A stretch of DNA of 64,000 nt from assembly GCA_001414485.1 (NCBI GenBank), contig LLEY01000024.1:124001-188000 (forward strand). Direction: 5' to 3'. The notes below the pieces were generated by a model. It made no database searches and was not told where the DNA came from. It saw only the letters and a list, made by a program, of their open reading frames with translations. How positions within the stretch are numbered: position 1 is the first letter of the stretch; every line of letters begins with the position of its first letter. Source of the DNA: Calycina herbarum (lineage: Eukaryota > Ascomycota > Leotiomycetes > Helotiales > Pezizellaceae). Shown here piece after piece: positions 1-64,000 of this stretch. Position numbers and translations under genes: made by a program.

Positions 1-1047
1 CGTCTTGCAAATATTATCTGTCGAGACGGAATTCTCCAATGTCGCGGAGAGTTCAATACTATAACTTGACTTTGTATCCGGATCTTGAAGGTACGAGGCG
101 AGCTGTGTATTTGGATTTTTCTTCGGAGGAGCTGTTTTGAATGGTGCAAGGGCATCGAGTGTGACTATCCATGGCGAAATAGAAGTACTGAAAGACTTTC
201 CATTCAATGGACCCAACGGAAACATCTCGAAAGCCTGTATGTCACGCGCTGTACGAAAAAGTTAGCCTAGGTAGTAACTCCACTACCTGGATTGCAATTA
301 CTTACCACTCCAATCATTCAACAGAACTACTCCAAAAATATGGTCATCAGCATCTTCAATGTCGATACTCTTCCCTAATCCATTGCTCTTCCCAATAACA
401 CAGGCAACCTCCAACTCATAATCAAGTCGCCGAGTCGCTCCATAGACGATTTTCTCTTTATCCTTATATTGACCCTTCGGTCTCCTGATTTTCGTTCCCG
501 ATATTACAATACTTGATGACCGCGCTGTATATCCTCCTGGGAAATATTCAAAGCTATCCGGAAGCACACGTTTCCCGAAAATAGCTTCGCTTGCGTTTAG
601 GTTGTGATCGCGCGAGCAGGAGAAATCGGTAAAATCCCCAATTGACAGTGGGAGGTGAAGAGTCGTCGCAGAGATTGCAGAGTATGTATTAGAGGGGAGT
701 TTGTCAAGTGAGTTCGAGAGGAGTCTTTGGAGTGCTCCCCGTGTGATTCGTTGGTCGGATTTGGAGAGGGCTGCAAATGTGTTTACGGTCTCCTGGTACA
801 GGATGTCAGTTTCTTCCACCTCTTTCTCTTTCTTCTTTTTGAGGCTTTGAATTTCACTGGGATTCCTTACAAACGAAAATGTCTTGAGTGTAGAGTCTTG
901 AATTTCTTTCAGAAGTCCAGCTTTTGCGAGCTCATCGAGGTAGAATACTGTATCCCCGACTCGTGTCGCTACGCTTTTGTGAGGATGTGTGGCACTGCTT
1001 GCTACTCCAAAGGGGATATTCTCGATGGCGAAATGCTCTGCGTACAT
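1..1047 (-). CDS. Fumarylacetoacetase-like hydrolase, 3' part off the left edge
   Basis: Member of the fumarylacetoacetate hydrolase (FAH) family, whose best known member cleaves fumarylacetoacetate to fumarate and acetoacetate in tyrosine/phenylalanine breakdown. Exon 1 is 306-1047. A 57-bp intron (249-305, GTAAGT..CAG) splits an Ala codon, and exon 2 runs from 248 off the window. The joined frame reads through NDWSARDIQ, which carries the metal-binding Asp of the family. Also seen are SCSRDH (catalytic His region), YELEV (paired metal-binding Glu) and GTKIRRPKGQ. The N-terminal segment ENIPFGV matches the small FAH N-domain. The start at 1047 gives a short N-terminus, usual for fungal FAH paralogues. 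The C-terminal roughly 40% is outside the window. Residues needed for catalysis in the visible part look intact. A paralogue rather than the main tyrosine-pathway enzyme is possible. Confidence 0.88.
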
Positions 1048-1487
1048 TTTCTTCCGATCTCTATTATTTTTGCCTCGGACTGTAATTTTTCAATGGTAGT
1101 AAAAGATGATTTTTGCCAACCCCTGTCAACCCCGCAATCCAACCCTCGTCTCTTTCCCCCACACTTCCGGTACGTACGTACGGCAATTGTCCAGAAATAG
1201 AGTTTACCTCCATGTTTTATTTATTAAAGTCAACGGATGCCGGTACGTCATGGTCTTTGATTACACAATCGAGTTTGGTTATTTGAAAAATATGGACGGG
1301 AGAGGGGGCGGGTGGTGGAGCCGTGGAGCCGTGGAGCCGTGGCCTCGCTTAGTGTGGAATTAATTTCACAATACTTTTGCTACTCCTCTGTCTATCCACG
1401 ACATTCACAGAAACTTCTCCCAGTCATCGCTGTAATACTCCAACCAAACAAATTTGTCGTTTTTCTCCCAAACCAATCAAGCCAAAA
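1048..1487. other. Intergenic region between FAH-like gene and cupin remnant
   Basis: No gene recognised. It should hold the promoter of the minus-strand FAH-like gene. A short tandem GGAGCCGT run lies near 1317-1342. Confidence 0.5.
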
Positions 1488-1646
1488 ATGACCAGCCCTC
1501 AAGGAACTCTCCCGAACGGGCTGCCAAACATCTCTCGCTACATCACCAGCGTCGATGCAAATGGGAAAGCTATCATCTCACCAGATGTGGCCTCAAATTC
1601 AGTTTGGCAGAGCATTACTGTCGTTATATGGGTGAATGACTTATGA
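1488..1646 (+). pseudogene. Possible N-terminal remnant of a cupin-type protein
   Basis: From ATG 1488 the frame gives 52 codons. The first 40 or so (LPNGLPNISRYITS..NGKAII) resemble the N-terminus of small fungal cupin-fold proteins, which often begin with LPNxxRYIT..GKA. After SVWQS the frame runs into a stop, and no barrel-encoding exon is seen downstream. I read it as a 5' gene fragment. The resemblance is from memory of the family and is weak; it may be a chance open frame. Confidence 0.3.
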
Positions 1647-1649
1647 GTC

Positions 1650-2131
1650 ATATCCATCCACGTGATTAGGACGCTAGCATCACGCTAGCACAAGCATAAA
1701 TAGTCGTACTTCGTGTACCTAGAATAGTTACAGAGAATATAATACGTATATGCAACTAAACAGATTTATAACCAAGTTATACCAACACTGATCAGTGTCA
1801 TGACCCTAGATAAAAGGTGAAATGCTTGGCGAGGCGGATTGCGGAATTCACATGTGGGGGTCGGATACGACCATACAGAGTATGCCGTATCAGTCACTTG
1901 ATGCATCGACCTTTGTAATATCCGTAAAGATATATTCATCAAAAGCCAGTACCTTTCGATTGGGCATAAAGCCTGGCCGGTTCATGCAATACAAATATAG
2001 GAGTAGTTGATAGCATTGAAAGTCCACAGGAGCTACCAATCATTTAGTTCCTAATTCCAAATAACACGCCGAAAATTTGAGCCCCCTTCAGTGTGCAGCT
2101 TCTACTCGCTCGACACCTAGCGTATGATTGG
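1650..2131. other. Intergenic stretch, nothing recognised
   Basis: No coding, RNA or repeat feature supported. A 62-codon open frame at 1822-2010 has no family resemblance. The right end is immediately 3' of the amidase stop codon. Confidence 0.5.
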
Positions 2132-4948
2132 TCAAAGCGATTCCTTTATTCTTGAAGTATGAAACATTGTGGATCCAGTCTGTACAGCAGTTGGCCTTCC
2201 TGCCTTCTTGAGACATGCAAGCACTGTATCAAGTAACTGGATATCACCTCCTATTTGCAAGTTAAAATGAACATGCTGAATGCCGCGGTACTGTACATAC
2301 CTGGAAGCGTCATCAGTCCAACAACGTAAGGGAGCTGTTCTTCCCTCTGTGTGATTTTTGAATAGTAGGGCACGTGTCCGACTACTGTAGCATTAAAACA
2401 AGCTTCTCTATTGGGTGTAGATATTACCAGGCACGACGATCTCAGGTGACTTATTCAAGGAGGCCAGCAGAAGGTTGTGAACGCCTACCGGAGGTCGTTG
2501 AAAGCTTCAAATATTGTTAGATTTCGTGCGTTCTATGACTCGAGAAGGTATAAACACTCACTTGTGGGGCTCATCTCTGTATCTTGGATACATATTCTCA
2601 ATGGGAAGTACCATCATTGCGTGATCATACTCAGCGTTCATGACACACTTGCCGAACCAAGTCCGAAAGATGTCCAATCTCCTAACTGCCTCGTCGCGCT
2701 GCGATTTGGTGATAGGTTTGCAACTTTCCCTTTAACATGAGTCAGCCTGACTATTTCACCGGTTCTCCATAGCACAAGTTGGGGCATTGCCAGGCTTTGT
2801 GTGTTGGTGGGGAGACATATGGTGGCTTCTGGTATTTGCTGTAGTATCTTTCGCGAAAGTCATCGAACGCATGATAGTCGTCATACCACATATTCTCGGT
2901 CGCCTGTGACTATTTAGAATCTGTGAGCAGCAAGTAACACAAGGCGCTCACTTCAAGCATATATGTATCCAACGAGATACCTTCAACCTCGGTCGGTGTT
3001 TCAAGCTCCCACTTCTCCTTGAACGATATCTGCTTGTACTTCAAGTCCAAATGGAATTCCATGTCATGCACAAACTTCAAAGCCAGATCGCATTGCTCGG
3101 TATCCATCATGTTCCAATGGTCTGTAGGCCATAGAATAGATGAGATAGATTTCTGATATGCTTGTCAGAGGATTTCAGCAAGCAGGCGACCCTGAAAGAC
3201 TTGCCATAGATGCTGGTGTGGTTAGCGTCGATCCGTACCAGGCCGCGGCGAAGTCTCTACAAAGCTGCAGGTCTCTTCCCAAGAACGCAGGCGTGTCGAG
3301 ATACCTGGTTTGCGTCAGTTTAGACAGTCGGTAGGAATCTGCCACTGGTACTTAATGCAGGAGAAGAATCCTTCTGTCACGAATCACGTGTAAGCATGCG
3401 ACGAGTGAAGACCAGGCGGCGCCCTGACAGGTTAAGCACTATCGGAAACTCTTATAGAAGAAGGATCATTAGACTAGCTAAGCGATCCATGGATTTCTTT
3501 TGGTGAGAAGCATTACGTGACCTAGTCGCCTGAGTCGCTTGAGTCGCCTGTCGACTAAAGCGATCAGGGCGAGCGACTAGAGCGATTAGAACGGGAGACT
3601 ACAGTTCTATATAAGACTGGCACGTCTGCCATTAGATAGGAGCTTCGTGCTCAACTTTAGTTATTAATCTTATTATCTTGTTTGACATCTTTGATACAAG
3701 TAACGAGTTCACTTCCAAGTGAACAACCCGGCGCATCTGTACTTCTTACCTACATATCAACCTTCGAGACTTAGTCATCTTTGTTTAGTTCGTTTGAGTT
3801 TCGTTACACCTTCGGTGGAGAGCACACCGTGGCTCGGACGCATGGCAAAGCAGCCGTTCCAGAGTGCAGGTCTCATAACACTTCCTGTGGCTGTTGAAGT
3901 CTCCGAGTAAGTAGACAGCCTTGCAAACCTCAAAGGGGCTCTTACTGTCAGACCCAATAGCAATATCAAGCCAATCATATGTGCTTATAGCAGCCGCACT
4001 TCCATTACTGCTACCACCAGCGGAAAGAAATCCATCAGCTCGAGGATTCCACGGAGCTGGCCAGTCAATGCTCTCAGCGGGTTCCTCCCAGGTAGCGAAA
4101 GATGTGAGCTTGGCTTTGGCAACGATTAAAGCGCCAAGGTCAGCCAGTCGCTGGATACACGGAGCAGTCTTCTATTTGGCAGCATAGGTTTGGAGGAACG
4201 GTCGGCTGGTAAGCGATGTTTTCACACCCTTCAGATCGAAGTTATCTTTGACAGCTATCCGTAAGCCCGCCATGAGAAGCTCAGGGGAGCGCTTAGTGTG
4301 GAGTCTGGAAGGTACTGAAACGATTAAGGATGTTCCTCCATCGCCATCAATCATATCCGGCGTGTGATAACTAGGTACAGGTTAAAGAACAGCACCCCAA
4401 CAAATTTGTGATCCTTACCCATCGCCATCACGTTCAACAGTGCAGAAGAAAGCACTACTCGTATCTCTGTACGCTCTATACACGTTTCGTAAATGATTGT
4501 CTAGTAACGTATAAGGACCTGACTGGAGTTTGGATCCAGCCGTAGAAGAAGCGATCATATGGAGCCATTGCATCCCCGCCTTTTTGAGAAACAGCTGAGC
4601 GTCTGTGTCGAGTTCCGAATCTCCTACTACAATAACGCCTGTCAAGAATGCATTGTGAAAAACGTCGTCTGCATTCTGATAGTCGGTGATCTGACGCTTG
4701 ACCCATTGCTCAGTTATTGTCATCTTATCCGCGTCACTCACGAAAACCGTAACTAGGGCGGAGCCTTTATATGCTTGGAAGCTTTCGTCCTAAATGGTAA
4801 AAATCAGTATGCCGACTCAACCCACATTAATTACAAGAGGCTGGCTTGCCTCTGAGGTAGATCGAACGAAATAGCGCCTGTCGCCGATACAGACAGTGCG
4901 ATCACGCTGAGGAAGAACCCTAAACCCATCGTCGATGCGAAGAGTCAT
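2132..4948 (-). pseudogene. Amidase-signature family gene, broken by a solo LTR and a nonsense codon
   Basis: The exons rebuild an amidase-signature (AS) protein. An N-terminal extension at 4415-4948 includes DESFQAYKGSALVTVF. The catalytic Lys lies in LRIAVKDNFDLKG (about 4230-4275), the linking Ser in SAGGSSNGSAAA, and the nucleophile Ser in GSDTTGSVMRPA, which is formed by splicing out an intron near 3914-3970. The C-terminal AS segments are FRERYYSKYQKPPYV and PIENMYPRYRDEP, ending KESL at 2132. Introns are short and GT..AG. Two lesions are visible. TAG at 4172-4174 stands where the family has Gln (CAG to TAG, a RIP-type change). A solo LTR (3375-3808) lies inside the exon after HGVLSTEG; dropping it and one target duplication restores the frame into the next exon. 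The exact 5' start is uncertain: ATG 4948, or an upstream exon. Confidence 0.85.
3375..3808 (+). repeat. Solo LTR, TSD CCTTC, inside the amidase gene
   Basis: A 434-bp sequence starting TGTCACGAATCACGTG and ending TTTCGTTACA (TG..CA). It is bordered by identical 5-bp CCTTC at 3370-3374 and 3809-3813. Related copies occur at 25152-25615, 26133-26590 and 39544-39991. This copy is the least AT-shifted, so it is young or escaped RIP. No internal retrotransposon sequence remains, so the element was lost by LTR-LTR recombination. Confidence 0.93.
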
Positions 4949-5212
4949 CGCTAAGCTGTCCACTGTAAGTCTCTCGTCGGGGATCCTGAATCAAAGACGA
5001 GGATGAGAGAGAACGGAATCGGATGTGATGCGATAGAAACAATATATTCACAAATCGCGGCTGATTGTGGGTTGCGTTACGGCAGGCATACTTCTTGTGT
5101 TACTCCAGATTACAGACAGCTTGGTGATGACGACCTTTGATGAGTGGATGCCGATTGGGACAGCTTGACCGGAGGACTTGTCCTTGACGACACGCTCGAT
5201 GTGGACGATGTA

Positions 5213-6596
5213 CAGTACTAGTCAACTTATAACCGACACTTTTTTTTTTACCCCGCACCCTATCAAAATGTCAGCCACTCTTTTAAGTACTACAACATCA
5301 ATTTACATAGGAATTAGCTAGTAACTAGATGCATAGATACATAGGAACAAGGGCTTCATTTTGTACTACTAGGAAACTAAAACAAAAGTAGCTTAAAAGC
5401 TAGTACTTTGTATACTATCCATCTGCCTCGATATAAGCTGCTATTCTAGAGGGCATACTCTTATATAAGACATTAAAGCTCTTCTTATCTAAAGTGTCCT
5501 ACGCTGCTTGTAAAGCACTTTTAAGCCTTTGTCTTGAATACTTACTATTAGATTTATCCGTAGTAATATCAGGGAACATTTCGTAGACTGTTTTCTTAAG
5601 TACCTACTAGATATGCTTAATAGGGTTAAGATCCGGGGAGTAAGGAGGCTAGTTCATTACTAAATCGATCATACGCTCGTTAAACCACTCTCTAACCTTT
5701 CTAGCAGTATGTATAGAAGCATTGTCTTATATAAACTTATACCCGGCCTCCAAAGACTCGTACGTGGGAGCCACTTTAGCGTTAAGGACCTCAAGATAGC
5801 TCTTAGCACTATACCCATGCTTTGCAGCCTCAAAGTCTCGGTCTATAATATAAAGGTTGGTCCTCCTATTATCCTAAAAGCACCCCTAGACCATAACCTT
5901 CATGTTCTTCTTACAATCGTAGGTCTGTACTATGTCCTGTGCCTACTTGTTCTGCTACGAAGTCTGGAACACCCACTCGTCCTTTTTGCCCTTCCCCTGC
6001 TCTACTGAGCACTCATCGCTCCACATGTGTATACCCTATTCCTCTACGTTTCTGTCCTTATTCCTTAAGCACTAAGCAAGCCTTTTAGCTGCATTCTTCG
6101 CTGTAAGAAACGGGCGGCGACGCACGCGCCAATTGGTGATACCATGCTCTTTGAGAATCTTCTTAAGGGTAGTCTTAGAGCAGCCGAGGGCGTAGTCTCT
6201 TTTAACGTCGTCGTAGGTGCATTTCGGGTTAAGGCGGACGTAGCGTAGAATATGTCGTTCATCGGTATCGTTATATGACTTTCTCCTAGGGGTTCGCGCT
6301 AGATTGGCTCCTTCGTTGCGTAATGTGTCTGCTGCGATGGTGTCTATTATAGTGGTGCGAGGCACTTTAAGGTGTACTGAAATAGCAGTATCTAACATGC
6401 CCCCTATAGCCATCCCTACTACTTTTCCCCTTTCGTAAGGCGTAAGTTGCTTCTTAGGAACATGGTTCCCAGAGATAGACCCCATAGGAGTACGTATTAG
6501 TGGCATTTTGTAGTGTTGTTGTAAGAAGGTAGGAATTGGGGAACGCGACTTTTCGCGCTTTTTGTCAAAGCGTCGGTTATAAGTTGACCCCGACTG
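5213..6596 (-). mobile_element. Tc1/mariner transposon, RIP-inactivated
   Basis: A 1,384-bp element with 25-bp terminal inverted repeats (5213-5237 and 6572-6596, both ending CAGT..AACCGAC) and TA target duplications at 5211-5212 and 6597-6598, inserted in RPL26 exon 2. The minus-strand transposase starts at 6506 with a helix-turn-helix region (about 144 codons open). It continues as SDECSV, DNASIHTARKVREWF and PPYSPDLNPIKHI, the DDE pattern of Tc1 transposases. In-frame TAG/TAA codons replace expected TGG or CAA/CAG codons (for example W in LAWC, Q before DNASIH, W before PPYSPD). All can be explained by C:G to T:A changes, so the element is dead by RIP. Confidence 0.95.
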
Positions 6597-6699
6597 TACT
6601 TGAGACGGTAGACGGAAGTGATCTTTCCCTCACGACCCTTGTTGGAGCCTCGAACAACGAGAACCTCATCGTCCTTTCGGATTGGGATGGAGCGGACCT

Positions 6700-6907
6700 G
6701 GAAATTTATTAGAGGGGTCGGTTTTGCGATTCGCTAATAATACGTACGGAAGGGGGTCCCAAGTGGGACTCGGCCACTCCCTGTATGCGGTGAGGACTTT
6801 GAGCGAATCAGATGTATTGAAACATGGAAATAGCCCCAGATATTCCCTCTTCCAGCGATGGCAGAAACATGGGGTGGCCGAGTCCCACTTGAAACCCCCT
6901 TCCGTAC
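6700..6907 (-). other. Intron of the RPL26 fragment, built largely of a MITE-like palindrome
   Basis: The spliceable intron has 5' end GTACGG and 3' end TTTCCAG on the minus strand. It joins MYN to VRSIPI in frame, the usual uL24 sequence. Most of its length is the inverted-repeat element at 6743-6908. Confidence 0.75.
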
Positions 6908-6908
6908 G
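6743..6908. mobile_element. MITE-like inverted-repeat element, 166 bp
   Basis: 35-bp terminal inverted repeats (6743-6777 and 6874-6908) containing CGTACGGAAGGGGG and AAGTGGGACTCGGCCAC differ at only two positions. The interior has no coding capacity. The right repeat supplies the GTACGG donor of the RPL26 intron. No target duplication could be fixed because the ends are themselves palindromic (ACGT). Confidence 0.7.
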
Positions 6909-7019
6909 TTGTACATCTCACGGAGCTCCTTGCTGAGAGGTGCACTCATGATTGTGCGTTTGACGCTGGATGGCGCATCGTAATAAGCCTTGCGAGACTT
7001 TCTCCGGAAGAAGTGGAGG

Positions 7020-7424
7020 CCCTCGATTATTCCCGTGGATTATTCCTGTTCTTGATTATTCCCTCGATTATTCTTATAATTATTCCCTTGATTATTCCTA
7101 TGGATTATTCCCGTGGATTATTCCTGTTCTTGATTATTCCCTCGATTATTCTTATAATTATTCCCTTGATTATTCCTATAGATTATTCCCGTGGATTATT
7201 CCCTCGATTCCTAGATTATTCCTGTTCTTGATTATTCTATTAATTATTTCCTCGATTATTCTCTCGATTCCTAGATTATTCCCGTCCTCGATTATTCTCT
7301 AGATTCCTAGATTATTTCTATAATTATTCTCTTAATTATTTGCTTAATTATTCTCTAGATTCCTAGATTATTTCTATAATTATTCTCTCGACTATTCTTT
7401 TAAATATACTCTAGATTTCTAGAT
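7020..7424. repeat. GATTATTC minisatellite
   Basis: Degenerate tandem array of about 10-16 bp units built on GATTATTC with CCC, CTCG or CTTATAA spacers. A 78-bp higher-order unit is repeated almost exactly at 7037-7114 and 7115-7192. Similar sequence (TAATTATTCTTATAATT) continues at 15306-15345, so the pogo element inserted inside the array. The right end of the array borders the truncated 5' end of the RPL26 fragment. Confidence 0.9.
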
Positions 7425-9101
7425 TAACGTGTTTTACAAGCGAGTCGCCTATATAAACGGGTCGCCCACTTTCCTCGTCGCGTACTATATACCACTTTTA
7501 AATTATAATAGCTTAATACTATAACGTTTAATTACCTTCTTAAGAAGCTAATATCATTTTAGCAACTTAAGAACTCGAAAATAACACGTTATTAACTAAA
7601 CAAAGCGCTATAAAGATTTACTATATTCTTTAAAAGACTCTCTCTAATCGACGCGCTAGAAAGCCTTTACGACGCGATTACTAGCCTAATTCGAAAAAGC
7701 TTACAAAGCTAGAGGAGGAGGTAATAGTCAGATATATATTAGAGTTAGATTCGCGAGGGTTTTCGCCTATAAGGGATATAGTATAAGATATAGCTAATAA
7801 TCTACTAAGAGAGCGCGACGGAAAGCCTATAAGCAAGAACTAGCTAGATAACTTTATAAAACGTATACCTAAGCTTAAAACTCGATAGAGTCGTTTATAC
7901 GATCGTTAGCGAGCTTTAACTAAGGATCCGCGAGTTATTAGCCTACAGTTTACACTTATATAGTCTATTAAAGAGAAATATAGTATTTAAGATAAGAATA
8001 TTTATAACTTTAACAAAAGTAGCTTTATAATAGGAGTTATTTCGTTCTAACTTATTATTATAAGCTTAGAAGCACGTAGAAAGCGAAAGCAAGTTTAGCT
8101 AGGTAATTATAAGTAGGTTATAGTTATTTAGAGAGTTAACGTAATAGGATAAGTAATTCTACTATTTATTATATTCATAGGTAAAGTACTTATTTCTACC
8201 TAGTACTAAGATATATATATATTATACGATTAGGTAATTAAGGTTAGTAATAACAGCTAGATAAATAATAAGCTTAGAGTTATATAGTTAAAGTATTTTA
8301 ATAAGTATATAAAGATATAAAGTATAGAAGGATATTATTTATTAATTATTAATAGTTATAAAAGCTATAACTTACTTAAATTCTAGTAACTCTATAAAGA
8401 CTTAAATATTATTACTCTCTATATACCTCTATACTTATTATACCTACTATAGCCGCTTAATATAGTCTACTTCTCGCTATTAAAGCGAGTATATAGAGCT
8501 GAGATATTAGGCTTAGTATAGAATTATATTAATTATATTACTAAAGAAACCTTTCTTCTTATATTTAAAGTAGCTTTTTATAAAGCATTTATAAAAGATA
8601 ATATCTATACGAGTTTTAAAGAGGCTAGGCTAGTCCTATATAGCCTAGAAGCTGTGTTATTAAGGCTTGATTTAAGACTTTATATACTAATACTAATAAT
8701 ACTAGAAGACACTCTATAGACACTTAAAACACTAAGTAACGTATATAAAATAATAGCTTAATTAACGCTTATTCAAGATCGGATTTAAAGATATTAAGAC
8801 TCGTTACCTAGTTCTATTATTTAGTCTCTTAATTAACTTGAAAAAGGCTTAACTAGAGTAATATATAATATAGTATTAATATATAAGGAAATTACTAGTC
8901 TTCGTATAATAACTAAGGCTATAACTAAGTATAAAAGTCGTAAGAGGAAGTATATTAAGAGTTAAGAGATATTAATAGTAGGTAACGTAGCTGATTTAAT
9001 TATATCTAAGGAAAATAGTAGCTAGAAACAAGGTAAAAAGTCTAGGAAGAGAGTTCGCGTAGACAGGTACTATAGCTATTATAGTAAAACTAGATATAAT
9101 T

Positions 9102-9333
9102 TATTACGATCTATATCTGAAGGCAAAGGTATAAGAGTATATATATATATATTCGAGAATTTAAAGCTACAGTTCTAAGAACGAGAGAATGTAGAATATA
9201 TACTCTACGAAAAAGAGGTATTCCTACTAACTATAAAAAGCCTTTAATCTCGTTATAAATCCGTCTAAGCGTTGCAGCTTTGACGGTTACGTGTAGGACC
9301 GAGAATCACGTGTTACAGACCAGCGCTATAACA
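9102..9333 (-). repeat. 3' LTR of Gypsy D
   Basis: 232 bp. Its outer end (TATTACGATC) is a RIP-changed form of TGTTACGATC. Its inner end abuts the polypurine tract. Confidence 0.93.
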
Positions 9334-12300
9334 TTACCCCCCCTTTTAGAAAAAGCTTATCTACAAGCTTTATATTACGACTAAATCGTTCGTTAGATAA
9401 TCGTAATCGTCTATTCCGTCTTCCCACGCTCGTATCTAGCTTTATAAAGCCCTTAGCAGACCAGCGCGAGCTAGATTAGTAAGGTAAAAATCGTATAATT
9501 TGTATAGGTAATACTTAAAATTCAAGGCTAGATACTACTATAGATTAGGGTTATAGCCTAACTATTAAACCCTATATTAGAGCTTTCTACGAACTGCTTT
9601 TATAGTTAAGACTTCTTCTACTTCCTACTCTTCCTAATCTATAACCTATATTAGCAGAGGTAGTTCGTTTACCTATCTAGGTAATAGATCTATAGCAGCT
9701 TTACAGAGCAGTGACGGGTAGAATACAGAGTGTATATAGAAGTGGTCTAATAGTTCGAGCTAGAAAGAGTGTCCTTTGTAGGCTGTAATCTAAAACAGAC
9801 CCTCGTTTTATCTATCTAGCTTATAGCTCGGCTAGTCTATCTTCTAATTACGAGTCGATACCTAAACAAAGTCGTCTACGTCAAAGTCTACCGCTCTTCG
9901 AATCCGGTTCGTAGACCTTATATAGCAGTCTTATACTTTACTAACTAATTCCTTTACCATAGTCTAAGTATTATATATTCTCTATATAAGTGCCTCTACA
10001 TCGGTCTAGTTAAGCTATTCGTAGACTGTTATAGATTTATCTAGACAGTTCTAATCGAAGAACATAGTAGCTACGTATCTATTAATTACTTTAAAAGGCG
10101 AGAGCCTACCTAGACTCTCGTATAGAAGCGTAAGCTGAGCGTAGTCTAGAATAGAGACAAGTTCGCTCCAGTTATTCTAATAGTAACTAACAAAAGGCTA
10201 TAGGCGTTAATTAATCTATTAGTTTATAATTTCAGTTTATCTATTAGTTTATAAGTAGAAAGTAGTAAATAGCTTAAGCTTTATACTAAGGATTCCGTAG
10301 AATTTAAACTAGAAAGAAGAAATAAACTATAGTCTACAGTCTAAAACAATGCTTTATAGATAGCTATAGGTTTAATAGATTTATATAATATATATTTAAG
10401 CTATATCTTAGGCTATAACTGTCTTTAGATAGAGGATCGAGACCGATTACTTAGTTAAGCGATCTATAACTACCTATAAGGTATCGTAACCTTGTTTATT
10501 AGCAGGGAAAGACTTATAGTCTATAGTAATATACTACTAGGGACGTTCTAGAACTGATAACAGGTATAAAAACCTAGGTTTACAGTTATAAGGAACCGTA
10601 GTATATCGACAGTCTCCGCAGTTACTAATATAGGTTTCTACGGACGTCTGTAAACCTTTCCACCAGTATCTACGGGCGAGGATAGCTACCGTCTTTGTCC
10701 GTCCAGGGTAAGCTGTAGATACTTATACGTAAGCCTCACAGATTAGATCCGTCTGTAAGGTGCCTTAATCAGGAACCACGAGTCTCTTTTACTAAAGAAG
10801 TAAGCCGTTCTCTATTATCCAGTTTTAGTATCTATAAGTAGCTTTCGTTCGGTCGTCTTCTAAGTCTAAAGAGTTACAGTTAGTAGTAAGTAACTAGTCG
10901 ACAAGGTTAAGCAAGGGTTCTAAGGTAACTAGGGCTAATATTATAAGAGGTTCTAATCAAGTAGTAATATATAGATCTAACTAATTAGACGTAAACAAGG
11001 TTTATTATCTTATAGACGCTTTTAGGTCGTTCTACAGGTTAACGTCTTAGTCTTAGCATATTAGCGTGTCTGTTTTCTCGTTCTACTTACTAGATCGAAA
11101 TATAATTATAAAATAGAACTCTAATAGAAACTCTGCCTATCTCACTTACTACTAGTTCAAGGTTTTAAAGGTTATAAAGTACTCTAAAGCCTTGTAATCG
11201 GTGAAGACCTTAATCTAGGAGCTAGTCTAAGTAAGATCCGCTTACTATTGTCTAAAAGAGCGTATAATAGCTAACATCTCCTTATCGTAGATTTAGTAGT
11301 TTAGCTCGACGGGGTTCATCGTCTTCGAGAAGTAGCCTACAGGTCTCTACAGTTCAGTTTCAGATATACGTTATAATATTATAGCTATAACCACTCTATC
11401 AGAAGCGTTAGTCTTAACCATAGTCTCTAAATTAGCTATAAAGTAGTATAAGAGAGAGGCGGTAACTAAGACTTCTTTTAATATATCAAAAGCCTTCTTA
11501 TATTCTAAGTCGAACTTAAACAGTACTTCCTTATTTGTAAGATAGTTTAACAGATAAGTAATCTGTCTATAATCTTAAATAAAACGTTAGTAGAAGTTAT
11601 AAAAACCTAGGAAGGACTAGATACCCTTAACAGTACTAGGATATTTCTAGGAAACGATTACTAAGATCTTCTCTAGGTCGACTTCGATTCCGTCTATAGA
11701 GATAATAAAACTAAGGTACTTTATACGAGTAACGTAGAACTCTGTCTTCTTAATATCCACTTATAGCCTAGCTTTACAGAGCCGTTCTAAGACCTTATAG
11801 ACGTGTTCAACGTATTCGAGCTTATTATTAGAGTATATAAGAATGTTATTAAAGTAAGCTGTATAAAAGTCATCGAGATATTCTATAAGAACGCTATTTA
11901 TATACCTCTGATACGTAGTAGGACCGTTGGTTAAGCTAAAAGGCAACACCTTATATTTAAACGTGTTATAACAGGTCCGAAAGGTTGTAAGTTCTTCTAA
12001 CTCTAGTTCTATACGTATATAGTTAAAAGCTTAACAAATGTCAAGCTTTATAAGGATTTTAGCACTAGTAATTCGTATAAGAGTTTCGTCGATTAGTAGA
12101 AGAGAGTGCTAGTCCTTATAAGTAAGGTTATTAAGTTTCCAGTAGTCGATATAGAGCTGTAAGCTTCTGTTAGACTTCTTTACGAACAGTACTAGAGAGG
12201 CGAAAGAGGCGTAGCTAGGAATAATAAACCCTTTATCGAGGTTATCGAGGATATACTGCTTTATAGCTAGAAGTTCCTTAGTCGTCATCCTATATAACAG

Positions 12301-14908
12301 GCTATACGATAGAGTATTCGGACCTATAAGTTCGATCTAGTAGTCGACTTAGTTTTATAGTAGAGGAAGCTCGTCTAAAGCTCTCTTTAAAAAGACATCC
12401 TTAAAGTCCGTGTATTCCTAGCAAACGTTCTATTCTACTAGTTGTTCGTCTAAAGCGTAATCTACTAAAGAGAGCTCTATACGTAACCTGTCTATAAGAG
12501 CATAGTCGATCTCTTATAAGCTAGTAGAGAAGACTTCGTTATCGCGCTTTTAAAGGTTAAGTTTAAAAGCAGTAGCTCTAATATAATAGATATTAATAGC
12601 GAAGTCTTCTATAGGTTTACAGATGTCCGTAAGCGAGCTTACAGCTGCTTTACAGTCTATAACTAAACGTTTTCCTAAGAAGGATCGACAACGTTGTTAA
12701 CGGTTAGGAATAAGGACCTATATTCTATTCTAGACAGAGACGAGGTCTTACTAAAAGCTTTCGTCTAGAATTTCCTCGAAAGTAACTAGTAGCAGGGTTT
12801 AGCGCTAGCTTCGAGGTAGTATCGAATAAATTAATATAGGTTCCTCTATAACATTCTAGCAGAGGTCGCGGTTCTCTATATCCTCTTAAGCTTAGAGGTC
12901 TAGTAGGGAGATAGTTATCGATTCCCTAGTAATAGGTACTAAGTAATCAAATCGACAAACCGAGGGAAGGGATTCTAGCTACTTAATCTTACAGCTACGG
13001 ACTACTAACTTTACGTTTACGTCTATAAGCTATTAACAGCCGATAATAATATCGTGTCCACTGATATTAGTAATTAGGAAGGGCGTATTAGTAAACTATC
13101 GTTTATTAATACTTAGCGTTAAGTAAATAACACAAGTAATCGCTAGTCCTTTATATCTATTAAACCCTATAATTAATATTACATATAACAGCTTTTCCGT
13201 AGCCTATCTATAATATTAACTTAACTAGTTAGCTAAAGCTATGTTAATAAATAGCTATCTATTCGCTTTAGTATTAATAAGTCTAGTAGTATTAAAAGCA
13301 TATCTATTCTTAATTAAAGTATATATAGTTATAAAAGCCTTTCCGCCTATTATACGACTTAGATTAAGAGGTTAAGATCTAAGTTTGTTTTACTCTAAAG
13401 AGAAGACTTACTTCAGAGCTGTTCTTTTCCCAAGTCCTTATAAACAAGTTCCTCGTCAGCCGATTCTTCTTCAGACGCTTATAGTCCGTAGGAGTCCGTA
13501 AGCGAGTTTTCAGCGTCTTCTAATAGCTTAATAGCTATAGAGGGTTTTTAAGGAAGAGGGCATTTACTAGCGTAGTGCCCAGGTTCATCGTAATTATAAC
13601 AGATAACGTCTACTATATCCCAGACAGGAGTCGTACTCTTATAAGTAGGCAAAGGAGTCTTATAGTCCGTAACTAGAGAGTAACAGACCGGGCTTTAGGT
13701 TAGCGGATAACTAATAGCAGCACGTAGAGCCGGAAGTTAGTAAGTTAATCTATAGCTGGCAGGGAAACCTCTTATAAGTAGGCGGCGGTTATAGCAAGCT
13801 ATAAGGCGTTTCTTAATAGTTACCCCGTCTTAATAGACAGAGTAACAGCGGTTATATAACTAGTTAAAGGTTGCTAAGGTGATTCGGACTAGCGAGATAC
13901 TTACTTAAAGAGCTGGTATAAGCTTCTAGTATAAATCTTCGGACCACTTACTTAACGGGATATAAGCCTTAGTCGTAAGGCTTAAGAAGGTTGCTTTAAA
14001 CATAGTAAAAGTCTCGTCCTCTTATATTAAGAGTTTATAAAAGACCTTACAAGCCTCTACAGCTTCGTTACTATCTACGAACAAGGTATCTAGATATACA
14101 AGCATATCTATAACGTCTATAAATAAGGTAGAGGAACTGAAATCCATCTATGGTTCTAGGTACTCTTATACTACGTCGGAAGTAGCTATAAAGACGAAGG
14201 TAAGTTTATCTTATTCGTCCTCGAAGAGGTTCTTTCTTATTTTACTAGCTAAGATAATCCGCCAGGCCTTATATAATAAGAAGATGCCGTCCTTAAGTTT
14301 CTCGCTATCTTAGAACTTATAAGTAGAATTATTAGAACTAAATCGGGAACAGGAGGAGTCGGTAGTAACCTCTTAGAGGGCTTATATATACTCGTAGCTT
14401 AGGAGAGGGTTGTTAGAGTGGTTTATAGACAACGGGGTTTGGTAGAGTTACGTATATAAAGAGAGGATTTTAGCTTATAAACGAACGTTTTCGTCTATAG
14501 GAGACTCGCTTATCGTAGGGAAGGCAGGCGAGGGAGGGGCGACTTCAGAGGTGTTATCCGGTTATTAAGGCTCGGTTTAAGATAAGCTAGTAGGTATCTT
14601 CCCTTTTCTACTACGACTACTTCGAGTATCGGCTATTATATTATCGGAAAGGAAGGAGGAGAAGGTAGGGAGAGGTTATAAAAAAAGGTTATATAGGCTG
14701 TTACAGGCATGTCTTTTAAGGAGATGAGTTGTTATAGATGTAGAGATGCTTAAGGGATCCGTTTATAGGAAGAGGGGCCGTTATAGGCGGAGGAGGAGGG
14801 TCGTAATCATACTGTTATAAGTATAAGATCTTCTAGCTATTACGAGCGTAGAATCCAGTCGATATTATAATCCTTTGTAGAGAGTAAAAAGAGTTAAGCT
14901 TTAAATAA

Positions 14909-15140
14909 TGTTATAATCTATATCTAAAGGTAAAGGTATAAGAGTATATATATATATATTCGAGAATTTAAAGCTACAGTTCTAAGAACGAGGGAATGTA
15001 GAATATATACTCTACGAAAAAGAGGTATTCCTACTAACTGTAAAGAGCTTTTAATCTCGTTATAAATCCGTCCAAGCGTTGCGGCTCTGACGGTCACGTG
15101 TAGGACCGAGAATCACGTGTTACGGACCAGCGCCGTAACA
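14909..15140 (-). repeat. 5' LTR of Gypsy D
   Basis: 232 bp, ending GCGCCGTAACA at 15140 next to TSD TAATT. Less mutated than the 9102-9333 copy. Confidence 0.93.
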
Positions 15141-15307
15141 TAATTCTTATACTTATTAGATAGAAATATTAGATATAGAAGATAGCGAAAGTTCTAAAGA
15201 ATACTAGATAGCTTCTATAGTAATAATAACTTTATATAATATTAAGTATTTTATATTATAATAACACTAGGTTGAAAAAGTAGGCAACTCGCTTATGAAA
15301 CACGTTA

Positions 15308-16919
15308 TTACTATAATTATTCTTATAATTATTTAATTAAGTTTCTCTAATAGTTTATTTTTTAACTTTCTATTTTTAATCTTCTAAATACTAATCTATA
15401 AGACTATTCTTAACTACTATATATTTCTATAAATAGATTTATTAGATAGGTTTTTAATAAGTATTTTTAGTATTACTCTAATCTTAAATAGTTTTTCTTT
15501 TAAGTCTTAAAAAGTAATATTAAAAGTAGTAGTTTAATAAATCTTTAAAATTTATTAGAAATTATAAGATTAAGTCTTATTTAGTTATATATAAGAAGAA
15601 TTAAATAAGGTCTAATATTATTAAAGAAAAGAGATTAAATTTAAGTTTTTAAAGAAGGACTCGGAGAGGTTCTTAGATTCGTTATTATTACCGCGAAGGC
15701 CTTCGGTAAGGAGGGTAAGATTACTCTTTCGTCGGTTTTCGCGGGAGGATGTAATGTACTCGACGATTCGTTTTTAGAGAGAGAGGGTAAGCTTTCGAGA
15801 GTGATTGTAGAACTTCTTACAAGTTAAGAGAGGGGTGTCTAGAACGAGGTCTATTCTAACAGTTAACAAGCTCTTATAAAGGCCCTCCACGCGTTCCACC
15901 ACTCCGAGTCCGCTGCCCACTCTCTTTTACTCTTTGGCGTATATCCTAGACTACTCTAGCAGTAACTAGGACGTTGGGGAGGGTCGGGTTCGTCTATAGA
16001 CACGCTTCTGTAACGGCACGAAACAGACAATACTATGAAAGAGGCATATGGAAGTGCGTTCCATAGAATAACATGTTTGGATACTAGGCTCTAAACACGA
16101 AGGAAAAGACCAAATTGGTCTTCCTAGTAGAGAGAGTAAGAGCATCTATATACAAGAGGTCGGACAATAACAAAGTCCGAAACCTATCCGGCACGTAACC
16201 TCGGCAATTCCGATGGCTGGCTATCACAGCTTCTTATACAGAGTCCTATATTCCTAAAGATGAGACAATTCTCTACGAGTTGTCCTGTATTCTAGGGTCC
16301 TGCCCTTAGATCTTCGAGGTTTTGTAGGCATAATAATGTGTGGTGGTTTAATAATTAATAATTAAGGAATGTAAACAAAAGATGGTGTTGAAACCGACAG
16401 CGCTCGGTCCCCCTCGTGGCACTCAGTACATACCTGCCCTGTATTCTCTCGAAGCTTTGGTTCTTGTCACCTGGTCTCTTATAAGCACTTTCGAGAACCA
16501 ACCTATCACTGAACTCGTAGAAAATGATTTTAAACCTCATCTCTATTCTCGCGTCTCTCGGTAAATTGTGAAGGTAGCATCTCGAAAAGTCTGGTTTATC
16601 GTCGTTGTCATCCATGCTTTGTATCCCATTCACAGTCTCTGTCCAGGTCTGCATTTTCGATCTCGATGCAAGCCATTCCACGCCCTTTACTCATTAGGTG
16701 TATGTGTTCCATGGTAGAGGTGAGTGTTGTTAGATATTCTTGCGGGAAAGAGCGACATGCCGTTGTTCAAGCTGGATTCCTGCTGCTGCAGCCTTTGTAT
16801 ACGAGAACAGAGGAGCTTGATGACTAACAATCCCGAGGTAATTCGATCGCTGTTCACATGTTCACGAAACACGACTTTTCCCACCATCCCTCCCATCTCA
16901 AAGAACATCACAATCGCAG
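15308..16919. other. AT-rich relic grading into unassigned normal-GC sequence
   Basis: 15308-15650 is AT-rich, starts with remains of the GATTATTC array and has no recognisable coding content. From about 15650 to 16900 composition is near normal. I see no supported gene: a 108-codon minus frame (16355-16681) has no family resemblance. A palindrome ACCAAATTGGT lies near 16110. The last part should hold the promoter of the FunK1 gene. Confidence 0.5.
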
Positions 16920-19321
16920 ATGGAGCTTGTCACCATGACGGATCAGGCCCAGTCAGAGATCCTTGAGCATAATCCTATTGGGAAAGGTCTTGATGCCTTT
17001 TGCGCCGCTTTCAATTCAATTTGTGAAGACAGAACTATTTCCTGCACTCCGGACGCGCTCCGTCAGCTTGCTCAAGAAGGTAAGATAGTCTGGCGTCGGT
17101 TTAAGTACCTCCTGTCTAACTCATATAGAGATATCCAGACTCTTACTATCGGTCTCCTCTCTGCTCTACTACATCTCCCTGCGATTCGTCTCCTACAGTC
17201 AAAGACAAGTCATGGCACCCTTCAAACCGATCTCGTGAGACTCATTTCCGCCGTCACCTCCGACAACTTCTACTTCGACCGTACTACACCTCTCTTGACT
17301 GCGGCCCTCACCGACAATCAGGACGATGCACTTATCTGGTATCACGTCTACAACGCCGTCACCGAATCCACCCCACCTCCCCAATCCTTACCATCTTCCT
17401 TCCCACAAATCCCATTGATGCGCAACACGAGCAGCTTCGCGAATTCGTCTGAACATCGCAAGTACGTGGATGCTGTGCTAAAGGAGGAGCTCGGCCATAT
17501 ATACGTCGGGCTCTGGAACTTCCACGAGACATTTCTCGGTGGCGTGGCAGATCTTCCAACGGGCATCCAAGGCCGTTTTCAAGAAGTGTAGAGAAGGCAG
17601 AAATCCACTCTTTCACAAAGGATGGAGTGGATGGCCGGAAAAAGCGAATCAGGATGATGTCTTGGACTGGTTTGCGGACTTGTGTGGGCAACTGGCGGAG
17701 TTTGCGGGGGATCACGGGCCAAAGGCGACTAGAAGGCCACTGGCACAGGCCAACAAGCCGGTTGAAGGTTCCACGGCGGAGCGCAAGCTGGACATTGGCT
17801 TCGTCAGCAACTCTCAAGCTGGGAAAGACTCTCGATGCCACTGGTCGCAGATCCTTGTACCCGGAGAACTGAAGAGCAACCCGTCTGCCGACACAGCTTC
17901 GCAGACATGGCTTGACCTTGGGAGATATGCAAGAGAGGTGCTCGCTGCTCAAGACACTCGTCGCTTCGTTTTGGGCTTTACCATCTGCGGATCTCTTATG
18001 AGGATATGGGAGTTTGACCGGCTTGGGGGGATCGCATCTAAACAATTCGACATCAACGAAGATGGCCTGCAGTTTGTGTCTACAATCCTCGCGTTTCTCT
18101 GGACGAATGAGGAACAACTTGGGTTCGATCCCACAGTTATCACAGAAAATGGCCAGCGGTTTATTGAGATTCAACGGAATGGTCTTACGGAGCGGCTCAT
18201 CATCGACGGGTTGATAATGCGGGCGAGTTGCATATCCGGCCGGGCAACGACTTGCTGGAAGGCACATCGCGAGGGAGACCCGCAGACACTGCTTGTTATC
18301 AAGGACTCCTGGCAGTACACAGAGCGTGAGGAAGGAGAGCTGCTCCGAGAGGCGACTGAAAAGGGTGTTGTCAACGTGGCCCGATACTATCACTATGAGA
18401 CTGTCAGGGTCCTCGGTACGGATGACGACGTTCGAAGCAATGTTCGGAAGGGACTGGATATCATGAAGGCGGAAAACTACCGGCCGCGACGTTCGATGAT
18501 ATCCTCAAGCACGAGTATAGCTGGTGCACGGACAGTTCGCACCGCTGGCTTGAAGCGGTTATCTAGTCAGACTGGCGCACCTTTGCCGCCTAGCAAGCGA
18601 TCCTGTCCGACATCTCCGACGAAGGCTGGCAGCAATGCTCTACCAAATCGAGTGCATCGGCGTGTCATCGTTCGTGATTATGGGAGGCCCATCTACAAGG
18701 CTAGCTCCCCAGCAGCTCTACTTGCCGCGCTGGAGGGCTGCATTGAAGGGCACGAGTCCTTGCGTAAGGCCGGCTTCCTTCACAGAGACATCTTAACCAA
18801 CAACCTCATGATGAATGAAGACAAAGAGAACCCTTCCTGGCCTTCTTTCTTGATCGACCTCGACCTTGCGATCAAAGAAACACGGAGGGAGGCTTCCGGT
18901 GCCAAAGGCAGGACTGGCACGAGGGCTTTCATGGCCATCGGGGCCCTCCTTGGCGAGCAGCATTCATTTATGCATGACCTCGAGTCGATGTTCTGGGTGC
19001 TTTTCTGGATCTGCATTCAATATGATGGACCAAATCAGGGAAGGGTTGTTCTACAATTCGACAAGTGGAACTACCTGGACATGAAAGAGTTGGCCATACT
19101 GAAATTAGGCACTGTGACGAATGAGGCAATTTTCATGAAGATCGTCACTGATACCTTCACTTCTTATTTCGAGCCGCTTATTCCATGAGTGAACAAGCTG
19201 CGGAAAATTGTCTTCCCGAGAGGCGGGCAGCACGAACAGGAAGACGAAAGGCTCTACCCTCGAATGAAAGGGATTCTCCGGGAGGCATGCGAGGACTTGA
19301 CTAGATAGACAAGCGTGATAG
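16920..19321 (+). pseudogene. FunK1 fungal-type protein kinase with one frameshift and one nonsense codon
   Basis: Homologue of the large fungal FunK1 kinase family (Pkinase_fungal), which is multicopy in many fungi. The N-terminal half (16920 to about 17560) includes HETFLGGVADL. The rest (about 17556-19188) has the family segments GELKSNPSADTASQTWLDLG and FVLGFTICGSLMRIWEFDRL. Kinase motifs are LVIKDSW (ATP Lys), LHRDILTNNLMM (catalytic loop), FLIDLDLA (DFG replaced by DLD) and GTRAFMA. Two lesions are visible. One extra C near 17558 shifts the frame between GGVADL and RASKAVFKKC. A TGA at 19186-19188 stands where the family has Trp, after which VNKLRKIVFPRGG..EDERLYPRMK continues in frame to a TAG near 19308. 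A spliceable intron (GTAAGA..ATAG, about 17082-17129) is also possible. Confidence 0.88.
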
Positions 19322-19529
19322 AAGGTATACTAAGTCCCTCCAAAAATCAAGTTCTTCATTTATTTTAGCCTTTCACATCGGAATGTCAAATGTCAAACGT
19401 CCCTCACCCACTCACTCACTCACTCAGCCAGCAGAGTTGAAATAATAAGGACTTTGACCGCCAGGCATGATGAAATAGCCCTCTTCCTCTTGCGAGCAGC
19501 CTCCTCAGTTTCCATTGTCGAGGAAGTTG

Positions 19530-19645
19530 ATGGAGTTTAACTGGCTTAGGGGGATCATCGTATCTAAACAATTCGATATTAACGAAGATAGCCTACAGTT
19601 TGTATCTATAATCCTCGCGTTTCTCTAGATAAATGAGGAATAAGA
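19530..19645 (+). pseudogene. RIP-mutated fragment of a FunK1 gene
   Basis: About 115 bp that align to 18008-18122 of the neighbouring kinase gene. Nearly all differences are C to T or G to A (for example GACATC to GATATT, TGGACG to TAGATA, GTGTCT to GTATCT), plus a 3-bp gain. It creates TAG and TAA. This is a short, isolated, RIP-scarred copy. Confidence 0.88.
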
Positions 19646-19774
19646 TTTACTAATTAAGCTGGCAACGCTATTCCAGGTTTCCAACCAACCGACCAACCCG
19701 AGTCAAACCCAGATCGAAACCCTGATGCGAAGCCCTGATGCAAAGGAGGAGAACAAAGAAAAATCCAGCCATGT

Positions 19775-19920
19775 GGTGCAAGTGCAGGGATGCCATGTGG
19801 TGCAGGGATGCAGGGGTGCCACGTGGTGCTGCTGATGCTGATGCAGGTGCAGGTGCAGGGGATGCAGGGCTGCCACGTGGTACTAATGCAGGTGCAGGTG
19901 CAGGTGCAGGGGTGTGGACT
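19775..19920. repeat. TGCAGG minisatellite
   Basis: Tandem and nested units of TGCAGG with larger GATGCAGGGNTGCCACGTGGT repeats. Open frames across it on both strands are repeat translations, not genes. Confidence 0.85.
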
Positions 19921-20433
19921 GGTAGGGGGAGCTTCAGAGGTGAGTTTTGCCATGATTTATTCACCTTCCTTTGGTGTTGTGTGCGAGGCTGAATAAATAA
20001 AACAGGGAGGTTGGTTTTTGCCGAGAAAAATTCGAGACTTGAGACACCTTTCAAGGGTGAATCATCCCGCCGCCCTGATACAAAGGAGTAGAACAAAGAA
20101 AAAATTATGCGCCATAACCCATAACCTCGAAATAATTTCTTTTGTGAACAAAAGAACGAGTTCAGCATCGCGAACAACCAACGCAACCAACAAACACTCC
20201 ATCGGAATCGACACTCATCCCAATCGACACTCAACACTCAACAACTCATCGCAACGCAACCAACCAACCAACAACTCATCGCAACCAAGAAGCAAGAAGC
20301 ATCGCAACCAACCAAGTCAAATCAGCACGGCAACCAAAAAAAAAAAAAATTACGATTACGACTTCGACTTCGGCGAAACGACAAAACAAACTCTGCACCT
20401 GACGCGACAACAACGCAACCACCACTGCAAGCG

Positions 20434-21831
20434 ATGGAAATGGAAATGGGAATGGCGGACGAGCTTCAGCTTCAAATGGCGGACGAGCTAAGAATGGCGG
20501 TTCCAGAAGCAGACCAGATGCAATTCGCGCAACTCTGGGCTCTGCACACCCAACTCCTCGAACGAGGCAAAGTTACCTTCTTCCTCACCGAAGGCATGGT
20601 ATCCGCGATGGAGGATGGGGGCAAGAGTGGTGGTGTGCGACCCGCCGCCGACAAGTTATGGTGAGTTCCGAGTTCCTAACCCTCATCCTAACCCGAGTCT
20701 GTGTGGTACCCCAAATGAAATGAAATTCCATTCACAGCTTTGCTGATAAGAGAAGATCCCCTTTGCTAATAATAATCTGATCTCCCCTTATAGCGCACTC
20801 CTGAACGACGACATCTACGTCCACTTCGATCCGACGGCGCGCGCGTACCGCATCGGCCCGATCGCGGATCAGTACGACTTTTTTGCCACGGCGCGACACG
20901 TGCTGGTGTACTGCAAGGAGAGACCGCGGCTTCAACCAACAACATCAACATCAACGACCATGCCCAGCGTGATGATGGTGGGCCGGACGGAAACGAACAC
21001 GATGACGCCCCACATGACGCTCGGCCAAGCCCCACACATCCAGCAGCACATCCAGCAGCACATCCAGCGGGAGATATGGAGCGAGTTGTTTGCCACCGCT
21101 GGTAGGGAAGGCACTGGCACTGGCACTGGCACGACTGAGAAGGCTGAGAAGGCTGAGAAGGCTGGCACGAAGATTTCCAAACCCTCCAACGCCTGGATCC
21201 TCTACCGCAAGTCCAAGCACCGTGTCGTCGCGCAGGAGAACCCGGGCATGCACACCAGCGAGATTTGTAAGTTTTTTAGTTTTCACTTTTGTACCGCCGG
21301 CCTGGCGGCCGGCCAGGCCGGTTGGAGTTGAGGAGTCGTTGGCAGGTGGTGGCTTAGGCGTAGTTTTCACTTTTGTACTTTTTGTACTTTTTAGGCTGGT
21401 TTACCTGGTTACTTGGGTACTGGTGACTGGTGGCTGGTTGGTTAACTGGTTACTTGGTTACGTTTTTGGCTGATAAAGGCTAATAGAATTTAATGGAATT
21501 TGGCTAATACAATTTAGCCATTGTCATTGGGAATATGTGGAAGCAGGAGAGTGAACGGGTTAAGGGGTTTTGGCATCGGAAGGCCGACTACGAAAAGGTC
21601 ATGCACTCCATTCGATACCCCGACTACAAGACTCGCCCTCGCAAGTCCTCCGAAATCAAACGACGCACGAAGAAGATCACCGAAATACGGGTTGCGGCTC
21701 CAATTCTTTCACTGCCTACATCAACTCTTCGACCTCGAGTAAGCAACAAGATCGATACTCTCTTGTCACTTCAGTCCATTCACCAAAACGACATGGAAGC
21801 TTTCATGGCGAATATCAAGGGTGGTATGTAA
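20434..21831 (+). CDS. MAT-type HMG-box protein (MAT1-1-3 or MAT1-2-1-like)
   Basis: Three exons (20434-20660, 20794-21266, 21518-21831) give 337 residues. The HMG box spans about residues 205-285. It starts ISKPSNAWILYRKSKH, continues NPGMHTSEIS|IVIGNMW with the intron inside the Ser codon, and ends YPDYKTRPRKSSEIKRR. This intron position in a Ser codon is the hallmark of ascomycete mating-type HMG genes. The N-terminal domain (FLTEGMVSAM, NDDIYVHFDP, QYDFFATARHVLVY) resembles N-domains of MAT HMG proteins but has no MAT1-2-1 signature that I can recognise. That fits MAT1-1-3, the HMG gene of the MAT1-1 idiomorph in several leotiomycetes; this is inference. The second intron and the start of exon 3 form the left 291-bp inverted repeat. 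Role if functional: nuclear transcription factor of sexual development. Confidence 0.75.
21296..21586 (+). repeat. Left arm of a perfect 291-bp inverted repeat
   Basis: Base-for-base reverse complement of 23007-23297. It starts with a GCCGGCC-rich palindromic segment in intron 2 of the HMG gene, covers the splice acceptor, and ends inside the HMG box after KGFWHRKA. The next base differs between arms (A versus C). Confidence 0.97.
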
Positions 21832-21964
21832 GGTATATAAAGCAGGATTGTGGTTTGTGTATAAAGCAGATTAGGGATTATATATAAAGCACCCGTTTTA
21901 TTGCCTTTACTTTTACTTTTTGGGCTCCCGCTTTATATATATACAAATCCTATATAAATCCATC

Positions 21965-23058
21965 TCACACGTACCAGCCCCGAGACCGCGCGAACATGTA
22001 GCAGCCCTCCGAGATAGCATCAGTATCAGGGCTGGGTGTATCGTCAACAAGCCCAACATCATCAACCGCTACCAGACTTGCTGCTGCTGCTGCTGCCTTC
22101 TTCTTGGCTACCAGAGTTGCTTCTGCTTCTGCTTCTGCTTCTTCCGCTTTCTTCTCCTCCTCCTTCCCCTTCTTCTTGGCTTCTCCTTTCTTCGTCGTCG
22201 TCATCCGTCGCTTCTTCTCCCACGCCTTGCGAGGCTGATACTGGTAACGTGGGTATTGGAGGGCGTGTTGGGACTTGGCCTGGTCGGCCTGCGCCTTGAA
22301 GTGCGCCGTGACATCCTCGGATTCTTCGCCCCACATCTTGCCAATGATTTGAGCTGTTTTTTGTGTATCAGCGGCATTGCAATATCAAACGTGGGCCACG
22401 CTGAACTTACAAATCTGATTATTATGCACCCCGGCGTTTTGCGCCACCACACGCGCGTGATGATGTTTGCGATACAAGATGAAGGCATTGGGTGGACGAG
22501 GAATCTTTTTTTTCTTTTCGTTAGAAGCACTTTCAGACATGGGTTCAGTTTCAGTTTCAGTTTCCTTGGCATCGACATCAGCATCCGAGGGCGAGGGCGC
22601 AAACGCAAACTCGTTGAACTTGATGCCATTTCCGGGGAAAAAAAGCCGGCCTGGCCGGCCAGGCCGGCTTGGAGTCGAGGAGTCGTTGGCAGGTGGCGGT
22701 GGCGGTAGGAGGTGAGGAACCTCACCACCACTGGCATGATGCAGAACATTTTGCGAATGGAAAAATTCCACCGGCCCAAGGAAGGTGCGGGGTTGGGCAT
22801 AGTCCTTGACGAAGATTCCCTCGGCACCAGTCATGTCGCTAGGAAACGATTGTCAGCTTGGAAAGATAGTCATGGTGAAGAAGATACGTACCTGAAAGCA
22901 GCAAGGATGGCAAATTCCTCTTCTGGAAGCCAATTTTCAAACTCGAAGTTGGGAATCGCGACGAGGCAATTCGAGGGTGTAATTTGAAGGCGCAAGATGC
23001 ACTCAGCGGCCTTCCGATGCCAAAACCCCTTAACCCGTTCACTCTCCTGCTTCCACAT
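21965..23058 (-). CDS. MAT1-2-1: MAT1-2-1-like HMG-box mating-type protein
   Basis: Exons 22892-23058, 22411-22838 and 21965-22353 give 327 residues with all phases matching. The HMG box is IPRPPNAFILYRKHHHARVV, then VHNNQIS|QIIGKMWGEES with a 57-bp intron in the Ser codon, then YPRYQYQPRKAWEKKRR. The N-terminal part (NCLVAIPNFEFENWL, TGAEGIFVKDY, LGPVEFFHSQN) follows the order of conserved segments in MAT1-2-1 (mat a-1) proteins. The C-terminal tail is Lys/Glu- and Ala-rich. The only in-frame start lies in the right inverted repeat: ATG 23058, giving MWKQESERVKGFWHRKA, which is HMG-box coding sequence of the convergent gene. The native N-terminus and promoter therefore seem to have been replaced. 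Expression is unproven. Stops of the two genes are 133 bp apart. Confidence 0.72.
22645..22668. repeat. 24-bp perfect palindrome, GCCGGCCTGGCC half-site
   Basis: A perfect palindrome inside MAT1-2-1 exon 2, encoding an Arg/Pro/Gly run. Similar palindromic GGCCGGCC segments sit at the outer ends of both inverted-repeat arms, so the motif occurs three times in 2 kb. Confidence 0.85.
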
Positions 23059-23297
23059 ATTCCCAATGACAATGGCTAAATTGTATTAGCCAAATTCCAT
23101 TAAATTCTATTAGCCTTTATCAGCCAAAAACGTAACCAAGTAACCAGTTAACCAACCAGCCACCAGTCACCAGTACCCAAGTAACCAGGTAAACCAGCCT
23201 AAAAAGTACAAAAAGTACAAAAGTGAAAACTACGCCTAAGCCACCACCTGCCAACGACTCCTCAACTCCAACCGGCCTGGCCGGCCGCCAGGCCGGC
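23007..23297 (-). repeat. Right arm of the perfect 291-bp inverted repeat
   Basis: Exact reverse complement of 21296-21586. The inner border is at the codon following HRKA in MAT1-2-1 exon 1. The outer border is in the GGCCGGCC segment, after which sequence matching MAT1-2-1 exon 2 continues for about 29 bp (to 23326). Confidence 0.97.
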
Positions 23298-23326
23298 TTT
23301 TTTTCCCCGGAAATGGCATCAAGTTT
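23248..23326 (+). repeat. Inverted third copy of a MAT1-2-1 exon 2 segment
   Basis: Plus strand CCACCTGCCAACGACTCCTC through TTCCCCGGAAATGGCATC matches the sense strand of MAT1-2-1 exon 2 (complement of about 22622-22702) with few changes. It overlaps the outer end of the right repeat arm. Confidence 0.85.
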
Positions 23327-23413
23327 ACGAAGGCCAACCAAACAAGTAATGAGCCATTAGTCCGTGCGTACGTCACGTGCATAAACCACTTTAACGTGAT
23401 AATCAACTCAATT

Positions 23414-24001
23414 ATGGCTCCACCGCACCCCTATATTGATGAAGCGCGTGCGGGAGCCTTTCTCAATGATCTTAAGAATGGCTATACGATTCCAGATGCA
23501 GCGCGCGATACAGATATCAACGTCAAAACAGCTAGAGGGATCAAAAGGCGTGCTGACGAGATAACCATCTTTAACGACGAGCACAACCTCCCTCCTCCTA
23601 CCCTTCATGAGCGTCTCGTAAAGCGGGCAAAGTCTGGAAGGCCTTACGCTCTATCGGAGCTCGACTTAAATACCCTTGACGTCGCTATATCGTCCGACCG
23701 CCATCACCGCGAGCTACAGTTCTCTGAAGTCGCTGAAGAAGTCGACATACATGCCTCCAAAACAGCGATTGCGCAAGCCGCACACGAACTTAGATACAAC
23801 CGAGTCAAGCCGACGAAAAAGCTAGACCTTACGGATATACAAGAAGCTATACGATACGAGATTGCGTTGTCGCGGAAGGATTGGACATTGGAAGACTGGA
23901 AGAAGGTTGTCTTTTCAGATGAAGCTGCAATCCTTGTAGGGGAACACCGTGGGCGCCATCTTATCTCACGAAAGCCGGAGGAACGATACGAGCCTGATTA
24001 G
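23414..24001 (+). pseudogene. Tc1-type transposase, N-terminal fragment
   Basis: 195 codons from ATG 23414 (an upstream in-frame ATG lies at 23396). A helix-turn-helix DNA-binding part (FLNDLKNGYTIPDAARDTDI) is followed by a second HTH-like region and WKKVVFSDEAAILVGEHRG, where SDEA holds the first catalytic Asp of the DDE domain. Translation stops at DERYEPD-like YEPD, where family members continue for 200 or more residues. No RIP-type stops lie in the surviving part and base composition is normal, unlike the other transposons here. No terminal repeats were found. It ends 66 bp before the caspase-domain ATG. Confidence 0.85.
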
Positions 24002-24066
24002 GTTTTCCACGCTCGGATACCCACTCTTTATTCATTGTCTTCCAGTCAGTGATCCATACAATTGTC

Positions 24067-24780
24067 ATGGCCGACGAAGCTGGTGTTGCCACCACCCACT
24101 GGGCAATTTTAATCGGAATCAATTTTTACGTGGGAGATCAATGCCTCCATGACAGTGTGCGAGACGTGGAGATGGTCAAACAGTATCTAGAGGCAGGACG
24201 TACGCCAGTGGACGTCGCCATCCTCACTGCAACATCGCCTTCAGACCCCAGCTCTCGCCGTCCGATCGAGGATCCAGATATGTGGCCAACGTGCAAAAAT
24301 GTGATCGCAAGACTCAAGAGAGTCCTGGAGAAGGCGAAGCGGGGGGATTTCGTATACATTCACTATTCGGGTCATGGAACGCGGAGGAAAGATGCCGAGG
24401 AATACAGCCATCAGTCTGGGAACCTGGCTTTTGTTCTTTTCGAGGATAACGAACACGGCAGCAGCTATCTCAGAGGCCTAGACTTGGCAAAATGCCTCCG
24501 CAAGATGGTGGCACAAGGACTTCTTGTCACCGTCGTTCTCGACTGCTGTCACTCGGGGAGTGTCCTACGGGGCGCCAACATACAAGGCGTCGGTGTCTGG
24601 GCTATTGACTACGACCCTGCCGTCGACGCTGCGTCCCCACAGGAGCCTTATGAAGGGTCCTTTAACTCAGACAACACTCTGCGCAACGCCCAGATGCCAC
24701 TAGAACAGTGGCTTGTCGACCCTGACGGGTATACGATCCTAGCCGCCTCCGGTCCACAGGAAAAGGCATGGGAGAAGTGA
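24067..24780 (+). pseudogene. Caspase-domain (peptidase C14) protein, C-terminally truncated
   Basis: 237 codons from ATG 24067 (an in-frame ATG at 24049 is possible). The caspase p20-like fold is visible: HWAILIGINFYVGDQCLHD at the start, catalytic His in YIHYSGHGTR, catalytic Cys in VVLDCCHSGS, and YTILAASGPQEKAWE at the end, where relatives continue with the p10 part. The dyad is intact. Translation stops at 24780, 65 bp before an LTR fragment, so the 3' half was probably lost to rearrangement. Family members in fungi are metacaspase-like peptidases, often in multicopy accessory genes linked to cell death. Activity of this stub is doubtful. Confidence 0.85.
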
Positions 24781-24845
24781 GGCGATCGTTGATATAAACT
24801 TTGAAGCATTATCTAAATAGAGACTATCTAAATAAGATAATCTAA

Positions 24846-24956
24846 TGTTACGAATCACGTGCTACACGTGATAAGTGAGGTCTAGGCGGCGCTCTAATAG
24901 GACAAGTATATTAGGAAAGAACTCTTATAGTAAACGGAAGGACTAGCTAAGGTAAC
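24846..24956 (+). repeat. Partial LTR of the C family
   Basis: Starts TGTTACGAATCACGTG and follows the first roughly 110 bp of the 3375-3808 LTR (GTCTAGGCGGCGCTCTAATAGG.., ACTCTTATAG..GACTAGCTAAG). It is then cut by the next LTR. Confidence 0.75.
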
Positions 24957-25685
24957 TGTTACAGCGCTGGTCCGTAACCTGGAAGAAATACACGTGACAA
25001 CACGTGACCTCGGTAATCACCTCAGGAGGTATAAATCTATAACGAGAGCTATAGCTTATACGAGTTTTTAACTACTTATAGCTTATACTTACTTAGTAAC
25101 CTCTTTCCTCTAGGTATATAACCTGTATTATCTTCGTAGATAGAACTATAGTGTCACGAATCACGTGTTATCACGTGAAAGAAGTGAAGTCCAGGCGACG
25201 CCCTGACAGGACAAATACTATTGTAACCCTGAAAGGAAGAAGGGATTAAATGTAGAAGGACATGTAATCCTAGGGATCTTATTACAGTTATATCACGTGA
25301 CTCGGTTAGGAGCAGTCAGGTGATAGAGTCCAGTTTTGAGGAGCCCTAGAAATAGAGTCGGACTCTATCTTCGGGACTCCTACTAAGCAGGACTCTAAAC
25401 ATAAACGAAGGTTCTATATAAGACTAGCACGTCTGCGATTAGATAGAAGCTTTATACTTAACTTTAGTTATTAATCTTATTATCTTATTTAATAACCTTA
25501 ATATAAGTAATAAGTTCACTTCTAAGTAAATAACCCGGCGTATCTATACTTCTTACTTATATCCTAACCTTCGAGACTTAGTTATCTTTGTTTAGTTCGT
25601 TTAAGTTTCGTTATATATAGCTTTAAATTCTCGTATTTATATATATATACTCTTATATCTTTACCTTTAGTTATAGTTTATAATA
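24957..25685 (+). repeat. Variant Gypsy LTR, split by a solo LTR
   Basis: Starts TGTTACAGCGCTGGTCCGTAAC and ends with the same CTTTAAATTCTCG..TTATAATA tail as the 232-bp Gypsy LTRs, with a different middle. The part 25152-25615 plus one TATAG is a later insertion. No clear target duplication is seen. Confidence 0.7.
25152..25615 (+). repeat. Solo LTR of the C family, TSD TATAG
   Basis: 464 bp, TGTCACGAATCACGTG to TTTCGTTATA, flanked by TATAG at 25147-25151 and 25616-25620. It interrupts the Gypsy-type LTR. Confidence 0.92.
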
Positions 25686-26132
25686 AAAAGAATAGCTTAG
25701 AAATTAAAAGATACTAAGCCAGCTCCGCGGAATCTAGCTTAACTATTCTAGGCTATTATAGAGACTAAATAGACAGCTTTAAAAGCGAGGAAGAACTTAA
25801 TCTTTATAATATAGTTAATATAAGCTTTAATAAAAGTCTTAATTTAGTAACTATATACCCGCTTTAGTATACTAAAATATCTAATATCTAGTAGCTAGGT
25901 TAAATAAGAAGAGTAAGAAGGTAGACTAAGAGTAATAATATTATATATCTTATAGTACTCTTAGAATTTAGTAGATTTATAACTCTTATATTTATTAAGA
26001 ATAAGTATCTAATATAGACTTTTTACTTAAGTAGAAGTAAACTTATTCAAGTACTAAAGCTATTCTAGACCTATCTTATTATTTGTCTATCTATTACTTA
26101 TAAGCTTAATAACCTATTTATATAAGAGGTAG
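25686..26132. other. AT-rich unassigned relic
   Basis: Strongly AT-rich, stops in all frames, no recognisable domain. Presumably RIP-degraded transposon sequence. Confidence 0.5.
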
Positions 26133-26590
26133 TATTATAAATCACGTGCTAGCACGTAACTAAGTAAAGTCTAGACAACGCTCTAATAGAATAAGTACTA
26201 TTAGAACCTAAGAAAAGAGGATTAAATATATTAGATATATAATCTATAGATCTTATTATAGGCATATCACGTGACTCGGTTAGGAGTAGTCAGGTAATAG
26301 AGTCTAGTTTTAAGAGCCCTAGAATTAGAGTCGGACTCTATATTCAGGACTTCTATAGAATAGAACTCTAAAAAAGAGAACGAAGGTTTTATATAAAACT
26401 AGTACGTCTACTATTAAATAGAAGCTTCGTATTTAACTTTAGTTATTAATCTTATTATCTTATTTAATATCTTTAATATAAGTAATAAGTTTACTTTTAA
26501 GTAAATAACCTAGTATATTTATACTTCTTACTTATATACTAACCTTCGAGACTTAGTTACCTTTATTTAGTCTATTTAAGTTTCGTTATA
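26133..26590 (+). repeat. 5' LTR of element C
   Basis: 458 bp, RIP-shifted relative of the 3375-3808 solo LTR. Begins TATTATAAATCACGTG and ends TTTCGTTATA. Confidence 0.88.
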
Positions 26591-27080
26591 CTTTAAATAC
26601 CTACTTAGAAGTATAATCGCTACTATATCAACTACTTTCTCTATCTTAAAAACAACTCTATCTAAACCAGCTATAGCTACTACGACTATACTAGTTACTA
26701 CTCTCTATAAAGAAGTAAAGCTTCTAATTCCGAAGTTATTTAATAGCTTACTTAAAAAACTAGCTAAGTTTCTTATAAAAGCTTCTTTATACTTAAACTT
26801 TTATACTACTTAGTTTAGAAATAAAACCGATTAGGTTATATAGTTATCTATCTATCTTAAAAGAGTAGCTTATAACTAGTTAGAACTATATTTAGAGGAT
26901 TTTTAGAAGAATAAAATAATTAAAAGAAAAGTCTTATTATAAATATCTAAAAAGACGAGAGACTTATTCTAGAATATCTAAAGGTTTAAGAATAGAATTA
27001 ACTAAGCTTTTAAAGATATTAATATAAAGAAAAAAGTAGTTAGAGCTTTATACTTACTTAAATAAAAGAGGTCAGCTATT

Positions 27081-27312
27081 TATTACAGCGCTGGTCTATA
27101 ACACGTGATTCTCGGTCCTACACGTGACCGTCAGAGCCGCAACGCTTGGACGGATTTATAACGAGATTAAAAGCTCTTTATAGTTAGTAGGAATACCTCT
27201 TTTTCGTAGAGTATATATTCTGTATTCTCTTGTTCTTAGAACTATAGCTTTAAATTCTCGAATATATATATATATACTCTTATATCTTTGCCTTTAGATA
27301 TACATTATAATA
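27081..27312 (+). repeat. 5' LTR of Gypsy A
   Basis: 232 bp, TATTACAGCG to TTATAATA; the ends are RIP-altered TG..CA. Confidence 0.92.
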
Positions 27313-30300
27313 TTATTTAAAGCTTAACCCTTTTTACTCTCTACGAAGGATTATAATATCGACTAGATTCTATACTTATAATAGCTAGAAGATCTTATAC
27401 TTGTAATAGTATAATTATAACTCTTCTCCTTTGTCTATAATAGCCTCTCTTTCTATAAACAGATCCCTCGAGTATCTCTATATCTATAACGACTTATCTC
27501 CTCGAAAGACACGCTTATAATAGCCTATATAACCTTTTTTTATAACCTCTCTCTACCTTCTCCTTCTTTCTTTCTAATAATATAATAGCTAATACTTGAA
27601 GTAGTTATAGTAGAAAAGAGAAGACACCTACTAGCTCGTCTTAAACCGAGTCTTAATAACCGGATAATACCTCTAGAGTCGCTCTTCTCTCGCCTACCTT
27701 CTCTGCGATAAGCGAGCCTTCTATAGACGAAAACGTTCGTTTATAAGCTAAAATCCTCTCTTTATATACGTAACTCTACTAAACCCCGTTGCTTATAAAC
27801 TACTCTAATAACTCTCTCCTAAGCTACGAGTATATATAAGCCTTTTAAGAGGCTACTACTAACTTCTCCTATTCCTGATTTAGTTCTAATAATTCTACTT
27901 ATAAGTTCTAGAATAGTAAGAAACTTAAGAACAGTATCTTCTTATTATATAAGGCCTAGTAGATTATCCTAGCTAGTAAAATAAGAAAGAACCTCTTTAA
28001 GAACGACTAAGATAAACTTACCTTCGTCTTTATAGCTACTTCCGGTATAGTATAAGAGTACCTAGAACTATAGATAGATTTCAGTTCCTCTATCTTATTT
28101 ATAGATATTATAGATATACTTATATATCTAGATACCTTATTCGTAGATAGTAACGAAGCTATAGAGGCCTATAAGGTCTTCTATAAACTCTTAATATAAG
28201 AGGACAAGACTTTTACTATATTTAAAGCAACCTTCTTAAGCCTTATAACTAAGGCTTATATCCTATTAAGTAAGTAGTCTAAAGATTTATACTAGAAGCT
28301 TACGCTAGCTCTCTAAGTAAGTATCTTACTAGTTTAAATCACTCTAGTAACCTTTAACCAGTTATATAACCGCTGTTACTCTATCTATTAAGACAGAGTA
28401 ACTATTAAGGAACGTCTTATAGCTTACTATAACCGCTGCCTACTTATAAGAGGTTTCCTTATTAGCTATAGATTAACTTACTAACTTCTAGCTCTATATA
28501 CTACTATTAGTTATCTACTAATCTAAAGCCTAGTCTATTACTCTCTAGTTATAGACTATAAGACTCCTTTACCTACTTATAAGAGTACGACTTCTATCTA
28601 GGATATAGTAGATATTATCTATTATAATTATAATAAACCTAGGTACTATACTAGTAAATACTCTCTTCCTTAAAAACCCTCTACAGCTATTAAGCTATTA
28701 GAAGACGCTAAAAACTCGCTTATAAACTCCTACAAACTACAAGCGTCTAAAGAAGAATCAGCTAATAAGGAACTCGTCTATAAGAACTTAGAAAAAGAAC
28801 AACTCTAAAGCAAGTCTCCTCTTTAGAGTAAAATAAACTTAGATCTTAACCTCTTAATCTAAGTCGTATAATAGATAGAAAGGCTTTTATAACTATATAT
28901 ACTTTAATTAAGAATAGATATACTTTTAATACTACTAGACTTATTAATACTAGAGTAAATAAATAGCTATTTATTAATATAGCTTTAGCTAACTAGTTAA
29001 GTTAATATTATAAATAGGCTATAGAAAAGCTATTATATATAATATTAATTATAGAGTTTAATAGATATAAAGAACTAGCGATTACTTATATTATTCGCTT
29101 AATACTAAGTATTAATAAACAATAGTTTACTAATACGCCCTTTCTAATTACTAATATTAGTAGATATAATATTATTATTAGCTATTAATAGCTTATAGAC
29201 GTAAACGTAAAGTTAGTAGTCTATAGCTATAAGATTAAGTAGCTAGAATCTCTTCCCCTAGTTTATTAATTCGATTACTTAGTATCTATTATTAGAGAAT
29301 CAATAACTATCTCTCTACTAGACCTCTAGGCTTAGAAGGATATAGAGAACCGCGACCTCTACTAGAATACTATAGAGGAACCTATATTAATCTATTCGAT
29401 ACTACCTCGAAGCTAGTACTAAACCCCGCTACTAGTTACTCTTAAGGAAATTCTAGACGAAAGCTTTTAGTAAGACCTTATCTCTGTCTAGAATAGAATA
29501 TAGGTTCTTATTTCTAACTACTAATAACGTTGTCGATCCTCCTTAGGAAAACGTTTAGTTATAGACTATAAAGCAGCTATAAGCTCGCTTATAGATATCT
29601 ATAAACCTATAGAAGACTTTGTTATTAATATCTATTATATTAGAGCTACCTCTTTTAAACTTAACCTTTAAAAGCGCGATAATAAAGTCTTCTCTACTAG
29701 CTTATAAGAGATCGACTATGCTCTTATAGACAGGTTACGTATAGAGCTCTCTTTAGTAGATTACGCTTTAGACGAATAACTAGTAGAATAGAACGTTCGC
29801 TAGGAATATATAGACTTCAAAGATGTCTTTTTAAAGAGAGCTTTAGACGAGCTTCCTTTACTACGAAACTAAGTCGACTACTGGATCGAACTTATAAGTC
29901 TAAATACCCTATCGTATAGCCTATTATATAGGATAACAACTAAGGAACTTCTAGCTATAAAGTAGTATATTCTTAATAACCTCGATAAAGGGTTTATTAT
30001 TCCTAGCTACGCCTCTTTCGCCTCTCTAGTACTGTTCGTAAAGAAGCCTAACAGAAGCTTATAGCTCTATATCGACTATCGGAAACTTAATAACCTTACT
30101 TATAAGAACCAGCACCCTCTTCCGCTAATCGACGAAACTCTTATACGAATCACTAGTACTAAAATCCTTATAAAGCTCGACATTCGTTAAGCTTTTAACT
30201 ATATACGTATAGAACTAGAGTTAGAAGAACTTATAACCTTTTAAACCTATTATAATACGTTTAAATATAAGGTGTTACCTTTTAGCTTAACCAACGGTCC

Positions 30301-32277
30301 TACTACGTACTAGAGGTATATAAATAGCGTTCTTATAGAATATCTTAATAACTTTTATATAGCTTACCTTAATAACATTCTTATATACTCTAATAATAAG
30401 CTTAAATATGTTAAACACGTTTATAAGGTTTTAGAATAGCTCTATAAAGCTAGGCTATAAGTAGATATTAAGAAGATAGAGTTCTATATTACTTATATAA
30501 AGTACCTTAGTTTTATTATCTTTATAGATAGAATCGAAGCTAACCTAGAGAAGATCTTAGTAATCGTTTCTTAGAAATATCCTAGTACTATTAAGAGTAT
30601 CTAGTCCTTTCTAAGTTTTTATAACTTTTACTAACGTTTTATTTAGAATTATAAATAGATTACTCGTCTACTAAACTATCTTATAAGTAAGGAAGTACTA
30701 TTTAAGTTTAACTTAGAATATAAGAAGGCTTTTAATATATTAAAAGAAGTCTTAGTTACTACCTCTCTCTTATACTACTTTATAGCTGATTTAGAGACTA
30801 TAGTTAAGACTAATGCTTCTAATAGAGTAGTTATAGTTATAATATTATAACGTATATCTAAAACTGAACTATAGAGACTTATAAGCTACTTCTTAAAGAC
30901 GATAAACCCTACTAAGCTAAACTACTAAATCTACGATAAGGAGATGTTAGCTATTATATACTTTTTTAGATAATAGCGAGCGAATCTTACTTAGACTAGC
31001 TCTTAGATTAAGGTCTTTACTAATTATAAGGCTTTAGAGTACTTTATAATCTCTAAAACCTTAAACTAGTAGTAAGCGAGATAGGTAGAGTTTCTATTAG
31101 AGTTCTATTTTATAATTATATTTTAATCTAGTAAGTAGAATAAGAAAACGAATACGCTAATACACTAAGACTAAGACGTTAACCTATAAAACGACCTAAA
31201 AGCGTCTATAAGATAATAAACCTTACTTACGTCTAATTAGTTAGATCTACGTATTACTACTTAATTAGAACCTCCTATAACGTTAGCCCTAGTTACTTTA
31301 GAACCCTTGCTTAACCTTGTTAACTAGTTACTTACTACTAACTATAACTCTTTAGACTTAGAAGACGACTAAACGAAAGCTACTTATAAGTACTAAAACT
31401 AGATAATAGAGAATAGCTTACTTCTTTAGTAAAAGAGACTCGTAGTTCTTAATTAAGACACCTTATAGACGAACCTAATCTATAAGGCTTATATATAAGT
31501 ATCTATAGCTTATCTTAGACGGATAAAGACAGTAGCTATCCTTACTTATAGATACTAGTAGAAAGGTTTACAGACGTTTATAAAAACCTATATTAGTAAC
31601 TACGGAGACTATTAATATACTACGGTTTCTTATAACTATAAACCTAGGTTTTTATACCTATTACTAGTTCTAGAACGTCTCTAGTAGTATATTATTATAG
31701 ACTATAAGTCTTTCCCTACTAATAAATAAGGTTATAATATCTTATAAGTAGTTATAGATCGTCTAACTAAGTAATCAGTCTCGATCCCCTATCTAAAGAC
31801 AGTTATAGCCTAAGATATAGCTCGAATATACGTTATATAGATCTATTAAACCTATAGCTATCTATAAAGTATTATTTTAGACTATAGACTATAGTTTATT
31901 TCTTCTTTCTAGTTTAAATTCTATAAAATCCTTAGTATAAAGCTTAAGCTATCTACTACTTTCTACTTATAAACTAATAGATAAACTGAAATTATAAACT
32001 AATAGATTAATCAACGCCTATAGTCTTTTATTAGTTACTATTAGAACAACTAGAGCAAACTTATCTCTATTCTAGACTACGCTTAGCTTACGCTTCTATA
32101 TAAGAGTCTAGGTAGACTCTCGCCTTTTAAAGTAATTAATAGATACGTAGCTACTATGTTCTTTAATTAGAACTGTCTAGATAAATCTATAACAGTCTAT
32201 AAACAGCTTAACCGAACCGATGTAGAGATACTCGTACGAAGAATATACGATACTTAGACCGTAGTAAAGGAATTAGT

Positions 32278-32509
32278 TATTACGGCGCTGGTCCGTAACA
32301 CGTGATTCTCAGTCCTACACGTGACCGTCAGAGCTGCAACGCTTGGACGGATTTATAACGAGATTAAAGGCTCTTTATAGTTAGTAGGAATACTCCTTTT
32401 TTATAGAGTATATATTCTGTATTCCCTCGTTCTTAGAACTATAGCTTTAAATTCTTAAATATATATATATATACTCTTATACCTTTACCTTCAGTTATAG
32501 ATTATAATA
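32278..32509 (+). repeat. 5' LTR of Gypsy B
   Basis: 232 bp, starts TATTACGGCGCTGGTCCG, ends TTATAATA. Confidence 0.92.
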
Positions 32510-35500
32510 TTATTTAAAGCTTAAATAACCCAACTCCTTATAAAGGACTATAATATCGACTAGATTCTACGCTTATAACAGCTAGAAGATCTTATACTTA
32601 TAATAGTATAACTACGACTATCTTCTTAATAAGCACGCCTATAACAGCCTGCCTCTTCTGCTTATAACAGCATCCTCTTCTTATAAACGGATCTCTCGAG
32701 TATCTCTACGTCTATAACAACTTACCTCCTTAAAAGACACGTCTATAATAGCCTATATAACCTTTTTTATAACCTCTCTCTACCTTCTTCTCCTTCCTTT
32801 CTGATAATATAATAGCCAACACTTGAAGTAGTTGTAGTAGAAAAGAGAAGACACTTACTAGCTCGTCTTAAACCGAGCCTTAATAACTAGATAACACCTC
32901 TAGAGTCGCCTCTCCCTCGCTTACCTCCTCTATAATAAGCGAGCCTCCTATAAACAAAAACGTTCGTTTACAGACTAAAATCCTCTCTTTATATATATAA
33001 CTCTATTAAACCCCGTTGCTTATAAACTACTCTAATAACCCTCTCCTAGGCCGCGAGTATATATAAGCCTTCTAAGAGGCTACTACTAACTCCTCTCGTT
33101 CTCGATTTAGTTCTAATAATTCTACTTATAAGTTCTAAGATAGTAAGAAACTTAAGAACAGTATCTCCCTATTATATAAGGCTTAGGGGATTATCCTAGC
33201 TAGTAAAATAAGAAAGAACCTCTTTAAAGACGAATAAGATAAACTTACCTTCGTCTTTATAGCTACTTCTAGTATAGTATAAGAGCACCTAGAACTATAG
33301 ATAGATTTTAGTTCCTCTACCTTATTTATAGACGTTATAGATATACTTATATATCTAGATACCTTATTTATAGATAGTAACAAAGCTATAAAAGCCTATA
33401 AGGTCTTTTATAAACTCTTAATATAAGAGAACGAGACTTTTACTATATTTAAAGCAACCTTCTTAAGTCTTATAACTAAGGCTTATATCCTATTAAGTAA
33501 GTAGTCTAAAGATTTATACTAGAAGCTTACGCTAGCTCTCTAAGTAAGTATCTTACTAGTTTGAATCACTCTAGTAACCTTTAACTAGTTATATAACCGC
33601 TGTTACTCTATCTATTAAGATAGAGTAACTATTAAGGAACGCCTTATAGCTTATTATAACCGCCGCCTACTTATAAGAGGTTTCTCTACTAGCTATAGAT
33701 TAACTTACTAACTTCTAGCTTTATATACTATTATTAGTTATTCGCTAACCTAAAGCCTAGTCTATTACTCTCTAGTTATAGACTATAAGACTTCTTTACT
33801 TACTTATAAGAGTACGACTCCTGTTTAGGATATAGTAGACGTTATCTATTATAATTATAATAAACCTAGGCACTACGCTAGTAAATGCCCTCTTTCTTAA
33901 AAACCCTTTACAGCTATTAAGCTATTAGAAGACACTAAAAACTCGCTTATAGACTCCTATAGACTATAAGCGTCTAAAGAAGAATCAGCTAATAAGGAAC
34001 TCGTTTATAAGAACTCGAGAAAAGAACAGCTCTAAAACAAGTCTCCTCTTTAGAATAAAATAAACTTAGATCTTAACCTCTTAATCTAAGTTATATAATA
34101 GATAGAAAGGCTTTTATAACTATATATACTTTAATTAAGAATAGATATACTTTTAATACTACTAGACTTATTAATACTAGAGTAAATAGATAGCTATTTA
34201 TTAATATAGCTTTAGCTAACTAGTTAAGTTAATATTATAGATAGGCTATAGAAAAGCTATTATATATAATATTAATTATAGGGTTTAATAGATATAAAGG
34301 ACTAGTAATTACTCACGTTATTTACTTAATACTAAGTATTAATAGATAATAGTTTACTAATATACTCTTCCTAATTACTAATATTAGTAGATATAATATT
34401 ATTATTAGCTATTAATAGCTTATAAACATAAACGTAAAGTTAGTAGTCTATAGCTATAAGATTAAGTAGCTAGAATCTCTCTCCCTAGTTTATTAATTTA
34501 ATTACTTAGTATCTATTACTAGGGAATTAATAACTATCTCTCTACTAGACCTCTAAGCTTAGAAGGATATAGAGAACCGCGACCTCTACTAGAATACTAT
34601 AGAGGAACCTATATTAATCTATTTAATACTACCTTAAAGCTAGCACTAAACCCTACTACTAGTTACTCTCAAGGAAATTCTAGATAAAAGCTTTTAATAA
34701 GACCTTATCTCTACCTAGAATAGAATATAGGTCCTTATTCCTAACCGCTAACAACGTTATCAATCCTCCTTAGGAAAACGTTTAGTTATAGACTATAAAG
34801 CAGCTATAAGCTCGCTTATAAACATCTGTAAACCTATAGAAGACTTCGCTATTAATATCTATTATATTAGAACTACCGCTTTTAAACTTAACCTTTAAAA
34901 GCGCGATAACGAAGTCTTCTCTACTAGCTTATAAGAGATCGACTATGCTTTTGTAGACAGGTTACGAAACTTTTATACGAATCACTAGTGCTAAAATCCT
35001 TACAAAGCTCGACATTTGTTAAGCTTTTAACCGTATACGTATAGAACTAGAGTTAGAAGAACTTATAACCTTTTAGACCTATTATAACACGTTTAAATAT
35101 AAGGTGTTGCCTTTCAGCTTAACCAACAGTTCTACTATATACTAGAGGTATATAAATAGCATTCTTATAGAATATCTTAATAACTTTTATATAGCTTACT
35201 TTAACAACATTCTTATATACTCTAATAATAAGCTCGAACACGTTAAACACGTCTATAAGGTCTTAGAACAGCTCTATAAAGCTAGGCTATAAGTAGATAT
35301 TAAGAAGATAGAGTTCTATATTACTTATATAAAGTACCTTAGTTTTATTATCTTTATAGATAGAATCGAAGTTAATCTAGAGAAGATCTTAGTAATTATT
35401 TCCTAGAAATATCCTAGTATTATTAAGAGTATCTAGTCCTTCCTAGGTTTTTATAACTTCTACTAACGTTTTATTTAAGATTATAAATAGATTACTCGTC

Positions 35501-37719
35501 TACTAAACTATCTTATAAGTAAGGAAGTACTATTTAAGTTTGACTTAGAATATAAGAAGGCTTTTAATATATTAAAAGAAGTCTTAGTTACTACCTCTCT
35601 CTTATACTACTTTATAACCGATTTAGAGACTATAGTTAAGACTAACGCTTCTAATAGAGTAGTTATAGCTATAATATTATAATATATATCTAAAACCGAA
35701 CTATAGAGACCTATAAGCTACTTCTTAAAGACGATAAACCTTGCTAAGCTAAACTATTAAATCTATAATAAGGAGATATTAGCTATTATACACTCTTTTA
35801 AATAATAGCGAGCAGATCTTACTTAGACTAGCTTCTAGATTAAGGTCTTTATTAATTATAAGGCTTTAAAGTACTTTATAATCTCTAAAACCTTAAACTA
35901 GTAGTAAGCAAGATAGGTAGAGTTTCTATTAGAGTTCTATTTTATAATTACGTTTTAATCTAGTAAGTAAAACAAGAAAATAGATACGCTAATATACTAA
36001 GACTAAGACGTTAACTTATAAAACAACTTAAAAGCGTCTATAAGATAATAAACCTTACTTACGTCTAATTAGTTAGATCTACGTATTACTACTCGATTAG
36101 AACCTCCTATAACATTAGCTCTAGTTACTTTAGAACTCTTACTTAACCTTATTAACTAGTTACTTACTACTAACTATAACTCTTTAGACTTAGAAGACGA
36201 CTAAACAAAAGCTACCTATAGATACTAAAACTAGATAATAGAGAATAGCTTACTTCTTTAGTAAAAGAGACTCGTAGTTCTTAATTAAGGTATCTTATAA
36301 ACAGACCTAATCTATAAGGCTTATATATAAGTATCTATAGCTTACTCTAGATAGACAAAGACAGTAGCTATCCTCGCTTATAGATACTAGTAGAAAGGTT
36401 TACAGACGTCTATAAAAACCTATATTAGTAACTATAGAGACTGTTAATATACTATAGTTTCTTATAACTATAAACCTAGGTTTTTATATCTATTACTAGT
36501 TCTAGAACGTCCTTAGTAGTATATTACTATAGACTATAAGTCTTTCCCTACTAATAAACAAGGTTATAATACCTTATAAGTAGTTATAGATCGCCTAACT
36601 AAGTAATTAGTCTCGATCCCCTATCTAAAGACAGTTATAGCCTAAGATATAGCTCGAATATACGTTACGTAGATCTATTAAACCTACAGCTATCTATAAA
36701 GCATTGTTTTAGACTATAGACTATAGTTTATTTCTTCTTTCTAGTCTAAATTCTATAGAATCCTTAGTATAAAGCTTAAGCTATCTACTACTTTCTATCT
36801 ATAAACTAATAGATAAACTAAAATTATAAACTAATAGATTAATCAACGCCTATAGCCTTTTATTAGTTACTATTAGGACAACTAGAGCGAACTTGTCTCT
36901 ATTCTAGACTACGTTTAGCTTACGCTTTTATATAAGAGTCTAGGTAGGCTCTCGCCTTTTAAAGTAATTAATAGATATATAGCTACTACGTTCTTTAATT
37001 AGAACCGTCTAGATAAATCCGTAATAGTCTACGAATAGCTTAACTAGACTGATATAGAGGTACTCGTATAGAGAATATACGATACTTAGACTATAGTAAA
37101 GGAATTAGTTAGTAAAGTATAAGACTGCTATATAAAGTCCGCGAACTGGATTCGAAGAGTAGTAGACTTTAACATAGACGACTTTGTTTAGGTATTAACT
37201 CGTAATTAGAAGATAGACCGGCTAAGCTATAAGCTAGATAGATAAAACAAGGGTCTATTCTAGATTATAGCCTACAAAGGACACTCTTTCTAGCTCGAAC
37301 TACTAGACCACTTCTGTATATACTCTGTATTCTACCCGTTACTGCTTTATAAGGCTGTTATAGATCCGTTACCTAGATAGGTAAACGAACTACCCCTGCT
37401 AATATAGGTTATAGATTAAGAAGAGTAGGAAGTAGAAGAAGTCTTAGCTATAAAGGCAGTTCGTAGAAAGCTCTAATATAGGGTTTAATAGTTAGGCTAT
37501 AACTCTAATCTATAGTAGTATCCGGCCTTGAATTTTAAGTATTACTTATACAAATTACGCGATTTTCACCTCGCTAATCTAGCCTGCGCTAGTCTGCTAA
37601 GGGCTTTATAAAGCTGGATATAAGTGTAGGAAGACGGAATAGACGATTACGATTATCTAATAGACGATTTAGTTGTAATATAAAGCTTATAGATAAGCTT
37701 TTTCTAAAAGAGGGGGTAA

Positions 37720-37951
37720 TGTTACAGCGCTGGTCTGTAACACGTGATTCTCAGTCCTACACGTAACCGTCAGAGCCGCAACGCTTAGACGGATTTATAA
37801 CGAGATTAAAGGCTCTTTATAGTTAGTAGGAATACCTCTTTTTCGTAGGGTATATATTCCGTATTCCCTCGTTCTTAGAACTGTAGCTTTAAATTCTCGA
37901 ATATATATATATATACTCTTATACCTTTGCCTTTAGTTATAGATCGTAACA
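37720..37951 (+). repeat. 3' LTR of Gypsy B
   Basis: 232 bp with intact TG..CA ends (TGTTACAGCG..CGTAACA), directly after the polypurine tract. Confidence 0.95.
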
Positions 37952-38566
37952 TTAGTTAGTAAAGTATAAGACCGCTATATAAGGTCTGCGAACCGGATTC
38001 GAAGAGCAGTAGACTTTAACGTAGACGACTTTGTTTAAGTATCGACTTGTAATTAGAAGATAGACCGGCTAAGCTATAAGCTAGATAGATAAAACGAGGG
38101 TCCGTTCTAGATTACAGTCTGTAAAGGACACTCTTTCTAGCTTAAACTACTAGACCACTTCCGTATATACTCTATATTCCACCCGTCACTGCTTCGTAAG
38201 GCCGCTATAGATCCGTTACCTAGACAGATAAACGAACCACCTCTGCTAATATAGGTTATAGATTAGAAAGAGTAGGAAGTAGAAGAAGTCTTAGCTATAA
38301 AAGCAGTTCGTAGAAAGCTCTAATATAGAGTTCAATAGTTAGGCTATAACTCTGATCCACAGTAGTATCCAGCCTCGAATTTTAAGTATTACCTATATAA
38401 ATTACGCGATTTTCACCTCGCTAATCCAGCTCGCGCTGGTTCGCTAAGGGCTTTATAAAGCTAGATACGAGCGTAGGAAGACGGAATAGACGATTACGAT
38501 TATCTAACGAACGATTCAGTCGTAATATAAAGCTTATAGATAAGCTTTTTCTAAAAGAGAGAGTAA

Positions 38567-38798
38567 TATTACAGCGCTAGTCTATAATACGTGATTCTCG
38601 GTCCTATACGTAACCGTCAGAGCTGTAACACTTAGACGGATTTATAACGAGATTAAAGGCTCTTTATAGTTAGTAGAAATACCTCTTTTTCGTAGAGTAT
38701 ATATTCCGTATTCTCTTATTCTTAGAACTATAGCTTTAAATTCTCGAATATATATATATATACTTTTATACCTTTGTCTTCAGATATAGATTATAATA
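38567..38798 (+). repeat. 3' LTR of Gypsy A
   Basis: 232 bp, TATTACAGCG to TTATAATA, followed by CTACT. Confidence 0.92.
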
Positions 38799-39543
38799 CT
38801 ACTAAATATATTTTATAATTCTAGTAATATTCTATATAAATAGAATAGAATAATAAAGTACTACGTAAATAATTCTACTAAGATCTAAAGAATAGTATTA
38901 AGAATAAACTCGTCTAAGAGGATTTTCTTAATACTTTAAATAAATTAACTAATAATATAATTAAAATCGATAATTAAAACTATAAACAAAGTCTAGAAAA
39001 GAAGAGTAGCTATAGATATTAATATAGAAAGAGTAGAAAGAAGAACTATAGAGATTTTATAGAAATTAATACTACTTAGAAATTATAAGTTTTAAAGAAA
39101 AGAACTTAGAAGAACTCTAGAAGAAGCGAAATCGTTAACGTAAGTAAAACTTATATTACTTATATAGCTTTTCTAGCTATAGAGTAAACGAGTATAGTAA
39201 GAAGAAAGACTCTAATAGAAAGGAATAGATTAACGCTACGATCTAGAAAGAAGTAGTATTACTTAAAAAAATTAAACTTATAGATAATAAACTCGAGGCT
39301 AGAGATTATAGTATCTAAATCGAGTATAATAATAAATCTAAGGTCTAAATAGAAGAAGTATAAGACACCGACGACAATAGTAACCCGCTTCTTAAGATAT
39401 ATTATAACACGTGTTTAACCGAAGAATAAACGCTATAGGTTGAATATAAGTTACTATTATTAATAAGTTCGTTAGAATTATTAGATTCGTCTTCTAAATT
39501 TAAAGAGATTAGAGATATAGGTCTTAAAGTTAAGAAAACTTAG

Positions 39544-39991
39544 TATTATAAATTACGTTATACGTAGTAAGTAGTCTAGACAGCGCTCTAATAGAATAAA
39601 GTATAATATCTAGGAAATAAAAGATAATACTAGAGAGAATTAGTAATACGAAGGTATTTAGAGTTCTAGGATCTTACTATTAGATAACTATTAGAAAGTT
39701 ATATAATAGATCCTCTTAGATCCTATAGAGGATCTATAGAGATCTAGGGATCTAGGCCTATATAGGGATCTAGATAGTACGAAGGGTTTTATATATACTA
39801 GCACGTCTACTACTTAGATAGAAGCTTTATACTTAACTTTAGTTATTAATCTTATTATCTTATTTAACATCTTTGATATAAGTAACGAGTTTACTTCTAA
39901 GTAAACAACCCGGCGCATCTGTACTTCTTATCTGTATACCAACCTTCGAGACTTAGTCACCTTTGTTTAGTTCGTGTGGAGTTTCGTTACA
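39544..39991 (+). repeat. 3' LTR of element C
   Basis: 448 bp, TATTATAAATTACG to TTTCGTTACA. The sequence right of 39991 returns abruptly to gene-rich composition. Confidence 0.88.
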
Positions 39992-40134
39992 CCTTCTTCT
40001 GTAATTTCATCAATTCTACAAGTATACGACGAACTATCGGATGACTGGCGATTACTTAGCAGAAGGAATATACATTTGTTTTTTACATCTCGTCTCAACA
40101 AGTATTATAGTACAACACATATCTTACATATCTC

Positions 40135-42252
40135 TTACAATGACGAAACACTCCTACTCCTCTGCTTCTCCAACTTCTTCACCCCCTTCATAGATTTCCT
40201 CGGTCGTCCCTTGATATCCCTTTTCCCAGGCTTATCCTCCATCTGAATCCAAGCATTCATAGGTCTCCTCGCACCAATGAACTTCCCTTCCGGCGTAAAA
40301 ACTTCCACAGAAGGCCAAAGAGGGTCGATTTCTTCTACCTCTTGATAGTCTTCCGCAATCTTTCCTTCCTCTGCTTTTCGGTTCTGGTTATCAAACTGGC
40401 GTTCAATATCAAACCTCCCTCTTCTCACCTGAGCAGCAAGCTCAACCCACCCAACACCCTCAATCAAAATATCTGTAGAAAACACTCGATAAGGTAAAGT
40501 TTCGGGCCGTATATTCGCAGCACTTCGAGCTGTCATTGGTCCACTTCGTTCTTTAGTAACATCCCATTTCAAATGAAAGACACCAGCTGAAGCGATTTTC
40601 TCTCCTGTGCCTGGTACTGAGATATTCTCAATACTAGAGTCTCGATTTTGTAACTGGGTGGGAATTGCTTTCCTCTCTGTTTCTGTCACATGGCTACCCA
40701 TGGGTGTAAAAGAGTACGAGAGAAAGACGAGATCCGGAGTTGTGGGCGTGATGCGGATCAGGCCACCGCCTAGCAAAAGGGATTGTCCTGGTTTGATAAC
40801 TTCTTGCTTGGGATGTACACGGTTGCGCATGACGAGCGATGAGCGGTGTTCTGGTAGTACGTGTAGTTCGAGGTCACTACGAGCAAGACCGGGAAGGTCT
40901 ATCAACTCCCCCTTTCCATTTCCGAAAGGTAGGCGAATTGGTGATGCCGTGGTTCCTGGGAGGGATGATACTAGGGGCATCTCAGGAAAGTTGGTTTCAA
41001 CTGGAGCGGGAGGAAGTAGGAGTGAGGTATCAAGTGATTGGGGCTCTTCCCATTCTGACTCCTCAACATCCGCCGCCTCCGCTGTAGCTTCTCGCACTTC
41101 TGCTGCCAACTCTGCCGCTAATTCTGCCTGGGCCATAGTCGCATCTTCCAATGAAAGTGGTTTTATCTCAGGCGTGGTCGCTTTACTGTCATCTTGTCCT
41201 GATCGACCTTTTGGAAAAACGTTGTGAAGCAGTTGACTTTTTCCAACATTGACTTTTCCAACCAACCAACCACCACCGCCTCTCTTCCAAATCTCCTCTT
41301 TTAGTTCCTTCGTCCACCATCCTTGCTTAGCACTAACACATCGAAGGTTTCCTAACCGAACACTCACTCCCATTCTCCCTAAAGCATCTCGCAAGACCTT
41401 CTGCAAATATGGCATCATATGGTCGACCTGCTCTTTCTTATGTGCCAATAGATCCGCACGTTGAATAACGAAACTGACTTCCGTTTTCTGGCCATGATAA
41501 AACTTCCCTGTCTTCGAACGTCTATTCAGAGATCGTTGGGGTGTGATATTAAGGATTTTGTGTAGAGCAGGAACCAAAGACATTGGGAAATCTGCGGCAT
41601 CGATGACATGGTATACATGGTTGTATTTGTATGGCGATTCGAAAATGGTATCCTGAATGGACCGTATTGAAGGATGCGCAATAGAAACTCCCGTATTGTG
41701 CGACTTTAGATAATGACAGCGGTCACAAGTAGGAACCCCCGAGGATTTTACTATCCAGTAATTAGAATCAATTTATGAGAAAAGATGGCTACTTGACATA
41801 CTGGGTTGCTGGTTCTTTTGCAAGTCTCCTAATTCTAGTTCATTCACAACAGAACTAGCATTTGCTAAGGCTGCCTCAACGATTGCATCCTCTCTGTCCT
41901 GCTCTTCCTTCGTTACTGCTCCACCAACATATTCCCTCACAGTCCTCCTCCTGATATTGTAGTAACCCGCCTGGTCGGGCACACTTGTTTGCGACAATGC
42001 ACCGCACCCGGGGCACTGCTGTGGTAAATGCGCATGCGCGCGGCTTCTAAACTTGCCTTCGGGTTCTGCGAGAACAGTGTGATCGGAAGTTTGGAGGAAT
42101 CGTCTCTGGGGGTGTCGAGGCTGTATCGAATAATTTGTTGATGTTGGCAGACGCGGGATTCTGAGTAGTCCGGGACAGAGAAAGGTAGGAATATCTGCGA
42201 CAGGAACGGTCCTTGATATTCTCGAAATTAGCCTCCCAGTCGACCTCGACAT
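40135..42252 (-). CDS. GEP3: GEP3/YqeH-type mitochondrial circularly permuted GTPase
   Basis: Two exons (41802-42252 and 40135-41750; 51-bp intron) give 688 residues. The N-terminus is Arg/Ser-rich with few acidic residues, as a mitochondrial presequence. A split zinc site follows: CPGCG in exon 1 and CDRC in exon 2. GTPase motifs come in permuted order: G4-like IQRADLL, G5 VSAKQGW, then G1 GKVNVGKSQLL and G3 LIDLPGL. The C-terminal part is basic. The family (Gep3 in yeast, YqeH in bacteria) acts in assembly of a mitochondrial ribosomal subunit. G4 has QRAD in place of NKxD, as in other Gep3 proteins. Transcription starts head-to-head with the mL61 gene, 226 bp between the ATGs. Confidence 0.92.
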
Positions 42253-42478
42253 CTTCTGGAGCTCTAACTCAAAGGAAGAGTAACTATGCTGGAGTTTGTG
42301 CTCCGTCAGAAATGGTTTTCTTTTCTCCGAACAAAATGCCTACAGGGATCATTTTAGCGGCCAAAGCTTAAATAATTTATGTTCAGTTCACCACAGGCCC
42401 ACAGCACAGGCATCTCGACCTCATACAGAAGACCTTGGACTTTGCAACGTCTGCAGATTCTCAATTCCTATTTTCGAG
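42253..42478. promoter_or_regulatory. Shared bidirectional promoter of GEP3 and mL61
   Basis: 226 bp between the two divergent start codons is the only space for both promoters. No core element could be assigned with confidence. Confidence 0.6.
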
Positions 42479-43238
42479 ATGGTGAACGTTACCCACCGCA
42501 TGACCATGCTGTCGAAAGTAAGTAACCCTCCTTCCCACCTGCAAACACCGAAGCTAACAAACCAACCTACAGAAGGTACAGAGAGAACCCGCAAACCACT
42601 CCACCAACCCAATTAACGCTCCTCACAGCTGCTACAATTAAAAGTCGGAGATGGAGCAATCATATTACCCCCAGAGGTGAAGAAAATTCACATGGACTTC
42701 GCAATAGCAAGAAACGACGGCCACGCCGGACCTAGGTACATTCTCCCCCCCCCACACCACCTCCCCAAGTGCCAACACCCACAACCACAGATTATTCTGG
42801 CGCAACGAACTCCGCCGCATACAATACTACAACCCCTCCCTCAAAGTAACAATAGCGCGAACCAAAAATGTCGAAGACCCCGCCCTAATGACCGTCTTCT
42901 TCGCCTCCCCCGAAACCGCCAAACTCCCCACCCCGGAATCCTCTTCCTCAAACAACCCAGAAGCCACCCCCCAAAACGAACTCACGCCCGCAACACCCGA
43001 AAAAACAGAAGTCTTCAATATTAAGAACCGCGTTCCCTCAATGATCATGGAGCAACTCCTAAAACTCACAAATGCGACGCCCGTTGAACCTACGGAGGAG
43101 CAATTACAGCAGTTGGAGTTCTTGAAGGAATATAAGAATCAGAGTATTAAGGATAGTAAGAGGACGATTGTGCAAAACCGGAGGCTGAAGTTAGAGAGGG
43201 AGAAGGAGATTTTGATGAAGGGTGGTTTACCGGCATAA
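42479..43238 (+). CDS. MRP49: Mitochondrial large ribosomal subunit protein mL61 (Mrp49)
   Basis: Exons 42479-42517, 42629-42735 and 42791-43238 give 197 residues. The thioredoxin-like L51/S25/CI-B8 domain is seen in LKVGDGAIILPPEVKKIHM, the segment AIARNDGHAGPR, FWRNELRRIQYYNPSLKV and LMTVFFASP. A Pro/Thr/Ser-rich linker and a charged coiled-coil tail follow. It is a component of the mitochondrial 54S ribosomal subunit. The first intron could instead be two introns around a 3-base micro-exon (AAG), because CAG|AAG|GTACAG lies within it; that would add one Lys. Divergent neighbour GEP3 works in the same process. Confidence 0.88.
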
Positions 43239-44555
43239 ATGTTGATTGAGAATTTGGGCATTGCTTCCAGGAATAGGCAAGCTATGTATGATTTGGATTC
43301 AGCGTTGTCTGTACAAAAGCTGTGGGTGTTGTTACGATAAGAGACACCATGTAGAATATATGAGAAGGTGGATGGACCTATTGAAATACTCAAAATTCCA
43401 TTTGGGGCCATGCTCAATTGCGTTTTAGAAGCGTTACTCTGTGCTCTTCTGATTCCCGAAAGATTTGCAGTAACTTGGTGGTACCGAGGTGATGGGCGGT
43501 TGGTTCGAGAAGCGTAATCTCCAAGTTATGTTCTAGTATTTCGGGGTTTTGCAATTGTTCGATGGGGGTTTCATTAACCTTACGTTCTTTTCCGCTGGGT
43601 CGTCGCATCATTTGAAGAGAGAGTTCAGGGCATATTGCTTCAGCTTGAGTTGAAAGTTATCAAGTGTTGAAAAGTTGGGAGAGTTTCATGGCAATGTGCA
43701 CAGTTTAATAACCCGTCGATCAATTCTGCCAGCAACTTCCTATATCTCTTTAACTATCTTAAAGTACTATTTAGGACTGTGAGGGCAAGTAAGCTGCAAA
43801 AGAACGAGTAACTCAATCGCTTTGTCGGGGCCAAACCCATTATTTAGCAAAAGTATAGCTCGGCGTTTTACAAGATATTTCTACAAGATGGGGTATTAGT
43901 AGGTAACTTACTGATAGTCCATAGAAAAAGCTCGACTATTTCCAGGTAACCTACCAATAGCTGGTCAATTTTTACAAGAGATTTCTACAAGATGCGAGGG
44001 CGACAAATAACATGTAACGTACAAATAGCAACCAAAAAATAATGACGACTCATAAACAGTCAAAGTTATTCATAGGTAATCTACGAATAGTTCCACTTCT
44101 TTTCACAATATATTTCTATAAGATAGGAGTATTCAAGTATCAGTAGGTAAGCTATGAATAGCTCGACATTTTGACAAGATATTTCTACAAGATAGAGCAC
44201 TCGAGTATCAGTAGGTAAACAACTAACAGCCCTTACTTAGACTTAGTTACAAATATTCCTCCACGATAGCCTCATAAATTTAAGTGGAAAGCAAGTCAAG
44301 CAGTCCACATCATCACGGAAAACAAATCAGAGGAAGGTATTCATTTTGGTTTTCGTTTTCGTCGAGTTTATCTTAGGATTTCTATCCACCACTCACTCCA
44401 TCGTCCCCCTCCTCCAAAAGCCGCAGCACCAGCGTCTATTCCCCATAACACAATGCCTATGCCCAACCTCTTCCCAGGGAAACCCCGCCAAATCGATCAA
44501 TCGACGAATACACCTAGTTCCAATCTCCTCGCCAAAAGGTTAAAAAAGGCTGTCA
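43239..44555. other. Intergenic region between mL61 and HUL4, with a diverged tandem repeat
   Basis: No gene supported. A 65-codon minus frame (43414-43611) has no recognisable family. The tandem repeat at 43865-44225 is listed separately. The right end is the 3' UTR of HUL4. Confidence 0.5.
43865..44225. repeat. Diverged tandem repeat, four copies
   Basis: Units starting near 43868, 43975, 44100 and 44175 share TTTACAAGATATTTCTACAA followed by AGTATYAGTAGGTAA and CTAYGAATAG. Spacing is unequal (75-125 bp) and identity is partial, so this is an old array. Confidence 0.7.
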
Positions 44556-47500
44556 TCACTTCAATCCAAATCCCTCGCTCTCATAAACCGCCCGCCAAAG
44601 CTTCGCATTCAACTTAGCCTCGGAAGAATATCTCCACAAAGACACCATATTGAAGCACGTTCTCGCCTGAGGAAACCTCTCACTATCATCCCCCAAACAC
44701 GACAACTTAACAATCAAGTTCGTCGCTCCCATCGCCGGGATCCGATCACTCCCAGTGATGAAACTTAGAAGTTTACGTTGATCCTTCACATTGGCACGTT
44801 GGAAGGATTCCCAAAACCAATGTACCACAGACTCTGTCTCTTTAGCGTTAGGGACACCCCAATTCTCACATAGAGAAACAGCTCGAAGGGAGCCGATATC
44901 TAAAGGTTCGTCGGAACCTCGAATGAGGAGTTCAATCTCTTCAGGTCGGAATAATGATAATGCGTTACCTCCACACACAGTGAAAAATCCTCTCTTGAAT
45001 GGCTCGAATTGCCGAGCTACCGCAAGATCAAGAAGGTATCGTACGTAAAGATCCACAAACTCTCTTCTGTTCGAATTGGTGACAGGCCGCCTGTCGCCAT
45101 CTGGGCAAAGTGGAATCTGTATTATCTGGCCGTATTTTTCAACATCGGCCACAAAATCACGGCAAAAGATTGTTTCCACGTCGCCTTCAAACTCCAACAA
45201 TTGCCGAAGTCCAGTAGCCAATGCAGGACGAAATTCGGCCAAGTCTTCCAAAGAATAAGTCATAGAGGGTTTAGCATGTGATGTGGCCCCAGGTGGAGGA
45301 GCTGGACCAGCAGCAAGGAGTTTTCGAAAGGCGAAAGGTGGAAGAGCTACATCGAGGATAGTTGAATTGTAGATTGCTAGGCCAAGCACTACACCCACAA
45401 GGAAAAATTGGTTGGTCGTCTCGAAGCTGTTTGGGTTGAAATAGCAGAATTGTGAATCTTCATCGTACGTAAACATGCCTGGTTGCCAATCAGTAAGAGG
45501 TCAGTGCAAAAGGAAGATGCTGGGATACACATACCATGTTCAGGATTGAAGACATCCCTCACCAAAAGAAGGAACCACTCTTTTCGGAGACCACCAGCGT
45601 CAATGCCCTCTTCTCCCTTGAATTCGATCCGAAGTCCCTTTTTAATTTCCTCGCCTCCTGCGCCTACAACTTCACTCACGCCTTTTAAGCTATCTTCAAC
45701 GAGACAATCTCGCCGTACTTTCAATATCAGGTATTGATTGACAGTTTGGCGGGTCATGATACTATCAAAAAATGCCTCTCGAGCCTTGACTTCCATTTGT
45801 CGACGTGCATCATGTTCCATGATCTGTATCTTTGCCCAAATACTGAGGAAGAAAGGATATTGACAAAACGAAAACTTTCCACGTCTGGCTTCCCAAGCTT
45901 CAAAATCAGCGACGAGATCCGAATAGTCTAATAATGTATTGTAAAAGTCGCTCGTCGCCAGAATTTGGCCATGCTTGTGATGCGCTTCGCGTGAGATTGG
46001 ACCAACCGACTTCGTAGAATCCGATGAACCAAATGCTGGTCGGTTCTCTCCTTTTCTTGCTTGGCCGTTATTGTTTGCAGCAAAAAACAGGGCCATAACC
46101 CTAGCAGCCGCTTTGATTTGCCAGTCATCATTGTATACCACGGGTGGCGGTTTGCCGTCGCTCTTCTTGGGAGGGCCAGAAACCCCCAAAGCAGCATGTA
46201 AAGCCGCAGAAGCGCCTCGACCTGTTGTGCTCATATTCGGTATAAGATCGTTCCTTGCCTCTCTCTTGGGTTCTCGCTGTTTTCCGTGCTGCCTGGTGAG
46301 TCTATAAGTTACAAAGCTTCCAATCAAATCAACAGTCCTCCGGAAGTGGGCGTCCGAATAGCGTGCGAACCATGATACTAGATGGTGGTGGCACTCATTT
46401 GGAAGGTTCGCCAGAATCCCTAGTAGACGCTTGATGATTCCCGAGTGCTGCCCAGAACTCCCTTTACGCATATTCCGAGACCTAGGGGATGTGGAACGGG
46501 CTCCTCTCTTGGGAGGTTCAAGTTTTGATCCTTTGACATTCGTAAGCCTGTCCCGGGACCGCGACCGAGATCTACTCGTTTCCCTGGCCTGGCTGGTCTT
46601 TGTAGGTGTAGATGAAGGATAAAGTAGAGGATTCGCAAGAATTATAAGAACAAACCGAATATCATGGGGCTCAGATAAAGGACGTCCTGGGCGTTTCAAC
46701 AAGCTCTCCGTAGCTTTCAAGAGAACTCTCTGAGTATGTGATTGCGCCTCCATAATTTGGCTTTCAATTTCTTCTAAATCCAGGTCGGAAGTGCTCAAGA
46801 GATCGTCTTGGGGATTTTCACCAGAAACAAGAGTATCCAGCTTTTTCCGCCACGACTTTCCCGCATTCAGTACCACAGAGTACCATTCGTTGAGTTCTGA
46901 CCAATCGACACGTGGTGTTTTTAATGTGACAATATCGAGTTTATCATGTTTCTCATGCTGGCCGTCGAAACCTTTGCCCCAGGTACGGGACTTTTCAGGA
47001 CTCTTAACATCTGAACGATTTCCAGTCCACCAGGACCCATTTTCCGCAAAATCTCCTAGCAAAAGAGTCTTAGCATCCAGCTCTGATAATAGCCCGTCTG
47101 CTTCCATCTGTTTTTCAATCTGCTTTTCAATTTGTCTGTCGGTCTGCTTCTCTACCGGCTTTTCCATAGGTCTACTAGGAATAGGCATCCAGCGCTTGGG
47201 CGCCAGACCTTCGCTCGCCGCTCTTGGGCCTATTGCAGGACGTCCAGTGCTAAAAGATGCATTGATGCATTCAAGTGATCCGAAAGACGAGATGATGTAG
47301 TCTTCTAAAGGCTTGAACGGGTTTCTGTGGTTGTTATTTTGGCTTCGTGGCATTTCATCCGCTCTCTCTTTCCCAGTAGGACGATATGAACCCATACTAA
47401 CAGGTTCACGCTGGGGGCCATTTGGTCGATGGGGGTTGTGAGATTGCTCAGACTCATCAGCCATGGGTCCATAGAGCATTCCTGGAGAAGATGATGAATA

Positions 47501-48475
47501 AGGTCCGGGGTCTGCTCGACGGGCAATATGTCCGGGAATTGGCCTTGAGAGTGGAGAGGCTCCGTGTTGATCAATTGGGCGGTAAGAAAGTTGTATTGGA
47601 GGGCTTTTCAATGTTGAGTTCGAATTGCTCGGGCTATCTCTGTAAGTGCCGTCTAGGAGCTCTTCGATATTCCCAGACCCCGAAGGACCCCAGGATGGCG
47701 AAACAGGGGGTGACGGTATTGGACTTGCTGTATGGCCGTCATCATGCTTGAGCTGCTCTAGAAGAAATGAAGTGACACATTGGTCAATGAGCCGCTTTGT
47801 CTTCTCGAGTGATAGTAGGGGAACTGTAAAGGAATTAGTAAATTACCAAACAAGGCCTCCATCAATATTACTTCTCGATTGGCCAGTCCCGGGATTGGTC
47901 CCTGGTTTTGCTGCCACAGGAGTCCGCTGTCCGTCACCACGTCTTGCCTCCAGCAGAATGGGCTTCAAATCGTTGATAGTCAAGCATACCGTACATCTGA
48001 AAACACTCAAATTCTTGGGCCATCGCACCATCGAATCGCATGTCATACATTTCCCAGTTGTCAAGTCCTTTTCAGGCACTTTTGGTTTCACCGTTCTCTC
48101 TTGCTTCTGAGGACGCATTGGGGAGGAACTGCTCAGGTCGTCGTCCGTCGAGTCCAACCCAGTGCCCCCCACCCCATCATCATGCCGTTTCTTTTTGCCA
48201 GAGAATAAGGAGGGAAAGGGATGACTCATGGATCGTCCGTGGTGGCTGGCCGTTCGAGTTGGTTTGGATGAGCTCGCTGCTCCATGCGGTGTCCCATTTG
48301 CGCCGTTCGAAGTAGCAGCTAGAGTTGGAATTTGGTATGCACTTTCAAGTATGTCTGATTCTGTGATTCTCGTAGGGGCTCGTAGAGGTGGTCTCGCAGG
48401 ACTCGAGCTAGCAGCGTTCGAGCTGTGATCGGGTCGAGTATTAGGAGGAAGGTTTCGATTTGACCATGGTGCCAT
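44556..48475 (-). CDS. HUL4: HUL4-type HECT E3 ubiquitin ligase
   Basis: Exons 47872-48475, 45535-47823 and 44556-45478 (introns 48 and 56 bp) give 1,271 residues. The N-terminus is low-complexity, then a C4 zinc ribbon-like segment CMTCDSMVRWP..FRCTVCLTIND, then a long variable Ser/Arg/Pro-rich middle with a Gln/Glu/Lys coiled-coil stretch. The C-terminal HECT domain (about 350 residues) starts near FKGEEGIDAGGLRKEW and includes FYFNPNS-type N-lobe segments. The C-lobe has the thioester Cys in ARTCFNMVSLWRY and ends EGFGLK. The family transfers ubiquitin from E2 through this Cys; yeast Hul4 acts in nuclear quality control. A 95-codon frame upstream (48441-48728) overlaps the start and may be an upstream ORF. 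Confidence 0.93.
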
Positions 48476-49314
48476 CGCAAAGCTCTTGATTGCTGGCCGC
48501 TCTGTTGAAGTGGCGCAAGACTTGTGAAGTGGTCATTTGGAGGTTGAGAGGGTTAAAGAGGCTCGGCGCTACGGCGATCGGTCTATCGTTCTGCAAAATA
48601 TCGTGGGTTCTTTCCTTCAATACGAGGACGGGTATTAGCTTCTGGGTCCTGATGTCCGTCCTGGGCTGGATCGAAAAATTGACTTTCTGGCAGACGCAGG
48701 CTTGTTTTTGGCACTTACCTTTACCCATGATCTAGAACTGGCAATTTCTAGGTACTAAAGTTATTCCGCGAATGCTAAGCTTTAATGTGGAAAGTCCTGT
48801 TGAGTTCATTAAATAATCGAAATAAGTGTATGCAGATGCTCAGCAAAGGAGACCCCGGTTTCATCTGACAGCTGGGGCTAGTTTCAATACGAGATAATAT
48901 GTCCTGGGCGACGATCTTTCCCCCACTACTCATTTTTTTCTTATGTTGGTAAGTCAGAATTCACGAAGGACAGGACTACAGCACTTTCAGATCTAAGAAA
49001 TTTTCTTGCATTGATGTTGTGTTGCAGCACTTGCATTGTGATATCCGCTGTAGGTCCAGACTCGTCACCGAAAACCGAAGCCCCTTCTTCCCTCTTCCAA
49101 CAACGGAAACCCCTGTAAGGATAATGGAAATATATCACAGAATCACAAAGTAAAAAAGTGAAATATTATTTTGATGCATTCATTCATTGGCATACCACAT
49201 GTGCAAATGTAGCTGCATATTTTCGCATAACCTTGACTAATTTGCCAAAGTCGTAAACATCCCAAGCCTGCAAAGCATAGCAGTACAACCCCTTGAAAAC
49301 GCCACCTAAGACAT
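48476..49314. other. HUL4 promoter and RPL15 3' UTR
   Basis: No gene supported. The right third is 3' UTR of RPL15. An open frame ending inside HUL4 exon 1 (48441-48728, minus) could be an upstream ORF in the HUL4 leader. Confidence 0.5.
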
Positions 49315-50169
49315 TTAACGGTATCTTTGAAGGTTGAGAGTGTTGTGTCTCTTCCAGGTCTTTCTGCGTCCAGCAGTTGTCTTGTTGTATCCGTGACCCT
49401 TGCCCAATCCACGAGACTTCTTTCCGGTAGCGGTCAATCCACGAGATTCACGGTGCTTGTGAACAGGAGCGACGATCCAGTTGATACGAGGATCGCGACG
49501 GATGGCCTTGTGTTGTGGGTCGACCAAGATGATCTCGAAGTATTTGTAGGTGGAGTCCTGGTTGATCCAGTACGAGTTGAGGACTCGCAAATTGGCGCAA
49601 CGGCGTCCGACACGCTCCTCAGCAGTCGACTTGAGGGATCGTTGGTACTTAAGTTGGTTTACACCCTGGTTGGTTGGCTTTCCTATAATCCGAATTGATG
49701 TCAGTAATCCGCCAACTGGGTCCTCCGCGACCAGCGAAGCCCGATTCCTTCATTTTGGGTGTTCCATACCGTATGTAGCACCCTTTGGTACTGGCTTCTT
49801 GCGACCTCCACGGCGGACACGGACACGGTAGATAACATATCCTTGCTTGGCCTTGTAACCTAGACGGCGAGCCTTGTCTGGGCGAGATGGGCGGGCAGCA
49901 CGGTGGATAACGTTCAATTGTCGAAGCTATATTTTGCACTCTCAGCTAATGTTCAACGAGTGTATAGCAGAGACATCAAGGGATGTCCACGTCCACAATA
50001 TTCCAATTCGCCTCAAGACCATTTCGAAGTATTGTTTCGGTGTGTCGCTGCCGCGGCAGAAAAAAGATCGATTTTATCTTACCTCCCAGCATCGAACACG
50101 GAGAAGGAAGCGCAGGACATCGGACTGCTTCTTCTTCTGGAGTTCCTCCACGTATTTAAGAGCTCCCAT
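49315..50169 (-). CDS. RPL15: Cytosolic ribosomal protein L15 (eL15)
   Basis: Exons 50083-50169, 49770-49926 and 49315-49682 give 203 residues, the family length. Sequence: [118 protein letters not shown], ending [12 protein letters not shown]. It lies in the large subunit next to 25S rRNA. All splice sites are GT..AG. A further 5' UTR intron is likely, because an AG lies just before the ATG. Confidence 0.97.
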
Positions 50170-51343
50170 CTAGGCACGTTAGCACTCATCAACAGAATTG
50201 CGTATGCTGACTGACCTTGGTTGAGAGATTGGGTGTCGGTTTGTCGTTGGTCGTTGGTCGTTGTCAAAAGTTCGAAGAGGTCTTTTTTGCAAAATTACCG
50301 TCAGTGTGCGTAAAGTGATCCTCGCACGGACCATGCCACTCGGCAAAAAAGCGGCGTTGAGTAGAATTAGTACGAGGTCCTTTACAAAAATGGTCACTTA
50401 CTCAAAAATCTCTTGAAGAATACTTTGAAAAATTCTCAGAGTTTCTATGTTAAATTCTGCAGCTCAACAGCTGATTTTCTCAACTTTCAAAGTCAGCTTC
50501 AAGAAAGGTTGATTGCGAGTGCCGCTTTTCTGTTTTTTGACAGAACACGTGAGCCCCATATTCATCCATCCCGTCTCCTCGTTCCCGATCTGACCCGTCA
50601 ACTCTAAGAAGTCTACAAAACTACCAAAAAGATCATCTATAAACATTCCGGAAAGTCAGCACCATCTTGACACTGCTTCGTCATAAAAAGAAAGAAATCA
50701 ATATGAATATCACAGCCAGAGAATAGAAAGTGAAGAGTGAGATAATATTTGAAGAAAGAAGCCGAAGCAGGAAGCTTTAAGGATTAATCAATTGTTTGGC
50801 TTGCTCCTCAAACCTCGATTCTCGTTGGCTTACTGCACAATCGATGGCTTACTCGGCTTGGATTACTGGAAAAATGATGGCTTACTCACGACTCTTTTTG
50901 GCCCCCAAAAATTGTGTTTGGCTTACGTGTTGGTTGTTGGCTTACTGGTCAATTTCGAGCTACACAAAAACTCGGAGATATGTCACTCAACATACTCCCA
51001 GATGCTACAGCCCCGGGAAAAATTACATTGTATTAAGTTTCTGGTTTCCGCGATCTCATTTAGCTGCATGGACATCAGTAAGTAACACGAAAGTTTTATG
51101 TACTCACTTCATTTGAAAGCTCCAGTGTATTTTCAAGACAGGCCCAAGGTCCAAGGAAGCTAGCTATTTATACATGAACATCAACGTCATTCCTTAATCC
51201 TACAATCAGCAGACAGCAAAGTCCCAAGGGTTATGAACAACCTCTCCGACAGCAACGACCTCTAGCTCTAGCAATATGCCGCCATGTTCAAGATTCCCAC
51301 AGTGTAACCCCCAAATAAACAAGAAAAGAGAATCAGAACACGA
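50170..51343. other. RPL15 promoter side and intergenic region
   Basis: No gene supported. Contains the GGCTTACT-rich stretch at 50795-50955. The right end is the 3' flank of the gene ending at 51344. Confidence 0.5.
50795..50955. repeat. GGCTTACT interspersed short repeat
   Basis: TTGGCTTACT or GGCTTACT/GCT recurs about seven times in 160 bp at irregular 15-40 bp spacing. Open frames across it are repeat translations. Confidence 0.65.
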
Positions 51344-52449
51344 TCATGGGTCAAACAACCTTCCGATTCGAGAAGCGGCACCCAGATCAAAAGCCTTCGA
51401 GATCTTTCGCATGCCTTTGTCTTGTCTTCTCGCAATTCTTCCCCAACCGACATACGCCTGACCCAGACCCTCGTAAATAACTTCCACAGCAGGGGCACTC
51501 TCCTTCTCGATGGGAAATTCTTCAACATCGTTCTGGACCATAAGGCTTTTGTATCTCTGCAATCCAACTGTTTGTCCAATCTTCAAGATATTTTCTCCCT
51601 TACTGTCTTCTTCAATCCACGAGTTCTGCGTTGGTGCTTCAACTGTAGTTGACAGCTTGGCATCTTCTTCAAACTTTCTGAGCATCATTTTGGCATCTCG
51701 CAGGCTTTTGCGGCTCTCTTCGTATCTTGTGGAGAAGTGTTTATTGGATGCTTGATGAGATGCGTCTCTAAATTCTTCGGATGGCGGGTCACTGGGGCGT
51801 GAAGAGACGAAAGCTTCACCGAAGTCATCGACAAAGGTTTCATCAAGTTTAGAGCTACAAAAAGAATAAGCTATGGGTAACTTTAAAAGGTTGTGGAAAT
51901 ATATACCTTTCCGCGCTCAATTCTTCAAGCTTCTTCTTGAGGTGTTGGTCGTCGTCTTTCAGTTGCTTGTTGAACTTGTCAAAGTATGGAGCTAAAGCCT
52001 TCGCAGCCAACTTCTTCTTTTTGCTCTCATGATGAACGAGCGCGAGGAACTGGCTAGAAACTGAACATCAGCAGTGCGCAGAGGTAATAAAGTGACACTT
52101 TGAAAGCTTTAACACGTACTGCGACTCTGCTCTTCCTTCGTCTTCTTCGTACTCGTCTGTCATATGAACACGCGCGGGCTCAGACTTTCGACTCTTGCTC
52201 TTCTTGATCTGACGAATTACGGGCACATTGTCATCCGAAACGAACAGACTATCACTGTCATCGCCTGCGTCACGCGCATCATCGACTTCTCTTCGTGGTG
52301 GTGATTGTTTTCGCTGCTTCGCCTTCCCAGAAGGGCCGGCGCCTTCTTGGTGTTAGTAAAGAATGTCGCGCGCGAATTCGGAGTCCCAAGCCCATTGGCG
52401 AAGATGGCAACGTACCTTCCGACTTGCGTTTGGCTGCTGGTCTTGCCAT
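51344..52449 (-). CDS. Conserved-looking hypothetical protein, charged with coiled coil
   Basis: Not recognised as a named family. Exons 52416-52449, 52120-52345, 51907-52053 and 51344-51854 give 305 residues with consistent phases. The start MARPAAKRKSEE and the KKSKSRK stretch look like nuclear-localisation signals. An acidic Ser/Asp region follows, then a helical segment (HHESKKKKLAAKALAPYFDK to LKKKLEELSAE), then a C-terminal half with FEEDAKLS and IYEGLGQAYVGWGRIARR. A nuclear chromatin- or chromosome-associated protein is a guess from composition only. Confidence 0.7.
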
Positions 52450-53191
52450 ATTGGCATGGATGTGTAGTCTGTTGCGCTCCGAAAGTCGCGCGAAGGAAGT
52501 GTCAACACCAAAACGTGGATGGTGATAAGGCTCGCCTCGAAAAATGCGTGCAGGTAGGTACCTGTGACTTGCTATACTTGATTGAAAGATATAATTCAAG
52601 TCAAAGTCCCGGTTTTAATGGATGATGTTGCGTGAGGCGGAGAGTGTTGGCGGGTTCGGAATTTAGAAGTGTGTAGTCAACCCAAACGGGAAGGGGCGAT
52701 GGAGTCGCGACTGCCTCAAGCCGTCAACGTTAAACTTCAACACCACCCAAGGTACCTACTGCACCACCCACAATCATAGAATCAATCATAACTCATGTAT
52801 AAATAGAATTGGATATATACCATCATCATTCCAAAAAGAAGTAGAAAAAAAGGGGTATGTGCAAATGCTCAACATCTCCATCCATTTCCACCCACATCCT
52901 CTCCTCGAAAAGTTAGACCAGACCAAAATATACCAAACCAGTTCAGAATCCTTAGCCCAGAGGTTCCCCAAATATTGCTTTCCCAGATTCCCCAAGTCTA
53001 TATCCCAAGCCAGACCCTAAGCCAGATCCCAAAATGAAACACAAATCAAAAATTTCACCTATTTTTGAAACCACGGGAATTTCTTTTTAGTAAAGTCCAC
53101 AGATCCCGAGGTACTTTCCAGCGTTAAACTACGTTGATATATCGCCTATCTCAACGTTAGCTATTGATCAGTAAGATTGTAGAAGGGGGCT
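52450..53191. other. Intergenic region
   Basis: Promoter of the gene starting at 52449 and 3' flank of the RasGEF gene. Nothing else recognised. Confidence 0.5.
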
Positions 53192-56100
53192 TTATACCTC
53201 ATCATCAACTGGCATTTTACAATCCAGTATCATTCCTCTCGCATCGTCATTTTTACTTAGGTTTGGATATGGCAAGACCTGACTCTTCATAATAGGAAGA
53301 ATAACTTCCGATAGAACCTCGAACTTCTTCCAGTTAATTCGCTCTCCATTGGCGCCGACGAATGTTCGGCTGCCTTCCTCAGCAGAGACGAGATCTCGTC
53401 GGGTCAAGGGTATAAAGGGGATACGCGGTACCGGGGAGTTTTCCCACGCTAGACGATATGCAAAATGACTCTTCTGACTTCCCATCAAGAGAACTAGTCT
53501 AGCAAAACGTTTCTGAACATCAGCAGGAACAAGTGCCCGAGTTTGAGCAAGACGGTGGATAGCGGTTCCATTAATCCCAGCCAGAACGGCAGCAAGACCA
53601 TTATAGTTATTCAGCTGCCGTAACTTCAGAGCCACAGTCATGAATTTCTCCAACATCTGTGCGCGATGTTTGGCCTTATCTCGAATAAGGATCATATTAG
53701 CAACCCAATGTGCAATATGATTGAAGTGACTGATCATCCGGTTGACGTTTGCAAGACTTTTACATTTCTCCTTTTGTTCTAACGGGAGACTGACGTGTCG
53801 AACAAGGTCTCGAAGTCGTATTGATGAAAACATAACCCAATCGATTCGTGTCATTTCATCTGCTATATCATCCTCTGAAATGTCCATGAAAATTCGATAT
53901 CGGAATTTGGTGAGAGGGAGATTGGATTTTGGAAGCATCCTGGCTGCTTCTTTCTCATAGTCCTCCACAGTCTGAAATGATGTGGCTAACGAATGGGCGA
54001 GAGAATCTGGCCGTCCGGAGTAAGTCGAACCAGCTTTAGACTCGAATTGATCCAATTCCTCATCCTCCTCGTCGTCAACGTGTAATTTTTGAACGTCTTC
54101 TTCCAAATCACTTTTGGAATCTGGTTTTATCCGCGCAGCTGGAGACTCAGAGACAGACTCTGCAAGGCTTCCGCTCTCACTCTCCACATCTGCATCGGTC
54201 CGAGCCCATCCGGTGTCATCATCCTCTACAACCCGGGACTGAAGTTGCATTCGCATATCTTGAGCTGCAGCGGCAAAGACTGGTTCCCCAGACAAATGAC
54301 TTATAAATCTATCGAGATTTCGACTTGTAGAGGGACTAGCAAAATCTCCTGGGTAGGTTGAAACCCACTTGGCGATCACGGTTATAATCCGAAGCTGGGT
54401 TGCGGTCCGGGTAAGATAATGTGTATTTTTGTCGTTTGCAATAGCTTCTAAACGGGCTAATATTGCTGTAAATAACTCCCCCGGGGCGGCAAACTTCCTA
54501 TATAAACAGAGAAAAATGTCGGAAAAGTTGTAATCCGACCTGGACATATTCTGGCCCAAAAGTCGATCAACCAGTTCATCAAAAGTAACTCCGGAAACCT
54601 TTGCCGGTTTATCAAAAAAGTTGTCGTCATTTCGTTGTAGTATTGGAGTATCATCAGAATAACGGTACGAGGAATCTACATCAGATTCCTCCATCTCAAG
54701 ATAATTATTATCAATAGTTTGCCCTGGCGAATGGAGTGGCGAGCGAGATTTCGAGGCTGTTAGTAGTTTGCTGCTCGAGTCGCCCCTTTGGAAATTGTCA
54801 TACCGGAAGGCAGGGTGTGATGACAGAGGCGGAGCTGAGTGCGGATCCGGGATTTTAAATTGATGGTGAAAGTTGGATCGCGACGAGGGAGGCTGTCTGG
54901 AAGACACGGGAGGTGGTGATGGAAAACCACGAAGAAGTGAGTATTCGCTACTGCTGCGGCTGTGTCTGGATTGCTGACTCAGGGGTGTTTCAAGATGCTG
55001 GTGATGTGATGAAGTACTCGTAGCGCGGGGTCTTGTTCCTGTTCCGGTTCCGGAAACATCTGCCGCTGTGTCAGAACTAACCGCATATGTGGAATTTTAG
55101 ACTTTTCTCTAGAAGATTGACAGCTGGGGAGACAAATTAAGAAAGAAATGTGTATATATATGGGATGAATGGGCTTGAAGGTTTGCACACCGCTGGAGTG
55201 GAAAACAAGGAACGGGATTTTACGAAAAAGCGAGCCCGAGAGAAAAATTAATGGCGTGGCCAAAGCAAACTAACTGACCATTTCTTTTTGCCATGATGGC
55301 TCTTAGCATCGAGGCTAGACACAGCCTTGCACTTTCAGGTACATTGGCCGCCGATTTCAGAGCCTCGACGCAAGAGAGACATGCAGATTCCATGCTCTCC
55401 ACATCGATCTGTCGTGTGTTCTCCGGGTTGTCACATTTGCAGGAGACGAGGATGGTAGGCATGGCAGAATTCACAAGACCGTCTGGAGGGCTGGTTAGCT
55501 GTATGGTTATCAATTCATGGACTTCCAAGAAACCGTACTCAGAGCTTGGGGAAGAGCTGCAATGCTATCGCGGTTCATAACATCGTAGAGCAGCAGAGCG
55601 CCGTCCATCCGGGGAACAATATGCCCATTTATCTGCTTGGGCCATTCTATGCGGCGATCCTGGGCGATATCGAAGCTTTCGAGCTCTAATTCCACAAGAC
55701 TTACCGTGTAGACGATGTTGTCTACCGACATTCGAAGACTCGAAGTAATAGAATTTGGCAATGAGCGTAGCCCCAAGGCGCCCTGTATGAATGTACTTTT
55801 TCCAACACCACCACTTCCAATTACTGCTATGTTTATGTCGGCCATCCCGCTTCGCGACTGAGGCTATATTGAACATTCGCGTTAGTCTAAAAGCCAATTC
55901 CACCAGCGGACACAGACAAGGGACGACGCACCGGAATCATGGCCGAATTATTTGGGGAGCGAGGGGGGTCCGCATTCTCAAATTTCTCCGGAGAATGGGT
56001 TGCGGACCTTAACTCCTTCGAAAGAGACACAGATTGCGGGGTCTGGAATTGCTTGAAGAAGGGGTCGTCTGCTATGGAGGCTACACTTCCACGGTGCTCT

Positions 56101-56264
56101 CGCTGGCTCTCGCCAGGCTGTAGCATCGATTGTGGTGTAGAGGCAGTTCGTGAATTTAGAGTGCGCGGTGTTGTGTTGGAGCTGGAACTCGAGGGTTTTG
56201 GACGGTCTCCACGACGGGCGGAGTGAAGGAGGCCCACTGTATCCATTCTTGAGAGCGAGTCCAT
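53192..56264 (-). CDS. Ras-like GTPase fused to a CDC25-type RasGEF
   Basis: Exons 55914-56264, 55539-55863, 55279-55482 and 53192-55065 give 917 residues, all phases consistent. Order: a Ser/Pro-rich N-terminus (about 1-120); a small GTPase domain with P-loop GSGGVGKSTF, GALLLYDV and VSCKCDNPE at the G4 position in place of NKxD (about 125-295); a low-complexity linker; a RasGEF_N domain (TFDELVDRLLG to MRMQLQ); then an acidic linker and a CDC25 catalytic domain (DWVMFSSIRLRDLVRHV, ANVNRMISHFNHIAHWVANM, LNNYNGLAAVLAGINGTAI, SPVPRIPFIPLTRRDLVSA). Fusions of a divergent Ras fold to a RasGEF occur in filamentous ascomycetes; the GTPase part may be regulatory. One donor (GTGTCC) and one (GTCAGT) are weak, so exon ends there are less sure. 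Confidence 0.85.
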
Positions 56265-59200
56265 GTGTCCACTGGTTTGGTTTGGGGGTTTCCAGGCTGT
56301 CTGTGTGCTGAACCACGGCAGCCTTCAGGTTCTCGGGAGGTTGCAGTCACCGCGATTCATGGTTATCTGCCGAAGGACGTCGGATTTTCGTTTCGAGGGG
56401 TTAACAGCTATCGCAACAGCGATTATGGTGTTGCAGGAGGGAATTGAAAGGTTTACATCTTGGAAAGGACAGAAGAGTGTAGTACCGGGCAGGAGGGATT
56501 TCCGATCCATTCGCGGGGCATTTTAGGGCAAGGGATCTTCAGACCAATGAGGAATCACTGCCTGCTCACGAGGCAGAACATGCTTCAGGGTCGTGATCCA
56601 ATTGTTAGAGTGCTGTCATTGCTTTGATTGGATGCTTCAACTTATATGCTACCCTTTTATAATATTGATCAAGAAAAGAAATATATAATTATACCATCAA
56701 GCCTTATAATTATTTCTGGTATCAACTCCACCTGTTCTCAAGCCAATACTAATAATGCAAGGCTAAAAACAAAAATCACCTGTCTTACACGTGTCAGTTA
56801 GCCTTGCTTTAGTTTGCATCGAACTAACTAAGCGTAGCAGGCAACAGTGTGTGGATTAACAAAGTCTTGTTCATGATCTACTTGAACCCAACTTGAAATG
56901 AAATTTCGGGAATTCTCTTATATATTGATCTAATAATCCAAGCTCGCAGTAGACAATTGAGTGCAACAGTAAACAGCTTTGGTTGTTCTATACTTAAGAA
57001 ATAGATATAACAATTTTCCGAGATTATGTTAGAACGACGACAGACCAGAAAAGAGCTCGGTTGAAACAAGAAATAAGTCCGTGACTCTGCTATTGACTTA
57101 TTCGCAACTTCTTTAGCAGCGACGTAGAAGACCTATTGATTTGCAGAGAGTCTTTATATAGCATTGAAATCCAGAGGGGCAATGTTAAGAGAGTTAGACG
57201 TTGCGCTGGGTGTACCCATCTAACTTTGATTGGACAAAACAGTCTGGAGTAATTGAAGGATTGGAAGAGTCAAAAAGTCAATTTCTTGAGTTTTTCTCAA
57301 ACACTCTCGAAGAATATCTGTCATTGTCCTGGAATTATTAGAGTAATAAGAAATAGGTGTATACGGAGGAAACTCTTGCGGAGTATTTACTCCGACAACC
57401 AAAACAAATAACTCAGGAGATACTGTAAGGAGACAAATATATAAATCTCATCTCTAAACGGAGACAAGTGCGCTTCTAGCATCGTCATCGCCAGCCTATT
57501 TATTGAAAAAATGCTCCCTGTTGGTCTTGACGAGACAACAAAACACCATACTCCATCCCATAAATCTCGATCACACCCTCAAAAGGTAACTTGCACCATG
57601 ACATCAAAAACAGATCCGCATCTAGAACTTCAGCATCCTCGGAAAAAAGAACGGAACCTGTCAAACAGAAACACAATTATTATTTACCCGGCGGGGAATC
57701 CTTTTAGCCTCAACAAAGTCGGACAGTGGTGCTACACTGTGTATCCCAAATCAAGACCTTCAAAATGACCAAACTCAAAATAGGAGAGTAATAGCATAGC
57801 AAAGGAGAGAATAGTAATTTCCCAAGACAAGCTTAACAGGACTACTGTTATAGCTCTCCGGAACCCCGCAGGGCAGAGCTAAGGAGCACACCACTACGAC
57901 TACCGCATGAGTATCAACTTTCTAGCCTAAAATCAAGCTCATAGAATCGCGTACTAGTACACGCGTACACAATAGGAAATATATCGATTCACGTTTCGAG
58001 TCCAAACGCCACAAGACTCCTCGGGGTGTACGAAGACAAGACTGGAAGAACGGTACAGTTACCGGTGATACAATCCCGTTCGAACGGAGCACTAGCACCA
58101 GATCTTGTAATCAAAAGCCGATTCTTGAGAATAACCGTCAGGGAAAGGCTTCACAGACACAGGAACGAGAGAGAACGAGTACACACTGTAATTTCAAACC
58201 CAAGATCGTGGCAACCACACCTTCCCCGTGTTGAAACCGGGAAAAGAGAGCGATGAGGAAGCAGAAAGAACGAGAACGAGCTGTTTCGAAGCACTTGTAC
58301 CGTTTTCAACCGCTGTTTGTAGACTTCTCGGAACGTCGATTGACCAACTTGACAAAACTGGTATGTGGTGTAGGTGGTGCTTCGCTACTAAGGTACCTAG
58401 CCCAGCACGAGGTCTCGTGAACATCCAAGAAATACACCACCAACACCACCAGTACCAGCAAAAAACACAATAACAACCCAAAACTTCCGAGCGCAAGCTG
58501 AACTAGAAGTCAACATTGACCCAACAAAGCTGCACATTCCAACATGTCCCTCCACATTAAGACCGAAAAATTGGAAGAATGAGGGTGTGGTGGTGTGTTG
58601 ATGAAGAAGGAAATGGGCTTGTCTTGCCGAGCCGTTCTCATTTGTGGCTAAAGCGCCAATCACATCCAAGCACCATCAGATCTCGCAAGAATGATGTGCT
58701 AAAGCTGAAGATGAGGATGTATGACATTAAACAGGAAGTGATTCAAAGTCAGCTTGTTAAGAAAGGTCATTTTATCCAAGTGGTCCACTAATAACTGTCG
58801 TTCGTTGTTCTGGAAAGAGAGAAAAATCTCGATGCCAAAACAAAATATGGAGTAGGTACCCCACGAGATCAATTATGCAAAGGGACTCCACCAAGCTGCA
58901 GCCTTCCCAATCGAGCCCAGTTACAGTACCCGTGCCAATGCCGAGAACCAGCGTTAAGCTCCATTGGGAGGGCAGACTGACCTGAGCTCCTGTCGCTTCG
59001 TGACCTATTTTTCTTGAATGGTGGCTTCGTGACAAGTTCGGACACCACCGTCGACCGTATGTTACCATGGCCAGCCCAGCACGCATGTAGTGTGATGTAG
59101 GCGGACTTTTATCCAACGTTTGTGGCGCGTCGCTTTCTTCTGCTTCTGCTTCTTCCTGTCCTGTCCCCTCGCACCTCCCTCGGGTTTGTAGTACTTGTAC

Positions 59201-59409
59201 CCGGTACCCGCCCCTCCGTGCGCGTACATTTTGTGATCATATTCCTGAACAATCGAGAAGAAAAACGGCGATGCATGCTTGAGACCTGTTGTGACTCGTC
59301 GTCCTCCCCCACATCTCCATACCCCAATCTGTCCCTGGAACGTTCTGTCTCGTACTTTGTGTACACCTGGCATATCCCATTCCTCTATAAAGCTCGTTTA
59401 CCGCCCAGC
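56265..59409. other. Long intergenic region, about 3.1 kb
   Basis: No gene, tRNA or repeat could be supported. Open frames of 60-140 codons on both strands show no family resemblance and no plausible splicing. The left end holds the RasGEF-fusion promoter, the right end the leader of the gene at 59410. A non-coding RNA or fast-evolving small gene cannot be excluded. Confidence 0.45.
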
Positions 59410-60386
59410 ATGGCGACCGTTGTGGCATTATCAGTTCCAGATTGCCCTGCGGTAAGTAAAACTTTTATTTATTTATTTCCCCCGCCATTCAACGCCCTCC
59501 TTACTTATTGCTTTTCTTGCGACAGGGAGCACCTGTAAGATCAATGACATATCCTCTACGGGAATCCAAAGGCCCTACCGCCAAGCGGAGGGTCAAGCAA
59601 GGCGAACCATTCGACCCAGATGATTTATGTCGCCGCCTCGAAGCCCACCTGGCCGAGCAAAGATTCAGAGCAGAAAAGCGACGAGAAGCCAGAGCAGCGA
59701 AAGCTGCCGCGGTTCAAGCAAATGGACCATACGTTCCCATGGTCGCAGCAACAGCATTCCAGAGAACCGCAACACCAGACGTTTTGCGACAAGTTCACAA
59801 ACTTGCCGAGCCCGCGCTGAAAACACAATTAAGCATCCACTTCGAAGAACCCGGATTTTCAGCTCTGAAAAGAACCCAAGCTCGGGACCACGCTGCGATT
59901 GAGAAAGAATGCGTGAGGACCCGTAATCAATTCCAATGGGGTCACGATATGGAAGAGGCTGTCATTCTAGACATCGATCGTGATATATATAAAGCGCCAC
60001 AACGAACATTCCAACCAGAAACATCACATCTCCGAATTTTGCGAAATTCAAACGTAATTCGACACTTCAGTACAGGGGACATGCTTTCGGACGATGAACA
60101 ACTTCATGGGACCGTGAAGCCAAAATCGAAAGCATTATTTGAAGCAAACGATAGGAATGACTGGGCCCAGAGGGATGATGTGGAGAATCGACATCCAAAA
60201 AGAGAATGGGTAACCCCATTTTTGAGGAAGAAAGACTCAAGTTGGATGATGATGGTGAGGGGGGAGAAGGGTCTTGGACATAAAAACGAAACTTTGACGA
60301 ATATTGGGAACTTGGGCTCACCTCCTGATGCCAGCAAGAGCGGAAAGGGGAGGTTTCTGGCACGGTTTAAACGGCATCCTAGTTGA
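59410..60386 (+). CDS. Hypothetical fungal protein
   Basis: Not recognised. Exons 59410-59451 and 59526-60386 (74-bp intron GTAAGT..ACAG) give 300 residues starting MATVVALSVPDCPAGAPVRS. A basic helical segment, HLAEQRFRAEKRREARAAK, lies near residue 50. Other segments are EEPGFSALKRTQARDHAA, WGHDMEEAVILDIDRDIY and KREWVTPFLRKKDSSWMMM. The C-terminus is basic (GRFLARFKRHPS). No signal peptide or membrane segment. The good splice sites and one long frame argue for a real gene. Confidence 0.72.
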
Positions 60387-60770
60387 CATCAGTACTAACA
60401 TCAGATGTCATGCGGCGTTTGGGTATTTCGCAACGAACTTCAGATGAATTTAATGAACTTAATTCCACCCACGGCTTGGTTTGATCCCGTGAGAGTATTC
60501 ACTAGACTGGGTATATAGCTAGTTTTCTGCAATCCAAGTAATCGCTGGCTGCCCCCAAATGATCCAGACTGATCATGCCTATCGGTATGGAATTCTGGTG
60601 GTGTTCAAGGACTCTCTGTTTTTGTAGTCTCTCTAGGAAACCAAAGTGGTATACTTTGCTCCCCAGTAACCGGACTTGTGAGCCTTATTCTGCCTTCTGT
60701 ATGGTAATATGATGATTATGAACCCGTTGGATATGGTCTTCTCCGTTCCTTTTTAAATGCGAAGATTCCC
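60387..60770. other. Intergenic, convergent gene ends
   Basis: 3' regions of the hypothetical gene and the HIT-finger gene. Nothing else seen. Confidence 0.5.
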
Positions 60771-61545
60771 TCAGCCCATTTCTTGATTCAAGATCGATTC
60801 GATTAACCGCGCATTTTCTTCGTCAATTTGCTTGTGAATAACTTCCTGGGCATCGAGAGTTTCATCTCCTGACAAGATATGAAGAATCAACTTGGAAAAT
60901 TCTCTGACGCCTTCACCGTCTCCATCACCGTCGCTCCTGGCTTTGCGTAGCGCTTCGACTCCCTTCTGCATTCCGCGATCGGAGTTCCACGATTCTTTTC
61001 CACCTTTCTTCTGCATTCCCTGTAGGAAGCCTGATTCTTCCTCGCCCGTAGCTGGTAGCGTAGCAGTATTGATCTTGGTAAGCTGAGAGACAAGGAGTGG
61101 GTATCTCTTGAAGAGGATCTGTAATTCCTTCGAGTCATCCAATGCGGCAAACGGTCCTTGGAATCCGGCGGCGGCTACGGTGCCAGGTCTTGGTATGGTA
61201 TTATTAACAATGGGTACGGTAACGTTTGGCTTGCTGGGAGGCTCAGGGTCGAGAGGATGTGTAGGTTTGTGAATTTTTAAACATGCGACCGAGCAACTTT
61301 ATCGTGTTAGTATGCGAACGCAGTTGCGATTTGAGGAGTCCTTACTAGGGCAAATAGCAACCTGAACGGGAGCATTTGTATTTTCCTTCGGCCTCGTTGC
61401 ACACTCCGCAAGGTTTTACTTGAGAGGATATGGGTTCTTCGGGGGAGGAGGCTGGTTCTTCGGAAATGGTTGCGCCAGTGGCAGCGACTTCGCCTGTGAT
61501 ATCTTCTATGAGGGGAGGGCCTGCTGTGTCTGCGGTGCTGCCCAT
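60771..61545 (-). CDS. HIT-type zinc-finger protein
   Basis: Exons 61346-61545 and 60771-61296 (49-bp intron with CTAAC branch site) give 241 residues. An acidic N-terminus (about 1-50) is followed by the HIT finger: CGVCNEAEGKYKCSRSGC, then YLPYCSVACLKIHKPTH across the intron. The C-terminal part resembles ZNHIT3/Hit1-type proteins (FAALDDSKELQILFKRYPLL). In yeast Hit1 works with Rsa1 in box C/D snoRNP assembly; assignment to that orthologue rather than another HIT protein is inference. An upstream in-frame ATG at 61683 would lengthen the N-terminus. Divergent from NFU1, 309 bp between starts. Confidence 0.82.
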
Positions 61546-61854
61546 GATGAATAGATTTGAGGTAGATTGATTGAAGAAAAAGGAGAGTAGTTCGGTTGCT
61601 GGAGTGTTGTGAGATTGGCAAACATTTGTTGCGCTGGACAAAGTTCGTTTCTTGTGAAGTTCACTTGCAGGGATGGCCTTCAAAAAAGTTTGACTCCAGC
61701 GTCATTGAGCCGAGGGGCGGAGATGGCGGGACTTTGAAAACCAATACCGACAAATGGTAACGAGTTATTTGTTGCTTATCAACCAATCCACCTCCCTTCA
61801 CCTCAATATCTCTCAATATTACAATCGCATACAATACAACAATTCAGCATCACA

Positions 61855-62844
61855 ATGGCATCAGCAAGAATCTCACGGGCAGCAGTCCCATTAGTTACGA
61901 AATGCCGTCCTCTCAAGCAAGCTGCCCCAAAAACTCAATTTACAGCAAGATATGTCCACCAAAGCACTCGACTGCCCGCCATGTCAGCAGCGAATGCGAC
62001 AATCAGACCAACATTGCACCCTCTCCACCAGCCATCTAGCATGCTAAAGCCCTCATCAATTGGCGGCGTCCGCAGCATCTTCATTCAAACCGAGACGACT
62101 CCAAATCCCGACGCCCTCAAGTTCCTACCAAACCACTCCATCCTCCCAGAAGGCGTACCAACCTTTCTCGAATACAAGACCCCCCAAGCGACTATCACCC
62201 CTCCATATGCCTCACCACTGGCCGCGAGTCTGATGAGCATCGATGGTATCATAGGCGTATTCTACGGAGCGGATTTCATCACAGTAACAAAGGACGAGGA
62301 AACCCCATGGCCACACATCAAGCCCGAAGTCTTCGCGCTCATCACCGAAACCATCAACTCGGGAAAGCCCATCGTAAGCGTTACCCAACGAGCCGATGGC
62401 GAGGGTGTTGAAGCCGAGGAGGACAGTCTGGCATACAATCCGGATGATAGCGAAACAGTCGGTATGATCAAGGAACTTTTAGAGACTCGGGTTCGACCAC
62501 AGATTCAAGGGGATGGTGGCGATATCGCATATATGGGATTCGAAGATGGATATGTAAAGTTGAAGCTTCATGGATCTTGCACTACCTGCGAGTCAAGTAC
62601 CATTACATTGAATAGGGGCGTTGAGGGCATGTTGATGCATTATGTGAGTACTCTTCATTGCTAAGAGGATGAAAGGGAAAAAACTGACAAGAACTAGATT
62701 CCAGAAGTGAAGGGGGTAATCCAAGTCAAGGATCCTTCGGAAGAGGTTGCAGCAGCGGAATTCGAGAAGTTCGAGCAGAAGCTATTACAACAAAAGGGGT
62801 CCGATAGAATCCAAAAGCTGGCTGCTACCTACGTTTCCGCCTGA
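61855..62844 (+). CDS. NFU1: NFU1-type mitochondrial iron-sulfur cluster scaffold
   Basis: Exons 61855-62643 and 62698-62844 give 311 residues. A basic mitochondrial presequence (MASARISRAAVPLVTKCRPL) is followed by the Nfu N-domain (SIFIQTETTPNPDALKFLPN, DGIIGVFYGADFITVTK) and the C-terminal NifU domain (LETRVRPQIQGDGGDI) with the cluster-binding CTTC in KLHGSCTTCESSTITL. The second exon carries IPEVKGVIQV and a Gln/Lys tail. Nfu1 delivers [4Fe-4S] clusters in mitochondria to late client enzymes such as lipoate synthase. Both ligand cysteines are present and length is normal. Confidence 0.96.
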
Positions 62845-64000
62845 AGAGCCCTCGAAAGTAAAAGAGAAGAAGCACAAAAAAGAAGAAAATACCACAAACG
62901 CTCTTTCTAAATGGTCAACAGGGTAACCTTTGCGTCTAGGATGATGATGGATCTGGAAGTCGTAGGTTAGCCGGAGGAAAGATTATGGATGGGAGAAGAG
63001 CCACGACTGGAGACACTCTGTACACTAACTGGACAAGATACCCTTGGGCGCTGGAGTTTTGATTTTCATAGCAATGCAAGCTTCTGCAATTTGAGTTTCA
63101 TGGTGGCGAAGAAATGGAACCTTGTGTTTGTTGGATAGAACCGGAAGTAGCTCCGAACCTTTCTCTGGGCATGTATGTTGTTGTTGCATCTAGCCTCGAG
63201 ATTTCACTTTGAGATCTTGGGCCTTGAAGCAGTTGGCCCAATTCCTTGGCAATGAAGAAGCACATGGTTAGAGAAATCAAAACATCAGATTTTCAATTAC
63301 CGAGAGGAGTAGATGGTACTTAGGTACCAAAAGATATTGAGTCACATTCAAGATGATCCGAGGTGTTTCCTTTCGATTCATCATTCTGGCATGATAATTT
63401 GTGGACCCTGCTGCTAGAACATACGACTGCAGCATTTTTCGCCTCTGAACTCTCCCACAACCCCTCAACCCTTTTCATGTCTGTCTTTTTTTTCAGTCGA
63501 TGCGGCAGTTCAAAAACAGCGACGATCGTGTCACAAGCAGAAATTAACCAAATGAAACTGCCGTGCAGTGCAGTTTTCCCCTCTGAAATTATCCTCCTCA
63601 TCGCCTCCTTTTGATGGCAACCCTTTCTGATAGACGACTTTTACGCCCCGGCCTACGATTGGTTCCTCGATGGAGCTTCAATCGTCGATGGGCCAAGTGC
63701 AATCCAGCATCAGCGAATCACGCTGCATGAGCTGCAAACCCTTCAGCGTCGTTGCTTGCTGCAGGAGTCAAGGGGTGTGCAGCATGGGATGATCTCTGTG
63801 CCGGAACCTTGAGCAGGCAAGAGAATCCGCTCGCTCAGAGAAGTGCTGTCCGTTTCAATCAGGGAGGGACCGCAAGCGATATTTCTTACCAGGAAGCGTT
63901 GATGTTCTTTCCACCCCGAGGTCACCCCCCTTCCCAACCCCCTGTGGGTGCACCCTTGGGGGGCATCAGTGAGCACGATCGTGATGGCGCAACATGAATT
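62845..64000. other. Right-end intergenic stretch
   Basis: 3' UTR of NFU1 to about 63050, then no supported gene. Open frames of 60-93 codons at 63098-63280, 63320-63601 and 63752-63997 show no family resemblance. A gene beginning beyond the right edge may have its leader here. Confidence 0.45.

What the first reader, a model, noticed from the sequence alone, without database searches (positions are those of the whole stretch)
21296..23297. Candidate inverting MAT-type locus: perfect 291-bp inverted repeats joining two convergent HMG genes
Seen: 21296-21586 and 23007-23297 are exact reverse complements around a 1,420-bp core. The left arm cuts the HMG box of the plus-strand gene after HRKA. 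Flipping the core would replace the second half of that HMG box by the MAT1-2-1-like gene, in frame (HRKA then AECILRLQ), and leave the other HMG half without a start. Known: in Sclerotinia sclerotiorum a MAT segment between short inverted repeats inverts during meiosis. Inference: this is an analogous two-state switch at a different breakpoint.
Basis: partly seen in the sequence, partly recalled or inferred. Interest (0 to 1): 0.92.

Follow-up and report, generated by a model that had tools for sequence, protein, structure and literature searches.

The report
Flippable fungal mating-type gene switch
In a fungus likely related to the ash-dieback genus, two mating-type genes stand tail to tail with perfect 291-base mirror-image repeats cutting into the first gene and heading the second, and flipping the DNA between the repeats is predicted to put the second gene behind the first one's control region, so the locus likely works as a two-way mating switch, although no flipped copy has yet been seen.

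Summary
21296-21586 and 23007-23297 are exact 291-bp reverse complements around a 1,420-bp core. The plus gene is an intact MAT1-1-3, the minus gene a MAT1-2-1, both closest to Hymenoscyphus proteins. The left arm is native to MAT1-1-3. The right arm is a copy that replaces the native 5' end of MAT1-2-1, which relatives keep and a decayed relic elsewhere in the genome still shows. Flipping the core would join the MAT1-1-3 promoter, exons 1-2 and half its HMG box in frame to MAT1-2-1 (566 aa). No alpha-box MAT1-1-1 was found. I read this as an inversion switch like that of Sclerotinia sclerotiorum, with different parts (HMG versus HMG) and a reciprocal exchange of 5' ends. Inversion itself is not shown: one assembly, one orientation, and perfect arms may merely be young. 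A 2023 survey reports this gene set for H. herbarum and leaves its sexuality unclear; my paper searches listed no inversion for it.

The parts
20434..21831 (+). MAT1-1-3 gene, exons 20434-20660, 20794-21266, 21518-21831; 337 aa; HMG box split by an intron in a Ser codon
   Evidence: 39% identity over 98% of the query to H. fraxineus MAT1-1-3; groups with it 100/100 in the HMG tree
21296..21586 (+). Left arm of the inverted repeat: 222 bp of MAT1-1-3 intron 2 (with its 3' splice site) plus 69 bp of exon 3; native to MAT1-1-3
   Evidence: homology to H. fraxineus MAT1-1-3 continues across the inner arm edge
21587..23006 (.). 1,420-bp core between the arms, the segment predicted to invert
21965..23058 (-). 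MAT1-2-1 gene as assembled: 23058-22892, 22838-22411, 22353-21965; 327 aa if begun at the ATG inside the right arm; native N-terminus missing
   Evidence: 52% identity over 84% of the query to H. albidus MAT1-2-1; in the genome search the match to that protein starts at its residue 25, five bases core-side of the arm edge; the whole-protein BLASTP stretches it weakly to residue 17 through a six-residue gap
23007..23297 (-). Right arm: inverted copy of the MAT1-1-3 piece, in place of the native MAT1-2-1 5' end
23298..23325 (-). 28-bp scrap of MAT1-2-1 coding sequence outside the right arm; with 11 arm bases it matches 22617-22655 exactly; reads as a recombination junction
22617..22699 (+). Third copy of the GC-rich motif with its flank, inside the MAT1-2-1 coding sequence, in direct orientation to the left arm
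   Evidence: three matches of its core pattern in the genome with up to two mismatches allowed, all exact and all at this locus
21278..21378 (+). 17-bp direct repeats (21278-21294, 21362-21378) around the motif in MAT1-1-3 intron 2, as if the motif had been inserted there
23414..24001 (+). Open frame divergent from MAT1-2-1, its first ATG 356 bp from the candidate MAT1-2-1 ATG; resembles a Tc1-like transposase fragment by eye, no Pfam hit
   Evidence: the Tc1 likeness is recalled and comes from no call

Best explanation
Two convergent mating-type genes, MAT1-1-3 and MAT1-2-1, carry perfect 291-bp inverted repeats, one inside MAT1-1-3 and one at the head of MAT1-2-1, and recombination between them would likely flip the 1.4-kb core so that the 3' part of MAT1-1-3 and MAT1-2-1 take turns behind the predicted MAT1-1-3 promoter and its first exons. 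Shown: the arms, the two genes, the native position of the left arm in MAT1-1-3, the lack of the native MAT1-2-1 5' end at the right arm, the open in-frame 566-aa fusion in the flipped arrangement, and no alpha-box gene found in the assembly. Inferred: in state 1 (as assembled) full MAT1-1-3 is made and MAT1-2-1 is silent or weak for lack of its own promoter and start. Inferred: in state 2 (flipped) the MAT1-1-3 N-terminal domain and half HMG box are fused to a MAT1-2-1 with an intact HMG box, while the MAT1-1-3 3' half loses promoter and native start. Inferred: the flip is made by homologous recombination around the sexual cycle, as proposed for S. sclerotiorum, so that one strain yields both mating states.
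For: Exact 291/291 arms. Arm A native: H. fraxineus MAT1-1-3 aligns across the inner edge, 59% identity over its residues 190-253. Arm B is a replacement: in the genome search the match to H. albidus MAT1-2-1 begins at residue 25, five bases from the arm edge; the match of Cudoniella P0040 begins at its residue 30; a relic on C359 matches residues 6-66 of the H. albidus protein, with three stops, and its DNA match to the window, 98 of 116 bases, ends exactly at the arm edge. Between the candidate MAT1-2-1 ATG and the divergent frame's first ATG lie 355 bp, 239 of them the MAT1-1-3 copy (coordinates). Both reading frames and their splice sites are intact. Precedent: in S. sclerotiorum 250-bp identical inverted repeats made from a MAT gene fragment flank a 3.6-kb region inverted in every meiotic generation. 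Signs of a sexual history: both pheromone-receptor families match, and the AT-rich flanks carry RIP-like dinucleotide ratios.
Against: No flipped copy was found in the assembly. None of the 89 proteins gathered spans both the MAT1-1-3 and the MAT1-2-1 N-terminal parts; the three searches are of limited depth: searches scored only the candidates sharing most words, and one search missed P0001, a clear relative. The identity of the arms can be mere youth: the 28 bp outside the arm, which inversion would not homogenise, are also identical to their source. The in-frame join has a one-in-three chance. A start inside arm B could allow MAT1-2-1 to be made without any flip. A whole-protein BLASTP runs weakly over the arm edge to residue 17 of H. 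albidus MAT1-2-1. The second halves of both HMG boxes score 22-23 bits, under the Pfam cut-off of 25.4 when scanned alone. The first STE3 piece holds one stop, perhaps an intron. The alpha-box search had no positive control. Assembly and sequencing method are unknown.
Confidence: 0.5

Rival explanations
1. Static homothallic locus: a young inverted duplication cut off the MAT1-2-1 5' end once, the orientation is fixed, and both genes are expressed as assembled, MAT1-2-1 from the ATG inside arm B.
For: An in-frame ATG at 23058 gives a 327-aa frame. The assembled orientation keeps MAT1-1-3 collinear with its H. fraxineus relative. Youth alone explains identical arms and the identical 28-bp junction scrap.
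Against: The upstream space is 355 bp, mostly MAT1-1-3 intron copy. A 1.4-kb core between perfect 291-bp arms is a plausible substrate for recombination, and the region between the 250-bp arms of S. sclerotiorum does invert.
Confidence: 0.3
2. Relict locus: the rearrangement broke MAT1-2-1 and the fungus no longer mates through this locus.
For: Native MAT1-2-1 N-terminus not at the locus; no MAT1-1-1 found; scraps of both genes elsewhere on C359 and C113.
Against: Both genes keep long open frames and splice sites, unlike the C359 scrap, which carries three stops. STE2 and STE3 families match, the STE3 match with one stop inside.
Confidence: 0.12
3. Assembly artefact: the arm was duplicated or the core misjoined, for instance from a mixed or dikaryotic sample.
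For: Read data and assembly method are not available. The survey paper warns of mixed cultures in some such genomes.
Against: The contig is 528 kb. The right arm has different sequence on both sides, including a recombinant 28-bp junction that a simple collapse would not make. The single core holds the 3' ends of both genes, 133 bp apart (coordinates).
Confidence: 0.08

Closest known systems
Sclerotinia sclerotiorum MAT inversion (Inv-/Inv+; PMC3574095: abstract, part 1 of 3 of the Discussion and two passages read; Ciboria shiraiana is said to suggest the same in PMC10569646, passages read)
   Same: Class Leotiomycetes (here judged by nearest relatives); both idiomorph genes at one locus; identical inverted repeats of 250-300 bp that are a fragment of a MAT1-1 gene; a flip would truncate that gene.
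   Different: There the repeat is part of MAT1-1-1, the flip covers 3.6 kb, only MAT1-1-1 is truncated, and both orientations were found. Here the repeat is part of MAT1-1-3, the core is 1.4 kb, no MAT1-1-1 was found, the second arm sits at the 5' end of MAT1-2-1 so a flip would exchange the 5' ends of two genes, and only one orientation is known.
Lachnellula HMG-only mating system (PMC10569646, passages read)
   Same: MAT1-1-3 and MAT1-2-1 without MAT1-1-1: two HMG proteins as the only mating genes.
   Different: In Lachnellula the two genes are in different isolates; here both are on one contig, and part of one and nearly all of the other lie in one segment that could invert.
Hymenoscyphus herbarum gene set (PMC10569646, passages read)
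   Same: Intact MAT1-1-3 and MAT1-2-1, no MAT1-1-1; the authors could not say whether it is sexual. The window may come from this species or a sibling; I could not test that.
   Different: No inverted repeat or inversion is mentioned for it in the passages read; the survey's stated sign of switching was identical repeats and/or MAT1-1-1 fragments beside the MAT1-2 genes.
Flip-flop mating-type switching of methylotrophic yeasts (PMC6692504, search listing only; details recalled)
   Same: Inversion between inverted repeats is the switch.
   Different: There, as recalled, inversion moves whole genes between an expressed and a silenced place; here the 3' part of a gene would be exchanged behind one promoter.
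DNA-inversion switches of bacteria and phages with a constant N-terminal half and alternative C-terminal halves (recalled, no call)
   Same: One promoter and one 5' half serve two alternative 3' halves.
   Different: Those, as recalled, use a site-specific recombinase; here 291-bp homology suggests homologous recombination.

Membership tests
MAT1-1-3 | HMG box and grouping with a named MAT1-1-3 | tested here: met
   Pfam HMG_box, first half 28.7 bits (over the 25.4 cut-off), second half 22.4 (under it) scanned apart; 39% to H. fraxineus MAT1-1-3, the only hit among 3513 candidates; 100/100 in an HMG tree of 25 rows
MAT1-2-1 | HMG box and grouping with a named MAT1-2-1 | tested here: met
   Pfam HMG_box 31.1 and 23.2 bits for the two halves; best of 38 hits is H. 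albidus MAT1-2-1; joined to it with 91/82 in an 85/88 group with Tricladium and Cudoniella proteins, both below the tree tool's mark for strong support
MAT1-2-1 | native N-terminus | tested here: not met
   not at the locus; residues 6-66 match only a relic with three stops on C359
S. sclerotiorum-type MAT inversion | MAT1-1 and MAT1-2 genes at one locus | tested here: met
S. sclerotiorum-type MAT inversion | identical inverted repeats derived from a MAT1-1 gene | tested here: met
   291/291; derived from MAT1-1-3, not MAT1-1-1
S. sclerotiorum-type MAT inversion | repeat lies in an alpha-box MAT1-1-1 | tested here: not met
   the repeat lies in MAT1-1-3; no PF04769 match over the cut-off in the genome, one 22.6-bit match to a separate HMG-box frame only
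S. sclerotiorum-type MAT inversion | both orientations occur, about 1:1 in meiotic progeny | not testable with these tools
   one assembly, no reads, no progeny
Canonical Leotiomycete MAT locus | flanked by SLA2 and APN2 | tested here: not met
   the SLA2 (I_LWEQ) match is on C130. The two GRF matches are on C315 and C212; none of 5 frames scanned there has a nuclease domain, so APN2 was not located
Lachnellula-type HMG-only mating | no MAT1-1-1 | tested here: inconclusive
   none found, but one assembly and one profile without a positive control
Lachnellula-type HMG-only mating | the two genes in separate isolates | tested here: not met
   both in one contig

The most novel reading that the evidence does not exclude
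A eukaryotic gene-swap switch: one promoter and one 5' gene half with two exchangeable 3' halves, flipped by inverted repeats, alternates between a complete MAT1-1-3 and a chimeric MAT1-1-3/MAT1-2-1 protein, and so specifies both mating states with HMG-box proteins alone in a fungus that has lost the alpha-box gene.
Probability: 0.33. Interest if true: 0.9.

Novelty: new variant of a known kind. Interest (0 to 1): 0.74.

Why it matters
A 2023 survey left open whether a Hymenoscyphus species with MAT1-1-3 and MAT1-2-1 but no MAT1-1-1 can mate at all (PMC10569646, passages). This locus offers a testable answer: selfing by inversion between two HMG-only states. It would likely be another origin of inversion switching in Leotiomycetes, built from a different gene, and it would make the purpose of MAT inversion plain, since which gene stands behind the intact promoter would depend on orientation.

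Tried and rejected
Alpha-box gene: PF04769 over the genome gave no match at 0.001, and at E 10 only a 22.6-bit match on C352 to a frame that also matches HMG_box. The 14 control genomes did not ring, so absence is not proven.

Fused relatives: of 89 proteins gathered in the three protein searches, 1 matches the MAT1-1-3 N-terminal part, 2 match the MAT1-2-1 N-terminal part, none both. No sign of the flipped state elsewhere; but one search missed P0001, so these searches can miss relatives.

Second MAT copy in opposite orientation: not found in the assembly. The other traces found are one-exon scraps on C359 and C113.

Dating the arms: not possible. The identity of the 28-bp flank speaks, weakly, for youth rather than for repeated homogenisation.

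Transposon end at the right arm: a genome search with 23280-24100 found no other copy of the divergent frame, so I could not show that a transposon insertion set the outer edge.

HMG tree: 25 rows, 23 of them chosen by hand from the 87 database HMG regions long enough (of 89 proteins), plus the two of the window.

Species: not identified. Nearest named proteins are of Hymenoscyphus; identity with H. herbarum is a guess from its gene set.

The bacterial promoter scan does not apply to a fungus and was ignored.

Paper searches for novelty: (one search showed 6 of 11). Judged by titles, starts of abstracts and the two papers opened, none describes an inversion built on MAT1-1-3. Most subscription papers are not in that library, including (recalled) a study of H. 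fraxineus and H. albidus MAT genes.

Full report
Observation. The two arms are exact reverse complements over 291 bp, and the next base differs on both the outer and the inner side. The core is 1,420 bp. A search of the 68.8-Mb assembly (379 contigs, window = C157:124001-188000) finds the full arm only at these two places, and a 93% match of part of it (the GC-rich motif) inside the core. It is the only perfect pair among the 16 inverted-repeat pairs of 40 nt or more listed for the window.

The genes. The plus gene has exons 20434-20660, 20794-21266 and 21518-21831 and encodes 337 aa. Its only hit among 3513 candidates is H. fraxineus MAT1-1-3, 39% over 98% of the query. The minus gene, from the ATG at 23058, has pieces 23058-22892, 22838-22411 and 22353-21965 and encodes 327 aa. 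Its best of 38 hits is H. albidus MAT1-2-1, 52% over 84%. Scanned apart, the first halves of the two HMG boxes pass the Pfam cut-off of 25.4 bits (28.7 and 31.1) and the second halves do not (22.4 and 23.2). In a tree of 25 HMG boxes, chosen by hand, the plus gene groups with H. fraxineus MAT1-1-3 (100/100) and the minus gene with H. albidus MAT1-2-1 (91/82, below the tool's mark for strong support). In both genes an intron splits a serine codon in the HMG box. The stop codons face each other, 133 bp apart.

What the arms are. The left arm is 222 bp of MAT1-1-3 intron 2 plus 69 bp of exon 3. H. fraxineus MAT1-1-3 aligns across its inner edge (residues 190-253, 59%), so this copy is in its native place. 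The right arm is the derived copy. In the genome search the match of the minus gene to H. albidus MAT1-2-1 starts at residue 25, five bases core-side of the arm edge. A whole-protein BLASTP stretches it to residue 17 through a six-residue gap with few matches, which I take for a chance extension. The H. albidus protein has 24 residues before that point, and the match of Cudoniella acicularis P0040 begins at its residue 30. A scrap on contig C359 matches residues 6-66 of the H. albidus protein with three stop codons; its DNA match to the window, 98 of 116 bases, ends exactly at the arm edge. So the native 5' end of MAT1-2-1 existed in this lineage and is replaced at this locus by the right arm.

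A recombination scar. A GC-rich motif occurs three times at the locus, and its core pattern nowhere else in the genome with up to two mismatches: in both arms and inside the MAT1-2-1 coding sequence (22617-22699 with its flank). In the left arm it lies between 17-bp direct repeats, 21278-21294 and 21362-21378, as if inserted into the intron. Just outside the right arm, 28 bp (23298-23325) are MAT1-2-1 coding sequence identical to the flank of the inner motif. The right arm with this flank thus reads as a recombinant of the MAT1-2-1 flank and the MAT1-1-3 arm, joined in the motif. That this motif seeded the rearrangement is inference.

Two states. As assembled, MAT1-1-3 has its upstream region and all exons, while MAT1-2-1 begins in the right arm; 355 bp lie between its candidate ATG and the first ATG of the divergent frame (23414), 239 of them arm sequence. 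In the flipped order the MAT1-1-3 exons 1-2, the intron and the start of exon 3 run in frame into MAT1-2-1: 566 aa with a truncated first HMG box and a complete second one. The MAT1-1-3 3' half would keep only a 98-aa frame from the ATG in the arm. Promoter positions are inferred, and which of these proteins is made is untested.

Setting. No alpha-box gene was found (the control genomes did not ring, so this is not proof). SLA2 is on C130; APN2 was not located. STE2 and STE3 receptor families match, the STE3 match with one stop inside, perhaps an intron. The gene island of about 16.8-25 kb lies between AT-rich blocks (7000-16000 and 25000-40000) with TpA/ApT of 1.72 and 1.83 and CpA-type index of 0.31 and 0.20, against 0.96 and 0.69, and 1.07 and 1.24, in the outer parts 1-6500 and 40100-64000; the arm itself has 1.67 but an index of 1.0, so only one of the two signs. 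The flanks resemble RIP, which (recalled) acts before meiosis, and so hint at a sexual past.

Comparison. S. sclerotiorum has 250-bp identical inverted repeats made from MAT1-1-1, a 3.6-kb flip and both orientations at 1:1 in progeny (PMC3574095: abstract, part 1 of 3 of the Discussion and two passages read). The MAT structure of Ciboria shiraiana is said to suggest the same, and Lachnellula is reported to have MAT1-1-3 and MAT1-2-1 in different isolates without MAT1-1-1 (PMC10569646, passages read). The window combines features of the two. The same paper states that H. herbarum has intact MAT1-1-3 and MAT1-2-1 but no MAT1-1-1 and that its sexuality is unclear. I suspect, without test, that the window is that species or a sibling. 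Searches, judged by titles and starts of abstracts, listed no paper on an inversion built on MAT1-1-3.

Limits. There is one assembly in one orientation. Perfect arms can be young instead of exchanging. No protein among the 89 gathered spans the fusion, though the searches were of limited depth and one search missed P0001. I put the inversion switch at 0.5, a static homothallic locus at 0.3, a relict at 0.12 and an artefact at 0.08.

Noticed in passing
window 7000-16000 and 25000-40000: AT-rich blocks with strong RIP-like dinucleotide ratios flank the mating-type island and hold diverged inverted repeats of each other (for example 9939-15138 against 27083-32282, 5,200 nt, 90%): likely degraded retroelements in opposite orientation, not tested.
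   Followed up: partly
L007 (C359:162307-162489): Decayed scrap of MAT1-2-1 exon 1 with the native N-terminus, three stops.
   Followed up: yes
L051 (C113:108600-108722): Scrap of MAT1-1-3 exon 1, 110 of 135 bases identical to the window, no stop in the 41 aligned codons; its neighbours were not identified.
   Followed up: partly
window 17482-19188: Open frame with a fungal kinase domain (PF17667, E 5.7e-142); an 87-bp piece of it (18031-18117) is repeated at 19557-19643, 87%.
   Followed up: no
window 23998-24780: Open frame with a caspase-like domain (PF00656), followed by AT-rich sequence.
   Followed up: no
C157:288602-288859 (L032): Another HMG-box match on the same contig, about 141 kb away.
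   Followed up: no
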